Below, piece after piece: positions 1-64,000 of a stretch of DNA of 64,000 nucleotides. The notes beneath the pieces are model-generated. The model was not told the origin of the DNA, made no database searches, and saw only the letters and a list, made by a program, of their open reading frames with translations. Where the stretch lies: contig JAJEKV010000324.1 of the NCBI GenBank assembly GCA_021234155.1, forward strand, positions 62,001 to 126,000, in the 5' to 3' direction. Every line of letters starts with the position of its first letter. The stretch's first letter is position 1. The stretch comes from Isoetes taiwanensis (lineage: Eukaryota > Streptophyta > Lycopodiopsida > Isoetales > Isoetaceae). The position numbers and the translations under genes were made by a program.

Positions 1-467
1 TAATTCGAAATGCTTTGTTAATTGTACATGAGTAATGTAGCAATTTGGATGTGTTTAATTGAGATGTGATGTAGCAATTTGGAGCATTTTGTCAAAATCA
101 ATTACTATATTGGTGTTGGTGCGCATGACTAGGTACCCGTGCTTTTTTCTAGGAATGCTGCAATAACACAATTTGAAGTGAAACTTGGATATACGTCTTT
201 TACCAAAAAGAAAAAAATGTATGAATGATCACCTATGCTTGCAAAAAAAGGCGATTAATGGAATCAATCGGAGATTGGATTGGTATTCTGGAGTGGGAGG
301 AGCCATTTATATAAGTAATATCATTTCATTTGCATAGTTGTCAATGTCTTATCGCAATTGATCTTCCTCACCTACTTTGGGCATCCATTACATCAGTTTC
401 TTATTTTCTCCTTTTTTCAACCTTCTTAATAGATCTTTTCTTCCTTCAAGCTTCTGGCTCAATTGTT
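1..467. other. AT-rich intergenic stretch, no gene seen
   Basis: I see no coding signal, tandem repeat or terminal repeat here. The short frames are uninterrupted only by chance. Confidence 0.5.
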
Positions 468-701
468 CTAATTCTGCAGGTATGTTTTTAGAGCATTCCA
501 TAAATCATGGATGTTCTCCTTCTGAACCTCATCGAGAAGAGATTCAACAACAGAAAGCCCAATTGTAGCCATAACCTTGTCATCCCCGCATTGCCAAGCA
601 TCAAGAACAGATTTGTTCTTGCCATCTGATGCAAGCTCGGGTGCTGGTGCGTGGCCACTGACAATTCCCCAAGCTCCTTCAGCCTTAAGAATGAGAGTCA
701 T
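468..701 (-). mobile_element. Ty1/copia gag remnant
   Basis: The minus-strand translation of about 77 residues resembles the middle of a copia-type gag polyprotein: an LDAWQCGDDKVMATIGLSVV block followed by a DLWNALKTYL block, the usual W...A...I...L / W..L..Y layout of that family. Only this piece is present, with no LTRs or pol region nearby. It is a fossil fragment. Confidence 0.55.
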
Positions 702-2533
702 TCTTCTCTTCTACCGGAAACCTGTGCCATCACACAACCGCCAGGGAAGGTAATCTGGTTGTAGCTTGCATCCTTCTCCATTGCTGCGTTGATCTTGAAT
801 CAATCTTAGCACACCTAATGAATCTAACAGATATTGTCATGAATGTTAGTAACATTGACTCATACAATTGGCTGGCTACAATCCTCAAAACATGTACATT
901 CAAATTCATACAGGCCTTACATAGTACAAAGACTTGTATAATTGTATATATATAGTAGATAGATAGATAGATATAGATAGATATATTACTTTTTGATTTC
1001 TCGGTCGGCAATCTCTGAATCATGCTTCTTCTGCATCTTCTATGCAATGTCATGGGACTTTCTTCTTTTGGAGTATTCTTCTTGGTTTATTGAGGGCCCA
1101 GAAAGAGACTGATGTTCTATATACCTCCCCTCCCCCTCCCCTGGGGCAATTTGAAGGGATTGAGAAAATTTGAAATTTTGCATCCTTTCTTAGCTTGAAA
1201 TTACACCAAGAGGAAACTGAAATGTCACACCTATAAGCATGCATTGGCGTCAAATATGATTTTATGAACCACACAAATTGAACTGCTCATCTCGTGCATG
1301 TTAGTGGCACATATCTTCAACCTCTTGTGAACAAACATAGACATACACAAATGTCTAATTCACAAGTATGTACAGAATTGAAGTGAATAAATGGGTTTTT
1401 ATCCTCTGCACGGATATGGGACCCAGATAGGACAACAGTGAACAGATATATTACTATCCAGGATTAAAAAACCCTTGTCCCGAAGGGTTATCGAGGAAAA
1501 AGCCGTAGCAGTAATAAGCATGTTGTTAAAATGTATAGTGATACATGTGAATGGAGCGTTGGAGGACACAACTAGGTGCGCATGTCGATCATCTCCTGGA
1601 GAGTCCCATTATCCCCACTAAATCCGTGTGCAATATCATATGAGTGCCTGATTAAGCAGAACCAACTCAACATAGCGCACCCTGATAGATCCAAATGCCA
1701 GGCTATGCTGGCACTCGTCGTCAATAACTCCAGCCTAGCAACACTAACAGAGCATGTCCTCTTGCATTTTTTGGGCCCATCTGCATGTTTTAATTCGGGG
1801 CGATGAGCATCTGTGCCAATGGACAGTGAGTCTACATTACTGTGCCCTGGGAATGATGACAGAAAAATTATTGTTTAGGAAGAATCACGAGAGTGATTAT
1901 GATACTAGGACATATGATATGGTGCACTTCATCTATCAAACCCAGGTGAAGAATTGTTTTTCATGGAGTGTATAACATAAGGAGAGAAAAGTACAACCTT
2001 ATAAGTATGCACTAAAATTATTAAGATGGTTGTTAAGTTTTGCAACCATGGTTATTATTTATGAGAATGGTTCTATTTAGGAAAATTATCTCGGTCGAAT
2101 AGTTTGGAACCAAGGCAATATTTAAAATGGAAAACTCCATTCTATTCGGCAGAGGAACTTGGCAGTTCCCTAACTGACAGAACTGTCCATATAAATATGC
2201 AAGGTGAAAACAGGTGTGCTGAGCTGAATCAAGTGATTGAGATAGGTCGATCAAGATAAACTTTGTTTCTACAATAATTTAAGCAATGCTCAATGATCAG
2301 AAAAAGTTTTGACATTAATTCAATGGTTAAGCTGAAGCCATTGACCATGTATTTGTCTAAGGTTTTATCTTATAGATTATTTCTTTGAATGAGTGTATGT
2401 TGGAAAACATTCACTAGAGTTGTGCACATAGATTGTATTGGGGAAGATTACAATAATAAAGGAGAAGTGCAAATCCTTTAAACATCCTAGATATTTTGCA
2501 TCCTAAAGTTGTTTCTAACTTGATAATTTCCCT
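702..2533. other. Intergenic, no gene recognised
   Basis: About 1.8 kb of AT-rich sequence. Apart from a small GATA microsatellite I see only short open frames without recognisable domains. Confidence 0.5.
955..984 (+). repeat. (GATA)n microsatellite
   Basis: A run of AGAT units with one imperfect joint, about 30 bases long. Confidence 0.8.
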
Positions 2534-2668
2534 CTTTTTTTTTGAAAGCATGGTCAGTGGGAATTGCACCTGCCCATGTCTCCCACCCAATGGTAGCCAA
2601 TGGGTTTTGAACCCTGATGGGATCACTCCAATCCAAGGCCTTACCACTAGACCACCACTGCGATGGGC
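2534..2668 (-). mobile_element. tRNA-derived SINE
   Basis: Read on the minus strand, the unit starts GCCCATCGCAGTGG and contains a box A-like GTGGTCTAGTGGTAAGG (complement of about 2639-2656), a box B-like GGGTTCAAAACCC (complement of 2602-2614) and ends in an A-run (T-run on + at 2534-2542). Internal pol III promoter plus A-tail is the standard plant SINE layout. I see no convincing target duplication. There is no acceptor stem, so it is not a tRNA gene. Confidence 0.65.
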
Positions 2669-3289
2669 TTTTTCTCACACTTCAGAGGTAAATGTATCCC
2701 AGGTACTGTTTTGGATCTCCCTCAAGCATGATATTGATCTGACTTTTGTAATGTGCAATTTTTACCAGTTATAAAGCCCCAACGACAAAGCTTGTCGAGT
2801 AAACATGTGTCGAGATACTGCTTTTGGTGATTGTGATCCTCCTTGGTTTATATCTGTATGCACGTATGCTCTCGCACATTCCATTTGAAGGGCCAATAAG
2901 CTCACTTCTCCTTCTATCAGGCTTTGAGGTGTTGTGGACCTATGGTCGTAGTACATGTGAGGTTTGAAAATCGAGGTTTGCCCTTACTAACCACCTTCTA
3001 AAAGTATATGAGATGACGTTCTATGGCAACCCTCTGTAGAGGCAAGAAACCGTCTCCTGTAGAAGTATTTGATATAGGACCGTGGGACTTGACTCCAAAT
3101 CCCCAGGCTAGAAAAGCTTTCTAAAACCACTCCAAGTCATTTTATGTGGCAAGTAATACGACCAGTCCCCAACCTCCCTCATATGGAAGAACGAGCTCCA
3201 CCAAGATCCTGAACAAGTGTGACTAGTGGGTTTAGGCATGAAGCTCTGCTTTATAATTGTTGTTTTGCATTGTATATAATGCCTTTCAG
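2669..3289. other. Intergenic, no gene recognised
   Basis: About 600 bp without recognisable coding or repeat structure. Confidence 0.45.
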
Positions 3290-3880
3290 TCTGCCATCAT
3301 TTGTTGCCGGTTAGAAGTGTCCCAAAATGTGACAGTAGTGAAGTCCAATCCCAGGTACTTGTAGGTGGAGGTACAACCTCCACATTTTGACCTTGATAAG
3401 CGGAGGGGGGCTGCCTTGGCTGACATGAAGATGAGGTGAGTAGCACCTTAATCTTAGCCAAATTCACGGGCATGCCAATGGCCTGGCAAAAAGTACCAAG
3501 GGCATCCAAATGCTATTGCTCCATGTCAGCTGGAGTGTAATCTAAGAGGTCCACATAGCTAGCATATTTGAGCTGTCGAATGTTATGGCGCATGCACTGA
3601 GCCCCTCCACCCCCATGTTGAACAAGCAAATCCTCTAGCTAATCAATGTATAGACCAAGCAAAGTCGTCAAAGCATCAATACAGGTCCTATCGGTGGTTT
3701 TTGCTATCTTCTATCGTGTGAAAATATGATCAATGGTGGAGTGTCTCGGTCTAAGTCTTGTCTCTATGAGGGCCTGAACCTCTACTTCGTCTGCCCATGC
3801 CATCAATTACTACTCCAGAATGCCAGCCATCAATTTTGCAAACAACGAGCTGACCATGATCGTGTGGTAGTTGGCTGAGC
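3290..3880 (-). mobile_element. LINE fragment (reverse transcriptase, TTCTA-tail family)
   Basis: The minus strand reads part of a LINE reverse transcriptase: a RPRHSTIDHIF block near 3740-3765, a YVDLLDYTPADME block (degenerate YADD region) near 3530-3570, and the thumb block LDALGTFCQAIGMPVNLAKI near 3450-3510. The same blocks, at about 60-70% similarity, occur in the plus-strand copy near 5.3-5.8 kb, so both belong to one family. It is truncated at both ends and has internal stops. Confidence 0.7.
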
Positions 3881-4375
3881 AGTTGTTACGTGTAAGAACT
3901 TTTACATAAATTAGTAGCCAAAGCATAAGAACAAGTCTAGTTATTATAAATAAACGTTAATTCCTCATGATTCTAGCTTCGTAGTTTCACCAATAGAAAT
4001 TCCAAACCATTTCCTACAGTCTGAAGAAGAAAGAACCACGCTCTAGTACCAATTATTACAATCCTCCCTGAATCCCTAACAAACATAAGAACTTTTACAC
4101 AAATCGGGAGCCACGACCTTCTCGCTTAACCAGTGGTTTGAAGCTGAGTGCAAAGAACACAAACACTGGTTCTGCCAAGTCACATGCCCTATTCTATGCC
4201 CCACCGCGACCAGACAATACCACACTTTCCTTAACGCTAGAAAGGCCAGCTACATTGTGGCCCATCAATAAGAAATATTCTTCCTCATGGAGCGTCATCC
4301 CAGGACCTTCTGGCGAAGAGTGCTCAGGAGGCCAGTGCTGCCCAAAGGAGACATCACCCCCAAGCTTATTTGCTT

Positions 4376-4876
4376 GCTTCATTGTCCAGGAACAAGCTTG
4401 TAGCTATTGCATCAATTCGCACGGGGTCCCACAGGCTACGAATTGAGACAGGTAGATGGGAGCGGCCGCAATTGCCGCGAGAAGCGAGACTATGTGCCTG
4501 TTGCCAGTTACAGGTTATTGAAGATGAAAGCCATACTCTTCTGAGTTGCCCTGCTTTTGAGATAGTCCGGAATCATTTTTTGACCTTAGCATTCCATTCC
4601 ACGCTTCCACAACTTCTCAAAGCACCATCTGTGCATGACTTGGCATTATACATACTTGAGGTTCTAGATAAACATCGGCAATTACTGAGCCCTCAGTAGT
4701 CATTATCTCTGCTTGTCTAGTATCATCATTACTGCAAAGGTTTTTCCCTTGAAAACCTTTCGAGGCAGGGGTTTTTTAATCCTAGTAGTAATGATTGTAC
4801 TAGCCCATTGTATGGGTCCCATGACCTATTGGTCTCCGTGGACGTTAAAAAACTATTCTATTCTATTCTATTCCGA
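4376..4876 (+). mobile_element. Nested LINE 3' fragment of the same family
   Basis: This segment holds only the LINE C-terminus (RLRIETGRW, then a cysteine/histidine block RLCACCQLQVIEDESHTLLS at about 4480-4550), the 3'UTR motif with CGAGGCAGGGGTTTTTTAAT and TTGGTCTCCGTGGACG, and a short TTCTA tail ending near 4873. It sits exactly where the surrounding LINE should pass from its linker (LPKGDITPKL) to its RT start (EQWGQYLEQLYN). It is therefore a 5'-truncated copy that inserted into a relative. Confidence 0.65.
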
Positions 4877-6998
4877 GCAATGGGGACAATATTTAGAGCA
4901 GCTCTACAATCTTGAGGGTGCACAGGCATCATTACCTTCGCAGCAGGGCCCGGTGCTGGAAATCACAGAGGCAGAGGTAGCGCAGGGGCTGCAGCGACTA
5001 GCTAACGGAAAAGCGCCAGATCTCGACAGCATATAGGCAGAGTTACTCAAGTGGGCAGGACTATGCATGGCACAGGTACTAACTGCCATGTTCAATAGGG
5101 CATAGCAGAAAGGTTTTTTCCCGCAATGGACCACTATTAGAGTTGTCCCAATCTACAAGACAGGAGCCCCACACTGCCCGGCAATTACCGAAGCATCTTG
5201 ATCAGCTCAGTAGTGTTTGCGAAGCTTCTCATCGGGATCCTCGAGCAGCAGTTGATAAGATGGGTAAAGGCAACGGAAGTACGAGCGCTCACCAGGTAGG
5301 ATTTAGGCCAAGACACTCAACCATTGATCACATCTTCATGCTGCAGACTTTGGTTGAGGACAGCAGAAACCGTCGACAAGACCTGTATTGCTGCTTTGTA
5401 GACTTCGCTAAGGCTTTTAACACGGTGCCTCATGTAAAACTGTGGACAAGATTGCAACAGATGGAGATCCCGGCGGAACTACAGAACATGGTGGTCCGCC
5501 AAAGATGCCCTCTCTCTCCCACACTATTTAACCTGTACATTGATCAGTTAAAGAGATAGCTTACTGACAATGGAGGCAATAGAGCTCAACCTTCTATACC
5601 AGATCACCTGGCAGCTGATTATGTTGATAATGTGGACCTCTTGGCTCACACTCAGGCGAACATGCAATGCCATCTCCATGCCCTGGATACATTTTGCCAG
5701 ACAACTGACATGCGTGTCAACTTGGCCAAGACCAAGGTGGTCACCATATCGTCCCCACACCAATCAAGGGCCCCAACCCTCATTTATTGTGGCCAAACTA
5801 TCAAAGTGGTATCCACTTACAATATTTGGGAATGGAGTTCTCGTCTACCATGAACTGGAACAATTCCATCCGGTTACAAGCCGCAGCGGGTTGGAAGGCA
5901 CTCTATGCAATGCAGAACAACAGCCACAAGGCGAAGCTATATGATTGGGCCCACTAGTTGCACCTATTCAGAGTACTAATGGAACCCGTGCTTTCATATG
6001 AGGTCAAGGTTGGGGCTTGGTGGTTTCCCTCGCCACTTGGAATGACTTGGAGCAAGTGCAGAAAGCTTTCTTGGCACAGGCCCTGGGGATAAAATCCACA
6101 GTCCTATACCAGATACTACTGCAGGAGACATGCTTCTTGCCTCTTCAGAGGGGAGCCCTTGACAGACACATCATCTACTTCCAGAAGGTGGTTAGTCTAG
6201 ACGATACTCGCCTCCCTAACCTCGCTTATACCGTGGCAATAGGGCCTCAACACCTAAAGGCCTTATGGCAGGAAAAGAGAGCTCAGTGGCTGGCTAGATG
6301 AAATGTGCAGGGGCACAGGTGCATCTGCATGCAAACGGAGGCAGGCTGCCATAGGCTCAGACAGTACCTTAATATATGCTTCCTTAGCAAGCTATAGGAT
6401 GCTAGCACCCTTAAACAAGTCAAGACGGCACATTACCAATGCCACATAAATTCCATGTTGGAGCAGGGCTCACAATGCTATATGCGCACTGATCTACCCA
6501 TGAAAAAGCACAGATCCATTGCCTCTATTCGCACAGGTGTACATCATCTCAGGATTGAGACGGGGAGATGGATTGATATCCACGCCATGAGAGGATTTGT
6601 CAACACTGCCAAGTTGGAGCTGTGGAAGACAAATATCATAGCCTTCAGAGATGTCTGGCATATGATGACATTCGGACACGCTATAGTGAGCTGGCCCGGC
6701 CTGGCTAGTCCTTGCATGATATATTGAGCACGGCCTTCAGAGCGGATGCTAGCATCATACCTTCAAGAGCTCATGGATCGCCGGGATCAACTCGGTCCTC
6801 GGGTACCTGCCTGATATATGTACATCTTTCTTTCCCTTCATGATAGATGCCTTTACAGTTTGAGAGGACTCTTATTCCTGTCATGGTCTTTCCCCCGAAA
6901 ACACTTCAGGGCGGGGGTTTTTTAACCTGGGCAGTAATACATTTGATGCGCCTCATTTTCGGGTCCCATAGGTCGATTGGTCTCCGTGGACGATAAAA

Positions 6999-7101
6999 AC
7001 TCTATTCTATTCTATTCTATTCTATTCTATTCTATTCTATTCTATTCTATTCTATTCTATTCTATTCTATTCTATTCTATTCTATTCTATTCTATTCTAT
7101 T
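6999..7101 (+). repeat. (TTCTA)n LINE tail
   Basis: About 20 uninterrupted TTCTA pentamers immediately after the LINE 3'UTR, replacing the usual poly-A tail. Confidence 0.9.
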
Positions 7102-8409
7102 TTTATTCAAAAGAGCTTTCCACTTAACCGGGCCACTAAGCTAGCAATATTCAGGCTGGAACATAAAGACTATAAGGCATATCTGACAATCAGCATCCTC
7201 TTGTAACTCCTCCCTCGAGCTAGCAGTCCTCTTTGACCCCTTTTCACTCTTTTTTCCATTGCTCTCTCATACGGATGAACCAAAAGAAGGGTGGCTTCGA
7301 AACTAGATTTCAAGCCGGTTCTAGAAAAGTAAAATTCACCCAAATAGGACCTCTGTTTGAGATGATATCGCCAATCGAAGTTCATATTCTATTTATGTAA
7401 ATCTCTGCGACTTTAACCTTCTTTGCCTTTGCCTTTGCCTCTGTCTTTTCCTTTTCCTTTTGTTCCTCATGACATATATACTAGCTGTATATGGTTTTGC
7501 TTATTGCATAATCATATTGGCCAGCCACTCCCCTGATCTCATTATTAGATGTTAACTGTAAGCCATATCAATTCCTTCCCTTATCGTCCTCGATCAAGAA
7601 ATTAGATAGCAAAATTATCATAGCCAAATCTCCATGTTTACGACCATGATTGAGTCCACAATCAGAAATAATCAAATCCAACCCTTTAGGCTAAAAATTT
7701 CCATAATCAAGTTCATCATTACAACTCTAGTTGAGTCCACAACTAGAAATATTCAAATCCAGCCCTTTAGATTAAGAATTTCCATAACCAATTCCATGGC
7801 TACGACCCTAGTTGAGTTCACAACTAGAAATATTCAAGTCCTACCCTTAAAGGCTAAAAATTTTCAAATCCAGCCCTTTAGGCTAAAAATCTCTACAAGA
7901 CCAACTACTTTACAGCAATCAATATAGCAATCACATGCACTCACAAGCATCCCTTTACCTTATAATCGCAAACATCTAAAATCTTAGGTTGCTCCATGCA
8001 TCTGTAAAACGTAATAATATTTCCCAAAATAATTTCCTATATGACAATCCCATGTCCTGCGATAACTCAATAAGCAATGTTTAGACTAGAAAACCCATCC
8101 AGGTTTATGTGGCCCTTATTGTTTACTGCTTATGCCATTAACTGCATCATGTTCTCATATTGTTCTTTACGGGCTTCTACATACTCAGAAGCAATACAAT
8201 ACATAAACACCAATAACAACAATAACTACGTCGAAGGGTAGTGATAATCCATCTATCCATCATATCAAATCTTATATTATAATGTTATACCGTAATTCTT
8301 GGATTGGATCAAGCCCTAATTTGAATGTTCGAGATCATCTGAGTGCATCCAAAGGCCGAGATTTATTGAACGACTTACCATCACCATGATTGGTCGTACT
8401 TTGATCTCT
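7102..8409. other. Non-coding, contains a dispersed repeat
   Basis: No gene recognised. The part at about 7480-7930 belongs to a repeat family also present at 29.1-29.4 kb; the remainder is AT-rich and featureless. Confidence 0.5.
7480..7930 (+). repeat. Dispersed repeat with CCCTTTAGGCTAAAA units
   Basis: Shares CCATATCAATTCC, TCGTCCTCGATCAAGAA and several TCCAGCCCTTTAGGCTAAAA units with 29140-29403. The units here are more diverged and interleaved with TTGAGTCCACAATCAGAAAT segments. It probably comes from the untranslated part of an unidentified retroelement. Confidence 0.55.
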
Positions 8410-10235
8410 TAAGGGGAAAGGGTAAAGGAAAAAGGGGGGAAAGGAAAAGGGAAGAGACAAAAGAGAATGCGAAGGGCGAAAAGGCACGGGAAAAGGGAGA
8501 AAAGCAAAGGGAAAATGGTGGGGATAAGAGAAGAGAAAAAGGCATGAAAAAATGAAAAGGGAAAGAAGAAAGAAAATGGAAGGGGGAAAAGATACCTGGA
8601 GAAAGGGCACGAGGGAAAAGGGAAGAGATAAAGTGGTAAAGGGAAGAGGAAAGGGCACGGGAAAAAAGGAAGAAGGAAAGATTGAAGAAAGAGAAAAAGG
8701 GAGGAGAAAAAAAGCATGGAAAAAGGGAAGAAAAAAAGGGCATTGGGAAAAGGGAGAAGAGCGTTGAAGAAAAGAGGAAAAGGAAGGGAAAATGGCATAG
8801 GAAAAGGAAAAGGAAAAGGAAAAGGAAAAGGAAAAGGAAAAGGAAAAGGAAAAGGAAAAGGAAAAGGAAAAGGAAAAGGAAAAGGAAAAGGAAAAGGAAA
8901 AGGAAAAGGAAAAGGAAAAGGAAAAAAAAAAGAGAGAGGAAATGGAGGAAAAAAGTGCATCGAGAAAAGGGGGAAGGGTAAAAGGTTGGGAAAATGAGGA
9001 AGAGGGAAGGGAAAAGGGAGAACAAGAAAAGGATGAGGAGAAGGGAAGAAATAAGGAAATTGAGAAGAAAGAAAAAAGGAAAGGAAAAGGGGAAAAGGAA
9101 AAAAAAAAAAAGGCATGAGAAAAAGGGAAAAGGTAAACAAGAAAAGGGAAGGGGAAAGGGCATGAGATAAAAGGGAAGAGGAAAAATGATGGAGAAATAG
9201 AAAAAAAGAAAAGGAAAAAAGGGGGGAAGAGAGAAAGGGTGGAAAAAGATATGATTTTAGAGGAAAATGAATATAGGAAAATAAGAAAAGAAAACAAATG
9301 TGGAAAGGCATGGGAAAAGGGAAAAGGGAAAAGGAAAAGGAAAGAAAGGAAAACGGGCACGAGGAAAGGATCGGGAAAGGAGAAAAATAGGAAAAAAATC
9401 CATTAGGAAAGGGAAAAGGGAAGGGAAGCGGGGGAGCGAGGGAAAAGGGGAAGAAAACATGGGAAAAGGAAAAGAGAAAAAAAAAGGAAGAAGGAAGGGG
9501 GAAAAGAAGAAAAAATCGCACAAGAAAAAGAGAAGTGGGAAAGGGTGGGAAAAGGAGGAAAAGGAAAGCACAGGAAAAATAGAAAGAAGAAAGGGGTGGA
9601 AAAAAAGGGAAGGGAAAAAGGGCGTAAGAGAAGAGAAATGGAAAAGAAAAAAGGAGAGAAAAGGGAAAAAGGGGCAGAGGGTACGGGAAAAAGGAAAAGA
9701 GGAAAATAGGAAAAGGGAAGAGAAAAAGAGAACATAGAAAAAGGGAAGGGAGAAAGGGTGAGGAGATGGGAAAAGGGAAGGTATAAAGGGCATGAAAAAC
9801 GGGAGAGGAAAAAGAAAAAGGGCACCCAACAAAAGGAAGATTTTAAAGGCTGGGAAATGGAGGAAAAGATAAGGGAAAATAGGCATGGAAAAAAGTGAAA
9901 GACTAAAAGATTGAGGAAAAGGGAAGGCATGGAAAAAGGATGGGGAAAAGAGAAGGCATGGAAAAAGGTGAAGGGAAAGGGAGAAGGGCATGGAAAAAGG
10001 AGAAGAAGGAAAGGGTGGGGAAAGGAGGAAAAGGAAAGGGAAAAAGGTTCAGAAAAAAAAAGGAAGAGGGAAAGGAAGGAAAGGGGTGGGGAAACAAGGA
10101 AACATATGCGAAAAAACGGGAAAAAACGGGAAAAAACTGAAAAGAAAAAGAAAAGTGTATAGAAAATAAGGAAAAGTGAAATACGGGATAGCAAAAGGGA
10201 AAGGGAAACAGAAAGGGAAAGGTTAGAGTTTTTCT
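8410..10235 (+). repeat. 1.8 kb polypurine tract (GGAAAA-based)
   Basis: The plus strand is almost entirely A and G, with scattered GCATGG or GGCACGGG interruptions. The basic unit is GGAAAA. The long frames on both strands (Phe/Leu/Ser/Pro-rich on minus, Lys/Gly/Arg-rich on plus) follow from the base composition and are not genes. Confidence 0.9.
8799..8926 (+). repeat. Pure (GGAAAA)n hexamer core
   Basis: About 21 uninterrupted GGAAAA units form the homogeneous core of the larger polypurine tract. Confidence 0.9.
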
Positions 10236-11370
10236 CACTACAGCCAAAAACATTTATAGGCTCTCAACTTACGCCCAGCAACGCTGGGTACCATTACTAG
10301 TACAATAATAAGTCGGTACCTTAATAAAGCTACGGCTAGGGCCTCCAGGTAGAACAAGCCGAGTTATGGCAATGACTGGGCTTCTATCCGCCACTCCTGT
10401 GCATACTTTGCAGATAGGCTAAATCAAGCTCTGTCGTGATTGTAAGGGGATCAGTTATAGCAAACTTTTGAAGGCCTAGACGCTCTAAGAAACTCTTACG
10501 TTCATGCTGAACATGATTTAAATTGATCTTAGAAGCTCTTGTGCATTCCTCAGTCTTATACAAATGTTTAAGGCTGAAATATTTCTTATATGATTTTATA
10601 CATGACTTTTTGTTGTGTTTATGACTTGAATAGCATGAACACAGTCTTATTTACTTGACCTTTATATCAATGAAAATTTCCTACTAAGTTGTTGAAAGAA
10701 TGATTTGACATCATTCAAGCATTTTTCAATTGCAAAACATTGTCACAGAGATATGTTTCTTGATCCAAATTACTATATTATCATTTGCATATAATCTTAG
10801 ATCCCACTAAAACCTATGCCAATGGAAATCACTCAAAACTTCCTTATAGAACTCAAGTTATAAAAAATGGCTTGCTATTTTTCTGTTACAATCACTGACA
10901 AAAATTTTCATCCCACTCTGAACTCATTTTCATGCATCACTCCAGATCCAAATCACACCAAGTTTTTTGCCACATATTCTTAAAACGTTTCTCTGATAGT
11001 CACATCAAGAATCACCAAAAAGGTTTAGTAGATCTCGAGATATTCTCATTTGAGTGAGTAGACCATTTTTTGTCTCAGGGAAGTGTGTTGGCCAAATTTT
11101 TAGTTTGAACCTGATTTGCTCAGTGATCCCAGATTCAAATTGAGCCAAGTTGTTTCCCACATCTCACCACAACTTTTCTCTGATTGTTCCTCTAAAAATC
11201 ATTGGAAAAGGATTATTGCTTCTCGAGATATTCATGTCTGCGTTCAATTGCCTCATTTTCCTTCAGGGATCTTAAAGTATTTGATATTTTCTTGCAAATC
11301 TGGCACCAAGATTGGTTGCCCTAAGCAACTTGGAGGTTCTAACCACAGAGGTTGATCCAAGTCCCAGGTT
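10236..11370. other. Non-coding, contains an imperfect duplication
   Basis: No gene recognised. Two segments near 10945-11070 and 11125-11245 share an ordered set of words (CAGATTCAAATTGAGCCAAG / CAGATCCAAATCACACCAAG, TTTCTCTGAT, TCTCGAGATATTC), which suggests an old tandem duplication or retroelement leader sequence. Confidence 0.45.
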
Positions 11371-11690
11371 TTGGGTCAACATTATGGAGGTTCTACCGAG
11401 ATCTCTCCCCTAGTAGAGATTACTCGAATGGCTTCTCACAATCAAGGTTTATCTTTTTCGATTGGAGTATATATACCTATTCCTTTACCAACCTTTGACG
11501 ATTCAAAAGAACCAGATGTGTTCTTGGCACAATTTGAAAGATATTATAAGGATATGGTTACAAGAAAGGGAAAAACTGTGGGTAAAAGCATGTTGTGCTG
11601 TTCCAATTCGGCTGTCGCCTCTACCCCCCCAAAATGCGGTCGTGCATCCGCCACTTTTGTGGTATGAAAGTATAATTATGGCACCACTTA
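11371..11690 (+). mobile_element. LTR-retrotransposon gag-like remnant
   Basis: The translation includes PLPTFDDSKEPDVFLAQFER followed by YYKDM, a typical start of a gag capsid region, and then further gag-like sequence (LLWYESII) up to about 11690. No LTRs or pol are attached. It is a fossil fragment next to the start of the transposase gene. Confidence 0.45.
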
Positions 11691-12886
11691 ACTGCTGTTA
11701 TTTAAGAATGGAGTCCCAATTTGTGGGGGAAATTCTAATTTCAAAACTAAAATTCAAATTCCTATTCTTTGCCTACGTCCTGTTCTTTGGCTCCCTGCTG
11801 CAAGCTGGATATGGATGTCAATGAGGTAATCTGTCCACAAACCGAGATTTCAGACAGGAGAAAACGAAGAAGAACCAAGGAAGAAGAAATGTTGAAGAAA
11901 AGACGCCAGAGAAAAAGAAGAAGAGAGGAAAAATTGGAGCTTGCAGAATTGGCAGAAGGATTCAATTTATCAAGAAGTGCAAGCAGTAAATGCCGTATTG
12001 TCCTTAATTTGCTAATGTCTTTCCATAAACAGACCAAAAGAATTGAAGATAGCATGAAGAAAGAAATTTTACTTGAGTTTTTGAGGGATAAAACATTGGA
12101 AAAATTTATAGGTGAAGAATTAAAGGATTTGGAAGCCAAGAGCATCGTCATTAGGAGCCTCTGGGACTCTGTGCAGACTGTGAAACTCTCTACTAGCAAT
12201 GACTGCCTAGCAGCCAAGAATAGATGTCTTGCAATGTCTGTACCACGCCGTGTAGATTCTAAAACAAGTGACAAAATCAGCCAGAGAGATCTTGGAAAGA
12301 TATTAGGTGTTCACCCAAGAAACTTGCAAAAGGCAAAGAAAAAGAGGAAAGCGATCGATTACAATGGTGGGAAATGGGTTTTTTATAAGAGGGCTAAAAG
12401 ATTCGATGCACTTTCAGATGAACAGATAGAACAGATTCAAAAAATTTGGATTGAGAACACCAGAGTGTCTCCTAACACAAAGGATGTTAGAACTAGAAGA
12501 TTGGAGAGAAATGTAAGAGAAGAACATGTTGCCCACCATCTGGAGGAATCACAGGTTAGTTTATAAATTTTGTTATTCATGTTTTCTTAGTTATGGTGCT
12601 TAGTGTGGTGGTGCATGTGGTGGTTATTGTGTTGTACAGTGATTGTGGTATATTGTATGCAGCATGTGAATTGTGTGTAGTTGACTCTGAAATGCAATAA
12701 ATAATATTTAATGTTGGGAATATTAGAACATGATAGAATTGAGTTACAAGTACTATATTCCTTTACTGGGTCTGTGTGTACAATCTAAAAATATTTGAGA
12801 ATGACAGATAACTAACTGATCTTAAAAGTAGTTGAATTGATAAAGACAAATTTTTGTCAGATGAAAGTACATCTCTGTTGGAAAGT

Positions 12887-13455
12887 TTATAATATATTAA
12901 AAAAAAGAGCATATGTTACAAAATTTGGCTTTTCATTTAAAGCTATGTACTCGAGAACTAAATTTCCTAAGCAGCAGGAAATGCTGGTATGACTGGCTCC
13001 ACTTCTGGAGCATCCAAAATTACTGTTTTCTACACTAAAGCATCTAAGATTTTTGCAGTCATCCCAGAATTGCATATGATCAGGTTCGCCAGTGCTTCCT
13101 GCATCCCCTCGTGGTAAGAACGCAACCCTGCCAATAATTCCCACTATTACCGACTCAGAGCCTCGAAGTGCCGAACAATCCATGCTATACCTGTCTTTGC
13201 AGCAGCATGTAACATAAAGTCATGGACCTTGTCTAAAACCTCTCTTCCCATCAATCCGACCCCAAAAATAGCCATTGAAGGCACATCATCCAGTTTGTTG
13301 AATGGGTTTAGGGTGGCTTCGAATTGACCAAAGAAGGTGGATTTAGGCATATCCACCTTCAGAGCCTGGTCACGAGCCTGGGTTAAAGCAAACCGAAGGG
13401 CCTCCTCGCTCACTCTAGGTAGGCTGTAATTGTCTCTGAATCTCCTGTTAGCCAT
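12887..13455 (-). CDS. Unrecognised minus-strand coding-like fragment
   Basis: Two adjacent minus-strand frames lie inside the transposase intron. The longer (13147-13455, about 102 residues) begins MANRRFRDNYSLPRVSEEA and contains FGQFEATLNPFNK and FGVGLMGREVLDKVHDFML. Its composition is like an ordinary soluble protein rather than low complexity, but I recognise no family. It could be a captured exon or a remnant of another element. Confidence 0.25.
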
Positions 13456-13629
13456 TGCCAGAATACACTTGAAAGCTTGAGCGCCAAAAATCTAGTGCAG
13501 GGACAGGATTTAGTGGGTAGATCCTTTAATATTATTAGGAATGGAATGTAATTATTATTACGGTGTACGAATTTCATAAATGTTATGAGAGTAGGCTAGG
13601 CAGATTTTTTTATGGCAGATGAAATATGA

Positions 13630-14345
13630 TCAAAGTGATGAGATGTGATATGTGGTATGATGTGGTGTGATGTGGTGTGGGGTGCGTTATATTTATGGTA
13701 TCACGTGGGTGTGTGCATGTTAGATGTATGATATGTGTGGATTCAATTTTATTTATTCTCCCCCCTCACCCCATCACACTCCACCACATTCGTCACCACT
13801 ACTACATTTCAATCTCTCACCACATTTCACCACATTTGTCACCACCACCACACCACACCACATAACACCCCACCATCTATCCTACCACTAAATTTCATCC
13901 ACCAAAGACTACCACCACATCTTTGCCACCACCACATTTATCACCACATTTCAAACACACCATCTCCCATGACCACATGCACCACATTCTCCATTACCAC
14001 CACATTTGAAGCCCACCATCTCCCACCACCACACTCCACCACAGCCTACCATGTCCCACACCACACCCCACCATCTCCCACCACTACACTCTACCATCTT
14101 CCACCACCACACTCCATCATGTCCCACACTACCACACCCCACCACCACCACCACCGCACTCCACCACCCTGCACAATGTCCCACCACTCCTTGCTACCAC
14201 CACACATTTGGTATATGGTATGTGGTGGATGGTGTGATGTGTGGTGGGGTGTGGTGTGGTGTCACAGCACTAAGGTGCTCGGTCTGGTGAATATGATGAG
14301 TGTGGGGCATGGTATGGTGCATGGTTTGGTGTGGTATACACATCC
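13630..14345. repeat. Strand-switching GGTGT / CCACCA simple repeat
   Basis: A GT-rich block (13630-13700, GATGTGGTGTG units) is followed by a CA-rich block (13760-14210, CCACCACACTCCACCA units) and another GT-rich block (14215-14345). The first and last blocks are roughly complementary to the middle one, so the tract can fold back on itself. Confidence 0.75.
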
Positions 14346-16538
14346 TAACATTTTAGTGTTCATTTCATGCAGATGCTATTGTTCAAGAGGTTCAAGGACC
14401 AACATCTACAAATTAAGATTCGTCTTCGAGCTTTTGAGAAGCTAAAACCTTGGTTTGTTATGAAATTGAAGGACTTCAATAGTTGCTGTTGCATTCAACA
14501 TGTGAGGATGCAAATGCTAGTGGATGGACTTAATGGGATGACAACTAAACATCCGAAGAATTGCACTTGCACCTGCGATGTATGTAGATCACATGAACTT
14601 GGTCAATATAGGGTACACCAGCATAAAATGCAAGATACAGGAAGTCTGTGGAGATCTATATTGTGTCCAAAAAGTAAACTAGATGAGTTTCACAAGAAGA
14701 CGTACATCCTTGGAGATTCTGAGTTGTGTGGAATCAAGAAGTTTCAGACTGTCCCATGGAAGAAAGTGACAGTAACAGAAAAATGAAATGGGAGTAAATT
14801 GACTATGAAAAAGACAATGTCTCGAGTTCTGGTAGGAGATTGACTCATCAGTATAATGAGAGAGAACCCAAGGAGCTTCTAGATAAACTAAAAGAGTGTC
14901 TAAAAATCTTTCCACTGCATAATTTCTGTTCCAATGACAGGCAAAACAATTTAAGGAGCTTTTGAAGAATCTCCCAGCAGATGCATGTCTTTCGGTAGTG
15001 GATTTTGCAGAGAACTATACATTCAAGGAACAAGAGGAGGTGCAGTCGATGCGCTGGGTCAATAACCAAATTACCATTTTGGTTTAAATAACATATCAGT
15101 ACGACTCAGTGGCAGATGAGATTATCAAGGAAACACATTACTATGTATCAGATGATAGGGAACACGATACTTTGTTCGTGCAACATTGCTTCATGAAGCA
15201 CCACAAATATCTAGAGCAGAAAGGAAGGGTGCCAATGAGACATTATGTGTTTTCAGATGGTGCAAACATCTCAATTCAAGGCTTCTAGACCATTTTACTT
15301 TGTGGCTACGTACACAAACGATACTGAAGTCTTTATGATGTGGAATTTTTTGGGTTCTAACCACAGGAAAGGTGAACACGATGGCAAGGCTGCTGAGTTG
15401 AAGAGATGGTTAAGACAACTGCAATTAAAATACAGCAGCATAAAATTGGGTAATGCTCATGAGGTGGTAGAAGTTGCTGAAGAGATGTTTACTTGTAGAA
15501 CACCCGAGTGGATGAACACATCTGAAACCAGCAAGAGGAAAAATATAAAAAGGTTCTTTTGGGAAGTCAAGGTGGAGGATATAGATAGAAAGAAAGCATG
15601 GGGTGCAGAAAGGATTTTGGATACTAGGCAGATCCATTGTGTACATTCATTTCAATCCTGAATCTCCATTGCAGTTGCACACGAGGGAATTTTCATGCTT
15701 CAACTATTGCTTAGATGGCATGTGGGACAATTGTGTGAACAAGCACTATGTTGATGATTGGAAACTTCAAGTTATTGTACCATCCTCCAATGCGCATGCT
15801 GACATTGAGGACCGTAAATCCAACAGGTCCTTGTCCTCCTCCAATCCCACAATGTTAGCAGAGGCACTTAGAGTTGGTGATAATTTTGCTGTCGTTGCAC
15901 CGAAGGGGAATGATGAGGGTGCTGAATTTTGGACTCTGATGTGCACAAAAACAAAACGGATAGTGAAGAAAGACTTCCAACTCAATGGAACATGGTACCT
16001 CGCCAGTGATAGTGTCATAGAAGATATGTATTACAAGAAGGGCGCAAGATCAACCGTCAGCTATGATCTTTGCAGTAAAGATGCCTTAGGCATAGTATTC
16101 ACAATACAGAGCTGTGCAATCAGACTTCACATGCCACCAATTAAACGTCAAAACAGGATTGTATATAGGTTGGATCCTTTAGACGAGGAGAAAATTTTAC
16201 AGAATTTACCTGAAGTTCTTTCTGATGAGGATGAAATGTAAAACCATTCTGTAATTTTCAGAACTCATCTGAAGTTTTGTGCTTCAGCTGTGAAAATGAG
16301 TTTGTCTTGATTTCTTTTGAAGATTTGAAATCTTTTGGACACTTGATGCCTTATTTTGTGACAAAGAACATATAATTGAATATGAATTTTCATTCAAATG
16401 AATCGAGCTTATAGTAATAATTATGTACATAAGAATGATATACAATGATTTTAAAGTACGAGGTGACTCATGCACTACATACTTCCCAATACATATGTTC
16501 CTCTCAGTTCCAACTTTTGTTGCTTCTAATCTTAAAAT

Positions 16539-16844
16539 TTAAAGCATGAACACTCTAACATCAACTAGATCCTGGTCTAAAATGTCCACAACCTGCAGTT
16601 AATCACACTTTGTCAATAACAGAGTTTGGTATGTCTGCTGCATTTGAGTTAACTTACTAGATCAGGCAACAATATATTCACTCCTTTCAAGTACCCCCTC
16701 ACTAATTTGTGCATAAATGAACATACGGCAAGGTCACATGAATGATCATCGGTTTGAAGAGGCGTTCTGAAAATTTTCACAACATCTGAGGTTGTAAAGT
16801 TGAAATTATTGTGTCCAAGCAATTCCAGGAACCTGCATTCAAAG
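16539..16844 (-). pseudogene. Ulp1-like cysteine protease, C-terminal exons
   Basis: The minus strand reads FLELLGHNNFNFTTSDVVKI followed by QTDDHSCDLAVCSFMHKLV. The Q...SCD.AVC.F pattern is the Gln/Cys part of a C48 (Ulp1/SENP) active site. The exon ends at CTA|GTAAGT near 16655, and a short final exon (VVDILDQDLVDVRVFML) follows TGCAG at about 16595 with a stop at 16539-16541. The protein continues, across the hAT insertion, at 25062. It faces the transposase-like gene tail to tail. Confidence 0.6.
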
Positions 16845-16899
16845 CAGGGATAGGTTCAATACGCTGTACGTTTTATACGGAATACGTATGAATTGAATG

Positions 16900-17150
16900 A
16901 TACGGCACAAATTTGCCGTATAAAACGCAAAAAATACGGCGGAAAACAATTCCGGTGTCAGAAAATTTTCGCGTCGACGAAAACAACAAAACCGGCTAAG
17001 ACGCTGAAAAATTTTCAGCGTCTGGTGGGAAAATTCTAGCGGTGACGCCGGTTAATTTTTTTTCACAGCGTCGCGAAGACGACGCCACCGCGTCGCAGAC
17101 GCTGACTTTTTTTTCGCGACGTTAAGCGCTTTTCGCTGTGACGCCGAAAT
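16900..17150. repeat. hAT left subterminal motif array (CAGCGTCTG)
   Basis: CpG-rich sequence with repeated AGACGCTGAAA / TTTCAGCGTCTG words in both orientations (for example GACGCTGAAAAATTTTCAGC near 17000). Subterminal repeats of this kind are transposase binding sites in hAT elements. Confidence 0.65.
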
Positions 17151-17829
17151 ATTTTGAACTTTTCGCTGCGCGAAAACATAATCTTCAAATGCACGGCGAA
17201 AATATTTTCGCGACGTTTTGTTCCTTTCGCACGCCGAAAATTTTTAGCCGCTTTTGCCCGATTTACTAAGCAAAAATATTTGGCGCTTAACCGCTTGACC
17301 CGCTTTTTTGTGGCATTTGTTAATAGTATATTTAAGAAAAAACGTGATTAGCCCTAGAATTCACCTCGAACGTTGACCGCCAAAGTTGAGTCAAAATACT
17401 CCTTTGGGAAACGGTTTTGCCTTTGAGGTGTCGTTTTTGAAGTCACCGGCGTTGGATAATTGGAACGTGAGTTTACTCCGCCCCGGTGGTTTCCAAAATT
17501 TTGGGTTGGCATCCGCTTCCATAGAATATCCTATAGGGTCCCGTCAACCCCCTTGATTCGCGGCAGACGAACGCCGACGTAACATATGCATTGTGAGCTT
17601 GCTCCTTTGCATATATACGCCTTCCTTTAGTTCGGTAATCAAGGAGTCGATTAAGAGACATTGTCACCGGTCCGAGCAATGGTGGCTACCGGTCATGCAT
17701 CTACCTCCGGAGGTGCGTGCAGCCGGTCATGCATCTACCTCTAGAGGTGCGAGGGCTGCGTGTGCCCGCGGCGGGCTGACGAGGACCGCAACTCGATGCA
17801 CATGGTCGTGATAATCGGAGTTGCTGGGT

Positions 17830-20030
17830 CGGAAAAGAGGCCCGAATGGGAGTTTGTGAAAGAGTTTTGGCGAAACGAAAGTGGGAATGTGTGTTTTGTG
17901 GATACACATCGGGTAAATGGTTCCGCAACAAGAATTGAGCTCACATCTTCGTGAACGTAGACGCGGTGTCGCAACTTGTATCGCGATCGGGCCGACTTGC
18001 GAAAGGATGCCATCGAGATTGTCTCGACCGGATGGGATCGCAAAACGAAGAATAATATGAGAAACGACGAAAGTTATTGAATACTCAAGAGCAGGGCGCG
18101 TAAGCTGAGGCGAAGATAACTATACCACTGCTGGGACAAAGATACCGATCGAGGGTAGGACTAGGGTCAATAGGTACAAGCACGGAGAAGAGAGAATGAT
18201 AGAGACAATTGAAATAGTGGAAAGATGACGGCAACAGAGGGTTGATCATTGCTTAACATCAGAGCAATTGAAGAAGACACAACTGAAGGTTGTAGAGGCA
18301 TTTTTATATGCTGGGCTGTCTCCACATATTCTGGAGCATAAAGCAATGAAAGAAGCCTTCCAAGAAGTTGCCAAAGCAGGACCGGCTTTTAGACTGCCTT
18401 CATACAAGCATGCCAACAATAAGATGGTTGATGAAATACATGGAAAAATGGTTGAGAGGGTGGAGATGAAGTTGTGTCGTAGGATCAAGTTTAGCCCGGC
18501 TTCATTAGTGACCCGATGGTTGGAGCAATGTAAACAAGGACCATCTTATTAATTTCATGATCGTGTATCCGTGGGGTGAAGTATTTTGAAAACCGTAGAA
18601 ACCAAAACTGACCAAGTGACCGGAGATTGGATTTTTCAGAAAACAAAGGCCGTGATAGAGAGTTTTGGACCGAAGAGAATATTTCAAGTTGTAATGGATA
18701 ACGCGTCTAATTGCAAGCTAGCGGGTCAATTCATCGAGGCCAATTTCGTGGTTGCATGCTACTAGTTGCCAATGCCATTGCCTGAACCTATTTTTGAAGG
18801 ACCGGTTTCACAAAGACACGTGGTTCAAAAGATCCCATTCAGAAAGCGCGTCGGCTTGTAAAATTCATCACAAAGAAGCCGGCAATTTATGCCATTTACA
18901 AGTCATTGCGTCAGAAGAGCCTAGCACTCATGAATCCTGGGCAAACTCGGTTTGGTTCCAATTATATCTGTCTTGAAAGAGTGCTGAAGTGTCGGATTGG
19001 ATTATCTCAACCTTTAATCATACTGAGTTTTTGATTGGGAAAGAAGGCGAGAAAGGGAAAAATGCCGCTAAACACCCATGCAAAAGTGCTGCCCTTCGAG
19101 AAATGCTTAAGCGGAGACATTTTGGAAAGGTGTAAAAATGTTGTGAGGTGCATGCAACCCGCTTGTCATGCCATCAAAACCCTTGATTCTTCAAGGCAAG
19201 CACGGAAAGGTCTGGAGGTGTTGGCACTCCATTCAATCCTTCCTAGAACGTGATGGTCCCAATGCGCCATTTGATAATGCTAAGCCTAAAGACTACTTTC
19301 GAGACTTCAATGAACGATGGAAGAAGTCATACGGTGATCTTCATGGCGCCAAGCATGCCTTAGACCCACACAACCCGCGATATGGACCAGCATACGATAA
19401 AGAAGTGATGGGGTCGTTGAAGAAGGTTGCAAAAATGTTCTATCCCAACAAACTCGGACTACAAGCTTTTCATTGCGAAGTTAAGCGAATACAGTAACCC
19501 GAGTGGAAGGTGGGCAGATGAAGAGCTTCCACGACGACTTGGAGAGTCATAAGAAGGAACCAAATATGGAATCATATGCATGGTGGCAAGCCCATGGGCA
19601 AGTTATCGATACCTTGCGTGCAATTGCAATGACTATCCTCTTTGGTATCTTCCAATAGTGCAAGTGAGAGGAATTGAGTGCCTATAAGTACATACACGTG
19701 TCAAATTCGAATCGCTTGCTACATAAGAAGGCGCATAAACTTGTATACAACTTCTCAAACCGGGCGGCTATTGAATCAGAATAGTTGGTACATCCGCAAT
19801 CGATAAGCTACGATTTCCTTTCATGGATGCGATTCGGCGGGAAGAGGACAGCTTCAAGACAAGTGAGGACGCAGATGCTTGCAATAAATGCCGCAAGCCA
19901 TGTTGATGAAGACATTCAACGCACCCACTTCGTTGATGACGAAGATGATATAGACCAAGCCATATTCTCGACGGATCACCGACCGGCGGGGATACCGAGG
20001 AGTCCGATACGAAAGGCCGTGTTCGAGCAA
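17830..20030 (+). pseudogene. hAT transposase, degenerate
   Basis: A BED-type zinc finger start is visible at about 17885-17960 (ECVFCGYTSGKWFRNKN then AH). A DUF659-type core follows (18268-18550: VVEAFLYAGLSPHILEHKAM, then LPSYKHANNKMVDEI), then a cysteine/histidine block near 18750 (CQCHCLNLFL) and a HGAKHALDPHNPRYGPAY block at 19340-19400. The C-terminal dimerisation region (AWWQAHGQVIDTL, then the ASERN-like segment) lies at 19570-19680. Order and content match plant hAT transposases. Many stops and shifts make it non-functional as read. Confidence 0.7.
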
Positions 20031-20039
20031 TGCGCTTGA

Positions 20040-21925
20040 TGACGGATCGGGCTTACGTGATCCAACGGACTCACCTTTGGCGCTTTACCTTGACAAACGA
20101 GAGAACGGGCTAGGAAAAACACGTCTCGAGGACGTTTCACTAAAGGAAAGGGTCATCGGAGGTTGAACCTAGGTTCCCAAAGAAGAAGAGGATGGAACCG
20201 CAAATGATGAAACCCGATGAAGAAGTCATTTTGCGCTAGAAAAAATGATGTGATGAGTATCTTCACCGTTGTAATTGGTCTTGAGGATTTTCATACTATT
20301 GTAACCGGCCCCCGCACTATTAATAAAAAAGAAGTTTTTGGTTATAATTTTTTTGTCACAAATGTTTCGTTAATGTATGATAGTTCTTTCTATGTTTATT
20401 TCTATGTTTCTTTCATGTGCTAGAAGTGCCTCGAAAACCTTCGTTGGATCGTAGACCCGCCTCGACCTCCGTTGTTGCTTGCCTCTTCGCACATTTTAAT
20501 CTTGCTGATGAGAAGTAATCTACGATGCGAAGGGGCCAAACAGCCTCGGACCAGCCCGGACGAATCTGATCCATCGTAAGGTTCAAAGGTATGCCGGTAC
20601 CCAAGTCGGGAATAACTTCGGTATGCCAAATTGGGCTTTGAATGCTATCCGGACCTATAACTGTACTCTATTCCTCCGGGTGGCAAGTGCTCAAGTTGCG
20701 CAAGTGCTCGTTGTTTTCTCTAAGGACCGTTGCCTCCACGTTTAATGCCGCTAGTTGCCGTTTAGCGCCCCTCTAATTCAGCCGGCCATCTTATCATACC
20801 CATCGGCACGCGGTCCTTCATGTTTAATATTCTCCTCGAGGAGAAAGTGTCGTTCGACTTCTCTCATTCTCTAGTTGGGCCCGAATATCCACAAGGTCAT
20901 TTCACGGCTCCGGCCCGCTGCTAATTCGCCACCTCAAAAAGTTGGATAAGCGTCGGCAACAAGGTATGTAATGGTGATGGGCTCACCATGTGGCCCACTC
21001 TCGCCATCTTCCGATAGCTTGACCCTCTTCGTAACGCCACCACCGCTTCCTTTGCCTCCATTTCCTACTCCCATAATTTACGGGCACTTCCTTCACAAGC
21101 TCGTAGTATACTTTCGCATAAAACTCTTACTAAACTCATTTGTGGGGTAAATGTCCCTTCACTTGGACATGACGCCGAGTGCTTTTGCTCGAACCACAGC
21201 ATTCTTGCACTCGTGGAGCCTTATACTTACCCCCCCGCCTACTAGGTCACTCACTTTCAAACTCATTCTTGTCCAAATTTGTGATTACATCGCCGTAGTC
21301 CGCTCCACTTGACAATAGCCGTGCCCCGGCCTCGCCGCCAGCTACATTATGCACCCTGTGATGGTGCAATTATCCCTCTTTGAAACTTCATCCATCGCGA
21401 CGTTAACCTTCTTAACTCGCTGCGGCGAAACTCATTCGCCTCTTGCATGTGCCGCCGCTTCCATTTGCCGAGCGGTGACATCTCAAGCTCGTTTCTCCAA
21501 CCCTTGATGCCAAGGGAGATCTGGAGTAGAGGGGGTCCTCAAATTAGAGGGAACCGAAAATCCATGCTCGATCCTCCCCGCCTCGACGCGACCGACATTC
21601 CGCGGTGTCGATTCAATTCTTCGATCCCCGCTCGTGGGACATAATTTGACCGGCTTGACTTCTATAGGTGCAATCGACCGACTTGTATAGGTGTGCTTTT
21701 GACTTCTTGTCTTTATAATGTTCATTAGCTGCGACATATAAAAAAGCATAGAATAAATAACACAAAAAACACACGAAAAGGAAAAAACTAAGCTACACAA
21801 CACACATAGACAATAATCTTTCATGTAGCATCGGACAATAATCTTTCATTTAATGAATTTAGTTGGAATATTATGTAATACAAGGATGTTTGAATGTAAG
21901 TGAATATGCACGCTTTAGGGCGTGA
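20040..21925. other. hAT interior, degenerate coding-like sequence, not recognised
   Basis: Minus-strand frames near 20413-20629 and 21483-21824 have non-random composition (for example ARQMEAAAHARGE near 21440) and could be the 3' part of the passenger gene or a second gene. I cannot name them. Confidence 0.3.
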
Positions 21926-23440
21926 CTAGGACCCGGCTTGGTCTAATGCATCGCCGCCACCCTCGCCAAGTTGAAGAATCCAACCGATTCCAATTGTGGC
22001 CTCGTGCACGGAATTGAGAGCAATGAAAACCGCCCGCATTGTGTCAAGTAGCCGGGCCATATCAAATTTTCGTGTTTTGTCCCTCATTGGCGACTCAACG
22101 CAATGTTTCAAATAGTCGCACATTCTCCCGATGTTTGCCTTGTTGCTCCAAGTTTCCTATTGACTCCATGTAGGAGTACTTACTAGCAAAGTCGCCTAAG
22201 TAGTAGACAATGTACGCTGCCCGTAAATCAAAGTCAACCCTTGCGTGCACCGCCTTCTTGAGCCACTACCAAAAAAAGATCATCATGCATATATGGATGC
22301 CCGCCCTTTCCATCTCAATTCTTTTCTTACCTTCGCCATCCATACCCTTGTAATGCCATCGCTTTTACCTCCACCGTCCTCGTGGATCAACCTCGATTCA
22401 CCCCAATCACAAATGCCAATGTACACGTACCGAGGATTAATACATCCCTTCTCCTTTCCATAATCAAAATGGAGCAATATATTGCCGGGATGCAAGTCCA
22501 TATGCAAATATCTTTCTTGATGGAGCCAGAGCCCGCTCTGAGAATGACATTGCTAAGTCCCCAACCCTAGAGGCAACAAATAATTCTTTTTTCTCAAGCT
22601 CCTCAAGCAGCCTCAAGTCCGTCTCAACTCTGGGGACAGCTCCCAACTTCTTAAATGCAAGCTCTGCAAAGGCATTGGACCCATGACTTGTAAAGAAGGT
22701 TGCCAACGAACCTCCATTCCAAAAAGGGAAAATTAAGCCTTGTCTTTCTAGGCCGGTTGTGCTACCAATGCAGCGTATTATACACCCGTGCCTAACTTGC
22801 ATTCCTGACTCCCTCATGTTCTTCAAAGATAGCTTCCACTAACTTATTGGGTTACGTACTATCTTTGAAAATTATTATGTTGAAGTTTTACACAATAAGG
22901 TTCATCTTTAATAAAACTAGACCCTAAAATATTGCACTTATACACTGCACCATATGAACCAGAACCAATTCGTTGTCTGTTTATTATTTGTGATGAATCT
23001 ACCATGGCAAACCAAGTAGTCTTGGCATCTGCTTCTTCTACTGAGCTTCCCACTCCCTATCGTCTCACGGGGACGTTTTGGCTTTTTATGGTTTGCGCCA
23101 ACACTTTCTTAACAAGATGGGGGGGTTGATGGGCCTCTTTCTTCAATTTTCTGTTGGTCCACGCCGCATTCCATGTGCTGGCTTTTTCTTTCAACTCTAG
23201 CCTCAAGCGATGACTACTCAAATTTGCAACTTCTGTGATCATATTGCCGGTAGTGCGGCTAATATTACCCACTATCCATGTATACCTCTCTTGCTCACTC
23301 TTTTCAGGGTCTAGCTCCATCATTCGAAGCTTAAAAGCCCTCTCGGCATCTTTTACCAGCCACTCGCATGGTAGTCTAGCCATCCTTCCTCACCGCTAGT
23401 AATCAATTCCAAATCCTCGAAATGAGGCATTGCACGGTAC
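21926..23440 (-). pseudogene. Protein-kinase gene carried inside the hAT element
   Basis: The minus strand shows kinase landmarks in order: an N-terminal region (AFKLRMMELDPEKSEQERYT near 23310), a glycine loop IGSGSYGAVYK near 22950, a lysine region (CVKLQ), a hinge-like FPFWNGGSLATFF near 22700, a catalytic loop HMDLHPGNILL near 22480, and DWG in place of DFG (GICDWGESR near 22400). A C-terminal lobe follows at 21926-22240. The HMDLHPGN and CDWG forms recall a plant kinase group I have seen in non-seed plants. Frame breaks near 22460 and 22840 argue for decay or unrecognised introns. Lying within the hAT ends, it is probably a captured host gene. Confidence 0.7.
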
Positions 23441-24360
23441 CCGATTACACAACCAGTTCATGAAATTGGTCTCAAAGTAGACCATGCTTGTTGTGGTCTA
23501 CTTCTTTTCTACTGGCAAGTCTTTGAAGATGACTCAGTTTGCGGCCAGAGTCTTTGTGTTTGAGACGCCAATGCCTCTACCGGGTTGCGGCTCTATCCGG
23601 AGACACTAATGCCACATTTGGTTGCAAGTTAACTTCCTCTCTCTTCCGAAGTCATACTTCTTGTTTTAAGGGATTGTCTAGCAGGCTAGCAAAATGCGAC
23701 TCCGCGATAATACATGGCGACAACAAAAGAACACCTACAAGTCAAGCAAAGATAAAACTTTCAATTTAGTGCTTAGCACATGAGGGTAAATCAACTCACT
23801 TTAACCAAAACAAAACACTAATTTTATGCTTCCTACACTAAGACCCTAACATGAGTATGTATGTGCAAGGCCAAGGATAGGGTAACAAATAAAAGGACCA
23901 AAACACGATTTATGATCTATAGCCCAGCTACTTCCAAAATGCAAGGCTAGCAAGTTTTAAATGCATTGCACTTGTCCTAGGTCACGCTTTTTTCAAAAGA
24001 CGAGACCAATCGAATGCTTATCAAAACATACGCCAGTTCCTATATTAGTGTCGGACTTTCATCAACAACACCATCAGGAACTAGGGTGTGAATTGATAAA
24101 ACATTCTCCTAACCCTTAATAAAAGTACAACGCACACCTTTTCGACAAGCGTGACCAAGGCCAACAACGGCGTCAAAGAGGGTTATACTCTTACTAAAGG
24201 AAGACCCTAGTTGCCTTAAGCTTCAAAGATTGCCACCCACCCTGCAAGCATGGCGCAAATAAATGCGGCAATACCAGGGCAAGGGGGCATGCCTATGCTC
24301 TTGGCAACACACAACCCTAAAAAACCCCTCTCAGTTGTTGTTTAAGGGAAGGCAACCAAT

Positions 24361-24394
<34 letters not shown>

Positions 24395-24679
24395 GCTTAA
24401 ATTATTATTTTTTTATTTGCTTAAATTATTATTATTATTTTTTTTTCTAAAATAGGCCAAGCTTCATTTAACAAGGCACTCACCATCGTTCGCCCTTTAC
24501 GGGGGCAACAGGCGAGGGCCTAGCTGCTGGACCTAACCCGGCCTACCTATCAAAAAAACAAAAAAAAACCCTAAAAACTAAAGAAAAAAAAAAAAGGTTT
24601 TGGGTGGCAAATTGCAAGGTTAATGCAGGAAATACCTTGTTTCGCGGTATAAAAAACCGAATCAAAAATTGAATATATA
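23441..24679. other. hAT interior, no gene recognised
   Basis: No domain recognised. It contains a 29-base T run at about 24362-24390 with further T-rich stretches to 24450, and several Phe/Lys-rich chance frames. Confidence 0.45.
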
Positions 24680-24965
24680 AAAATTTAGCGTCAAAAAACT
24701 CGGATTTCAGCGTCTGAAAAACTTTTCAGCGTCTGGTTAAAGCGTGAAAACGTCAGACGCTAACGGAACGCCCGTTTTGACGTCTAAATAGTTTCAGCGT
24801 CTGGCGAAAAAACTTTAAGCGTCTGCGAAGATTCAGCGTCTTCCGAAAGAAAAACAATGACTAGCGGTCTTGCCAGAAATTCATAATTCGGCGTCGCAGA
24901 CGAAGTTTTCAGCGGCGCCACGCTAAAGCTTTCAGCGTCTGTGAAAGTTTTTCCGGCCGGCGAGG
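24680..24965. repeat. hAT right subterminal motif array (CAGCGTCTG)
   Basis: At least seven TTCAGCGTCTG-like words plus inverted forms (CAGACGCTAACG), mirroring the left end. The surrounding sequence is much more CpG-rich than the rest of the window. Confidence 0.65.
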
Positions 24966-25061
24966 TTTTTATACGTTAAATACGTATTTTATTAAAAAAT
25001 ACGTATTTTTTGACTTTATACGTCAGGAATTTTAATTTTGTACGTACAGAACCTATCTCTG

Positions 25062-25561
25062 ATTCAAAGTTTGTTGTCATTGTGTGACAACAGCAAAATG
25101 CAATGAGCAAGCACTAACCTCTCAATATGTCTTCTTCTGCCATGCAAGCCCATGCTATCAAAGTGATATATCCCTGGTTTATATCTCTGTGCAAGACACG
25201 CGCGGCTTACGATCAGAAAACAAGTCCAGTGATGTCCATCACAAGCAAGCACAAACATGTACTGTCACTTATCCAGATTCACATGTTTCCTTATTGTTTT
25301 GTAACTATTTGTGTCCTTGGACAATGTCGAGTGAAAAAGAGGGTCAAAGAAATAAAAGGGATGACTCATTCCTTGGAGCATCAAGTAGTATTCCATGTAT
25401 CTGCAAACATATATGCATATGATGGCACAATCCTGATAATCAAAAATCAGATGAAAGTATCACCTTGAGAAGAGGAGGATCAATTGATCATTGAACCTGA
25501 TACGATTTGGTAGTTTCCAGAAATCTACTGCAAAACAATCGTCAAGAAACAAGTCAAATAA
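25062..25561 (-). pseudogene. Ulp1-like cysteine protease, N-terminal part
   Basis: Reading down the minus strand: DDCFAVDFWKLPNRIRFNDQ near 25500, then YMEYYLMLQGMSHPFYFFDP near 25390, then DGHHWTCFLIV and GIYHFDSMGLH at 25064-25240. The HW and the D of HFDSMG are the His and Asp of the Ulp1 triad; the Cys lies beyond the hAT insertion at 16.7 kb. One in-frame stop (near 25265) precedes YMFVLACDGHHW. SUMO-type proteases are frequent passengers of plant DNA transposons. Confidence 0.6.
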
Positions 25562-25922
25562 GCACAGATCCACCCTTCCGGGTAAGCTCACCACCCAACC
25601 GGGTTGTCCTTGAGCAAGAGTCTTCCAAAGAAAGGGAATAGGGCAAGTTAGCCACTACATAACCTTTGTAGCAAAAACACAAATTTTAGGAATAGGCTAG
25701 GCTTAGGATTTGGCTTAGATCTTCAATTGGGATAAAAACAAGCTCCCTCCCATACGCTTACTAGTTGCTCCTTTTGTAACATTCACTTCCCTTACAAAAG
25801 GTAAAGGTATCCCTTAATAAGCCTTACTTGGATAACGTTCTTTTATTTAGCCCAAGTCCCTTTTTTAACATTAAAAGTATCCCCTTTTTGCCCATAGATA
25901 TAATAGATGCGTACCTCTTAGC
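25562..25922. other. Non-coding, host side of the LTR element
   Basis: No gene recognised. With 28924-29403 it forms one older repeat-like unit interrupted by the LTR element at 25923-28918, whose target duplication TTAGC marks both junctions. Confidence 0.4.
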
Positions 25923-26905
25923 TGATATGGGGGCATGCTAGGGGGAGTGGTCCAGAGAAGAAATGATCTAAGGCGATGGGGTATTTGGAAAACAATGGTT
26001 AAGGCAATGGGGTAAATGGTTATAAGATATCATGAGCATGGGAGCAAGATATTTTGTATGACCATTAAAGCAAGAGAATAGGGGAAATATTCTATTTCTA
26101 AAGATAAGGAAAGATATCTTTAAAGGGGCAAGATATTAACCTATAAGAAAGGGAAAAGTCCTATCTTAAGGAAAAGGGGAAATGTCGAAATAGGTTTACG
26201 CAGGTCTTGGCTAACTATTTTGCAACAAAAAGGGGTGGCTCGAAATAGAGAAGCCGTACTTTCTTCTCCAACAAAAAGGTAAGGATCGAGGTGATCGAAA
26301 TAGCAAAAGGCAACGCCTTTATCTGGAAAAAAGGCCGATTGGGCTATATCAGGGATCACGGCCAGTTTTATGAGGACACGGCATCACAGACCTGGCTTCC
26401 GGCATCTGCAAACAAAATCCGGCACCCTGATATACCTGCTCTTGAATCCGGCAGCAGCAAATGGGACTTTGGCTGCCTCTGCTCAATTCCGACCTGTTTA
26501 TCTCTGATTGATCCGAAGATCTTACAGCAGGGCTTCTGGTTCTGCTCTGTTCACAGGCTTCAGGATCTGCGGTGGTTGCAGGCTTTCTTGATAAGCCTGG
26601 GATATAGTCCAGTTCTACTCTTTGGTGGATGTGTTTGAGCCTAACTGAACCCATTGTGATTGTAAGATTGGTTTGATCCTGTGCTGAAGGGAAAATAGGC
26701 CTGGATCAATTCCTTTCAATCTTATCCCTTGGAAATTGCCTTAGTTCTATCTGGATCCGGTTGGGTGGTGAACTGGATGCCTAAATCCATTGGTTGTGGA
26801 AACCAAAGTTACTTGTACTTAAGTAAAGATTGTTTCTTCTCTACTTTGTCTGTACAATTGTGGTTTAAAGAAGTTACGCCCTTAAGTTTCCCTTAAAGCG
26901 TATCA
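25923..26905 (+). repeat. 5' LTR
   Basis: Starts TGATATGGGGGCATGC and ends AAAGCGTATCA; the primer-binding site follows directly. Confidence 0.85.
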
Positions 26906-27641
26906 AGTGGTATCAGAGCAAGGCTGCGATTCTTCTGGGAATCTATGGGCTATGGGAACACTAAGGCTGCAAAAACACCAAGAATCTTGCAAGCTTGTGC
27001 TGCAAGTAAAGATGGGTTTAACTGTGTCAAAGAAGTGTTAGGGGTGAAGTACATAGCTAAACAGGTGAATCTTGGAGCGTGGCATCCAAGGCGGAAATTC
27101 TAGAGCCCCAAGAACTTGTGTAATTCAGGGACAAGGATTTTGTGTCTGAAGAATAAGCCTATTATTCTGATACATTGGATTTGGTGATTACTGTTATATA
27201 TGAGGCTCAGTAGCAGTCGAAGAGAAATGCGCGAAGCGTAAAGGGACCGACTCGTTGGGAATGAGTTCGTGATTGGGGGAAATTCCTATGATCACTTGGG
27301 GGATTATGGAATAAATAAAGCATCTTGTTTGGGATTGCGGAGTCAGATCGTGGAGATCTGAGAGACTGACTGGCCGTGGGGGGGTCATTCATATAAATAT
27401 TTGACTTTGGAAGTCATATTAACACTTGACCTTATTTGCAGGTCTGCCTAGTGATAAGCATTGGAAGGGAACTTTACGGACAAAGCTGTCAAGGGTGTGG
27501 ATGCTAAAATTTGGATGCGGAATCTCAAATTGCTTCCTATGGGACAGACTTATGGGTAAAAGTTCGTAAGTTGATTTGATTTTCTTTATGCGGAATAGAG
27601 AATAAGAATTTTATTTCTTTGTGTGTATCCATGGTGGTTTG

Positions 27642-27826
27642 GCATCGCGGAGATACTGTATCATGGAGGTGAAATTAAGTAGTACCGTGGAGGTACGAAA
27701 AATACTAATGTATCGTGGAGATACAATAGTTAGTATCGTGGTGATACTATCAATTGATACCGTGGAGGTACAAACGATAGCAATGTGCCGGGGAGGTACA
27801 AACATATATCGTACTGTGGAAGTACG
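27642..27826 (+). repeat. Array of eight short hairpins (GTAYC-GTGGA-GRTAC)
   Basis: Eight units of about 15 bases, each a 5-bp stem around a GTGGA-like loop: GTACCGTGGAGGTAC, GTATCGTGGAGATAC, GTATCGTGGTGATAC, GTACTGTGGAAGTAC and variants. Stem bases change in matched pairs between units while the loop stays nearly constant. It lies in the interior of the LTR element near its 3' LTR. Confidence 0.7.
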
Positions 27827-27956
27827 CGCATATCCGTAACTATTTTCTGAATTTGCAGAACCTTCAGACGTATGGGGCAATCGCCTTAAGAAGGGATGGG
27901 GCCCACTGGAACGTCTCTAGAAGATCGCGGACGATCTTCTTTAAGAAGGGATGGAT

Positions 27957-28918
27957 TGATATGGGGGCATGCTAGGGGGAGTGGTCCAGAGAAGAAATGA
28001 TCTAAGGCAATGGGGTATTTGGAAAACAATGGTTAAGGCAATGGGGTAAATGGTTATAAGATATCATGAGCATGGGAGCAAGATATTTTGTATGACCATT
28101 AAAGCAAGAGAATAGGGGAAATATTCTATTTCTAAAGATAAGGAAAAATATCTTTAAAGGGGCAAGATATTAACCTATAAGAAAGGGAAAAGTCCTATCT
28201 TAAGGAAAAGGGGAAATGTCGAAATAGGTTTACGCAGGTCTTGGCTAACTATTTTGCAACAAAAAGGGGTGGCTCGAAATAGAGAAGCCGTACTTTCTTC
28301 TCCAACAAAAAGGTAAGGATCGAGGTGATCGAAATAGCAAAAGGCAACGCCTTTATCTGGGAAAAAAGGCCGATTGGACTATATCAGGGATCACGGCCAG
28401 TTTTATGGGGACACGGCATCACAGACCTGGCTTCCGGCTGCAAACAAAATCCGGCACCCTGATATACCTGCTCTTGAATCCGGCAGCAGCAAATGGGACT
28501 TTGGTGCCTACGCTCCAATCCGACTGTTTATCTCTCGATTGATCCGAAGATCTTACTGGCGAGAGGCTTCGGGTCCGCTTCGTTCACGTGCTTCGAGGAT
28601 CTGCGGTGGTTGCAAGCTTTCTTGATAAGCCTGGGATATAGTCCAGTTCTACTCTTTGGTGGATGAGTTTGAGCCTAACTGAACCCATTGTGATTGTAAG
28701 ATTGGTTTGAGGCCTGGATCAATTCCTTTCAATCTTATCCCTTGGAAATTGCCTTAGTTCTATCTGGATCCGGTTGGGTGGAGAACTGGATGCCCAAATC
28801 CATTGGTTGTGGAAACCAAAGTTACTTGTACTTAAGTAAAGATTGTTTCTTCTCTACTTTGTCTGTACAATTGTGATTTAAAGAAGTTACGCCCTTAAGT
28901 TTCCCTTAAAGCGTATCA
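27957..28918 (+). repeat. 3' LTR
   Basis: Same termini as the 5' LTR; preceded by a purine-rich tract (AAGAAGGGATGGAT). Confidence 0.85.
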
Positions 28919-28923
28919 TTAGC

Positions 28924-29254
28924 TATAATAATAGTTTATCTTTTCTAAGGTTCTTAGATTAGCTTATAGTTTATAACTTGTCCTATATTAGATAAAAATA
29001 GTCCCCCAATGGTCTAGCTAAGGATAATTGTTAACTTAACTTATTGTATATTTTCTAAGATAATTGGGTCCAAGGGTTAATATAAACATCTACAGCTTTC
29101 TTTCTCATACTCTTGCTCCCGACAACCACTCCCCCGAGCACCACCATATCAATTCCTCCCGTTCTTGAGATTGATCGTCCTCGATCAAGAATTATATGGC
29201 AAATTAACACAAGCAAGTCCATGGTTGCAACCTGCACAATCAGAAATGGTTAAG
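28924..29254. other. Non-coding, dispersed repeat
   Basis: No gene recognised. The part after 29140 matches 7550-7680 (TCGTCCTCGATCAAGAA and CAATCAGAAAT words). Confidence 0.45.
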
Positions 29255-29403
29255 TCCAGCCCTTTAGGCTAAAGTTTTCACGTCCAGCCCTTTAGGCTAA
29301 AAATTTTTCAAGTCCAGCCCTTTAGGCTAAAATTTTTCAAGTCCAGCTCTTTAGGCTAAAAATTTTCAAGTCCAGCCCTTTAGGCTAAAAATTTTCAAGT
29401 CCA
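29255..29403 (+). repeat. Minisatellite, about 28-bp unit with AGCCCTTTAGGCT
   Basis: Five full units plus a partial one of TCAAGTCCAGCCCTTTAGGC and an AAAAATTT spacer. The core AGCC-CTTTA-GGCT is itself a small hairpin. Older, scattered copies of the unit occur at 7.67-7.90 kb. Confidence 0.75.
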
Positions 29404-29435
29404 GTATAGTCTGTGGGGTATGGGATAAAGCTTGG

Positions 29436-29727
29436 AAAGGTTGGGGCCCATTGAATAACGATTTCCTTGAAAGATCCGCCCTTTTGGTGCATTGGTTATC
29501 ACTAGGGGTGCTAGTGCGTAACATTTGAAATCAGAGCCAAGGTTCAATTCCTCATGGCAACATTGGTGTGCTCCACATGCTTGAGGGCAAGCATCTCGAG
29601 GAAGAGGAGGAATTGATATGGTCTTTGGAAGCATAGAAAGGTTGGGGTCCATTGGATAACGATTTCCTTGAAGGATCCGCCCTTTTGGTGCATTGGTTAT
29701 CACTAGGAGTGCTAGTGCGTAACATTA
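29436..29727 (+). repeat. 91-bp direct repeat pair with SINE-like boxes
   Basis: Segments 29436-29527 and 29637-29727 are about 95% identical. Each ends with GGTGCATTGGTTATCACTAG, which resembles a pol III box A, and the first is followed by GGTTCAATTCCTC, a box B-like word. This may be a tRNA-related SINE with a partial second copy. Confidence 0.45.
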
Positions 29728-29936
29728 CCACTGCGTATCAGTTCCACTCAGCACCACTTCCAAATGTGTATGTGGCTTTAGATAGACAAGGACTATCGAA
29801 GCTCTATCATCTCTAGTTCTAAACACACACGAGAATTTTTGCTCACAATCTATTCAAATATTTTAAATTGAAAAAGTACAACACATATTATAGAAATTTT
29901 TTTACTTATATTGACTTTCAAAGAGTTTTACAAGAT

Positions 29937-30320
29937 TCATTTATGAAAATACTTGTCGAGTATTTTCATGCAGTTGCACGACTCTTCTGAATCCCACATG
30001 TTCCACATTTGATTTTCCTTCACATAAGCAGGCACACTTTCTGCAGCCAAAAGTCCTTCCAGCCATGGTTTGAGCTGCTTCAAAAGGAAATCGGAATTCA
30101 ACTTGTCTGGAGCAAAACTATTTGGACATATCATTGTGTTCGGCTGGTTGACAGAACCCTTATATCTGTTGTCATCTATCAACAATGTGTTTTTCACTTG
30201 GTATTTCCAGTATTTCTGGTACACTTTGGACAGATCCTTAAGGAAAATTGGCTTATTAACCACTTTTAATTTTGTGTTGGTGCAGTCATCCTGATTCCAC
30301 ACACTTCTTGGAAAAGGGCT
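29937..30320 (-). pseudogene. HAD / FCP1-like (NLI-interacting) phosphatase fragment
   Basis: The minus-strand frame reads VWNQDDCTNTKLKVVNKPIF, then NTLLIDDNRYKGSVNQPNTM, then PWLEGLLAAESVPAYVKENQ. This matches the C-terminal half of plant small CTD-phosphatase-like HAD proteins; the IDD is HAD motif IV. The N-terminal half with the catalytic DxD is absent. It abuts the truncated end of a LINE on the same strand, so it is probably a broken or captured last exon. Confidence 0.55.
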
Positions 30321-31455
30321 TTACCTTCCTCCTCAGAAATCGACCACATAATAATTGGTTTAGGAGGGACATCAGATCTGTTAATGATTGAATAAATCTT
30401 ACTAACTTTATAATGGCATTTACCATTCAAACACCAGTTAGTTATTTTAGGAACAGACTGATTCAGCCAAGTATGAGGGAGGATATATTTGATATGAAGG
30501 TAAATCTTCTTGTAAGTAGAGGTACCCTGTGAGATATTCCTCAAGGAGGTCCAGGATATAAACTTATTATTGATGTAGAGATCATTTATGACAGTGAAGC
30601 CTTTATCAGTCCATTTTTTATAAATTCTCGGGTGTCTCAAGGCTAGAACCTTATTAGGATGATTCTTGAGAGCAGGATTTCAAAATATAGTCATCTGCAG
30701 GTTTAGATCATCTGGAGAAGCATAATCAAAACATGAGTAGACCTTATTGCAAGCCATAATAATATTTCTCATAAGAGGGGATGTATTAGGCCCTGGGTGT
30801 AGCTCATTAAAACAAGAGTCAGGAATAATCTGAGCAATAGAAGGATGACCATCTGGGTAGGAGCAAGATAACCAAAAATTGATGAAGTGAGAAGAAGGGC
30901 TGGAAATATTAGTAAAGGATTTCCAAATATATTTACCAGCTAGGGCACAGGCCTGTAAATGAAGATTTTTACATCTTAACCCTCCTAGATGCTTGGCTCT
31001 AGCTATTGAGTTCCAATTTACGAAATGGGATCCTTTCCAAATGAATCTTCTGATAATTTTCTCTAGCTCAATATAAACAGCCTTTGGAGCATATGTGAGA
31101 GCTGGTCAAGACAGAATTTGCAATAAGAGTCCTTCCTGCAAATGATAAGCAGCCTCTATAATTATTTAATTTCCTCTTAATTCTGTCAACGATAGGTTGC
31201 TCGAGACCTTTTAAGCAAGGATTCAAGGAGAGAGACATTCCCAGTAACAAAGAAGCCTGATTGCAGTTTAGAACTTTAATATTAGCAAGGCTTGGCTGGA
31301 TGTTGTCACCAATAACAGTGCATTTGGCCAAATTCAGACGAACTCCAGAAGCAGCAGAGAATTGATTGATAATCTCAAGAAAGAATTAAAAAAGAAGCAA
31401 ACACAGAGTGTCCTTTTGCATCATAATTTGTAAAGGCCTCAAAAGTGCAATTTAC
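30320..31455 (-). mobile_element. L1-like LINE, 3' half
   Basis: The minus strand continues a LINE reverse transcriptase from a degenerate YADD region (LQIMMQKDTL near 31420) through FLEIINQFSAASGVRLNLAK, SLSLNPCLKGLEQPIVDRI and a CLSFAGRTLIANSVL block at 31068-31385. The C-terminal segment follows (30340-30640: HPRIYKKWTDKGF, then WCLNGKCHYKVSKIYSIINR). There is no 3' tail. It continues the 5' half at 51655-56000, the two being separated by about 20 kb of inserted DNA. Confidence 0.7.
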
Positions 31456-31650
31456 GAAAACAGAAGAATAAAGTATGTAGAAAATAAATGGTAGTTACTC
31501 TAATTAAACATTGCTGGAGACAGAATAATGGATTCCATTTCAAAATTCGTCTTGAATTTATAATACAATACATGTTATACAAAGGTCATAAAATGTATAG
31601 AGAGTTCCTCGTATAAATCTATACCGACATTTTAAAATTGAAACATGTCG

Positions 31651-31664
31651 GTATAAATTTATAC
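31651..31664. promoter_or_regulatory. Single GTATAAATTTATAC palindrome
   Basis: Exact 14-bp palindrome; a diverged copy is at 31611. The TRIM inserted four bases beyond it. Confidence 0.7.
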
Positions 31665-31668
31665 GTGG

Positions 31669-32138
31669 TGTAACGGGCCCATGGTAGACCGCTCGAGTAT
31701 TCGAACCTTGAATGTGCCTGTGGGGCGTTCCCGAGACACCGGCATAAATGGGTAGAAGCAACTATTCATAAACGTCTAGATGGTTTTGCCTAGTTGGTTA
31801 AGGGCATGTCGGTTAGGAACGTTACAGTTGGTATCAGAGCAGGTCTCGAGTTCGAGTCTCCATGGGTGCCTATATGCATGGGTAATTTGCAAAGACTTGG
31901 TAATCATTGTGACATGGTATGACATAGGCATAGTATAGCCTTGGATGCTCGAGGACGAGCATAGTTTTAGTGGGAGAGACTGTGACGTGCCCATGGTAGA
32001 CCGCTCGAGTATTCGAACCTTGAATGTGCCTGTGGGGCGTTTCCGAGACACCAGCATAAATGGGTAGAAGCGACTACTCATAAATGTCTAGACGGTTTTG
32101 CCTAGTTGGTTAAGGGCATGTCGGTTAGGAACGTTACA
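31669..32138 (+). mobile_element. TRIM (miniature LTR retrotransposon)
   Basis: Two 158-bp LTRs (31669-31826 and 31981-32138; TGTRACG...GTTACA), eight differences between them, flank a 154-bp interior. The interior begins with the tRNA-Met primer site TGGTATCAGAGC (31829) and ends with the purine tract TTAGTGGGAGAGAC. Flanking 5-mers CGTGG and CGGGG are a target duplication with one change. There is no coding capacity, as expected for a TRIM; it looks structurally whole. About 5% LTR divergence indicates an old insertion. Confidence 0.9.
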
Positions 32139-32858
32139 CGGGGGGAGGTTCTTCCCAATCCACAGGGCTCTCATCTCCCTTTGGGTCTGTTTCTTGAGAT
32201 GCCACAAAGCCAGAGACACCTGAGGGTACTGGAACAGGCTGCTTGGCGGGCTCTAGCTCAACTGGTTCGAGATCTACAAATTCGACCTCCTCATCTTTTC
32301 TTCCTATTTTTGGAGGCTAGATTTCAGTGTAGGTGCTTTTGACGTTCCCAGCACCATTTTTTGCTCCCAATTCCTCATTCTCATCAGGAACTTATTCTGG
32401 TCTTGATGAAACTGATTTTGTTTGGATCTATGTCAACTGACACCACATTACGCCCCTGTTTAAGGGCACATATAGATGTGGTGCCAGTTCCGAAAAAAAC
32501 ATCCAGAACCCAGTCCCCTGGGCGTGAAAACCACTGTATTAGGTTATTAATGAGCCTTTGGGATTTTTGGTAGTGGGACACCATGGCGCCTTGCCTCAGT
32601 GGATCTCTCAGTTTCTGTAAGACAACAGGGAATTGAAATGCATTGCATGGTGGAGATTTTTCATTCTGAGTGTTAAAGTGCACTATGGTCTTTTTGGTGT
32701 CAACGCTGTAGTAGCCTATGTGGAAGTGTTCGAAGCAGCTGACTAACCGTGGACCCCCACCATGACCTTTGGCGTTAGTCTTCAACCTGGCAGCAGAAAA
32801 GAAATGGTAAGTCAAACATAATAAGAAAACAATACTAATTCATACGACATGTGCTGCG

Positions 32859-33017
32859 GTATAAATTTATACCGTAGGGGTTCAACGGTATAAATTTATA
32901 CCCCAGGGCTTTTGCAGTATAAATTTATACCCTAGGGCTTCTGCAGTATAAATTTATACCCCAGGGCTTCTGCGGTATAAATTTATACTGCAAGGCTTCT
33001 GCGGTATAAATTTATAC
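32859..33017. repeat. 29-bp tandem array of GTATAAATTTATAC (6 exact copies)
   Basis: Palindromes start at 32859, 32888, 32917, 32946, 32975 and 33004, exactly 29 bp apart, with spacers like CCAGGGCTTCTGCG. The array fills the intron between methyltransferase motifs IV and I. Confidence 0.85.
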
Positions 33018-34077
33018 AGCATGGTCTTATTGAAATATGAAACGTAAGCAAATGTAAAGCTTACGAAATGCAGTTTTCAAATCTGGCATTGCAGAACCTC
33101 CTACAGATTTGAGCACCGACATTGTTTGCAGGTCGGAATAAAAGATTATGACCCTCCAATTTGCGTACAAGGTGACATCCTTCAGGCCATCCAAGAAAGC
33201 TCTTACTTGTACATGAGTGAAAGCCTCATCATCGAAAACACTGTCTTTGATCTTAAACCCGTAAGGAATGTCGGCTATGCACAACGTGAAGTTCTGTTTG
33301 TCCATCAGGGTACCCAGTTTAGTGCAGTCACCATGAATAACCTTGTACAAGCAGTCCTGGCCATAGGTAGTAAATCTCTCTTAGCCACCGTCAGAACTGT
33401 TTGATGCGACTTGCTTGCCTTGTTCGATGGCCTTTAGTCTTTGCCTTTCCTCTTTGGCCCTCCGAACCAGATTCAAGAAGCCTGCTGGCAGGCCTTTCTT
33501 CTTGTTCCGTAAGAAAAGAGTAAGACAAATGCACACTAACAAAACACGTGCTCTACAAAACTCACCCAACCACTGAAGTTCACAACGTGTTCTCGTATTA
33601 TGATGTCTGTAGTACAAGTGGGATAAAGGAGCTTGCACTCTTCCCAGTCTTCTAAATTTAGTTGCTTCATTAACTCAGACTGGCATGTGACAATGTCCTT
33701 CTGACTGCAAACAAGAAGAGATTGTTAGGCAAAATAATGGCATAAGTACAGTGAATAGTAAAGGCTGCTTACGTCTTAGCTTCCTTAGCCATTTCGTCAA
33801 GAGTAAATTCTTTCGCCACAACTCTTTCCAGGAGCCGCACAAATATTTCTTTGCTCTTTAAGCCCTGTAGTTGTGTCCATGGTACTATGCTCATGTTTTT
33901 TTTGTTTTGCTTCAGAACTTTTTTTGGGTTTTTTACCAGCGGTGCTAGCTTGCTCTTTAAGTTCACCATCTTCGAACATACAAAAGATTCTTTCCTATTG
34001 TTGAAATTTAAGGACAAGCAGCTTAATGCATGTGGCATGTAGCGGTACAATGAATGCTAGAGTCAGTTGAGGACACG

Positions 34078-34346
34078 GTATAAATTCATACCATTCTCGA
34101 TCATGGTATAAATTTATACCATTGAAGGCCGAGGTATGAACTTACTCCGCATTTTAGAATGGTATAAATTTATACCCTGACATGGAACGGTATAAATTTA
34201 TATTGCTCCAGGACATGGTATAAATTTATACAGCTCTAGGACGCGGTATAAATTTATACCGGTTCCAGCGAGTGGTTTGATCTAAAGTACCGTGGCATGG
34301 ACCGGTATAAATTTATACCGCTTCATGTCGCGGTATAAATTTATAC
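34078..34346. repeat. 28-bp tandem array of GTATAAATTTATAC (9 units, 6 exact)
   Basis: Units start at 34078, 34106, 34134, 34162, 34190, 34218 and 34246, exactly 28 bp apart, then at 34305 and 34333. Two diverged spacers (GATTCCAGCGAGGGGTTTTA-like) are duplicated. It lies between the ParB-like exon and the Lys-rich exon. Confidence 0.85.
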
Positions 34347-35417
34347 CGATTCCAGCGAGGGGTTTTATCTAAACTAGACATTCTAAACTACCTTATAACA
34401 AACTTAAATTGGAAGGAGGGAATACTTACTTGGCCATCTCTGAAAGCAAGTTGGAAGTAGTTGTCATACTGCTTCACTGCCATGATGGGCTTCTTATCAG
34501 AATCACAACTCAAGCAACATTCTGTCACACAAGCCTCCTGAAGTTCTTGGAGCTTGTTCTTCTGCTTCTTGAAGTCCTCTCCATGCAATTGCTTGAACTT
34601 AACATATTCTCTGTGCATGAAGCGGATTTTGTCTATGAGCCTCATCTTCAACCTAAAGTCATTGTCCAGGTTGTGGCTCACAGCAATGATTTTGGCCTCC
34701 TCGTCTGTCAACCCAACGTAAATATAGGCCTCCACGCTCTTCTAGACATCTTTTCTGCTTTCCTCCTTAGATAGCTCTTTCCTGGCCTTGTAACTGTGTG
34801 TTCCACCGAGAACATAATATGTGTAGTCCTCGAAGTCGGCCTTCCTGTAATGCCTAAGCTCCTAGACCTACTCTCGATCAACTATAAGAACCAGCGGCGA
34901 CACATGGGCATGTGGATTTCTGCGCATTCTCTGCTTTAATATTGCCACATGTGCTGCATACGGTTTCCTCACTTGAAGCACTCTGACCCCATCCTCATTT
35001 TTTGGCGGCCTCTTGATTGTGCTCAGAGTTAATGAAATTGTTTGCTTCAGGAGCTTTGTTTCATTTACTTTTTTAAGTATTGCACTTGACCTGTCCGAGG
35101 GTCTCAAAATAATGTCGGCCCCAAGTGCCTTTTGAAGTGCTTCTGCAGACTCTTCTATTGACAAGGCCTTGGTCTGCCTAGATTTCTTTGGTGCCTGTGT
35201 GAATGACCAAAGCTTTCCTCTTTCCCTTCCCTGTGACTACCACCTCCTCTTCCTCTTCCTCCTCCTCCTTCTCTTCTGCCTCAATGTCTTTTTCCACTTC
35301 TTCCTTTGCCCGTGGGTACTAGAGGCCCTTGACAATGACTTTCTCGACACACGGAATGGCTGAGGATAGTATGTCTACTATATCCTGCATTCAGGATGCT
35401 CAGTTAGTTTGCTGCCT

Positions 35418-35431
35418 GTATAAATTTATAC
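35418..35431. promoter_or_regulatory. Single GTATAAATTTATAC palindrome
   Basis: Exact copy between the N-terminal exon and the acidic linker exon. Confidence 0.7.
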
Positions 35432-35772
35432 ATTAAAGGAATAAACAACAGAAGGGAGAGGTTCACACTCACATAGCAGTTTTCTGTTTTCCGAAACGTA
35501 TTCATTGACATCCTTTGGCTTACACATGCTTATCCTGAACATTCTGCTGCTCAGAAAGTACTCGACATCGCCTTCATCATTATCGCAGTTCATTAAGATC
35601 TCATCCTCATTTTCTGTGACCGTCAAACTTGTCATTTCTCCGGCAGGATAGTAGTCCTCAGCCTTGAACTTCCCCCTTTCTGGCTTGTTGCATACGTACA
35701 AGTACGCATCGATAGGGTAGCGTTCTCTCGCTCCCTTGTGGACGTACCACGTAACATCCCTGAGCTCGTAGG

Positions 35773-36338
35773 TGTTAGTCCTGTGCCTCCTGGTACAGGA
35801 CTATTCATGCATACAACGGACCAGGTCAGGTCCAAGGAGCCACGGTCAGTCGTCCAAAGCCCAGCAGAAGACCAAGCAGCAGCAGACCACGCAGTCAAAG
35901 CCTTCCAAGAGGCGCCGCTCAGACAAGTGACGGCCCGTCACTGTCCGTATCAGCGTCAGCGAGATTTCAGGCTTTTCAAGAGGCACCGCCAACATTCCTG
36001 CAAATCAGGCCTCCTTCCAGGAGTCGGCACCGAAATCAGTCAGAGTGTCTATATTGGGCCAAAGGCCATTGTACTATATAGTAGAGCTAGCATATGATGG
36101 CTAGATGAGTTTTGAGTCTTGTCTCTTTTCAGTCTTCTCTCTATTGCGAGAGCTCATGTATGTTCATCATTGATATCAAGGAAGCTTATCATTTTCCTCT
36201 CATTGTTCTCTTTTGTTCTGTTCTCTTCTTCTTGTTCTCTTCTTGCAAATCCCGCGTGACATAGTCCCCACGGATTCTCTGTTAGATCCACGAGGTCCTC
36301 CAGGGCTTTTTTGAGAGTTCCAACCCGGACCCCAAACA
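35773..36338 (+). repeat. 5' LTR of the Ty3/gypsy element
   Basis: Starts TGTTAGTCCTGTGCC, ends GACCCCAAACA. Confidence 0.85.
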
Positions 36339-36425
36339 CCGCCGCATTGCCGGAGTGCGATTCGATTTTCCTTTCTTACGCCGCCATGCCGCCGAAACTT
36401 CACGCCCGAAGAACTCCTTTCCCGG

Positions 36426-37960
36426 ATGGCGTCTCGCTTGGAGGCCATCATCGGCGGGAAGCCGTTTCAGCGACATGTATGGCTCTGCTTTTATGACATT
36501 GAGGGAGGCCACATTCGGTCTAGGGCTCAGTCGGTGCCACCCACCCCTCGTGTCCTATCTCGTCCCAGTTCCCCGCCTCAAGCGTGCAAACATTGCTCAC
36601 AGCCTCAGTCTCCTCATCACTGCTCGGGAGCCCTATCCGCTCAACACGCTCAACCTTACTTTCATACCCCCAAAACATGCCTTCATCCATCGGTCTTACG
36701 GCCATGCGCCTCTTGCCTTCACAACCATCATCCCCTACGGGTGGACAGGGATATCCACATGTCTCTTTTGCTCCTCCCCAGGAATTTCCCTTCCCTACAT
36801 TTCCCACCACTCTTCCTGTTTACAACCTTACAGACCTCAAAACCAATGATCAGGCACCTCCAGTACCTCCACCTCAGCAACCCCTTCATCAGGGTCTTTC
36901 CGGCACCATGCCACCGCCAACTCCACCTCAACTATCATGTTCCTGTCAGCCCAAGCACTTTCACCTCTACCTTTCGGACCCTTAAGTTGACTTATCCCAT
37001 CTTTGGCAAACGACGAAAGGCAAACCCTTAGACCAAAGTGCTCGGGCCCACATGGAAGAATTTGAGGCTCGCTGTCTGGAATGGTCATGCGCCAACCTCA
37101 ACTGAAATTCCACATCTTTTCCACCACACCGCTGGCGGCTCCCTCATCAATGGCTCATGTCCAACAAAAGCCACTTTGGAAACAAGATTGGTCGAGAAAT
37201 GGCGCTTTTCTTTTCTCACTATGGGACCACGGATGATGATCAACTTCATCTCAAGCAACTCAATGACCTTCAACAAGAGTCCACGGAGTCCGCCTGGGAT
37301 TTTTGCGGATCGTCTTCACATTACGCGCCAAAGCAAACTCAAGGAGTACCCCCACACGAGCCGGATCTTGGTCGGTTTCTCCAAGGACTTCCTCCACCTA
37401 TCCGACTCATGATGAATACTGCTACCAAGACTTTGGAGCAGGCTATCGACCTTTGTCAATCTTTCGGCCAATGTTTCCTCCCGCGGGCGTGGCTCTTCGG
37501 GAGCTCCCTTTCATTCCTCCCATCATGGTTCCCGCACGGATGTCCAACCTCAACACGCCAATCCGCAGTGCAGTCAGATCTGGTGCCATATCTGCAAATA
37601 TCAAGGCCACTTGGCGAATGAGTGCAACTCCACCAATGGCCCGCCTCATTGTAAAAGATGCAACATGTGCAATCATGCCACGGAAGAGTGCACTCGCACT
37701 CATCCTACACCTTTCCGCAACAAGATGGTTTATCAAGTGCAAGCAACCCCTCAGCAACAATCCCACTATCAGCCGCAACCACTGCAGACTCAACCCAATC
37801 AACTCTATCAGCAACCAGAGCAACAACGGGGACCCAACACCTGCTCCCCTTTTGATCCTTCTAAAGCTCAATGTTACCACTGTCAAGAATGGGGTCATAC
37901 CACCACGGCATGTCCTCAACTTCCACAAGTTCAGGTGCAGCTTCCTGGTATAAATCAGAC
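36426..37960 (+). pseudogene. gag region of the Ty3/gypsy element
   Basis: Proline-rich N-terminal region, capsid-like segment and CCHC knuckles (CYHCQEWGHTTTACP near 37873; a C.RCNMCNHATEEC segment near 37655). Fossil. Confidence 0.65.
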
Positions 37961-38639
37961 CACCTCGGTACGCCTCACGGCTTACCAACTTTGGATTGCC
38001 AATGGCAAACAAGGCCCGCGTTCGGTTCTTCGGAAGCCACCTCGTGCGCCTCAGCAATCACGCTATCAACCAGCTCCTGCAAATCAACCTCAGATGGATC
38101 AACAAGCACAGGAAGAAATTTTTCAAGCTCTCAATCCTCCAGTCCAGCCATCAAATTGGGTTGGTTTGGTCTCACGCCAGACCAGGGCGTCACGTACCTT
38201 AACCATTATTCCTAATGGCACGCAACCTGCCTTTGCAGTCGACACAATTCCTCATGCAGAAGACAAAAAGGTCCATTTTGCACCTGATTTGGAGAAACTC
38301 ATGCCGCATGTCATGCCTAAAGTTCGCCAAAGCATTCTGAACCTCATGCAAGCTGCTGAAGGCCGCACGTTGGCTAATGTTCATGCCACCACTAGAGCTC
38401 AACAAAGACATGACGCACCTTCCACGTCTCAACCTCCACGCTCTCAGCCATATCCAAATATAGCTGCTGAGGTTGACCTACTCAAAGAAGTTACTGCTTC
38501 CTTACCACGCACTCCAGCACCCGTGGATCCAGCAGATCCTTTTTCTCATGTGCCTCTGGAACTCCAAGAGGAGCTGGCAAAAATCAAAATTCCTCTAAGT
38601 CTTGCAACGATTTTGAAACTCTGTCCTGTTCTCAAGGAC

Positions 38640-39020
38640 CAGTTACCACTCCCAACTGTTTTGGTTGGGGCTGTTGCTACATCTACACCCACGGTACATG
38701 CCACGGTGGGCAATCAGCAAGTCAACCATGTTCAAATTGACGGAGGTAGCGCAGTTAATCTCATCACGGATAAACTCCGCAAACAAATGGGCATCAAACA
38801 ACTCTATCGTGCCCCATATGACGTCAAATTGGCCAATGGCCATATCACGCGACCTCAAGGCGTCACGCCTCTTCTTCACATCAACATTGGTGATCTCCGA
38901 TTCCCCTTGGAATTTGGTGTTTGGAAGGCTGGAGAAGATCCAGGTGATTATGAAATGTTGGTCGGCGGACCTTTTCTTCGCGAAAGCCAAGAGTATCCAT
39001 TATCGGGCCCGCGGATCAGT
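38640..39020 (+). pseudogene. Protease region of the Ty3/gypsy element
   Basis: VQIDGGSAVNLI near 38733 is the aspartic-protease signature, followed by the MLVGGPFL block near 38958. Fossil. Confidence 0.65.
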
Positions 39021-39659
39021 TAGTCATCACGGATGGTCACCTCAATGCCACCATGGACTTGGAAGCGAGGCAAAATCATTTCAGTCGACAATGAACCCTC
39101 TCTCTTCGACACCGATTCCGAGGGACGCCGCGAGAATATCTATCAAGTTCGGGCTCCACCGCGAGTGCCGCTCGTCATCCTACCCGAATATGCTGATCCT
39201 TGGGGAGAAATGACTCTTGATCGGGATTTGTGGGCTGCTTTGCTTGACCCTTACGGCTCCTTGCAATGAATCCAACGTGTTGATCACTTTTCAGATGTTG
39301 AAACTCCTGCTGCTCTGTTGATGTACACGCATTTGTCATGAAGCAACCCACAGCTTGATGAAACTTCGACAACCTCTCTTTTTCACCACCTTGAGTGCCA
39401 CGCATCTGTTATGCTTCAACCTCCCGCTCACATTGTCCAAGACACGGAAGTTATCCCCCATATTCGGACTCACGAAGTCGAGATTGTGGGCGTGGGCAAC
39501 AATCACTTTGTCAGTATTCTTTGCAAATCTTCCGACACCCTATCGTGCAGGGGCCGTCACTTTGTTCAAAAAGTTCAAACACATTTTAAGCACGAGCTCT
39601 GAGAGATCTTGGGGATCAACAAAACCTTGGGGAACTCACCATTCCTACCAAATCGATGC

Positions 39660-40960
39660 ACGCGTCGGTTTAGCTTAGATGCGATGGGCTCAACCCCAAT
39701 TACCGCGGATCGCATCAAGGCGGAAATTGACAAACTTCTTGCTGCGGGGTTTGATCTATGAGGTCAAACATTCTGAATGGGTGAGCCCCATTGTCATTGC
39801 ACTCAAACACAATGGTAAGATCCGCGTTTGCGTGGACTACCGAAAACTCAATCAGGCCACGGAGCGTGATCATTTTCTACTTCCCTTCACGGACCGGGTT
39901 CGAAGAGGTTCTTTGGACATGAGATGTACTCCTTCATGGATGGTTTTTTCGGCTACAATCAGATCTCAATCAAAGAATCTGATCAACTCAAGACTACTTT
40001 CACCACCCCGTGGGGCACTTTTGCCTACAAGGTGGTTCCTTTTGGATTATCAAACTCTCCTTCAACGTTTCAACGCATCATGCTCTCAGTCTTTCATGAT
40101 TTTATGAAGGAAAATCCCTTCTTGCAAATTTTTCAAGATGACTTCTCTCGCCCGTTCCATGGCTGACCATTTGGATAAATTGGAACTTCGTCTTTGAGAA
40201 ATGTGATGAGTCAGGCATTAGTCTCAATCAGAAATGCACCTTTTGCGTCACTTGGTGTTTGTTTGGGACACGTTGTCGTGAGAAAGCGGTATCACCACGG
40301 ATCCGCCAAAATCAGTTTGTGTGCTCAAGGCTCAAGCACCGGCCAATATCAAGGAGACACGCTCTTTCTGGGTAAGGTCAATATTACTCCACCTTCATTC
40401 CGGACTTACGGCCATTGCAGATCCCATTCATAAACTCACGGTGATGAATCCACGGGCTTGAATTCCCCAGCGGATCTTCGCTTCCAACGATTGAAGCTCT
40501 TGCTTACTCAGCCCCGGTTCTTGTTCCTCCTCAATGGGACAAGCCCTTTCATGTTCATGTCGATGTCACCGGCATTTGCTATTGAGCTGTTTCTTTCTCA
40601 AGAATATGATCGCGACACCGACAAACCAAACCGATATGCGGTATTAAAACTCAATTGCTGGCTGGCGCAACTACTCGCCGCAGGCGTGAAGCCTTGGGTT
40701 TAATTTTACGTGGTCCAACGCTTCCGTCACTATCTTTTTGGGCAGTCGGATCAAATTCTTTGTTGACCACCAAGCACTTCTTTATTTGATCAACAAATCC
40801 ACGCCCACGGGCGCATTGCTCGTTGGGTCCTTCTTCCTCGCAAGAATTTGCACCTTTTGAAATTGTTCACAAAGGCAGGCAAATCTCATGTTGTTCGGAT
40901 TATCTTTCACGCATCCACACGGATGATCCCTCCACCGGATTTCTGACGCTCAACTCTTTA
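39660..40960 (+). pseudogene. Reverse transcriptase and RNase H region
   Basis: Gypsy RT blocks are visible (VCVDYRKLNQAT near 39835, FGLSNSPSTFQRIM near 40045), followed by an RNase H/connection segment. Fossil. Confidence 0.65.
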
Positions 40961-41169
40961 CAGTCACGGCAACACCACATTGGTTCCATGACTTTCAGCA
41001 AGATATCTCCTCACAGCGCCCTTCCACCGAGGGCGCCACGCTCTCTCAAGCCAGCGACAATCCCGTCGACACCAATTTCTCCGCAGGTCGTGACTACACC
41101 ATGGTTGCCGGCCATCTTTACAAAAGGGTAAGGATACCGCCCTTCGATTTGTGTTCTCACTCATGAGGT

Positions 41170-42309
41170 CCCGTGATATTGTTCGAGAAGCCCATGAAGG
41201 GGCTCGGTGGTGGTCATTTTCATGGTGACACCACGCGCACGCAAAATCCTTCTTGCTGGTTACTTTTGGCCCACGCTCTTCAAAGGGCGCTCACGCCACG
41301 CTCGCGACATGTGATGCTTGCCGGTGTAGGGATCTGCCCACGGCCCCGTGGCTCTTCCCTTGACGCGGGCCGCCACGCCACTTCCCTTCGGTAAATGGGG
41401 GATGGATTTTTGTGGGACCCATCGACCCCCGCGCGGCACACCCGTGCCCGCTACATTCTGGTTCTCACTGACTACGCTACCAAATGGGCGGAAGCTTGCG
41501 CACTTCCAGACAACACTGCGGCAAGCACAACCAAGGTCATCTATCAACAAATCATCACGCGCTTTGGCTGCCCCATGGAGCTGGTCAGTGATCGTGGTGT
41601 CCATTTTATCAATCATACTATCAAGGAGCTGACGGATTATCTCCTGATACATCATCACAAGAGCACACCTTACTATCCTCAAGGGAATGGTTTGACAGAA
41701 AGCACCAACAAAACTCTGGTTACAATTCTCAAGAAAATTTGTGACGCTTCTCGCACTGACTGGCAACACAAACTTCCTACTATTCTTTGGGCTTACAATA
41801 CTTGTTTCAAAATAGCTACCGGTCACACTCCTTTCAAATTGGTTTATGGTCAAGAAGCTCTCATGCCGTTTGAATACATCCTTCCAACTCTCCGTTTTCA
41901 ACTGGCTACCGCCCATAATCCACCTGCTGCGCTCAAAGAACGGGTTTATCAATTGGAACAGTTGGATGAACTTAGAAGGGATGCTTATATTCGTGTTCTT
42001 CATGGACAACAGTTGCAAAAATCTTTACATGATAAACGTCTGAAGACAAAAACATTCAAAGAAGGAGATTTGGTTCTTCTTTATGATTCTCGGTACAAAA
42101 ATTTTCCGGGTAAGCTAAAGTTTCGATGGCTTGGCCCTTATCAAATTGTTCAAGTGGTGCAACCCAGCGTTTTCAAACTGGCTGAGTTAGATGGAACTCC
42201 ATTACCTACACTGGTTAATGGCTTTCGCCTCAAAACATTTCATACCACAGACAGTGAAAATCAACCAACAGATGCTGTTCAAGACACAAACACAACAGAT
42301 AGTGGCTAA
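41170..42309 (+). pseudogene. Integrase region
   Basis: The catalytic core reads VLTDYATKWAEA near 41470, ELVSDRGVHF near 41580 and STPYYPQGNGLTES near 41665 (the DDE positions), followed by a C-terminal segment with GDLVLLYDSRYK near 42070. Fossil. Confidence 0.75.
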
Positions 42310-45300
42310 ACCAGCGGCATATTTATATTATAGGTGGAAATTTTACAAAATGTGGGCGCAGCCCAGCTATTTCCGCTATGGGCAGTGCCCTGTTTACAAA
42401 AACGGGCTCAGAGCCCTATCTACTACAATCCTAAGGAGAACACCCTCTACTCCGGGTTCGGAGCAGAGGTGATACGCAGGATGTGGTATGCGTTCCGTTC
42501 AGGGTCCCAGCGCAGGTGCAGAATCACCTCCATCCCATTTGTATGGGGATCGGCATGCTCAGCCATGCCGACACACCAACCGTCCATCGCAATGCCACGG
42601 TTGTGGCATCGCCAGAGGTCCAGGCAGTTCATTTTACAAGTAATCCACTCCAGGCAGTTGGAGGGCATAGTGCATTTGTCATGCAATCCAGCAGCAGACA
42701 TACTGAGCGCCATCGGATGCCTTTGCTTCACTCCCGGTTCGTCTTATATAGCCAACCGAGGAACTCCTTGTCGACGTGGACCAATCAGAAAAATTGCCAA
42801 CGTGGTTGCAATGCAAGGCTGTTTCTAAAACGAGAATCTTTTCTCCCGCCGCATATCTAGCCATGGTACCTTCTGACATATTCGTTTTAATGATATCCCA
42901 CTTCGAGTTGCCAGAATTAAATGCCCTTCCTTCTTTTCATGACCGTCAAACATTAAGGTGCGTCCTTTTGCCACCTGTCACATCCGATCATTCTCTCACG
43001 TCTCATCTCCACCGTTCCTTGTTTCTCCCTTTACTGCTTGGGGACTTAGCCAAAATTTTGCCTCTCAATCGCCTCCTTGGCATCTTTCGACACCTGGCAC
43101 CATCAACGGTTGCAGCTTAGCCCTAATCATGCCCCTTCGTCCCACGATTCGCGGCGCCCTAAACCTTTTCGTCTCTGCGCCGCCGACTTGCTCTCGCTCT
43201 CGCCTTTGCATCACCGTTCTTGTCCAAAGCTCTTTGCCATGGCTGCACCAAAATTTCCTACACTTCAAGCCTCTTTGCTCGGGGAGGCGGCTCTTTTTCG
43301 AAGTCGGTATCTTTCTTGACGCCCACTTTCCGTGAAGCCCTTGTTGGCCCGAATCGTGAAGTCGCGAAACGCCAGAAGCTTTATGAATTCTCACAAATGG
43401 AACTTAGGCTCCAAATCCGGACCCGGTTAAGCGGTTCTCGCTCACATCGTCAACAGCCTTGAGGATACACGGCGGCATTTTGTAAGGCCATATTCTTGAT
43501 CAATGAACCTTGCAACAGAGCTACCGTAACTCCAATGGTTGTGAGACACACCACCATTTAAGCTGACCATTGCACCTAATTTTTCGAGGTATTCCATATC
43601 CCTTTGCAACCCCTTGTTTATCTTGGTACGCCATACGGGATCTCGATGTCAGCGAGTTTGGTGCTCCACGCTTATCAAGCCAGCGTGCATCGCCGACAAA
43701 TATTGACAAGCCCCATGAAACTTTTGTTAAGTTTACGTGGTAATAAGTTCCTTGGGTATTCTATCAAGAACACCCATATCAATAAACCTTTCTATAATAT
43801 GGTGATCACTGCTACTCGCTCCAACCACCACATTGATTGGCCCCAATTGTTGTTCTACCGTCTTCTCCAAGAAGTTGACCGCCTTCGGGCTGCCACTTCT
43901 ACCTCGGAAACTTCCGTGGGAGGCCATCTTCAAGCCCTCATCTGTCATTACTTTCCTCCCACACCTCCTCATTCTCAAAATTCCCTTTCGGCCAGTCCCT
44001 TCATCGGACTCACCAAGTTGGCACTTCCGCCCTTCTTCTTACGGTCATGTCAACCTTGGCACGCGATGTCACTTGTCTCTCCTCCTCCTCTACGTAAAAC
44101 CAAGCACTCCGGTCCTCACCATGTCTCCCCAAGCGTCACAAACAAGGCAAATGGCGGGCTCCACCACCCAAAGCACCCTCGTCAGCGTTTGTATCAGTAT
44201 CAGCAAGATGTTCAAGCTGCTGCTCTCAAGTTACAAGAATCCCAAGAAGCTCTCATGAATGGGGTTCAAACGGCCCTGGCGGCCTCCGACGCGGTTCACC
44301 GTGACCTTCATCATGCTACTGCGCAAGTTCGGACTCACGGAGACCCAGCTTCAAGACAAGCGGGGCTCTTTTACAAGTGCGTGAAGATCTCAAGGCTGCC
44401 CAAAATGAGAATACTACGCTTGCCGATCAGCGAGGCACACTTGCGAGACCACCATTCAAGAATTATTGGGCGAGGTCAAGGCGAGAGACTCTTTTGGTTG
44501 ACAAAGATAAAGATATTGCCAAACTCGACCGTATCTGATGTAACTCTCTCGAATTACAACACTCAAGCACAAGATCTTACGGTAGCGTGATGCTCAAATT
44601 GCCTCTTTGGGCTCGGCTTTTCCGCGGAGACCTCTCGGCTCACCTCTCTCCAAGATCGCCTTACGGAGGTTGAAAACGAGAAAATTCTTGATGGCGCTGA
44701 GATTGCCGGGTGCCGACTCAATGCTCCTGGGCAATCCTCCTCACATGTCACACCTTCGAAGCGGGTCCGTGACCGATCCATGTTAGAAAAGGACCACCGG
44801 ATCCGTGACCTCGAACAACGGCTAGAGCAAGCTATTGATTCTGGCGATGAGGCTCGGGCGAAACTTGAAGGCTATGTTACCATTGCTCTCAACACTTTGT
44901 TGACTTCCCTATTCCTTCGATTATCCGGATTATGTAGTTGCCCGCCGCCACCTCTTTCTTCCGAAGTGGCATACAGTTGATGGTCCGTTAATGTTCCCCT
45001 GCGCCTTTTGCCGATTTTCTTGGATCTGGCCGGACTTACGTTGAAGACAAAGGTTTATACGTGCCCTTTTAGTCTTTGATCTCATTCACTGTGACGATCC
45101 GGATATGATCACCTTCAAAGTTGTACAGCCAATGGCGTACATTTTTCATGATTTCTATCTGGCTGATACACAGGACAAATTTCGAGATGGGCCCCATCAG
45201 AACTTTTAAGGTGACTCCACCGTTCAATAGTTGCTTTTGGATAACAACCCCTACCTGTCTGATCATGCTAAGACGCATGCTCTTCATCACGAGTACATGC

Positions 45301-46278
45301 CTGAGCTTGCCTATCATTTACCTCTATGGCAAGCTGAAGTGTTGCAGCAGATACAAAAGAATCTTGGACATCCTGAGGATCTTCCCTTTGCCCAAGTCTA
45401 TATGCAGCATTTGGCAGGTTACACTCAACTGCGTGCTCTTCTGGATAGCAAGACAGTTCCCACGGGTTGGGATAGCCCTCCTGTCTACTCTCGACTCTAC
45501 GCCCGGTGGGATCGGCGGTGCAAAGCCCCTCGATCCGCCCTTGCCGATTGAATTTAGGGGCGCTTTCAGCCCCACGCCCCCGGGCTGGCTCCCTCTCCGG
45601 TATGCTTCTCAGGTGCCCCTCCACGCCCGAGGTTTTTCGATTCGACTGGCGTCTTCCCTTCGGACCCACGGTCATGGATGGCCCGCGGGATCGACTCGCC
45701 TCGGATCTCGGCGGATCTCGGTGGGATCCCGATTTGTCGGGACGATCGATTGGGAGGATAATGCCACCTTAGACACTACTGAAACACGGATCTATATTGC
45801 CAATGGCGTGGTTGGCAGCGACCGGATGCTATTCATGGCCTCGACACCTTCTTGCGGAATCGTCGCCACCTCCCTCGACCCTTGATCCACCGTCGGCGGG
45901 TTTCTGTCTTTGCTCTAAAAGCCTCTGGTCAGCTCCTCAAATCGGCCCGGCGTCCATCTTTTCTCGCGCAACCTTGCCGAATGCGGTGTCGGTGCTTTTC
46001 GGTCTCGGACACGCCTCCTCATGGAGTGCGGTTTGTTTCTTCGAAGCCCATCTTTGCCCTTGAAGACATGGTGCGCTCTCATTTCCTCACGGGGGCCGAT
46101 CCACGCCCTTGGGATCAACACTCCTGGCGCTCTTCAAATCCGTCGGGATCTCGCCGGCAATTATCATAATGGTGCCCGTCCTCATTCCGTGAGGATCCCT
46201 TTTCAGACTCTGGTTTCCCGCCCTCGGAAACACTTCCTCCTTTTCTTCACCACGAAAGTGTCGTTTGGTGGGGAGGAG
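42310..46278 (+). other. Extra 3' region of the Ty3/gypsy element
   Basis: About 4 kb between integrase and 3' LTR. It includes coding-like stretches, one with a coiled-coil pattern (RIRDLEQRLEQAIDSGDEAR near 44800). Additional 3' sequence is characteristic of the Tat/Athila group; I cannot assign a function. Fossil. Confidence 0.45.
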
Positions 46279-46857
46279 TGTTAGTCTGTGCCTCACAGTA
46301 CGGGACTATTCATCATACAAGCGGACGTGTCAGGTCCAAGGAGCCCTGATGGGGCGCGGGTCGGTCGTCCAAGGCCGCCAGAAGACCAAGCAGCCGGACC
46401 ACGCAGTCAAAGCCTTCAAGAGGGCTTTCGGACAAGTGACTACCATCCTTTGCCCGTATCGGCGTCGGAGATTTCGAGCTTTTCAAGAGGCACCGCCAAC
46501 ATTCACGCAAAATCGGACCTCCTTCCAGGAGTCGGCACCTTAATCAGTCAGAGTGTCTATATTGGGCCAAAGGCCATTGTACTATATATATGAGTAGAGC
46601 TAGCATATGATGGCTAGATGAGTTTTGAGTCTTGTCTCTTTTCAGTCTTCTCTCTATTGCGAGAGCTCATGTATGTTCATCATTGATATCAAGGAAGCTT
46701 ATCATTTTCCTCTCATTGTTCTCTTTTGTTCTGTTCTCTTCTTCTTGTTCTCTTCTTGCAAATCTCGCGTGACATAGTCCCCCGGATTCTCCTGTTAGAT
46801 CCACAGGTCCTCACAGAGGGCTGTCTTGCAGGAGTTCCCGAACCCAGACCCCAAACA
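46279..46857 (+). repeat. 3' LTR of the Ty3/gypsy element
   Basis: Starts TGTTAGTCTGTGCC after a purine tract (GGTGGGGAGGAG), ends GACCCCAAACA. Confidence 0.85.
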
Positions 46858-46925
46858 GTAGGATTGGGTCTTCGGAGCTGACTGTTGACCTTTGCCTTTA
46901 AAGGAAATCTTTGGGCTGAAAATGC
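46858..46925 (-). pseudogene. 5' continuation of the ParB-methyltransferase exon
   Basis: Beyond the GTAGG target duplication the minus strand stays open in the same frame (SFKGKGQQSAPKTQS, meeting YELRDVTWYVHK on the other side). A candidate acceptor TTTTTACGCATTTTCAG lies upstream. No start codon is visible in the exon, so an earlier exon is likely. Confidence 0.45.
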
Positions 46926-47125
46926 GTAAAAAACGGGCTTAAACGTCATGGAAACTGTGTTTATCTCTAATTTTTCCGTAATTAAGTACTAAAAATATTG
47001 TCTTAGGGAACCTTTATGGGGTGTTATTTTACACTTTTTTTCATTGCAAACTGTATTTTACACTTTTTTCCGTTGTCTTGGAAACTGTATGATTTTATAC
47101 AGATTTTCGAGGCGACGTTCTGACG

Positions 47126-47482
47126 GTATAAATTTATATCGTGTGAGTTCTCCGTGGTATAAATTTATACCGAGGAGGTGGTCTCCCTATATAAATTTAT
47201 ATTGCAACTGTTCTCCCGCGGTATAAATTTATACAGACAAGATCCTAAGCGGTATACACTTATACTGCCAATGCTCTCCAGTATAAATTTATACCATATG
47301 AACACGGCTTAGCACTTTGTTGGTATAAATTTATACCGAGAGACCACCTCCTCGGTATAAATTTATACTGCAGAGAACTCACACGGTATAAATTTATACC
47401 GAGAGACCTCCTCGGTATAAATTTATACCGATAGCGGTATAAATTTATACCAATAGAGTTCAACCTCGGTATAAATTTATAC
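47126..47482. repeat. Palindrome array in the divergent intergenic region (12 units, 9 exact)
   Basis: Units lie mostly 29-33 bp apart. The left part (47141-47185, GTGTGAGTTCTCC...GAGGAGGTGGTCTCC) recurs inverted at 47335-47385, so the array is itself built as a large inverted repeat. It lies upstream of both divergent genes. Confidence 0.85.
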
Positions 47483-47750
47483 CGAAAGAGCAAAGACAAG
47501 AGAACATTTAAGACATTAAAAGAAATGGCAAAATAAAATGATACGGGTTAGAAACTTACGTGGCCATGTTCGTATGAAGATGCTTTTAGCTGCTGGGAGG
47601 TGCAAAGAGGGGCGAGTATATAAGGCGGATCGCGAGCTCCTTCGAGTCCAAACAGCGTATATAGATAATGTGTTCGCCTCTGCCGCCCTTAAGTACTATT
47701 GCCACACATGCGCTTCCGTATGGAATCTGTCCACAACGTTTCTTATACGG

Positions 47751-47977
47751 TCCCTGTTTGATTTTACACCACGACTGTATAAATTTATATGCTCTCTGTA
47801 TAATTTTATACCTCCCCTTCCGTATCTTGTGCTTCTGCTCTGTATAAATTTATACCGTCCCTGTTTGATTTTACACCACGACTGTATAGATTTATATGCT
47901 CCCTATAAATTTATACCGCCCTCTGTCTCTTGTGCTTCTGCTTTGTATAAATTGATATCGTCTGATATAAATTTATA
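47751..47977. repeat. Diverged palindrome array just upstream of the transposase start
   Basis: A 107-bp unit (CTGTTTGATTTTACACCACG start) is duplicated. Each unit holds three or four copies of the palindrome, only one exact (47842). The array ends about 25 bp before the ATG at 48001. Confidence 0.75.
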
Positions 47978-48000
47978 CTGTGTGTGTCTACTTGCTCACT

Positions 48001-51000
48001 ATGGCAGGAGAGAAGAAAGCGTCTGAGCCACCCCATTCTACTCGCCGGCTCCCTCCTCCTATGGTTTTCACACCCATTCCTCTGCCAACGAAAATAAATC
48101 CTAATAGAGAAGTTGATGCTAGCTAAGGAACTTTTGATTCTGACACTCACAACCCCAGCCCTCCGTTCGTACACGTCGGCTTCCACCACCAGTGCAGTTC
48201 ACGCCACCATCTTCTACTCTTGCGCGTCGTTTACCACCACCTATGCAGAACCCACAGAACAACGCAACCTTCCTCCACCCATTCATTTCACTCCAGAAGC
48301 TTAGAACCCCTCCTCCCTTTCGTTTTAGTCTGTCTCCCCTAGTTCAGCTTAGACAGCCTACTGGGCACAAATCACTCCATCACCTCCATCGCACTACATA
48401 TGCCACTTTTAGTGGGAGCAGTCAACGCCATGTAACTCCTGTGTTTTATGAGACTACTGGAGTTGCTCAACTACGTCACTAGCCTCGACTTCTTTTTCCA
48501 ATGGAAAGGCAAACCTCTTCCACAAAAGATCATCCCACGCCTAATCTCACAGCATCCACTAGTACACCAGTCCATTCCTACCATGTCAGGCGAAGAAACA
48601 CCTTAGGTAGCTCTCTCAGATGATGATGTAGCACAGCCACAAGTGTCCCTGTTCGAATTTAAAGCTCCTCCTAGTGATAATCTTAAGCGAAACTTACACA
48701 AGAAAGCTTGTACATCCCAAAGGCGAAAGAAATTAATGGATGAGGGTCACTTGAGGGCAACACATACAAAACATTGTTGTCTTCAACGCTATTTGCTAAA
48801 GATTGGACTAAAAGAATTAAGGTTGATTCATGACAACTATAGTTCAATGACTTTCTTAGACCAAAGGGGCTGGGCAAAAGTATGCTGGTGGGTATCAAAA
48901 GCAGGCGTCCGGACACATGCTGACAGCACTCATATAGCACCCCATATGGCAGCTTGTTTAAGGTGTTACTGGTACTAGCACATGGTAATTAGGTAATCAA
49001 TAGAAATACGTAACAACTCCAATTAATAACAAGTGGAATACTATGATAGAATAGTACATCCAGGGTGCTGATCTAAGTGCTGGGGCCGCGTTTTTTTGAT
49101 ACCCACTAGCATACTTTTGCCCGGCTATGTAGCTTTCAATATTCGGCCAGATAATGGTGACAAGTTTACTTACACAGCTGGTGGCCACACCGTCTGCCAA
49201 ACGCCCTTCAAAAGGATTCATGCTTTAGGCAGCAGACGGCTTCACCGCCTGAAGAAAAGGTTTGACAAGAATCCTGGCGACTACTGCAATTCGGGAAGTA
49301 TATCCAGAATTCATGCGCTTCAATGTGTTTTTTGGATGGAAGGCTTCTTCAAGGAGTCTTGTGAGAAACTGCCTAACAGCCCTATGTACCACTTGAGTGA
49401 CAAGTTCACGAAACATGAAGTCTACAATAATTATAAGGATTTATGTGTTGAGGCTGGATAATGTCATGTATGCTACTCTTACTTCACTGTTCTTCGGAAA
49501 AAAGAATTTTCCCGTGTGTCTATTCCTAGAAAGTACCGTATGTCTGTTTGTGCTACATGCTCTGAATTAAAAGCTCAAAGATAGAATGCAAGGACACTTC
49601 ACGCTAAAAGTAAGCTTCCACAACATATTATTGCCTAGTTCAGTCTTTGGAAAGGAGAAAATTGACAAAACACAGGAAGAGAACAACCACTCAACTACAT
49701 ATCGGTTGTTATTAATGGAATGGACCAGAAGAAGACCAGCCTACCTCACTTTGTCAATGTGCCTAAGGATGCTCCTGAAGAAGATTTCATACATCTACAT
49801 GTCGTTGGTGCTATGGTTTTTAATGGGAAACTCTCTTGCAAGGCATTCTTAAACTATCCAAACATTCATGCTGATCCACAATTTTGAATAAGATTTTAAC
49901 CAGTCTGGAGCATATACCACCAGTTCTATACCTTCAGCTAGACAAGACGACGAGAGAGAATAAGAATCAGGCATTGTTTGCTTACTGTGCCATGCTAGTT
50001 GAAAAACAAATCTTCAAGAAGGTGAAAATTGGTTTTCTGCTTGTTGGTCATACACACGTTCAAATTGACCAGATGTTCAGTAGGTTCTCTAAATGTCTTG
50101 CTCGAAAAAAAACTCTCAGCTTGCCAGCAATGATTGAGGTTATCCAAGACTCCTACAATCCTCGCCCAGAAATCGAGATATTGAAAGCAAGGAATGGATT
50201 TTTCGGAGAGATCAAATGGATCAATGTGCAATTGAGCCCTTACGAAACATTACCTTTCAGCGTCAGATCAAATTCTCACTTGCAGATGGCAAGGCCATCT
50301 TACAAGGAAAGAAATATGCCACACCCTTGCAGTGACAGCTAGCAGCTGGTATTCAATTCATTCGCACCATCCCCGAGATTACTTCCATGCTCTCTGCAGA
50401 GCAAATGCCTCTAAAGAGCTTGAAAGAAATCACAAAGAGTAAAAAGGAGGGAAGAGCAACTGACTCAAACAAATCATTGGATTATATTGAGACCAGTATT
50501 CGGTCATGCTCGAATCACTTTGGGGAGGCAGATGCTTCATGGTGGCCTCAGTTTTTTTCTCAGCAACGTGACATGTTACCAGCCATGTCACAAGGTCAAA
50601 GACCTGTTGCATTCAACTGGACATCTAGGCAAACTCTGCCTATGCAAGCTGAGAATCAAGAAGAACATGTACAGCTAATTCCTAGCTCAGATGCAGATGA
50701 CAGAGTCATGTATACTGGCCCCAGACGCATGGCACAACAAGTTGTCCGGGTTTCTGGTTCAGTCTCAGAGATTCAAAAAGGAATGCTTGTTGCTGTCCCA
50801 GCTGATGATGATGAAACTAGCAAGCCATTAGGGCTGGCTAGAGTATTGAAGGTAACAAGAGAGGATGGAATTTCCACTCAATTAAAAGTGCACTGGATAA
50901 GAACAAGTGCTGCCAATGCTTTCAGTGGGAGTTATAGTTTGGAGATGGTAAAAACAGGAGTAGGAAGGAGAGCAAAGTCTAAAGCAAACACTAGTATCAT

Positions 51001-51298
51001 AGATCTAGCTGAAGTAAAGGTTCTTGCATATGAATTTGTTCTGACTGCTGCTAATAAGTTACGTGCGGTCACTCAAACTTTAATAAGGTCTACATGTGGA
51101 TTAGATAAACAATCTAAAAAGGTTACCAAAAAAGATGATGATGAAGACTCACTGGTGCACAGTGAGGAAGAAGATCGTTCGAGTACATCTAGTTTTGAAA
51201 GTGAGGGTGATGATGAAGGCTCTAGTGATCAAGGACTAAATGAGTCTGAGGATGACGTGCATCCTGATATTGCTGCAAAATGTAAGTTCGTTCGATGA
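48001..51298 (+). pseudogene. DUF7869-like transposase
   Basis: ATG at 48001 follows the palindrome array. A Pro/Ser-rich N-terminus leads to a Cys/His region (THTKHCCLQRYLLKIG near 48765, FLDQRG near 48858), interrupted by a 251-bp MITE and resuming with YVAFN at 49126. Then come CATCSELKAQR near 49555, INGMDQKKT (D at 49723), LQLDKTTRENKN (D at 49941) and VGHTHVQIDQMFSRFS (D at 50067). A C-terminal region with GMLVAVPADDDETSKPLGLA near 50790 and an acidic tail end at 51298. From memory this block order is that of DUF7869 proteins, common in mosses and animals. The three Asp residues are candidate DDD/DDE residues. Some stops and one frame change between D1 and D2 show decay. The gene diverges from the ParB-methyltransferase gene. 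Confidence 0.7.
48872..49122. mobile_element. 251-bp MITE with 4-bp target duplication
   Basis: Terminal inverted repeats of about 29 bp (GGGCAAAAGTATGCTRGTGG then GTATCAAAA) are flanked by GGCT on both sides (48868-48871, 49123-49126). Removing the MITE and one GGCT restores an open frame through DQRG/YVAFN of the transposase gene, which proves the junctions. There is no coding capacity. A 4-bp non-TTAA duplication narrows the superfamily (Sola-like or Academ-like are possibilities), but I cannot assign it. Confidence 0.85.
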
Positions 51299-51654
51299 CA
51301 CAAATATATAAACAGTTTTGTTCATAATTTTGTAAAATTTTCATAAGCTCTGAATACATCACTTCTTTATCACTTTACTGCCCTTTTTTTTTTTTTTTTT
51401 CATTGCCTATTTTTTGCTACACTTCATATAAGTAACTACTTTTTGTTCCAAATTAGGAGTCTCAAAATAGCTAATAAATATTTTTGCATAGAAGCTATGT
51501 TCAATCAACCCCTCAAAAAGGGTACCTGAATTACCTAAATTGTCACACTTGTCACGAATCTTTCAAAGATTATTTCTAAAGTGCATTTGGAGCAAATAAG
51601 TGCATTTCAATTTAAACTTTGTTACCATTGATTCTTCCTAAATCTCTAAAGTGC
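51299..51654. other. 3' flank of the transposase gene up to the LINE breakpoint
   Basis: AT-rich, with an 18-base T run near 51388. It should contain the right end of the composite element, but I find no terminal repeat matching 31456-31560 convincingly. Confidence 0.4.
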
Positions 51655-54600
51655 ACAATTAAGAATAGATAGGGAGCCAGGGGACATCCTTGTCTCACAT
51701 CACGAGATAAAGGAAAAAATTGGGAAGGTGTGCCATTAAGAATATTAGCAGAATTTGAATTGATATTCAGACCATGAATAAGCAATTTATGCTTAGGATA
51801 AAGCCAAATTTAGTCGAGCAGAGTCTAGAAAATCTCATCTCACAGTATCAAAAGCACGCTTAAAATCCGACTTAAGAAGCACACAATTTTGATTAGATAT
51901 TTTATTCCAATGGAGGCCTTTCATAGCTGTAATGTAATTGTTCAAAATGAATTGATTTGGCAGAAAGGCAGATTGATATTGAGAGATGTTCTTCTGCAAA
52001 TAAGCCTTGAACCTATTAGCAATAATTTTAGCACAGATTTTGTAGAAAGTGTTAGTGAGAGAGATAGGTCTCCAATCAGAAAAAGCAGAGGGATTATCCA
52101 CTTTAGGAATGTGAGCAATGAAACCAGCTGAGATAGAAGGATGTAGATGATTGGCCTCCCAAAGACCTCCAACCAAGGAGAGAATATTAAATTTCAATAT
52201 ATCCCAGAAATGAATATAAAATTCACTTGGCAAACCATAAGGGCCAGGAGATTTGCAGTTTCAAAGGACTTCAGAATATTGAGAACTTCCTCTTCATTAG
52301 GAGGATTAGTAATAGAATCATCTATACAGTTAATTGAAGAAGGAATAATATTGTTCATGAGATCGAAGAAATCCCTTTCTCTGGTAGAATCAATTTGTTG
52401 AGGAGGCACCTTAGAAAAGAGAGAGGCATAATTGTCTTAAAAGAATGATCTAATGAGTTTAGGATCATCTAAGGTAGTACCTGCATCAGTTCTGACCTGT
52501 GTGATTGAGTTTCTAAGTAGCCTGGTTTTAACCATTTTGAAAAAGAATTTAGAGCTACCATAATCCATCTCCTTATTGAACTTGACTTTACATTTAATTG
52601 CAGAATGTTTGGCTTCACTTTCCTCAATATTCTTCAAGTAATTCTCAATCAATTCCTCACCAACATGTAGATTAAAATTATAAGGATCCTCTTGAAGAAG
52701 GGACCTAATATCTCTCACTTGGGAAAGTAATCTCTCTTTCTCCTTTAATCGGGAGAGATGTCTACTTTTAGACCAATCCTTAATCTAACTCTTAATCCTC
52801 TTGACTTTGCAATAAAAAAAATTCATAGATTGCCCATTGGTATCTCTGTGGATGTTTTGGTAGAAATCTCTGAAATCCTTTACAAAAGCGTCATTGTCAA
52901 GTAAAGCACAATTGAACTTATAGGAAACACTGCCATCTCTTGGAATTTGAGTTAAGTGACGGGTACATAGAAATTGAGGTTGATGGTCAGAGACAATAGT
53001 ACCTTCATCACTGGTAACAAAGCAGTTATCCCAGAAAGAAGAATGAGGGCTGCAAACATAGAACCTATCCAAAGCACAGAAAACTCTTTTGTCTCCCTTT
53101 TGTTTATTTGACCAGGTAAAAATAGCAGTGGAGGAGGGAACATACACTAAGGAAGAATCAGAGATAAAAGCTTCCCAATTTTCCCTTTCCAAGCTTGACA
53201 TATTGATATTGTTACCAAGCTTCATATTCCAAGAAGGAGTGTTTGTTAAAATCACCAGCAATAATCCAGTCAGAAATAGGACTGTTATGCATCCAAGAAT
53301 TGATCTCAGTCCACAAGATTTCCCTCTCTTTGGGATTAGTGGAGGCATAGATGTTAATAATTCCAAAACTGGATGGTATAAGTAACAGCCTGCCACATTT
53401 TAGAGGGGGAATTATAAAAGGAGAGATGTTTAAGGTTTTTCCATATCATGATAATGCCACCACTCCTACCATTAGGTGGAGGAGACACCAGGATAAATCC
53501 AATCACCAAGATTTGAGATTTCAAATTTGGGAAGCTTGACTTCCTGAAGAAGGATAACATCAGCATTGTAATTTTTGACTTGGGAGATAACTCTCCTTCT
53601 TTTAAGCGGGCCTTTAATACCCCTAACGTTCCAAGAGAGAATCTTCATAAGGAAGGCTAAGGAAAAAAAAAGAAAAGTAAGGGGAGAAATTAGAATCTAA
53701 CAGATCTTCTTTTTCCCTTTCCCTTTTTATTTTTACTCCTAGTATTAGCAGTAGGAGTGTTGTGCAGATTAGTGAGAACTAGAGGCAGGAGCATCAGTTT
53801 TAATTCTGATCTTAGCACTAGAGGGCATGGGTTTCTTGCTTAAATCAAGAGAACTATCAGATAGGAAGGCATCCCTCTCCCAATTTTCCTTATCAAGCTC
53901 ACCCTCACTGTCATCCGAGATCCCCCCAGGAACAAATTCAAACATCTTGTTTTTATAGGGTGAAGAAGTGGAATCAACATTGAAATTTATATTCTTATCC
54001 CTTTTATAATCAGAACAGAATAAGGGGAAAGAGTCATGACCTGTGTGATTTGTATCAGCAACCGAATGTTATGTATTTTCACGCTCTCCAATACTGCAAC
54101 CCTTGTTTGCTCTTTACTGTTTCCCCTGGATGCATCCATTTCCTTGTCTGGAGTATCCTGGACAATGTCTTCATCCATGAGATTCAATGAGCAGACTTGT
54201 TGTACAATTTATTGTGAATCCAACTTGAATCCCTCTTGCAATGAAGCTAACTGCTCAGCAATTTCAAAAGAAATAGTGCAGGGAGGAGGAAAGTTCATAT
54301 CAATGGATGGGGAAAGGTCAATAATAGGTGGTTGAATATGATCAGATTTGGCAGTAAGGGAATTGCTCAACATTAAATCCACATCAAGGTCAGAATTAAG
54401 GTCAGCTAATACCTAAAACTGGTTAGAATTACCAGTAAATTGGTTCTTATCTTCCAAATGATCTTTGTGCTGCACTGGAGTTGAGGCAGGAATCTCCTTC
54501 ACTTGGTTGGCCACTTTGTCCAAATTCTACCAAAGTTGGAGGAGCAGGGACGACTTCCACTTTGGTATCCAAAGGGTTTATTTCATCCTCAATTTCTTGC

Positions 54601-56000
54601 CCCTTATCAAAATTTGTTTGCTTCAATGCTTTACTATGTTTTTCTTGCCTAATGGATCACTCTTACCCTTGCAAGGATCTGAAGAGTCAAGAATTGACTC
54701 ATCTTTTTTGGCTAAGCTCTTGGCATCCACAATGATTCTATTCAGAGTACATGCAGATTTCTGATTTTATCCTTGTCCATGCTTGTCTTTTTTGCTGTAC
54801 CCTCATGATTTTGTAACACCTTAACCACCTGAGATGTATGTTTTCCCTTGCTAGGTATCTTCTCAATTGAAACACTTTATCTTCCTGAATCTAGGCCTCT
54901 CTTAATCTTTTTTTCCTCTGAATTCTCTTGTAACTGCCATTGACCTTGTTGTCTTTAGAAATGATATTAGGTACACCAAAGTCATTGTTAATCTTAGAGG
55001 AGACCTGGTCAATGACTGAGCCCTTTGAGTTTTGAATCAAATGTTGACTGTTGACTTCCTGACCAAATCTTTGGACTACATGTCTTCCCTGGTTGACCTG
55101 CTGGTTGACTTGACAATTAACAGACAGATTGACAGGTTGACCTACCATCTGCCCAGAATTATCCAATTTTTCCTTGCAATTTTCATACCAAAAGTGCCTG
55201 ACCGTACAAGTTTGGCAGCGACATGGCAAACCAGACCATCTTAAAGATAGACTGGCTCTTTTTCCAAAGACATCCAAAAAGGGGATCTGGAGGGGGATAT
55301 CTTTTGAGATATCAAGTTGAATAAAGGAGCAAAGGAGGTCTGTAAGGAGAGTATTCCGTACAAATATAGGATCCAATAGAATCAAAAAGAATTTTTAGGC
55401 AGTCCTCATTCTAGTAGATGGGATTTAGGCCATGAAGAGTTGTAGAGGCCACAACTTGTCTAAGTTAGCAATTTCAAATTTAGGGTCCCATTCGAGAAAG
55501 GAAAGCTGAAAAGATTCAAAGGTCAGGGGACCATGATTGAGGAAGAAATTAGCAGTCCTTTTGCTTCCACATTCAATCATTATGTAAGGTGACTGAAGCC
55601 AATAGACACCTTTGTGGAGATTCAGGCAAAAGGACCAGAGTTTGTCCAATTTGATCCCATGTTTATTAACCTTCACAATTACAGCAGAATCCTGAAAAGA
55701 ATTTGATTTTGCATGTGCAGAAGGGAGATCCAAGGAAATGCCGTCAAAGATGTCTTTTGGCATTAAAAGGGGGTTTGAAGGGTCGAATGTTTCCGAGGAC
55801 CTTGTTGAAAGAGTCATCCGAATGCTTCTGTTGAGTCGATCTCTTTTCACCATAAGGCAGGGGCACATTATGAACAGGGTCCATGACAGGCAATTGACCT
55901 CTGTAATCAGGATCTTTGGAAAGATTATCCAAGCAAGGAACTTTAAAAGACAGAGGATCCATTGAAGACTGCCCCGACAATGCAGCATTTTATTTGATGC
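51655..56000 (-). mobile_element. L1-like LINE, 5' half
   Basis: Reading the minus strand: ORF1 with a DUF4283-like block (55425-55988, FFLNHGPLTFESFQLSFLEW) and a zinc-knuckle-like CRCQTCTVRHFWYENC near 55190; the endonuclease from about 53650 (NADVILLQEVKLPKF near 53560, then DKRVFCALDRFYVC and SDHQPQF near 53000); then RT with IPKVDNPSAFSDWRPISLTN near 52090, SAFLPNQFILNNYI near 51950 and VRQGCPLAPYLF near 51665, where it breaks off. Order and motifs are those of plant L1 elements. Several stops are present. The 3' half lies at 30320-31455. Confidence 0.8.
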
Positions 56001-56150
56001 AATTCACAGGTGAATATGTAGCAAAATAACAGGGGGTTCCAGGGGAATTTCATATAGATATAATTCTTGAAACCATAGACCATATCCCTAAAACAATTCA
56101 ATGGGTTATTATAAAAAAAAACATAGATTTAAGATAAAAAATAGTCACAT

Positions 56151-56235
56151 TAGCTCACTGGTTAGATTGGTTAAAGTCGTCTTATTAGGACATTGAGTTA
56201 TTTTGGTAGAGGTTCGAATCCCCGTATTTCATATT
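56151..56235 (+). mobile_element. tRNA-related SINE fragment
   Basis: TAGCTCACTGGTTAGA (box A-like) and GGTTCGAATCC (exact box B, 56211-56221) lie 60 bp apart, with no acceptor-stem pairing. This fits a SINE head rather than a tRNA gene. Confidence 0.55.
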
Positions 56236-56513
56236 CTAAAAGCTTAAGCGAAACCGTATAGAGGCTCGATATACCATCAAAACCTTAGGCAAAATCAACA
56301 AAGGCGTGAAGAATAGAGATAAATTTTCACTTTTAAATTCCATTACAAAAGAACTAGGGGAAAACTACAAAGGCACGAGAAAAATGGGCGTGGCGCAGGA
56401 GGGAAAATCAAGGGGCAGAGAAAAGAACAGGGTAAAGAACCTATCTATGATTAAGAAGACGGAGAGCCAATTCACAGCCAAATTGCAAGAAATCAGAGCA
56501 CCATAAGCACGAA

Positions 56514-57600
56514 TCATTGCTCAGAGTACACCATGACAACAATTTTAGTGTCGGCCCAGTCACAATGCACATTAAAGATGCCTGATGCCGCAATTTCTTT
56601 GTTGCTAATGAATTTCTGCAGCCAAGATTCAATAATTTCAACTTCAAATTCAATTGAACTCGACACAAAGGAGTATTCCAGAAGGAATAGATCTTCAGGA
56701 AAATGCTGGTTAAAAATTAGAGAATTCCACAAGTCCGAAGGTGTTCCTTTCAAGAAACCACAAGTCAGTCTTGAATTGTGCTTGATAATTGTGAAAATTC
56801 TGGTATGCATATGTAGCTCTTGATGAGGGAAATCATGTGGAATGCAAGCCCCTACAAGGCTGGCAGATCCACCAATTCGACTCAGAACCTTCCTGAATCA
56901 GCAAAACAAATCAAGAAATGTGTTTGAGTCACATAAGACAAAGAAATAAAGAAAGATGGCGCTTAAAGCTGACATGTACATCTTTAAAGGTGATCCTCGA
57001 TCAAGCCATCTGTCCTTTGACATGGATCTTGTTGCCTTTGGCCTCAAAAACATCAACATCTTGAAATATGCTTTGCAATACTTTGGAAAATCTGTGCAAT
57101 CTGCACCATCAACCTCCACAAGCACCCAAAAGGCCAACTTGTATTAGCCTTACCTTGACTCTCTTCAGTTTCAAGCAGTTTTATCACCAGGCTACCTCTA
57201 GGAAGAAGTAGCCCTAACCCGTCATCATCAACAGTTTGCTGCTCCGCATGTTGTAATGAGCCAAGTGCAAATTCTAAAGCACACATACCTAACTCAGTTG
57301 AGAGTGTTGCATCCTTGGAACTAATGCCTGAGAAAGATGGACACATATCAGACAGAATGACATAATAACCTCTACCCTACAGGAGAGATTCAATAAGCAA
57401 CAGAAGTAGCAAATCTTCGTGCTTAGAATAAGAAATCAGGACTAGAATTACCAATGGTGACAATGAAGCAAGGTATGCATTCTTTATTTTCAAGGCATCA
57501 GCAGAAATTGTTTGCACCCATTGCTCACAATGGTCTGCTGGAACTGGAACTGGAACTTTCTGCCCATAACTAGCAGACATTAGCTTCAGATATCGCCTAA
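56514..57600 (-). CDS. FtsJ-like rRNA methyltransferase, 3' exons
   Basis: Exons on the minus strand: 57600-57441 (VPVPADHCEQWVQTISADAL), 57376-57151 (SDMCPSFSGISSKDATLSTE, then GSLVIKLLE) and about 57091-57000 (DFPKYCKAYFKMLMFLRPKA then TRSMSKD). These show the SAM-fold segment with the Asp of SDM, the Lys of VIK and the RPKATR end typical of FtsJ/RrmJ 2'-O-methyltransferases. Introns of 60-75 bp have GT-AG ends. A further open segment (56896-56514, FNVHCDWADTKIVVMVYSEQ then stop) may be the last exon of an extended C-terminus or of another gene. The N-terminal SAM motif exon (D-GCAPGAW) is not in this window upstream as far as I can see, so the gene is partial or has a very long first intron. 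Confidence 0.65.
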
Positions 57601-58009
57601 GAAATGTTCGTCAGAAAATCAGACTGATGTATATCGCGTGGTGTGAATAAATACAAATAAATATTCATAATTTCGGTGATACAATCTATACATAAGTAAT
57701 TTTACTGATACAAAGATAGAACTTCTCATTGAAGCAAAGATAAAACGGCATAGAGATCACACGACGCGAAATCCATTGATTGCTAACTAATTGCAAGCAA
57801 GGCATTTCGCGTCGTGTGATCTTTTAATAAAACAGAACATACATTTGAACAAGAGAATAGATAGAAGCAAAAAATAGAGAATACGTTTCTTTGAAGCAAA
57901 AAATAGATAGATACAACGGCTAGGGATCTTCATGGAGTACATATCCAAGACACAAGACACCCAAAAACTTAACCACTATAATAAATCACTAGAAAACCAC
58001 TATAGATGT
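57601..58009. other. Non-coding upstream of the FtsJ exons
   Basis: AT-rich, with a perfect 19-bp inverted repeat. No exon recognised. Confidence 0.45.
57754..57822. repeat. 19-bp perfect inverted repeat (hairpin)
   Basis: AGATCACACGACGCGAAAT (57754-57772) is exactly complementary to 57804-57822. Partial pairing continues into the 31-base spacer. Confidence 0.8.
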
Positions 58010-58440
58010 GGTTTTTTATGTCAAAATTTTCATTCCTAATGAAAACCACATAACATAGTGGTTTTCATAACTAGAGCGTGGTTATTCATGTTGCTTTTTT
58101 ATTATAGCGTGGTTTATTCAAACCGATATTGTTTTATTACATAGTTTCTAACACCAACAGTGGTCATTCATGTTGGTTTTCTAATGTCATATGGTTTATT
58201 AAATTGACAGAGTTGTGTAACATGGTTTTTCAATACAACTTTAATGTGGCAATGGTTGTTTATGTTGGTTTTCTACTATCACAAAGTTAAGGTACTACTT
58301 TATGGCGTGCTTTTTTATACCAGCTTAAATGCCATAGTGGTTATTCATGCTAGTTTTATATTATCATGGTGTGTGTTATAAAATGGTTGTGGTTTATATC
58401 ATAATTTCAATACCAAGTTAATTGTCATGGTAATTACTCA
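58010..58440 (+). repeat. Degenerate minisatellite, about 60-70-bp unit
   Basis: Five or six diverged copies of GTGGTTATTCATGTTGGTTT followed by TCTAYTATCATA and GGTTTATT words. Confidence 0.6.
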
Positions 58441-58486
58441 TAGATATTCGCCTAAGAGGACTTGGCTATCTATAGTGATTACTCAT

Positions 58487-58540
58487 AAGAATAGAATAGA
58501 ATATGATTTTATCGTCCACGGAGACCTCCAAAAACAATTA
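58487..58540 (-). mobile_element. LINE tail fragment (TTCTA family)
   Basis: The minus strand reads GGTCTCCGTGGACGATAAAA followed by three TTCTA units: the extreme 3' end of the LINE family seen at 4-7 kb, about 50 bp long. Confidence 0.7.
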
Positions 58541-58706
58541 TCATAATTAACCACCAAACCACTATAGATATGGTCTTTTGTATTTTTTGTGTTTTTGAAC
58601 CACTTTGACCTTATTCAAATATCATGAAAAAAGCACAAAAGCTATCTTTTGTAATTTGTCATTGTTTGGTCTCTTGTAAATTGTTTTGCATCTTTAGAAA
58701 ACCAAT

Positions 58707-59357
58707 ATCTTCTATCAGGGTTCTGAAACTATAGTTGCTACTTACTAATATAAGATCATTTATTAGTTAGACATTAGAATCAACTACTTTTTTAATGTAA
58801 TTATGTGTAACCTAATGCATATACTTGATGTATTAGAAAATATCAAATATAATATCCGAGTACTTTTTCTTTTGATGCATATGTTCCCTAGCTCGGATTC
58901 CTTCCTTGTTGCTCCATTTACATCTGCAGATAATAAGCTAAAGGTTAGTGCATTCATACACTTTACCAAGTTTGGTTCCAAGATACAATCCATCCAATTT
59001 CATATTTAGAATTGTCTTTAGATGCTTTATTTAGAATTATCTTCTATCAGGGTTCTGAAACTATAGTTGCTACTTACTAATATAAGATCATTTATTAGTT
59101 AGACATTAGAATCAACTACTTTTTTAATGTAATTATGTAACCTAATGCATATACTTGATGTATTAGAAAATATCAAATATAATATCCCAGTACTTTTTCT
59201 TTTGATGCATATGTTCCCTAGCTCCGGATTCCTTCCTTGTTGATCCATTTACATCCGGCAGATAATAAGCTAAAGGTTAGTGCATTCATACACTTTACCA
59301 AGTTTGGTTCCAAGATACAATCCATCCAACTTCATATTTAGAATTGTCTTTATAATG
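58707..59357 (+). repeat. Tandem duplication, about 318-bp copies at 332-bp spacing
   Basis: Segments 58707-59024 and 59039-59357 are nearly identical (ATCTTCTATCAGGGTTCTGA start, AATTTCATATTTAGAATTGT end), differing by a few single bases and small indels. No conserved coding frame. Confidence 0.85.
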
Positions 59358-59454
59358 TCTTTAGCATGCCAAATATAGATAGCTTCATTTGGATTCTTGT
59401 TGGGGATACGATCATCACACAATCATCTACGAATGTATAGTTAGTCAGCAAGCC

Positions 59455-59605
59455 TGTTACTGCTAAGGTTTTTCCCTCGAAAACCCTTCCAGACAGGGGT
59501 TTTTAATCTTGGACAGCAATAAGCCAGTTGTCCTTTGTTTGGGTTCCACAGGCCATTTGGTCTTCGTGGATGATAAAAGTCAATACAATTCGATTCAATT
59601 CTATT
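59455..59605 (+). mobile_element. LINE 3' end fragment (TTCTA family)
   Basis: Matches the LINE 3'UTR (TTTTTCCCTCGAAAACCCTT, then GGGGTTTTTAATCTTGGACA and GGTCTTCGTGGATGATAAAA) with a decayed tail AATTCGATTCAATTCTATTT. Heavily 5'-truncated. Confidence 0.75.
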
Positions 59606-62205
59606 TAAGAGGCCAAATCTTCAACAAATGCTAAGACTATTGAGAAATTTTCAATCGCTCTGAAAACATTTTCCTCCAAATCATAGGTTGAAGGTATTTT
59701 CTAATCTATGATTGTATCAAGAATACGACTTTTGGATGTCTGATCGATTCTGAAAAGGTCTGAAAAGCCTAATGAGGCTTGAAGAAAACATTTTAGACCT
59801 ACCGAGGCCTAATATGTCTAGCAAGGTTAACATGTTATGGGTATTTACTTAAGCTGAGACCACATCACTTAACAATTTTTAGGAACTTTCAACCATTTAA
59901 GTTAAAAAAATATTGATATGCCAAAATGAATAGTTCAAATGAAGAAGCAAGGACCCCGTCCGAAGCAAATATAATTCTGGGCCCCCCCTCCGCAGGAGGA
60001 GGCCACTCTTGATCGAAGCAAATATAATTTTGGAGTAAAGGAAGGCTAAAACAAAGCTAAACAAAACCACCAAGTGACCATTAAGCCTTGGGGCATGCCC
60101 CTTGGCTATACGCGACAACCAAGAAGGTTGGTCACCATGTTGTATATAACAAATAATGATAATGATCTCACCGCCTAACATCACATACATGGGTGGGCGC
60201 ATACCTCTACCATGGAGAAATACAAAGTATCATGGGGGTCTCTATAGAATAATGCAACCCCCCCCTCCACTCTATGCTACACCAACCCCCAAACAACCCC
60301 CATGGAGATTAGCGCTCTATATCATGGAGAAATCAAATGCTTCAATGCCTGTTTAGATCTCTTGCAGGGCCATAACCATACATTGAGAAGAATTTCTGGC
60401 ACTTGGAAGGGGTTCTTTGGCCACTAGACCAGCTACAAGGCTATAGCCATACTTCACGAGGAATTTTCGGCCTGGTCACGAATCTTAAAACATATCCCGA
60501 ATTTTGTAGTTACTGATCATGAATTTCATGCTATAGAAGTAGTTGTTGGTGGGTTTATGCTTGCGCTAATTTCACTTGGGTGCAACTGCAATTCGGGCTT
60601 TTAAATATATGAAAAGAATAATTAGACCTACAAGTGAACCCTTTTACAAGCATGTGAACTGGCTCTTAGTGTAGGCCAAAAGCCCGATCACACTATTGAT
60701 GCTTGAACAACATAAATAACCATAAGAATAGCTTGAAACTTGAACAAATCGACCCATTTCACGCATGGTTCGAAAATAAGGGAGTTCGTCCCAAAAAAAT
60801 CCGCCCACCTTTCTTATTATCCGATTGCTTAAATGTCTTTTCCGGCACCACATTAGGGTGCAATAAATTTTAGATGGCAAAAAAAAAAGGGAGGTTGTTT
60901 CATAGAAGGCAAATATCAGGAAAATAAAACAGGGAGGCCGACAATTTTTTTAATATGTATATTTGCTTAGTTAGGTTAGGTTTATAATTTTTATTTCCTT
61001 TCTCATTTTCGTTTTTAGGTTTTCCTCCTCCTTGAACGATGGCGGCGGCTGGCTTCCTCAACCGATGGCGTGCCTAACAAGCGAGAGATCCGGCGCGGTG
61101 ATTTCCATTTTTACTCTCTTTCCCCGCTCTTCCCTATTGATTCTAGAGGCCTTTGCAATTAGAATGAATAGGAGAGAGCAGAAGAGCGAGCAAATTCGTA
61201 CTCTTCTTCTTCTTCAGGACACAGCCAGACCAAATTCATCAGTTGCTACTACTGCTCCAGCCATATCCATTCTTTAGGGGTAAAGGCGGTTGCCAATGCC
61301 ATAGTTGGAGTGCACTTCAGTATGTCTCCTTTAAATTTCATTCTCTAATTTCATTCTCTTGTTTACTTTTATTTGTATTTTAGGGTTTCTGCTTTGCTCA
61401 GGATTAAAGAGATTCTAGTTTCATTTTGGTATGTATGATACTTTCATGAAGTAGAGATTCGTTTTGATTACGATTTATCAATAGATTTAGAATGCAAACA
61501 TCAATAGATCTAGAATGCTAATAGAATAAGAGAACTATATTCAAAGCTTTCTATTGAAGCTGTGTTCACAATATACCATACTGTACCCGAAGATACGAGG
61601 GGTAGCTTCTTATAGTCAACATCTGTTGGGGCAAATTATTACCAATGTATTCCTCTCTTTTGACACACTGTTTTTATTGTGTGCATAAGGTATAGTGACC
61701 TTGACTGCCGGCTTGCTGCAAATGCTCATCAAAGTTATATATTCTTTGTCACTAGTTTGCAGCTTAAGCTCTGTTGGAGTCTCACCCATCTGCTATAACC
61801 ACCGTACCATAAGCTGAACCATGCAAAAACATGCAAGGCAAATAACATGGGCCTTTCAAGGCCTAGAAGCTTGATGAGTAGTCTGGTTGAATAAAATCAT
61901 CACCTGCTTATGTTATTTGCCAAACTTTAAAACCCCATGCAATCATTGTTCCTTAAAGCTACATTAGTCCTTATCAAATCCGGCCCATAAGTACTTACTA
62001 TCCCCATTTGTTGTTTTGTTTTCGAAGTAAAGCGGTAACTCCTCTTTCGGCATTTCCGCCGGGCCGCTTAATCCTTCGTTTTTTCTTTAGATGTGGTGGC
62101 TATCTGCTGGTAGCTTATCTCACTTTTTGTTATTTCTTTTTAAGAACCAAGAACCTGCGTCTGCAATAGGCCAAGGTCTGTCTGTAGTAGCCAAAATCTG
62201 TTTAT
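59606..62205. other. Non-coding, no gene firmly recognised
   Basis: AT-rich. A GC-rich point near 61039 (ATGGCGGCGGCTGGC) could be a first exon of the downstream hevein-domain gene, but the frame closes after 13 codons. The minus-strand frame at 60644-60880 is coding-like but unrecognised. A local repeat GAAGCAAATATAATTYTGG occurs twice near 59965 and 60020. Confidence 0.4.
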
Positions 62206-62520
62206 TTGTTTCACTTTCATTTGATTTATTGCTTAGCGTTTTTGCCCTTTTCGTTGAGTTTCTTGACGATCCTTCTATTCAGTTCAATTTTTTGCCTTGT
62301 TGGAGTTAGTGCTAAGGAATGCGGAAGTCAGGTCGGAGGAATTACATGCCCATACAACCGCTGTTGCAGCAAGAAGGGCTACTGTGGATACACATCTGAT
62401 TACTGTGGTTCTGGTTGCCAGAGTCAATGCCATGGCACTAATACCAGTAGTGTAGTATTTACTATACAAGTTGAAGGCTGCAAAAGCCAATATGCACTGA
62501 TGTGTTGCTTTTTACTCTGA
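62206..62520 (+). CDS. Hevein-type chitin-binding domain exon
   Basis: The frame encodes a very hydrophobic leader (LSFLTILLFSSIFCLVGVSA) that looks like a signal peptide with a cleavage site before KECGS. A complete hevein domain follows at 62320-62430 with eight cysteines in canonical spacing: CGSQVGGITC, CC, YCGYTSDYC, GC, QC. The aromatic and Ser residues of the chitin site (GYCGYTSDYCG) are present. The protein would be secreted and bind chitin. The frame starts without an ATG, so an upstream exon or a lost start is likely, and it closes 30 residues after the domain with no chitinase domain attached. Confidence 0.75.
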   Translation: MFHFHLIYCLAFLPFSLSFLTILLFSSIFCLVGVSAKECGSQVGGITCPYNRCCSKKGYCGYTSDYCGSGCQSQCHGTNTSSVVFTIQVEGCKSQYALMCCFLL

Positions 62521-62524
62521 TCAG

Positions 62525-62631
62525 TACCTTGATCCATTCGTAACAATAAAAGCATGTGCTGGACTAAGTGGAATAAAGCTTGGAGATAGGATTTTGACGG
62601 TTGTTCAAGCAATACCAACTCTAAATCTGAG
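62525..62631 (+). pseudogene. RRM exon resembling U2AF65 RRM2
   Basis: The 107-bp segment is bounded by ACTCTGATCAG| and |GTATGT splice-like sites. It reads YLDPFVTIKACAGLSGIKLG then DRILTVVQA, close to the plant U2AF65 RRM2 exon (Y.DP.VT.IACA.LNG.K.GD..LTVR.A). No neighbouring RRM exons are visible, so it is probably a stray or captured exon. Confidence 0.4.
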
Positions 62632-64000
62632 GTATGTCTTCCTGCAGATCATTTTCAATTTATTTGTTTGCCATGTATGGGCTTATCAGGACAATAATAG
62701 CATAGATGTGAAGTTGCTTTGTTCGGTGTTCTATTTAAACTGTAGGAGCTTGGCGATTCAGATGTCTTTTTCAGGTAACCCAAGTGTTTTATTTACGGCT
62801 CTCTACTTTCATCTATGCCGAATGTAGCACATAGTTTGGTTGTGGCAGAATCCGGGCGATCAGCACAGGTAAAATTCTTATCTATCTTAAACTTTCTGCA
62901 AGGGAATGAGCTAAGATTACGATTTCCAGATTCCAATCAAGCCATTGTATGGCGATGGCAGATAAGATTCTTTAAACTCTATTTGGTTTATTACATCCAT
63001 CCCCTTCTTCCCAAATACAGGTTAATTTTCTAGGAAGCCATTCCAGCGATCTCTTGCCAAGGCTACTAGTTTATCAAAGGCTCTTTCCAGTTTCTAAAAT
63101 CTAGTATCTGGCCATGGCTGACTTGCCCCTTTTCTCGTCATTGCATAGGAGCCAATATTGAATCCAGTGGCTATAGCGATTTGTTTGTGCTGAGGCATTT
63201 CTTTCCGGCTTGAGAAGGTTTGTTTTTATGTGTGGCTTTTGGAACTCCTTCCGGGAGTGTTATTCCTCGTGAGCATTCCAATATTTCTTAGCATTTTGCC
63301 TTTTTGCCTTTTCCATTCCTTTGATTTGACAGATATTTTTTCCCCTATTTTTAACAGAGAATCAAGTTCTGGCTATGGCGTCCATCTTCGATTAAGAAGG
63401 ATATAAAGGTCAGGTCTGCATTGCTAGAATTATAAACACAGTAAATTGTTTAAATACAGAACTTAATTTTGATCAATACTTGCATGCTAGAGGGCCTTCT
63501 TGGAAACTTTAAAGGTCATTACATTCTCACATGCTTTATTTCTTTCTCTCACATGCAAGAGGTTCTACATATATCTGGAAATAAATTTATCATTGTTTAT
63601 GAGTTTTGGAAATGGTTGGGGTTCAAATCCCCTTGCTCCCTATTATTTTGTTGCTATTGAGGAAAACAGATACAATGAATTAGCAGTTAAAAGTACTACT
63701 ATACATAAGAAACCATACACGGTCCTTAATAGTTTTAGTCTTCTATACTTGAAATGCTTCAAACAACTGACCATTACTTGTATGCATAAGAAACCATCCA
63801 CAATCCTTAATAGTCTTATACTTAAAAACTTGAAATGCTTCATACAACATACTATTACTGGTTTATAAATGAGAACCATATAGCTAATGCATAACAAAAC
63901 CGTGCTCATATAGAACAAACACACATGTGCTTTACCATGACATTTAGCCATGCTAGTTTACTACAATAGCCAACCACATTATAAAATCACCCAAAACGAG
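62632..64000. other. Non-coding tail of the window
   Basis: No gene recognised. A roughly 77-bp segment (AAGAAACCATACACGGTCCT to AACTGACCATTACT, about 63708-63780) is imperfectly duplicated at 63787-63858. Confidence 0.45.

Follow-up and report, generated by a model that had tools for sequence, protein, structure and literature searches.

A high-copy DNA transposon family in the quillwort Isoetes taiwanensis pairs a probable N6-adenine DNA methyltransferase with a divergent DUF7869 gene and carries arrays of a 16-bp palindrome

The window, which is the whole 64,000-nucleotide stretch of Isoetes taiwanensis DNA that was analysed, contains at 31386-51623 one degenerate copy of a high-copy, cut-and-paste DNA transposon family in this lycophyte genome, and the gene pair that it carries recurs genome-wide. 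Members of the family are about 8.5 kb long and have terminal inverted repeats of about 30 bp at both ends. The leftward gene is spliced and encodes an N6_N4_Mtase domain, the rightward gene encodes DUF7869, and in the window copy an LTR retrotransposon lies between them. The initial annotation of this DNA had placed both genes, in divergent orientation, within one DNA transposon, and this was borne out since the genes are where it put them and the arrangement recurs in many genomic copies. Its limits of 31456-51654 were wrong, because the alignment of four other copies extends leftward to 31386 and 51623 is the last position of the right inverted repeat. The left terminal inverted repeat is missing from the window copy together with the left end, the copy is split by a Ty3/gypsy-like LTR retrotransposon, and tblastn alignments revealed stops in both genes. 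The nested retrotransposon matches Pfam rve at 1e-9, and its protease and Tf2-1-like SH3 matches are weaker. The copy and the insertions in it are as follows, with the strand given where a feature has one:

31386-51623: whole transposon copy; on the left four other copies align to 31386, on the right the inverted repeat ends at 51623
51594-51623: right terminal inverted repeat, AAATAAGTGCATTTCAATTTAAACTTTGTT, with 2 mismatches to the right end of other copies
35773-46857, plus strand: nested Ty3/gypsy-like LTR retrotransposon, foreign to the element, with an LTR pair, target duplication GTAGG and an integrase core
31666-32133: local insertion in which a 158-bp unit is duplicated; alignments of spanning copies skip it
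48872-49122: small insertion that has inverted ends and is lacking in copies L061-L064

The nested retrotransposon, the inverted repeats, the 4-bp target duplications and the palindrome arrays described below did not figure in the initial annotation.

The leftward gene consists of the following exons:

35477-35772, minus strand: exon 1, interrupted by the retrotransposon; encodes an N-terminal domain that matches no Pfam family (tblastn, L064 exon as query)
34430-35384, minus strand: exon 2, acidic linker and ParB/Srx-like region, with stops in the window copy (tblastn; hhalign to ParB, P 0.0013-0.0015)
33775-33994, minus strand: exon 3 (tblastn; splice sites in L064)
33566-33703, minus strand: exon 4 (tblastn)
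33102-33506, minus strand: exon 5, methyltransferase motif IV, ADIPYGF (tblastn; motif read)
32137-32785, minus strand: exon 6, methyltransferase motifs X and I and acidic C-terminus (tblastn; Pfam N6_N4_Mtase)

Its introns are GT-AG and the gene is multi-copy. The minus-strand ORF at 32384-32839 matches Pfam N6_N4_Mtase with an E-value of 8.4e-14, above the Pfam cut-off, and in the window copy ADIPYGF in exon 5, which we take to be motif IV, precedes DVFFGTGTTS in exon 6, which we take to be motif I. A match to this family together with the order IV before I is what characterizes a beta-class N6/N4 DNA methyltransferase, as the initial annotation had called it. Among eight other copies read over 10 kb, motif I is DAFSGSGTT in seven and DAFSGTGTT in one. 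The nearest PDB entries are the adenine methyltransferases MboIIA, CcrM, and RsrI, and the NCBIfam CcrM model matched at 1.5e-14, below its cut-off. Judged by these relatives, the protein is probably a beta-class methyltransferase of the N6-adenine type.

A ParB/Srx-like domain had also been proposed ahead of the methyltransferase. The minus-strand region is there, but its identity as ParB is uncertain. In HMM searches N6_N4_Mtase and DUF7869 were found and the ParB N-terminal domain was not: Pfam ParB_N had 0 matches in the genome (2 candidates scored) and none in further Pfam scans. Alignment to ParB with hhalign gave P 0.0013-0.0015 and a score of 25-27, compared with control scores of at most 17.4 (20 shuffles) and of 11.2 (the methyltransferase), but the probability was 17-18%. 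The match to DUF6551 was sub-threshold, with a best E-value of 0.016, and an unrelated autotransporter family did better at 0.0038. A PDB profile search with this region returned no ParB and five chance-like matches, the best of which was dihydrofolate reductase-thymidylate synthase at 0.011. The GERR-type motif, which is defining for CTP-binding ParB, is absent, the aligned residues being GGTHSYKA. The ParB label for the exon-2 region is thus weakly supported. A fold of this region predicted from the window sequence alone was unusable (pLDDT 37.6).

The rightward gene is made up of these parts:

48694-48951, plus strand: N-terminal region of the transposase gene, first part (tblastn with copy L062)
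49123-49617, plus strand: N-terminal region of the transposase gene, second part (tblastn)
49641-50494, plus strand: DUF7869 domain of the probable transposase, with candidate D-D-D residues (Pfam)

The plus-strand DUF7869 gene had been named correctly, the domain matching with an E-value of 9.9e-38 on the ORF at 49875-50342 and of 5.1e-54 in copy L062, and it was the only above-cut-off Pfam match in this gene. The candidate D-D-D residues are kept in nearly all aligned rows (D29 in 36 of 37, D109 in 38 of 38, and D151 in 36 of 37). No paper on DUF7869 was found in the open-licence PubMed Central literature. We infer that the DUF7869 protein is the transposase.

Alignment for common ends gave the inverted repeats of about 30 bp, and genome-wide 1,862 such ends (925 and 937 of the two types) were found with at most 1 mismatch while the reversed control gave 0. 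Among 100 exact ends listed there are 23 facing pairs, every one of a G-type and an A-type end, and 13 of the 23 span 8.3-9.5 kb. Target duplications of 4 bp flank four of the five two-ended copies read; they are perfect in all four of L062-L065 (TTAA, ATCC, TTAT, and TAAC), and none was found at the ends of the 2.2-kb copy (C17). In the copies read both genes are enclosed by the inverted repeats with these duplications, and bounding inverted repeats with a target duplication of fixed length are the marks of a TIR DNA transposon. Sola transposons also make a 4-bp target duplication, the likeness to the quillwort element being one of duplication length. The same length is given for Sola2 in the part of PMC3627910 that deals with it. 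When the 150 best matches to each gene were compared, a DUF7869 match lay within 30 kb of 49 of the 150 methyltransferase matches, in all cases upstream and in 47 divergent, so that neither gene consistently lacks its partner. A divergent DUF7869 match 0-12 kb upstream was found for 41 of the 150, compared with a mean of 0.28 and a maximum of 3 in 1000 random placements, and the pairing exceeds chance.

Within the element a 16-bp palindrome, GGTATAAATTTATACC, is arranged in arrays, which in the window copy are:

31610-31665: two sites at the 3' end of the methyltransferase gene
32858-33018: array of 6 sites, intron between exons 5 and 6
34077-34347: array of 8 sites, intron between exons 2 and 3
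35417-35432: single site, intron between exons 1 and 2
47125-47483: array of 11 sites, divergent intergenic region
47776-47979: second intergenic cluster, 6 sites

The genome has 7,218 exact sites and the reversed control has 0. Eight ten-kb loci hold 192 sites compared with 0.6 on average in 20 shuffles, and outside the element there are 0 sites in four two-ended copies and 0 elsewhere in the window. As far as sampled, the thousands of sites are almost only in this transposon family. The arrays are placed in the methyltransferase introns and in the divergent promoter; in full copies they do not adjoin the inverted repeats and are not inside the aligned coding part of the transposase. The sites are kept while their flanks diverge, since between L061 and L064 on one side and L062, L063, L066, and L068 on the other site identity is 0.90 and that of the next 12 bp is 0.29. 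Sites were gathered at up to 3 mismatches and therefore per-position conservation of the palindrome is inflated. Helical phasing of the arrays was not significant for distinct spacings. At least 2 sites were found in only 1 of the 30 DUF7869-centred loci L031-L060, a count that says little because most of these loci stop short of the arrays.

Median dN/dS by dS bin was 0.057-0.219 for exon 3, 0.076-0.130 for exon 5, and 0.045-0.164 for exon 6, compared with 0.40-0.51 for the N-terminal part of the transposase and 0.30-0.49 for DUF7869, where dN is lowered for exon 6 and DUF7869 because the copies were picked by similarity to the proteins of the window. Each locus was used once and 135-155 saturated pairs per methyltransferase exon were set aside. 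The methyltransferase is under purifying selection. In a comparison of lineages A and B made with nine copies, each used once, the methyltransferases were saturated at dS with a dN of 0.09-0.13 whereas dS of the transposases was 0.15-0.57; deeply diverged methyltransferases thus adjoin much less diverged transposases.

Since the element carries a bacterial-type DNA-marking enzyme as well as the palindrome arrays, it may mark itself. The best reading, to which we give about an even chance and which parallels anti-silencing by VANC proteins, is sequence-addressed self-methylation. The initial annotation had put forward self-marking, guidance of excision and counter-silencing as roles of the enzyme, and all three are hypotheses. 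The DUF7869 protein would be the transposase of the element, and the beta-class methyltransferase behind the ParB/Srx-like region would read the palindrome arrays, both those within its own introns and those of the shared promoter, and would methylate the DNA of the element. The methyl mark would allow the element to go on being transcribed or transposing despite host silencing, much as VANC proteins work at the motif arrays of VANDAL elements, and short non-autonomous copies with inverted repeats and arrays would be served in trans. More tentatively, and we would sooner doubt this than accept it, the whole may be a self-addressing system in which an adenine methyltransferase of ParB-like type recognizes a 16-bp palindrome private to the family and writes 6mA, a bacterial-type mark, that keeps the element active, the writer module being exchanged between lineages under purifying selection.

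The reader of the palindrome could instead be the transposase or a host factor. In that case the arrays would be sites for synapsis or transcription and the methyltransferase would act elsewhere, on host DNA or on a short element-wide site, which we regard as a real though minor possibility. The 2.2-kb non-autonomous copy, which keeps the arrays and in which neither the ParB-like nor the methyltransferase exons find a match, favors it, and CACTA elements, in which subterminal repeat arrays are bound by transposase-like proteins, offer a precedent. However, in the full copies the arrays lie in the introns of the methyltransferase gene and in the divergent promoter, away from the inverted repeats, and this placement fits autoregulation by the product of that gene at least as well. 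It is improbable that the mark controls when the element moves, in the way that Dam methylation controls Tn10, with fully methylated ends inactive and hemimethylated ends active just after replication; the closest relatives with a solved structure or a curated model are adenine methyltransferases, and element-encoded methylation could give control in cis, but the conserved palindrome sites are internal and not at the ends. That the methyltransferase is a functionless passenger caught once is very improbable, for although exon 6 has stops in many listed copies and in the window copy, we reject this because of the dN/dS of exons 3, 5, and 6, and the protein is conserved, with a dN of about 0.1, across lineages with saturated dS. 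Bacterial contamination or an assembly artefact, which the prokaryotic origin of the enzyme class might suggest, has a negligible chance because there are 150 scored copies, spread over many contigs of which some reach tens of megabases, with GT-AG introns and with inverted repeats flanked by target duplications, and no close prokaryotic relative emerged from the searches made. A GTDB scan with two 7-residue patterns found no relative and the same scan of viral contigs found 1 locus. Phage records that matched numbered 456 for a 586-residue query and 891 for a 231-residue query, all below 60% identity among the best 20 of the 456 and the best 60 of the 891, and the best-ranked of those 60 is 26.6% identical over the 231-residue query. 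Eight phage regions were examined, and the four phage proteins scanned matched none of the ParB families at an E-value of 0.01 or lower.

Locus-addressed N6-methyladenine or N4-methylcytosine in plant genomes is disputed. A high-copy plant element that conserves a bacterial-type methyltransferase and has 7,218 candidate address sites makes this dispute directly testable, and it may offer a second, chemically different way out of the difficulty that VANC proteins overcome. What is new here is the purifying selection on the methyltransferase, the mismatch of its divergence with that of the transposase, and the palindrome arrays. A transposon that carries a ParB-methyltransferase opposite a transposase is known already from algae (PMC12477816), and the present element extends the algal cases to a vascular plant. 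The pairing is therefore not unprecedented, as it had seemed to be in the initial annotation, because Sola1-1_Ec32 of the brown alga Ectocarpus has it and green and red algal relatives are cited in the same passages, the authors of which propose that proteins of this kind bind the element that encodes them and modify it (PMC12477816). No land-plant transposon with a methyltransferase was found in the open-licence PubMed Central literature. As in Sola1-1_Ec32, the N6/N4 DNA methyltransferase and the transposase of the quillwort element are encoded on opposite strands, the ParB-like part being weakly supported in the quillwort; compared by description, the Ectocarpus element is 21.5 kb with a 1104-residue protein whereas the quillwort element is about 8.5 kb, and neither palindrome arrays nor a test of selection nor an exchange of modules figures in the passages on Sola1-1_Ec32 in PMC12477816.

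With the beta-class enzymes CcrM, MboIIA, and RsrI the quillwort protein shares the order IV then I, the Pfam N6_N4_Mtase domain, and the nearest PDB and NCBIfam matches, but it is encoded by a spliced plant transposon gene and has two extra N-terminal regions. The bacterial parS site is a 16-bp palindrome, as is the quillwort motif, and a ParB-like fold is possible in the quillwort protein; unlike bacterial ParB it does not keep the GERR-type motif, and the likeness is a weak profile match. VANDAL elements are of the Mutator type. VANC of Arabidopsis VANDAL, as described in PMC5735166, is a transposon-encoded protein that binds a motif and brings about loss of DNA methylation, and its targets are often tandem repeats. 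Both VANDAL and the quillwort element have dense arrays of a short motif in non-coding parts of their own family, the motif being the 9-base YAGTATTAY in the former (PMC5735166) and a 16-bp palindrome in the latter.

The stop-to-stop ORFs of the window and their Pfam matches bore out the two divergent genes of the initial annotation, namely, a methyltransferase gene on the minus strand (N6_N4_Mtase, 8.4e-14) and a DUF7869 gene on the plus strand (9.9e-38). In the genome, which comprises 1,110 contigs and 1,658,258,908 bases, protein searches turned up at least 150 copies of either gene, 150 being the number scored: the top-ranked out of 2,867 first-look candidates for the methyltransferase and out of 7,387 for DUF7869. 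When these two best-150 lists were compared, a DUF7869 match was at most 30 kb from 49 of the 150 methyltransferase matches, with all 49 partners on the upstream side of the methyltransferase and 47 of them on the opposite strand. As the initial annotation had proposed to check, divergent pairs do occur elsewhere in the genome: among the best 150, 41 opposite-strand partners were 0-12 kb from the methyltransferase match, while random placement gave a mean of 0.28 such pairs and a maximum of 3. The partner of the remaining 101 matches is absent from the best-150 DUF7869 list, which is not proof of its absence. These results show that the pairing is real.

For eight copies, a stretch of 10 kb was read. 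Both inverted repeats (left AACAAGGTTTAAAATGAAACGCACTTATTT, right AACAAAG...) were found in four of them, which are 8,471-8,617 bp long and all have perfect 4-bp target duplications; within the stretch read, the other four and the window copy have a single recognised end. Allowing one mismatch, the inverted repeat is at 925+937 places genome-wide and its reversed control at none. The 100 ends listed are exact matches and form 23 pairs that face each other at a distance below 15 kb, every one made up of one G-type and one A-type end; 13 of the 23 measure 8.3-9.5 kb and four measure 2.2-2.3 kb. Pairing and ends together show the element to be one mobile unit. Apart from those four short pairs, a 2.2-kb copy at C17:127987-130186 (L076/L075) is a non-autonomous derivative of the element. 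It has kept both repeats, nine sites (up to three mismatches) of the 16-bp palindrome GGTATAAATTTATACC and, from the N-terminal first exon, a diverged piece; the methyltransferase exons had no match in it and a target duplication was looked for and not seen. A short DUF7869-like match is just before its left end in the fetched stretch.

The window copy is a fossil with stops in both genes, and longer open frames are present in other genomic copies. Its limits replace those of the initial annotation (31456-51654):

29937-31385, minus strand, ORFs in the left flank of the element
31386-51623, element copy, left end truncated
35773-46857, LTR retrotransposon inside the element copy
51612-53399, minus strand, ORFs in the right flank of the element

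Within the LTR retrotransposon an integrase core domain was matched (1e-9), as were the aspartyl protease and Tf2-1-like SH3 families, though these two below cut-off. There are also two small insertions, of which one (31666-32133) contains a 158-bp unit twice and is skipped in alignments of other copies. One of the right flank ORFs encodes part of a reverse transcriptase (RVT_1, 2.2e-11); those of the left flank have no Pfam match and were assigned to the same LINE by eye only. It seems that the element inserted into a LINE and then lost its left junction. Elsewhere in the window, 8001-10000 is a purine-rich tract of degenerate AGGAAA-type repeats (GC skew 0.635, AT skew 0.627), and 25923-28918 holds two direct copies of a sequence of about 990 bp, 2 kb apart and with 94% identity, possibly the LTRs of a short element.

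In L064, the copy used for exon structure, the methyltransferase gene has six exons with GT-AG junctions. Its product starts with an N-terminal domain that matches no family, followed by an acidic linker, the ParB/Srx-like region, a middle region and then the methyltransferase, which is divided between exons 5 and 6. Exon 2 has one in-frame stop in L064; L061 has none in its aligned exons. The motifs ADIPYGF, SHYQKPQRLINNL..FSRPGD and DAFSGSGTT are motifs IV, X and I, respectively, and the closest named relatives are adenine enzymes. The DUF7869 protein is probably the transposase, with three near-invariant aspartates (D29 in 36 of 37 rows, D109 in 38 of 38 and D151 in 36 of 37) that fit a D-D-D transposase.

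The ParB/Srx-like domain of the initial annotation fared less well, and the exon-2 region is a putative ParB-like one. In its favor, when its profile was compared with six N-terminal sequences of ParB, of which five came from four plasmids, two stretches resembling ParB boxes were aligned (P 0.0013-0.0015, score 25-27, program's own probability 17-18%), whereas 20 column shuffles scored at most 17.4 and the methyltransferase alignment 11.2. Against it, Pfam ParB_N did not match the region, the GERR-type motif is not present in it, and DUF6551 matched below cut-off (best E 0.016) with an unrelated family ahead (0.0038). A single-sequence fold of the region was unusable.

Median pairwise dN/dS per dS bin, with every locus used once and 135-155 saturated pairs left out per methyltransferase exon, was 0.076-0.130 for exon 5 (33 rows) and 0.057-0.219 for exon 3 (29 rows), neither of which was a search query. 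It was 0.045-0.164 for exon 6 (34 rows) and 0.30-0.49 for DUF7869 (38 rows), in both of which dN is biased down because they served as queries. For the transposase N-terminal part it was 0.40-0.51 (36 rows); transposase rows are mostly DUF7869-chosen loci and methyltransferase rows mostly exon-6-chosen loci, so the two sets are not made up of identical copies. A count with several loci entered twice gave 0.067-0.146 for exon 5 and, on a shorter stretch, 0.027-0.059 for exon 6. These ratios show that the methyltransferase is under selection. Some pairs are higher; for L062-L063 the ratio across the methyltransferase gene is 0.60, and a frame-shifted stretch in L063 is the apparent cause. When nine copies were compared, the methyltransferase genes of lineage A (L061, L064) and lineage B (L062, L063, L065-L068) were saturated at synonymous sites with dN 0.09-0.13, whereas dS between their transposases was 0.15-0.57; the window copy is closer to lineage A (dS about 0.97). 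Fairly similar transposases beside deeply different methyltransferase modules are best explained by exchange of modules between elements.

The palindrome is perfect and has 7,218 exact places in the genome, the control having 0. With up to three mismatches, nine copies hold 13-34 sites each and 226 in total, and eight ten-kb loci hold 192 as against a mean of 0.6 in 20 shuffles. In L064 and the window the sites are in the introns that separate exons 5 and 6, 2 and 3, and 1 and 2, at the methyltransferase 3' end and in the divergent intergenic region, and none is within the aligned transposase part. Neither the four copies with two ends nor the window have a site beyond the limits of the element. 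Between L061/L064 and L062/L063/L066/L068 the sites are 90% identical and the following 12 bp 29%, and 29 of 30 methyltransferase loci have at least two sites. The first 50 listed sites form 10 clusters, eight of them at most 5 kb from a listed repeat end or gene match, the chance of a repeat end in a random 10-kb stretch being about 1.1%; about 0.5 kb from the ninth (C8) there is a repeat end with two mismatches, and the tenth (C14) has no known feature nearby. These comparisons show that the arrays are conserved. Among spacings below 70 bp, 114 of 174 are 26-34 bp, and their helical phase was not significant. The way in which the clusters of L065 (C1018:41513700-41523699) are ordered and spaced suggests that this copy has an internal inversion. 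The methyltransferase may read the arrays and methylate element DNA; since they lie in the introns of its gene and in the promoter that both genes share, it could control the expression of both.

A transposon with a ParB-methyltransferase opposite its transposase is of a known kind, because Ectocarpus Sola1-1_Ec32 encodes, opposite its transposase, a ParB-methyltransferase of 1104 residues, and PMC12477816, which describes it, also cites cases from green and red algae. The Isoetes element is similar in having its methyltransferase gene opposite the transposase. The initial annotation knew of no plant transposon of this sort; for land plants, no case was found among the papers listed by the searches of open-licence PubMed Central literature. 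The passages of PMC12477816 consulted say nothing of palindrome arrays, of selection or of an exchange of modules, and the words DNA transposon, TIR, Sola, CACTA, MULE and methylation are absent from the main text of the Isoetes genome paper (PMC8566536). For a protein that would read arrays in its own element, the closest parallel known to us is VANC, which, according to PMC5735166, binds dense motif arrays in the non-coding parts of VANDAL elements and induces loss of silencing methylation.
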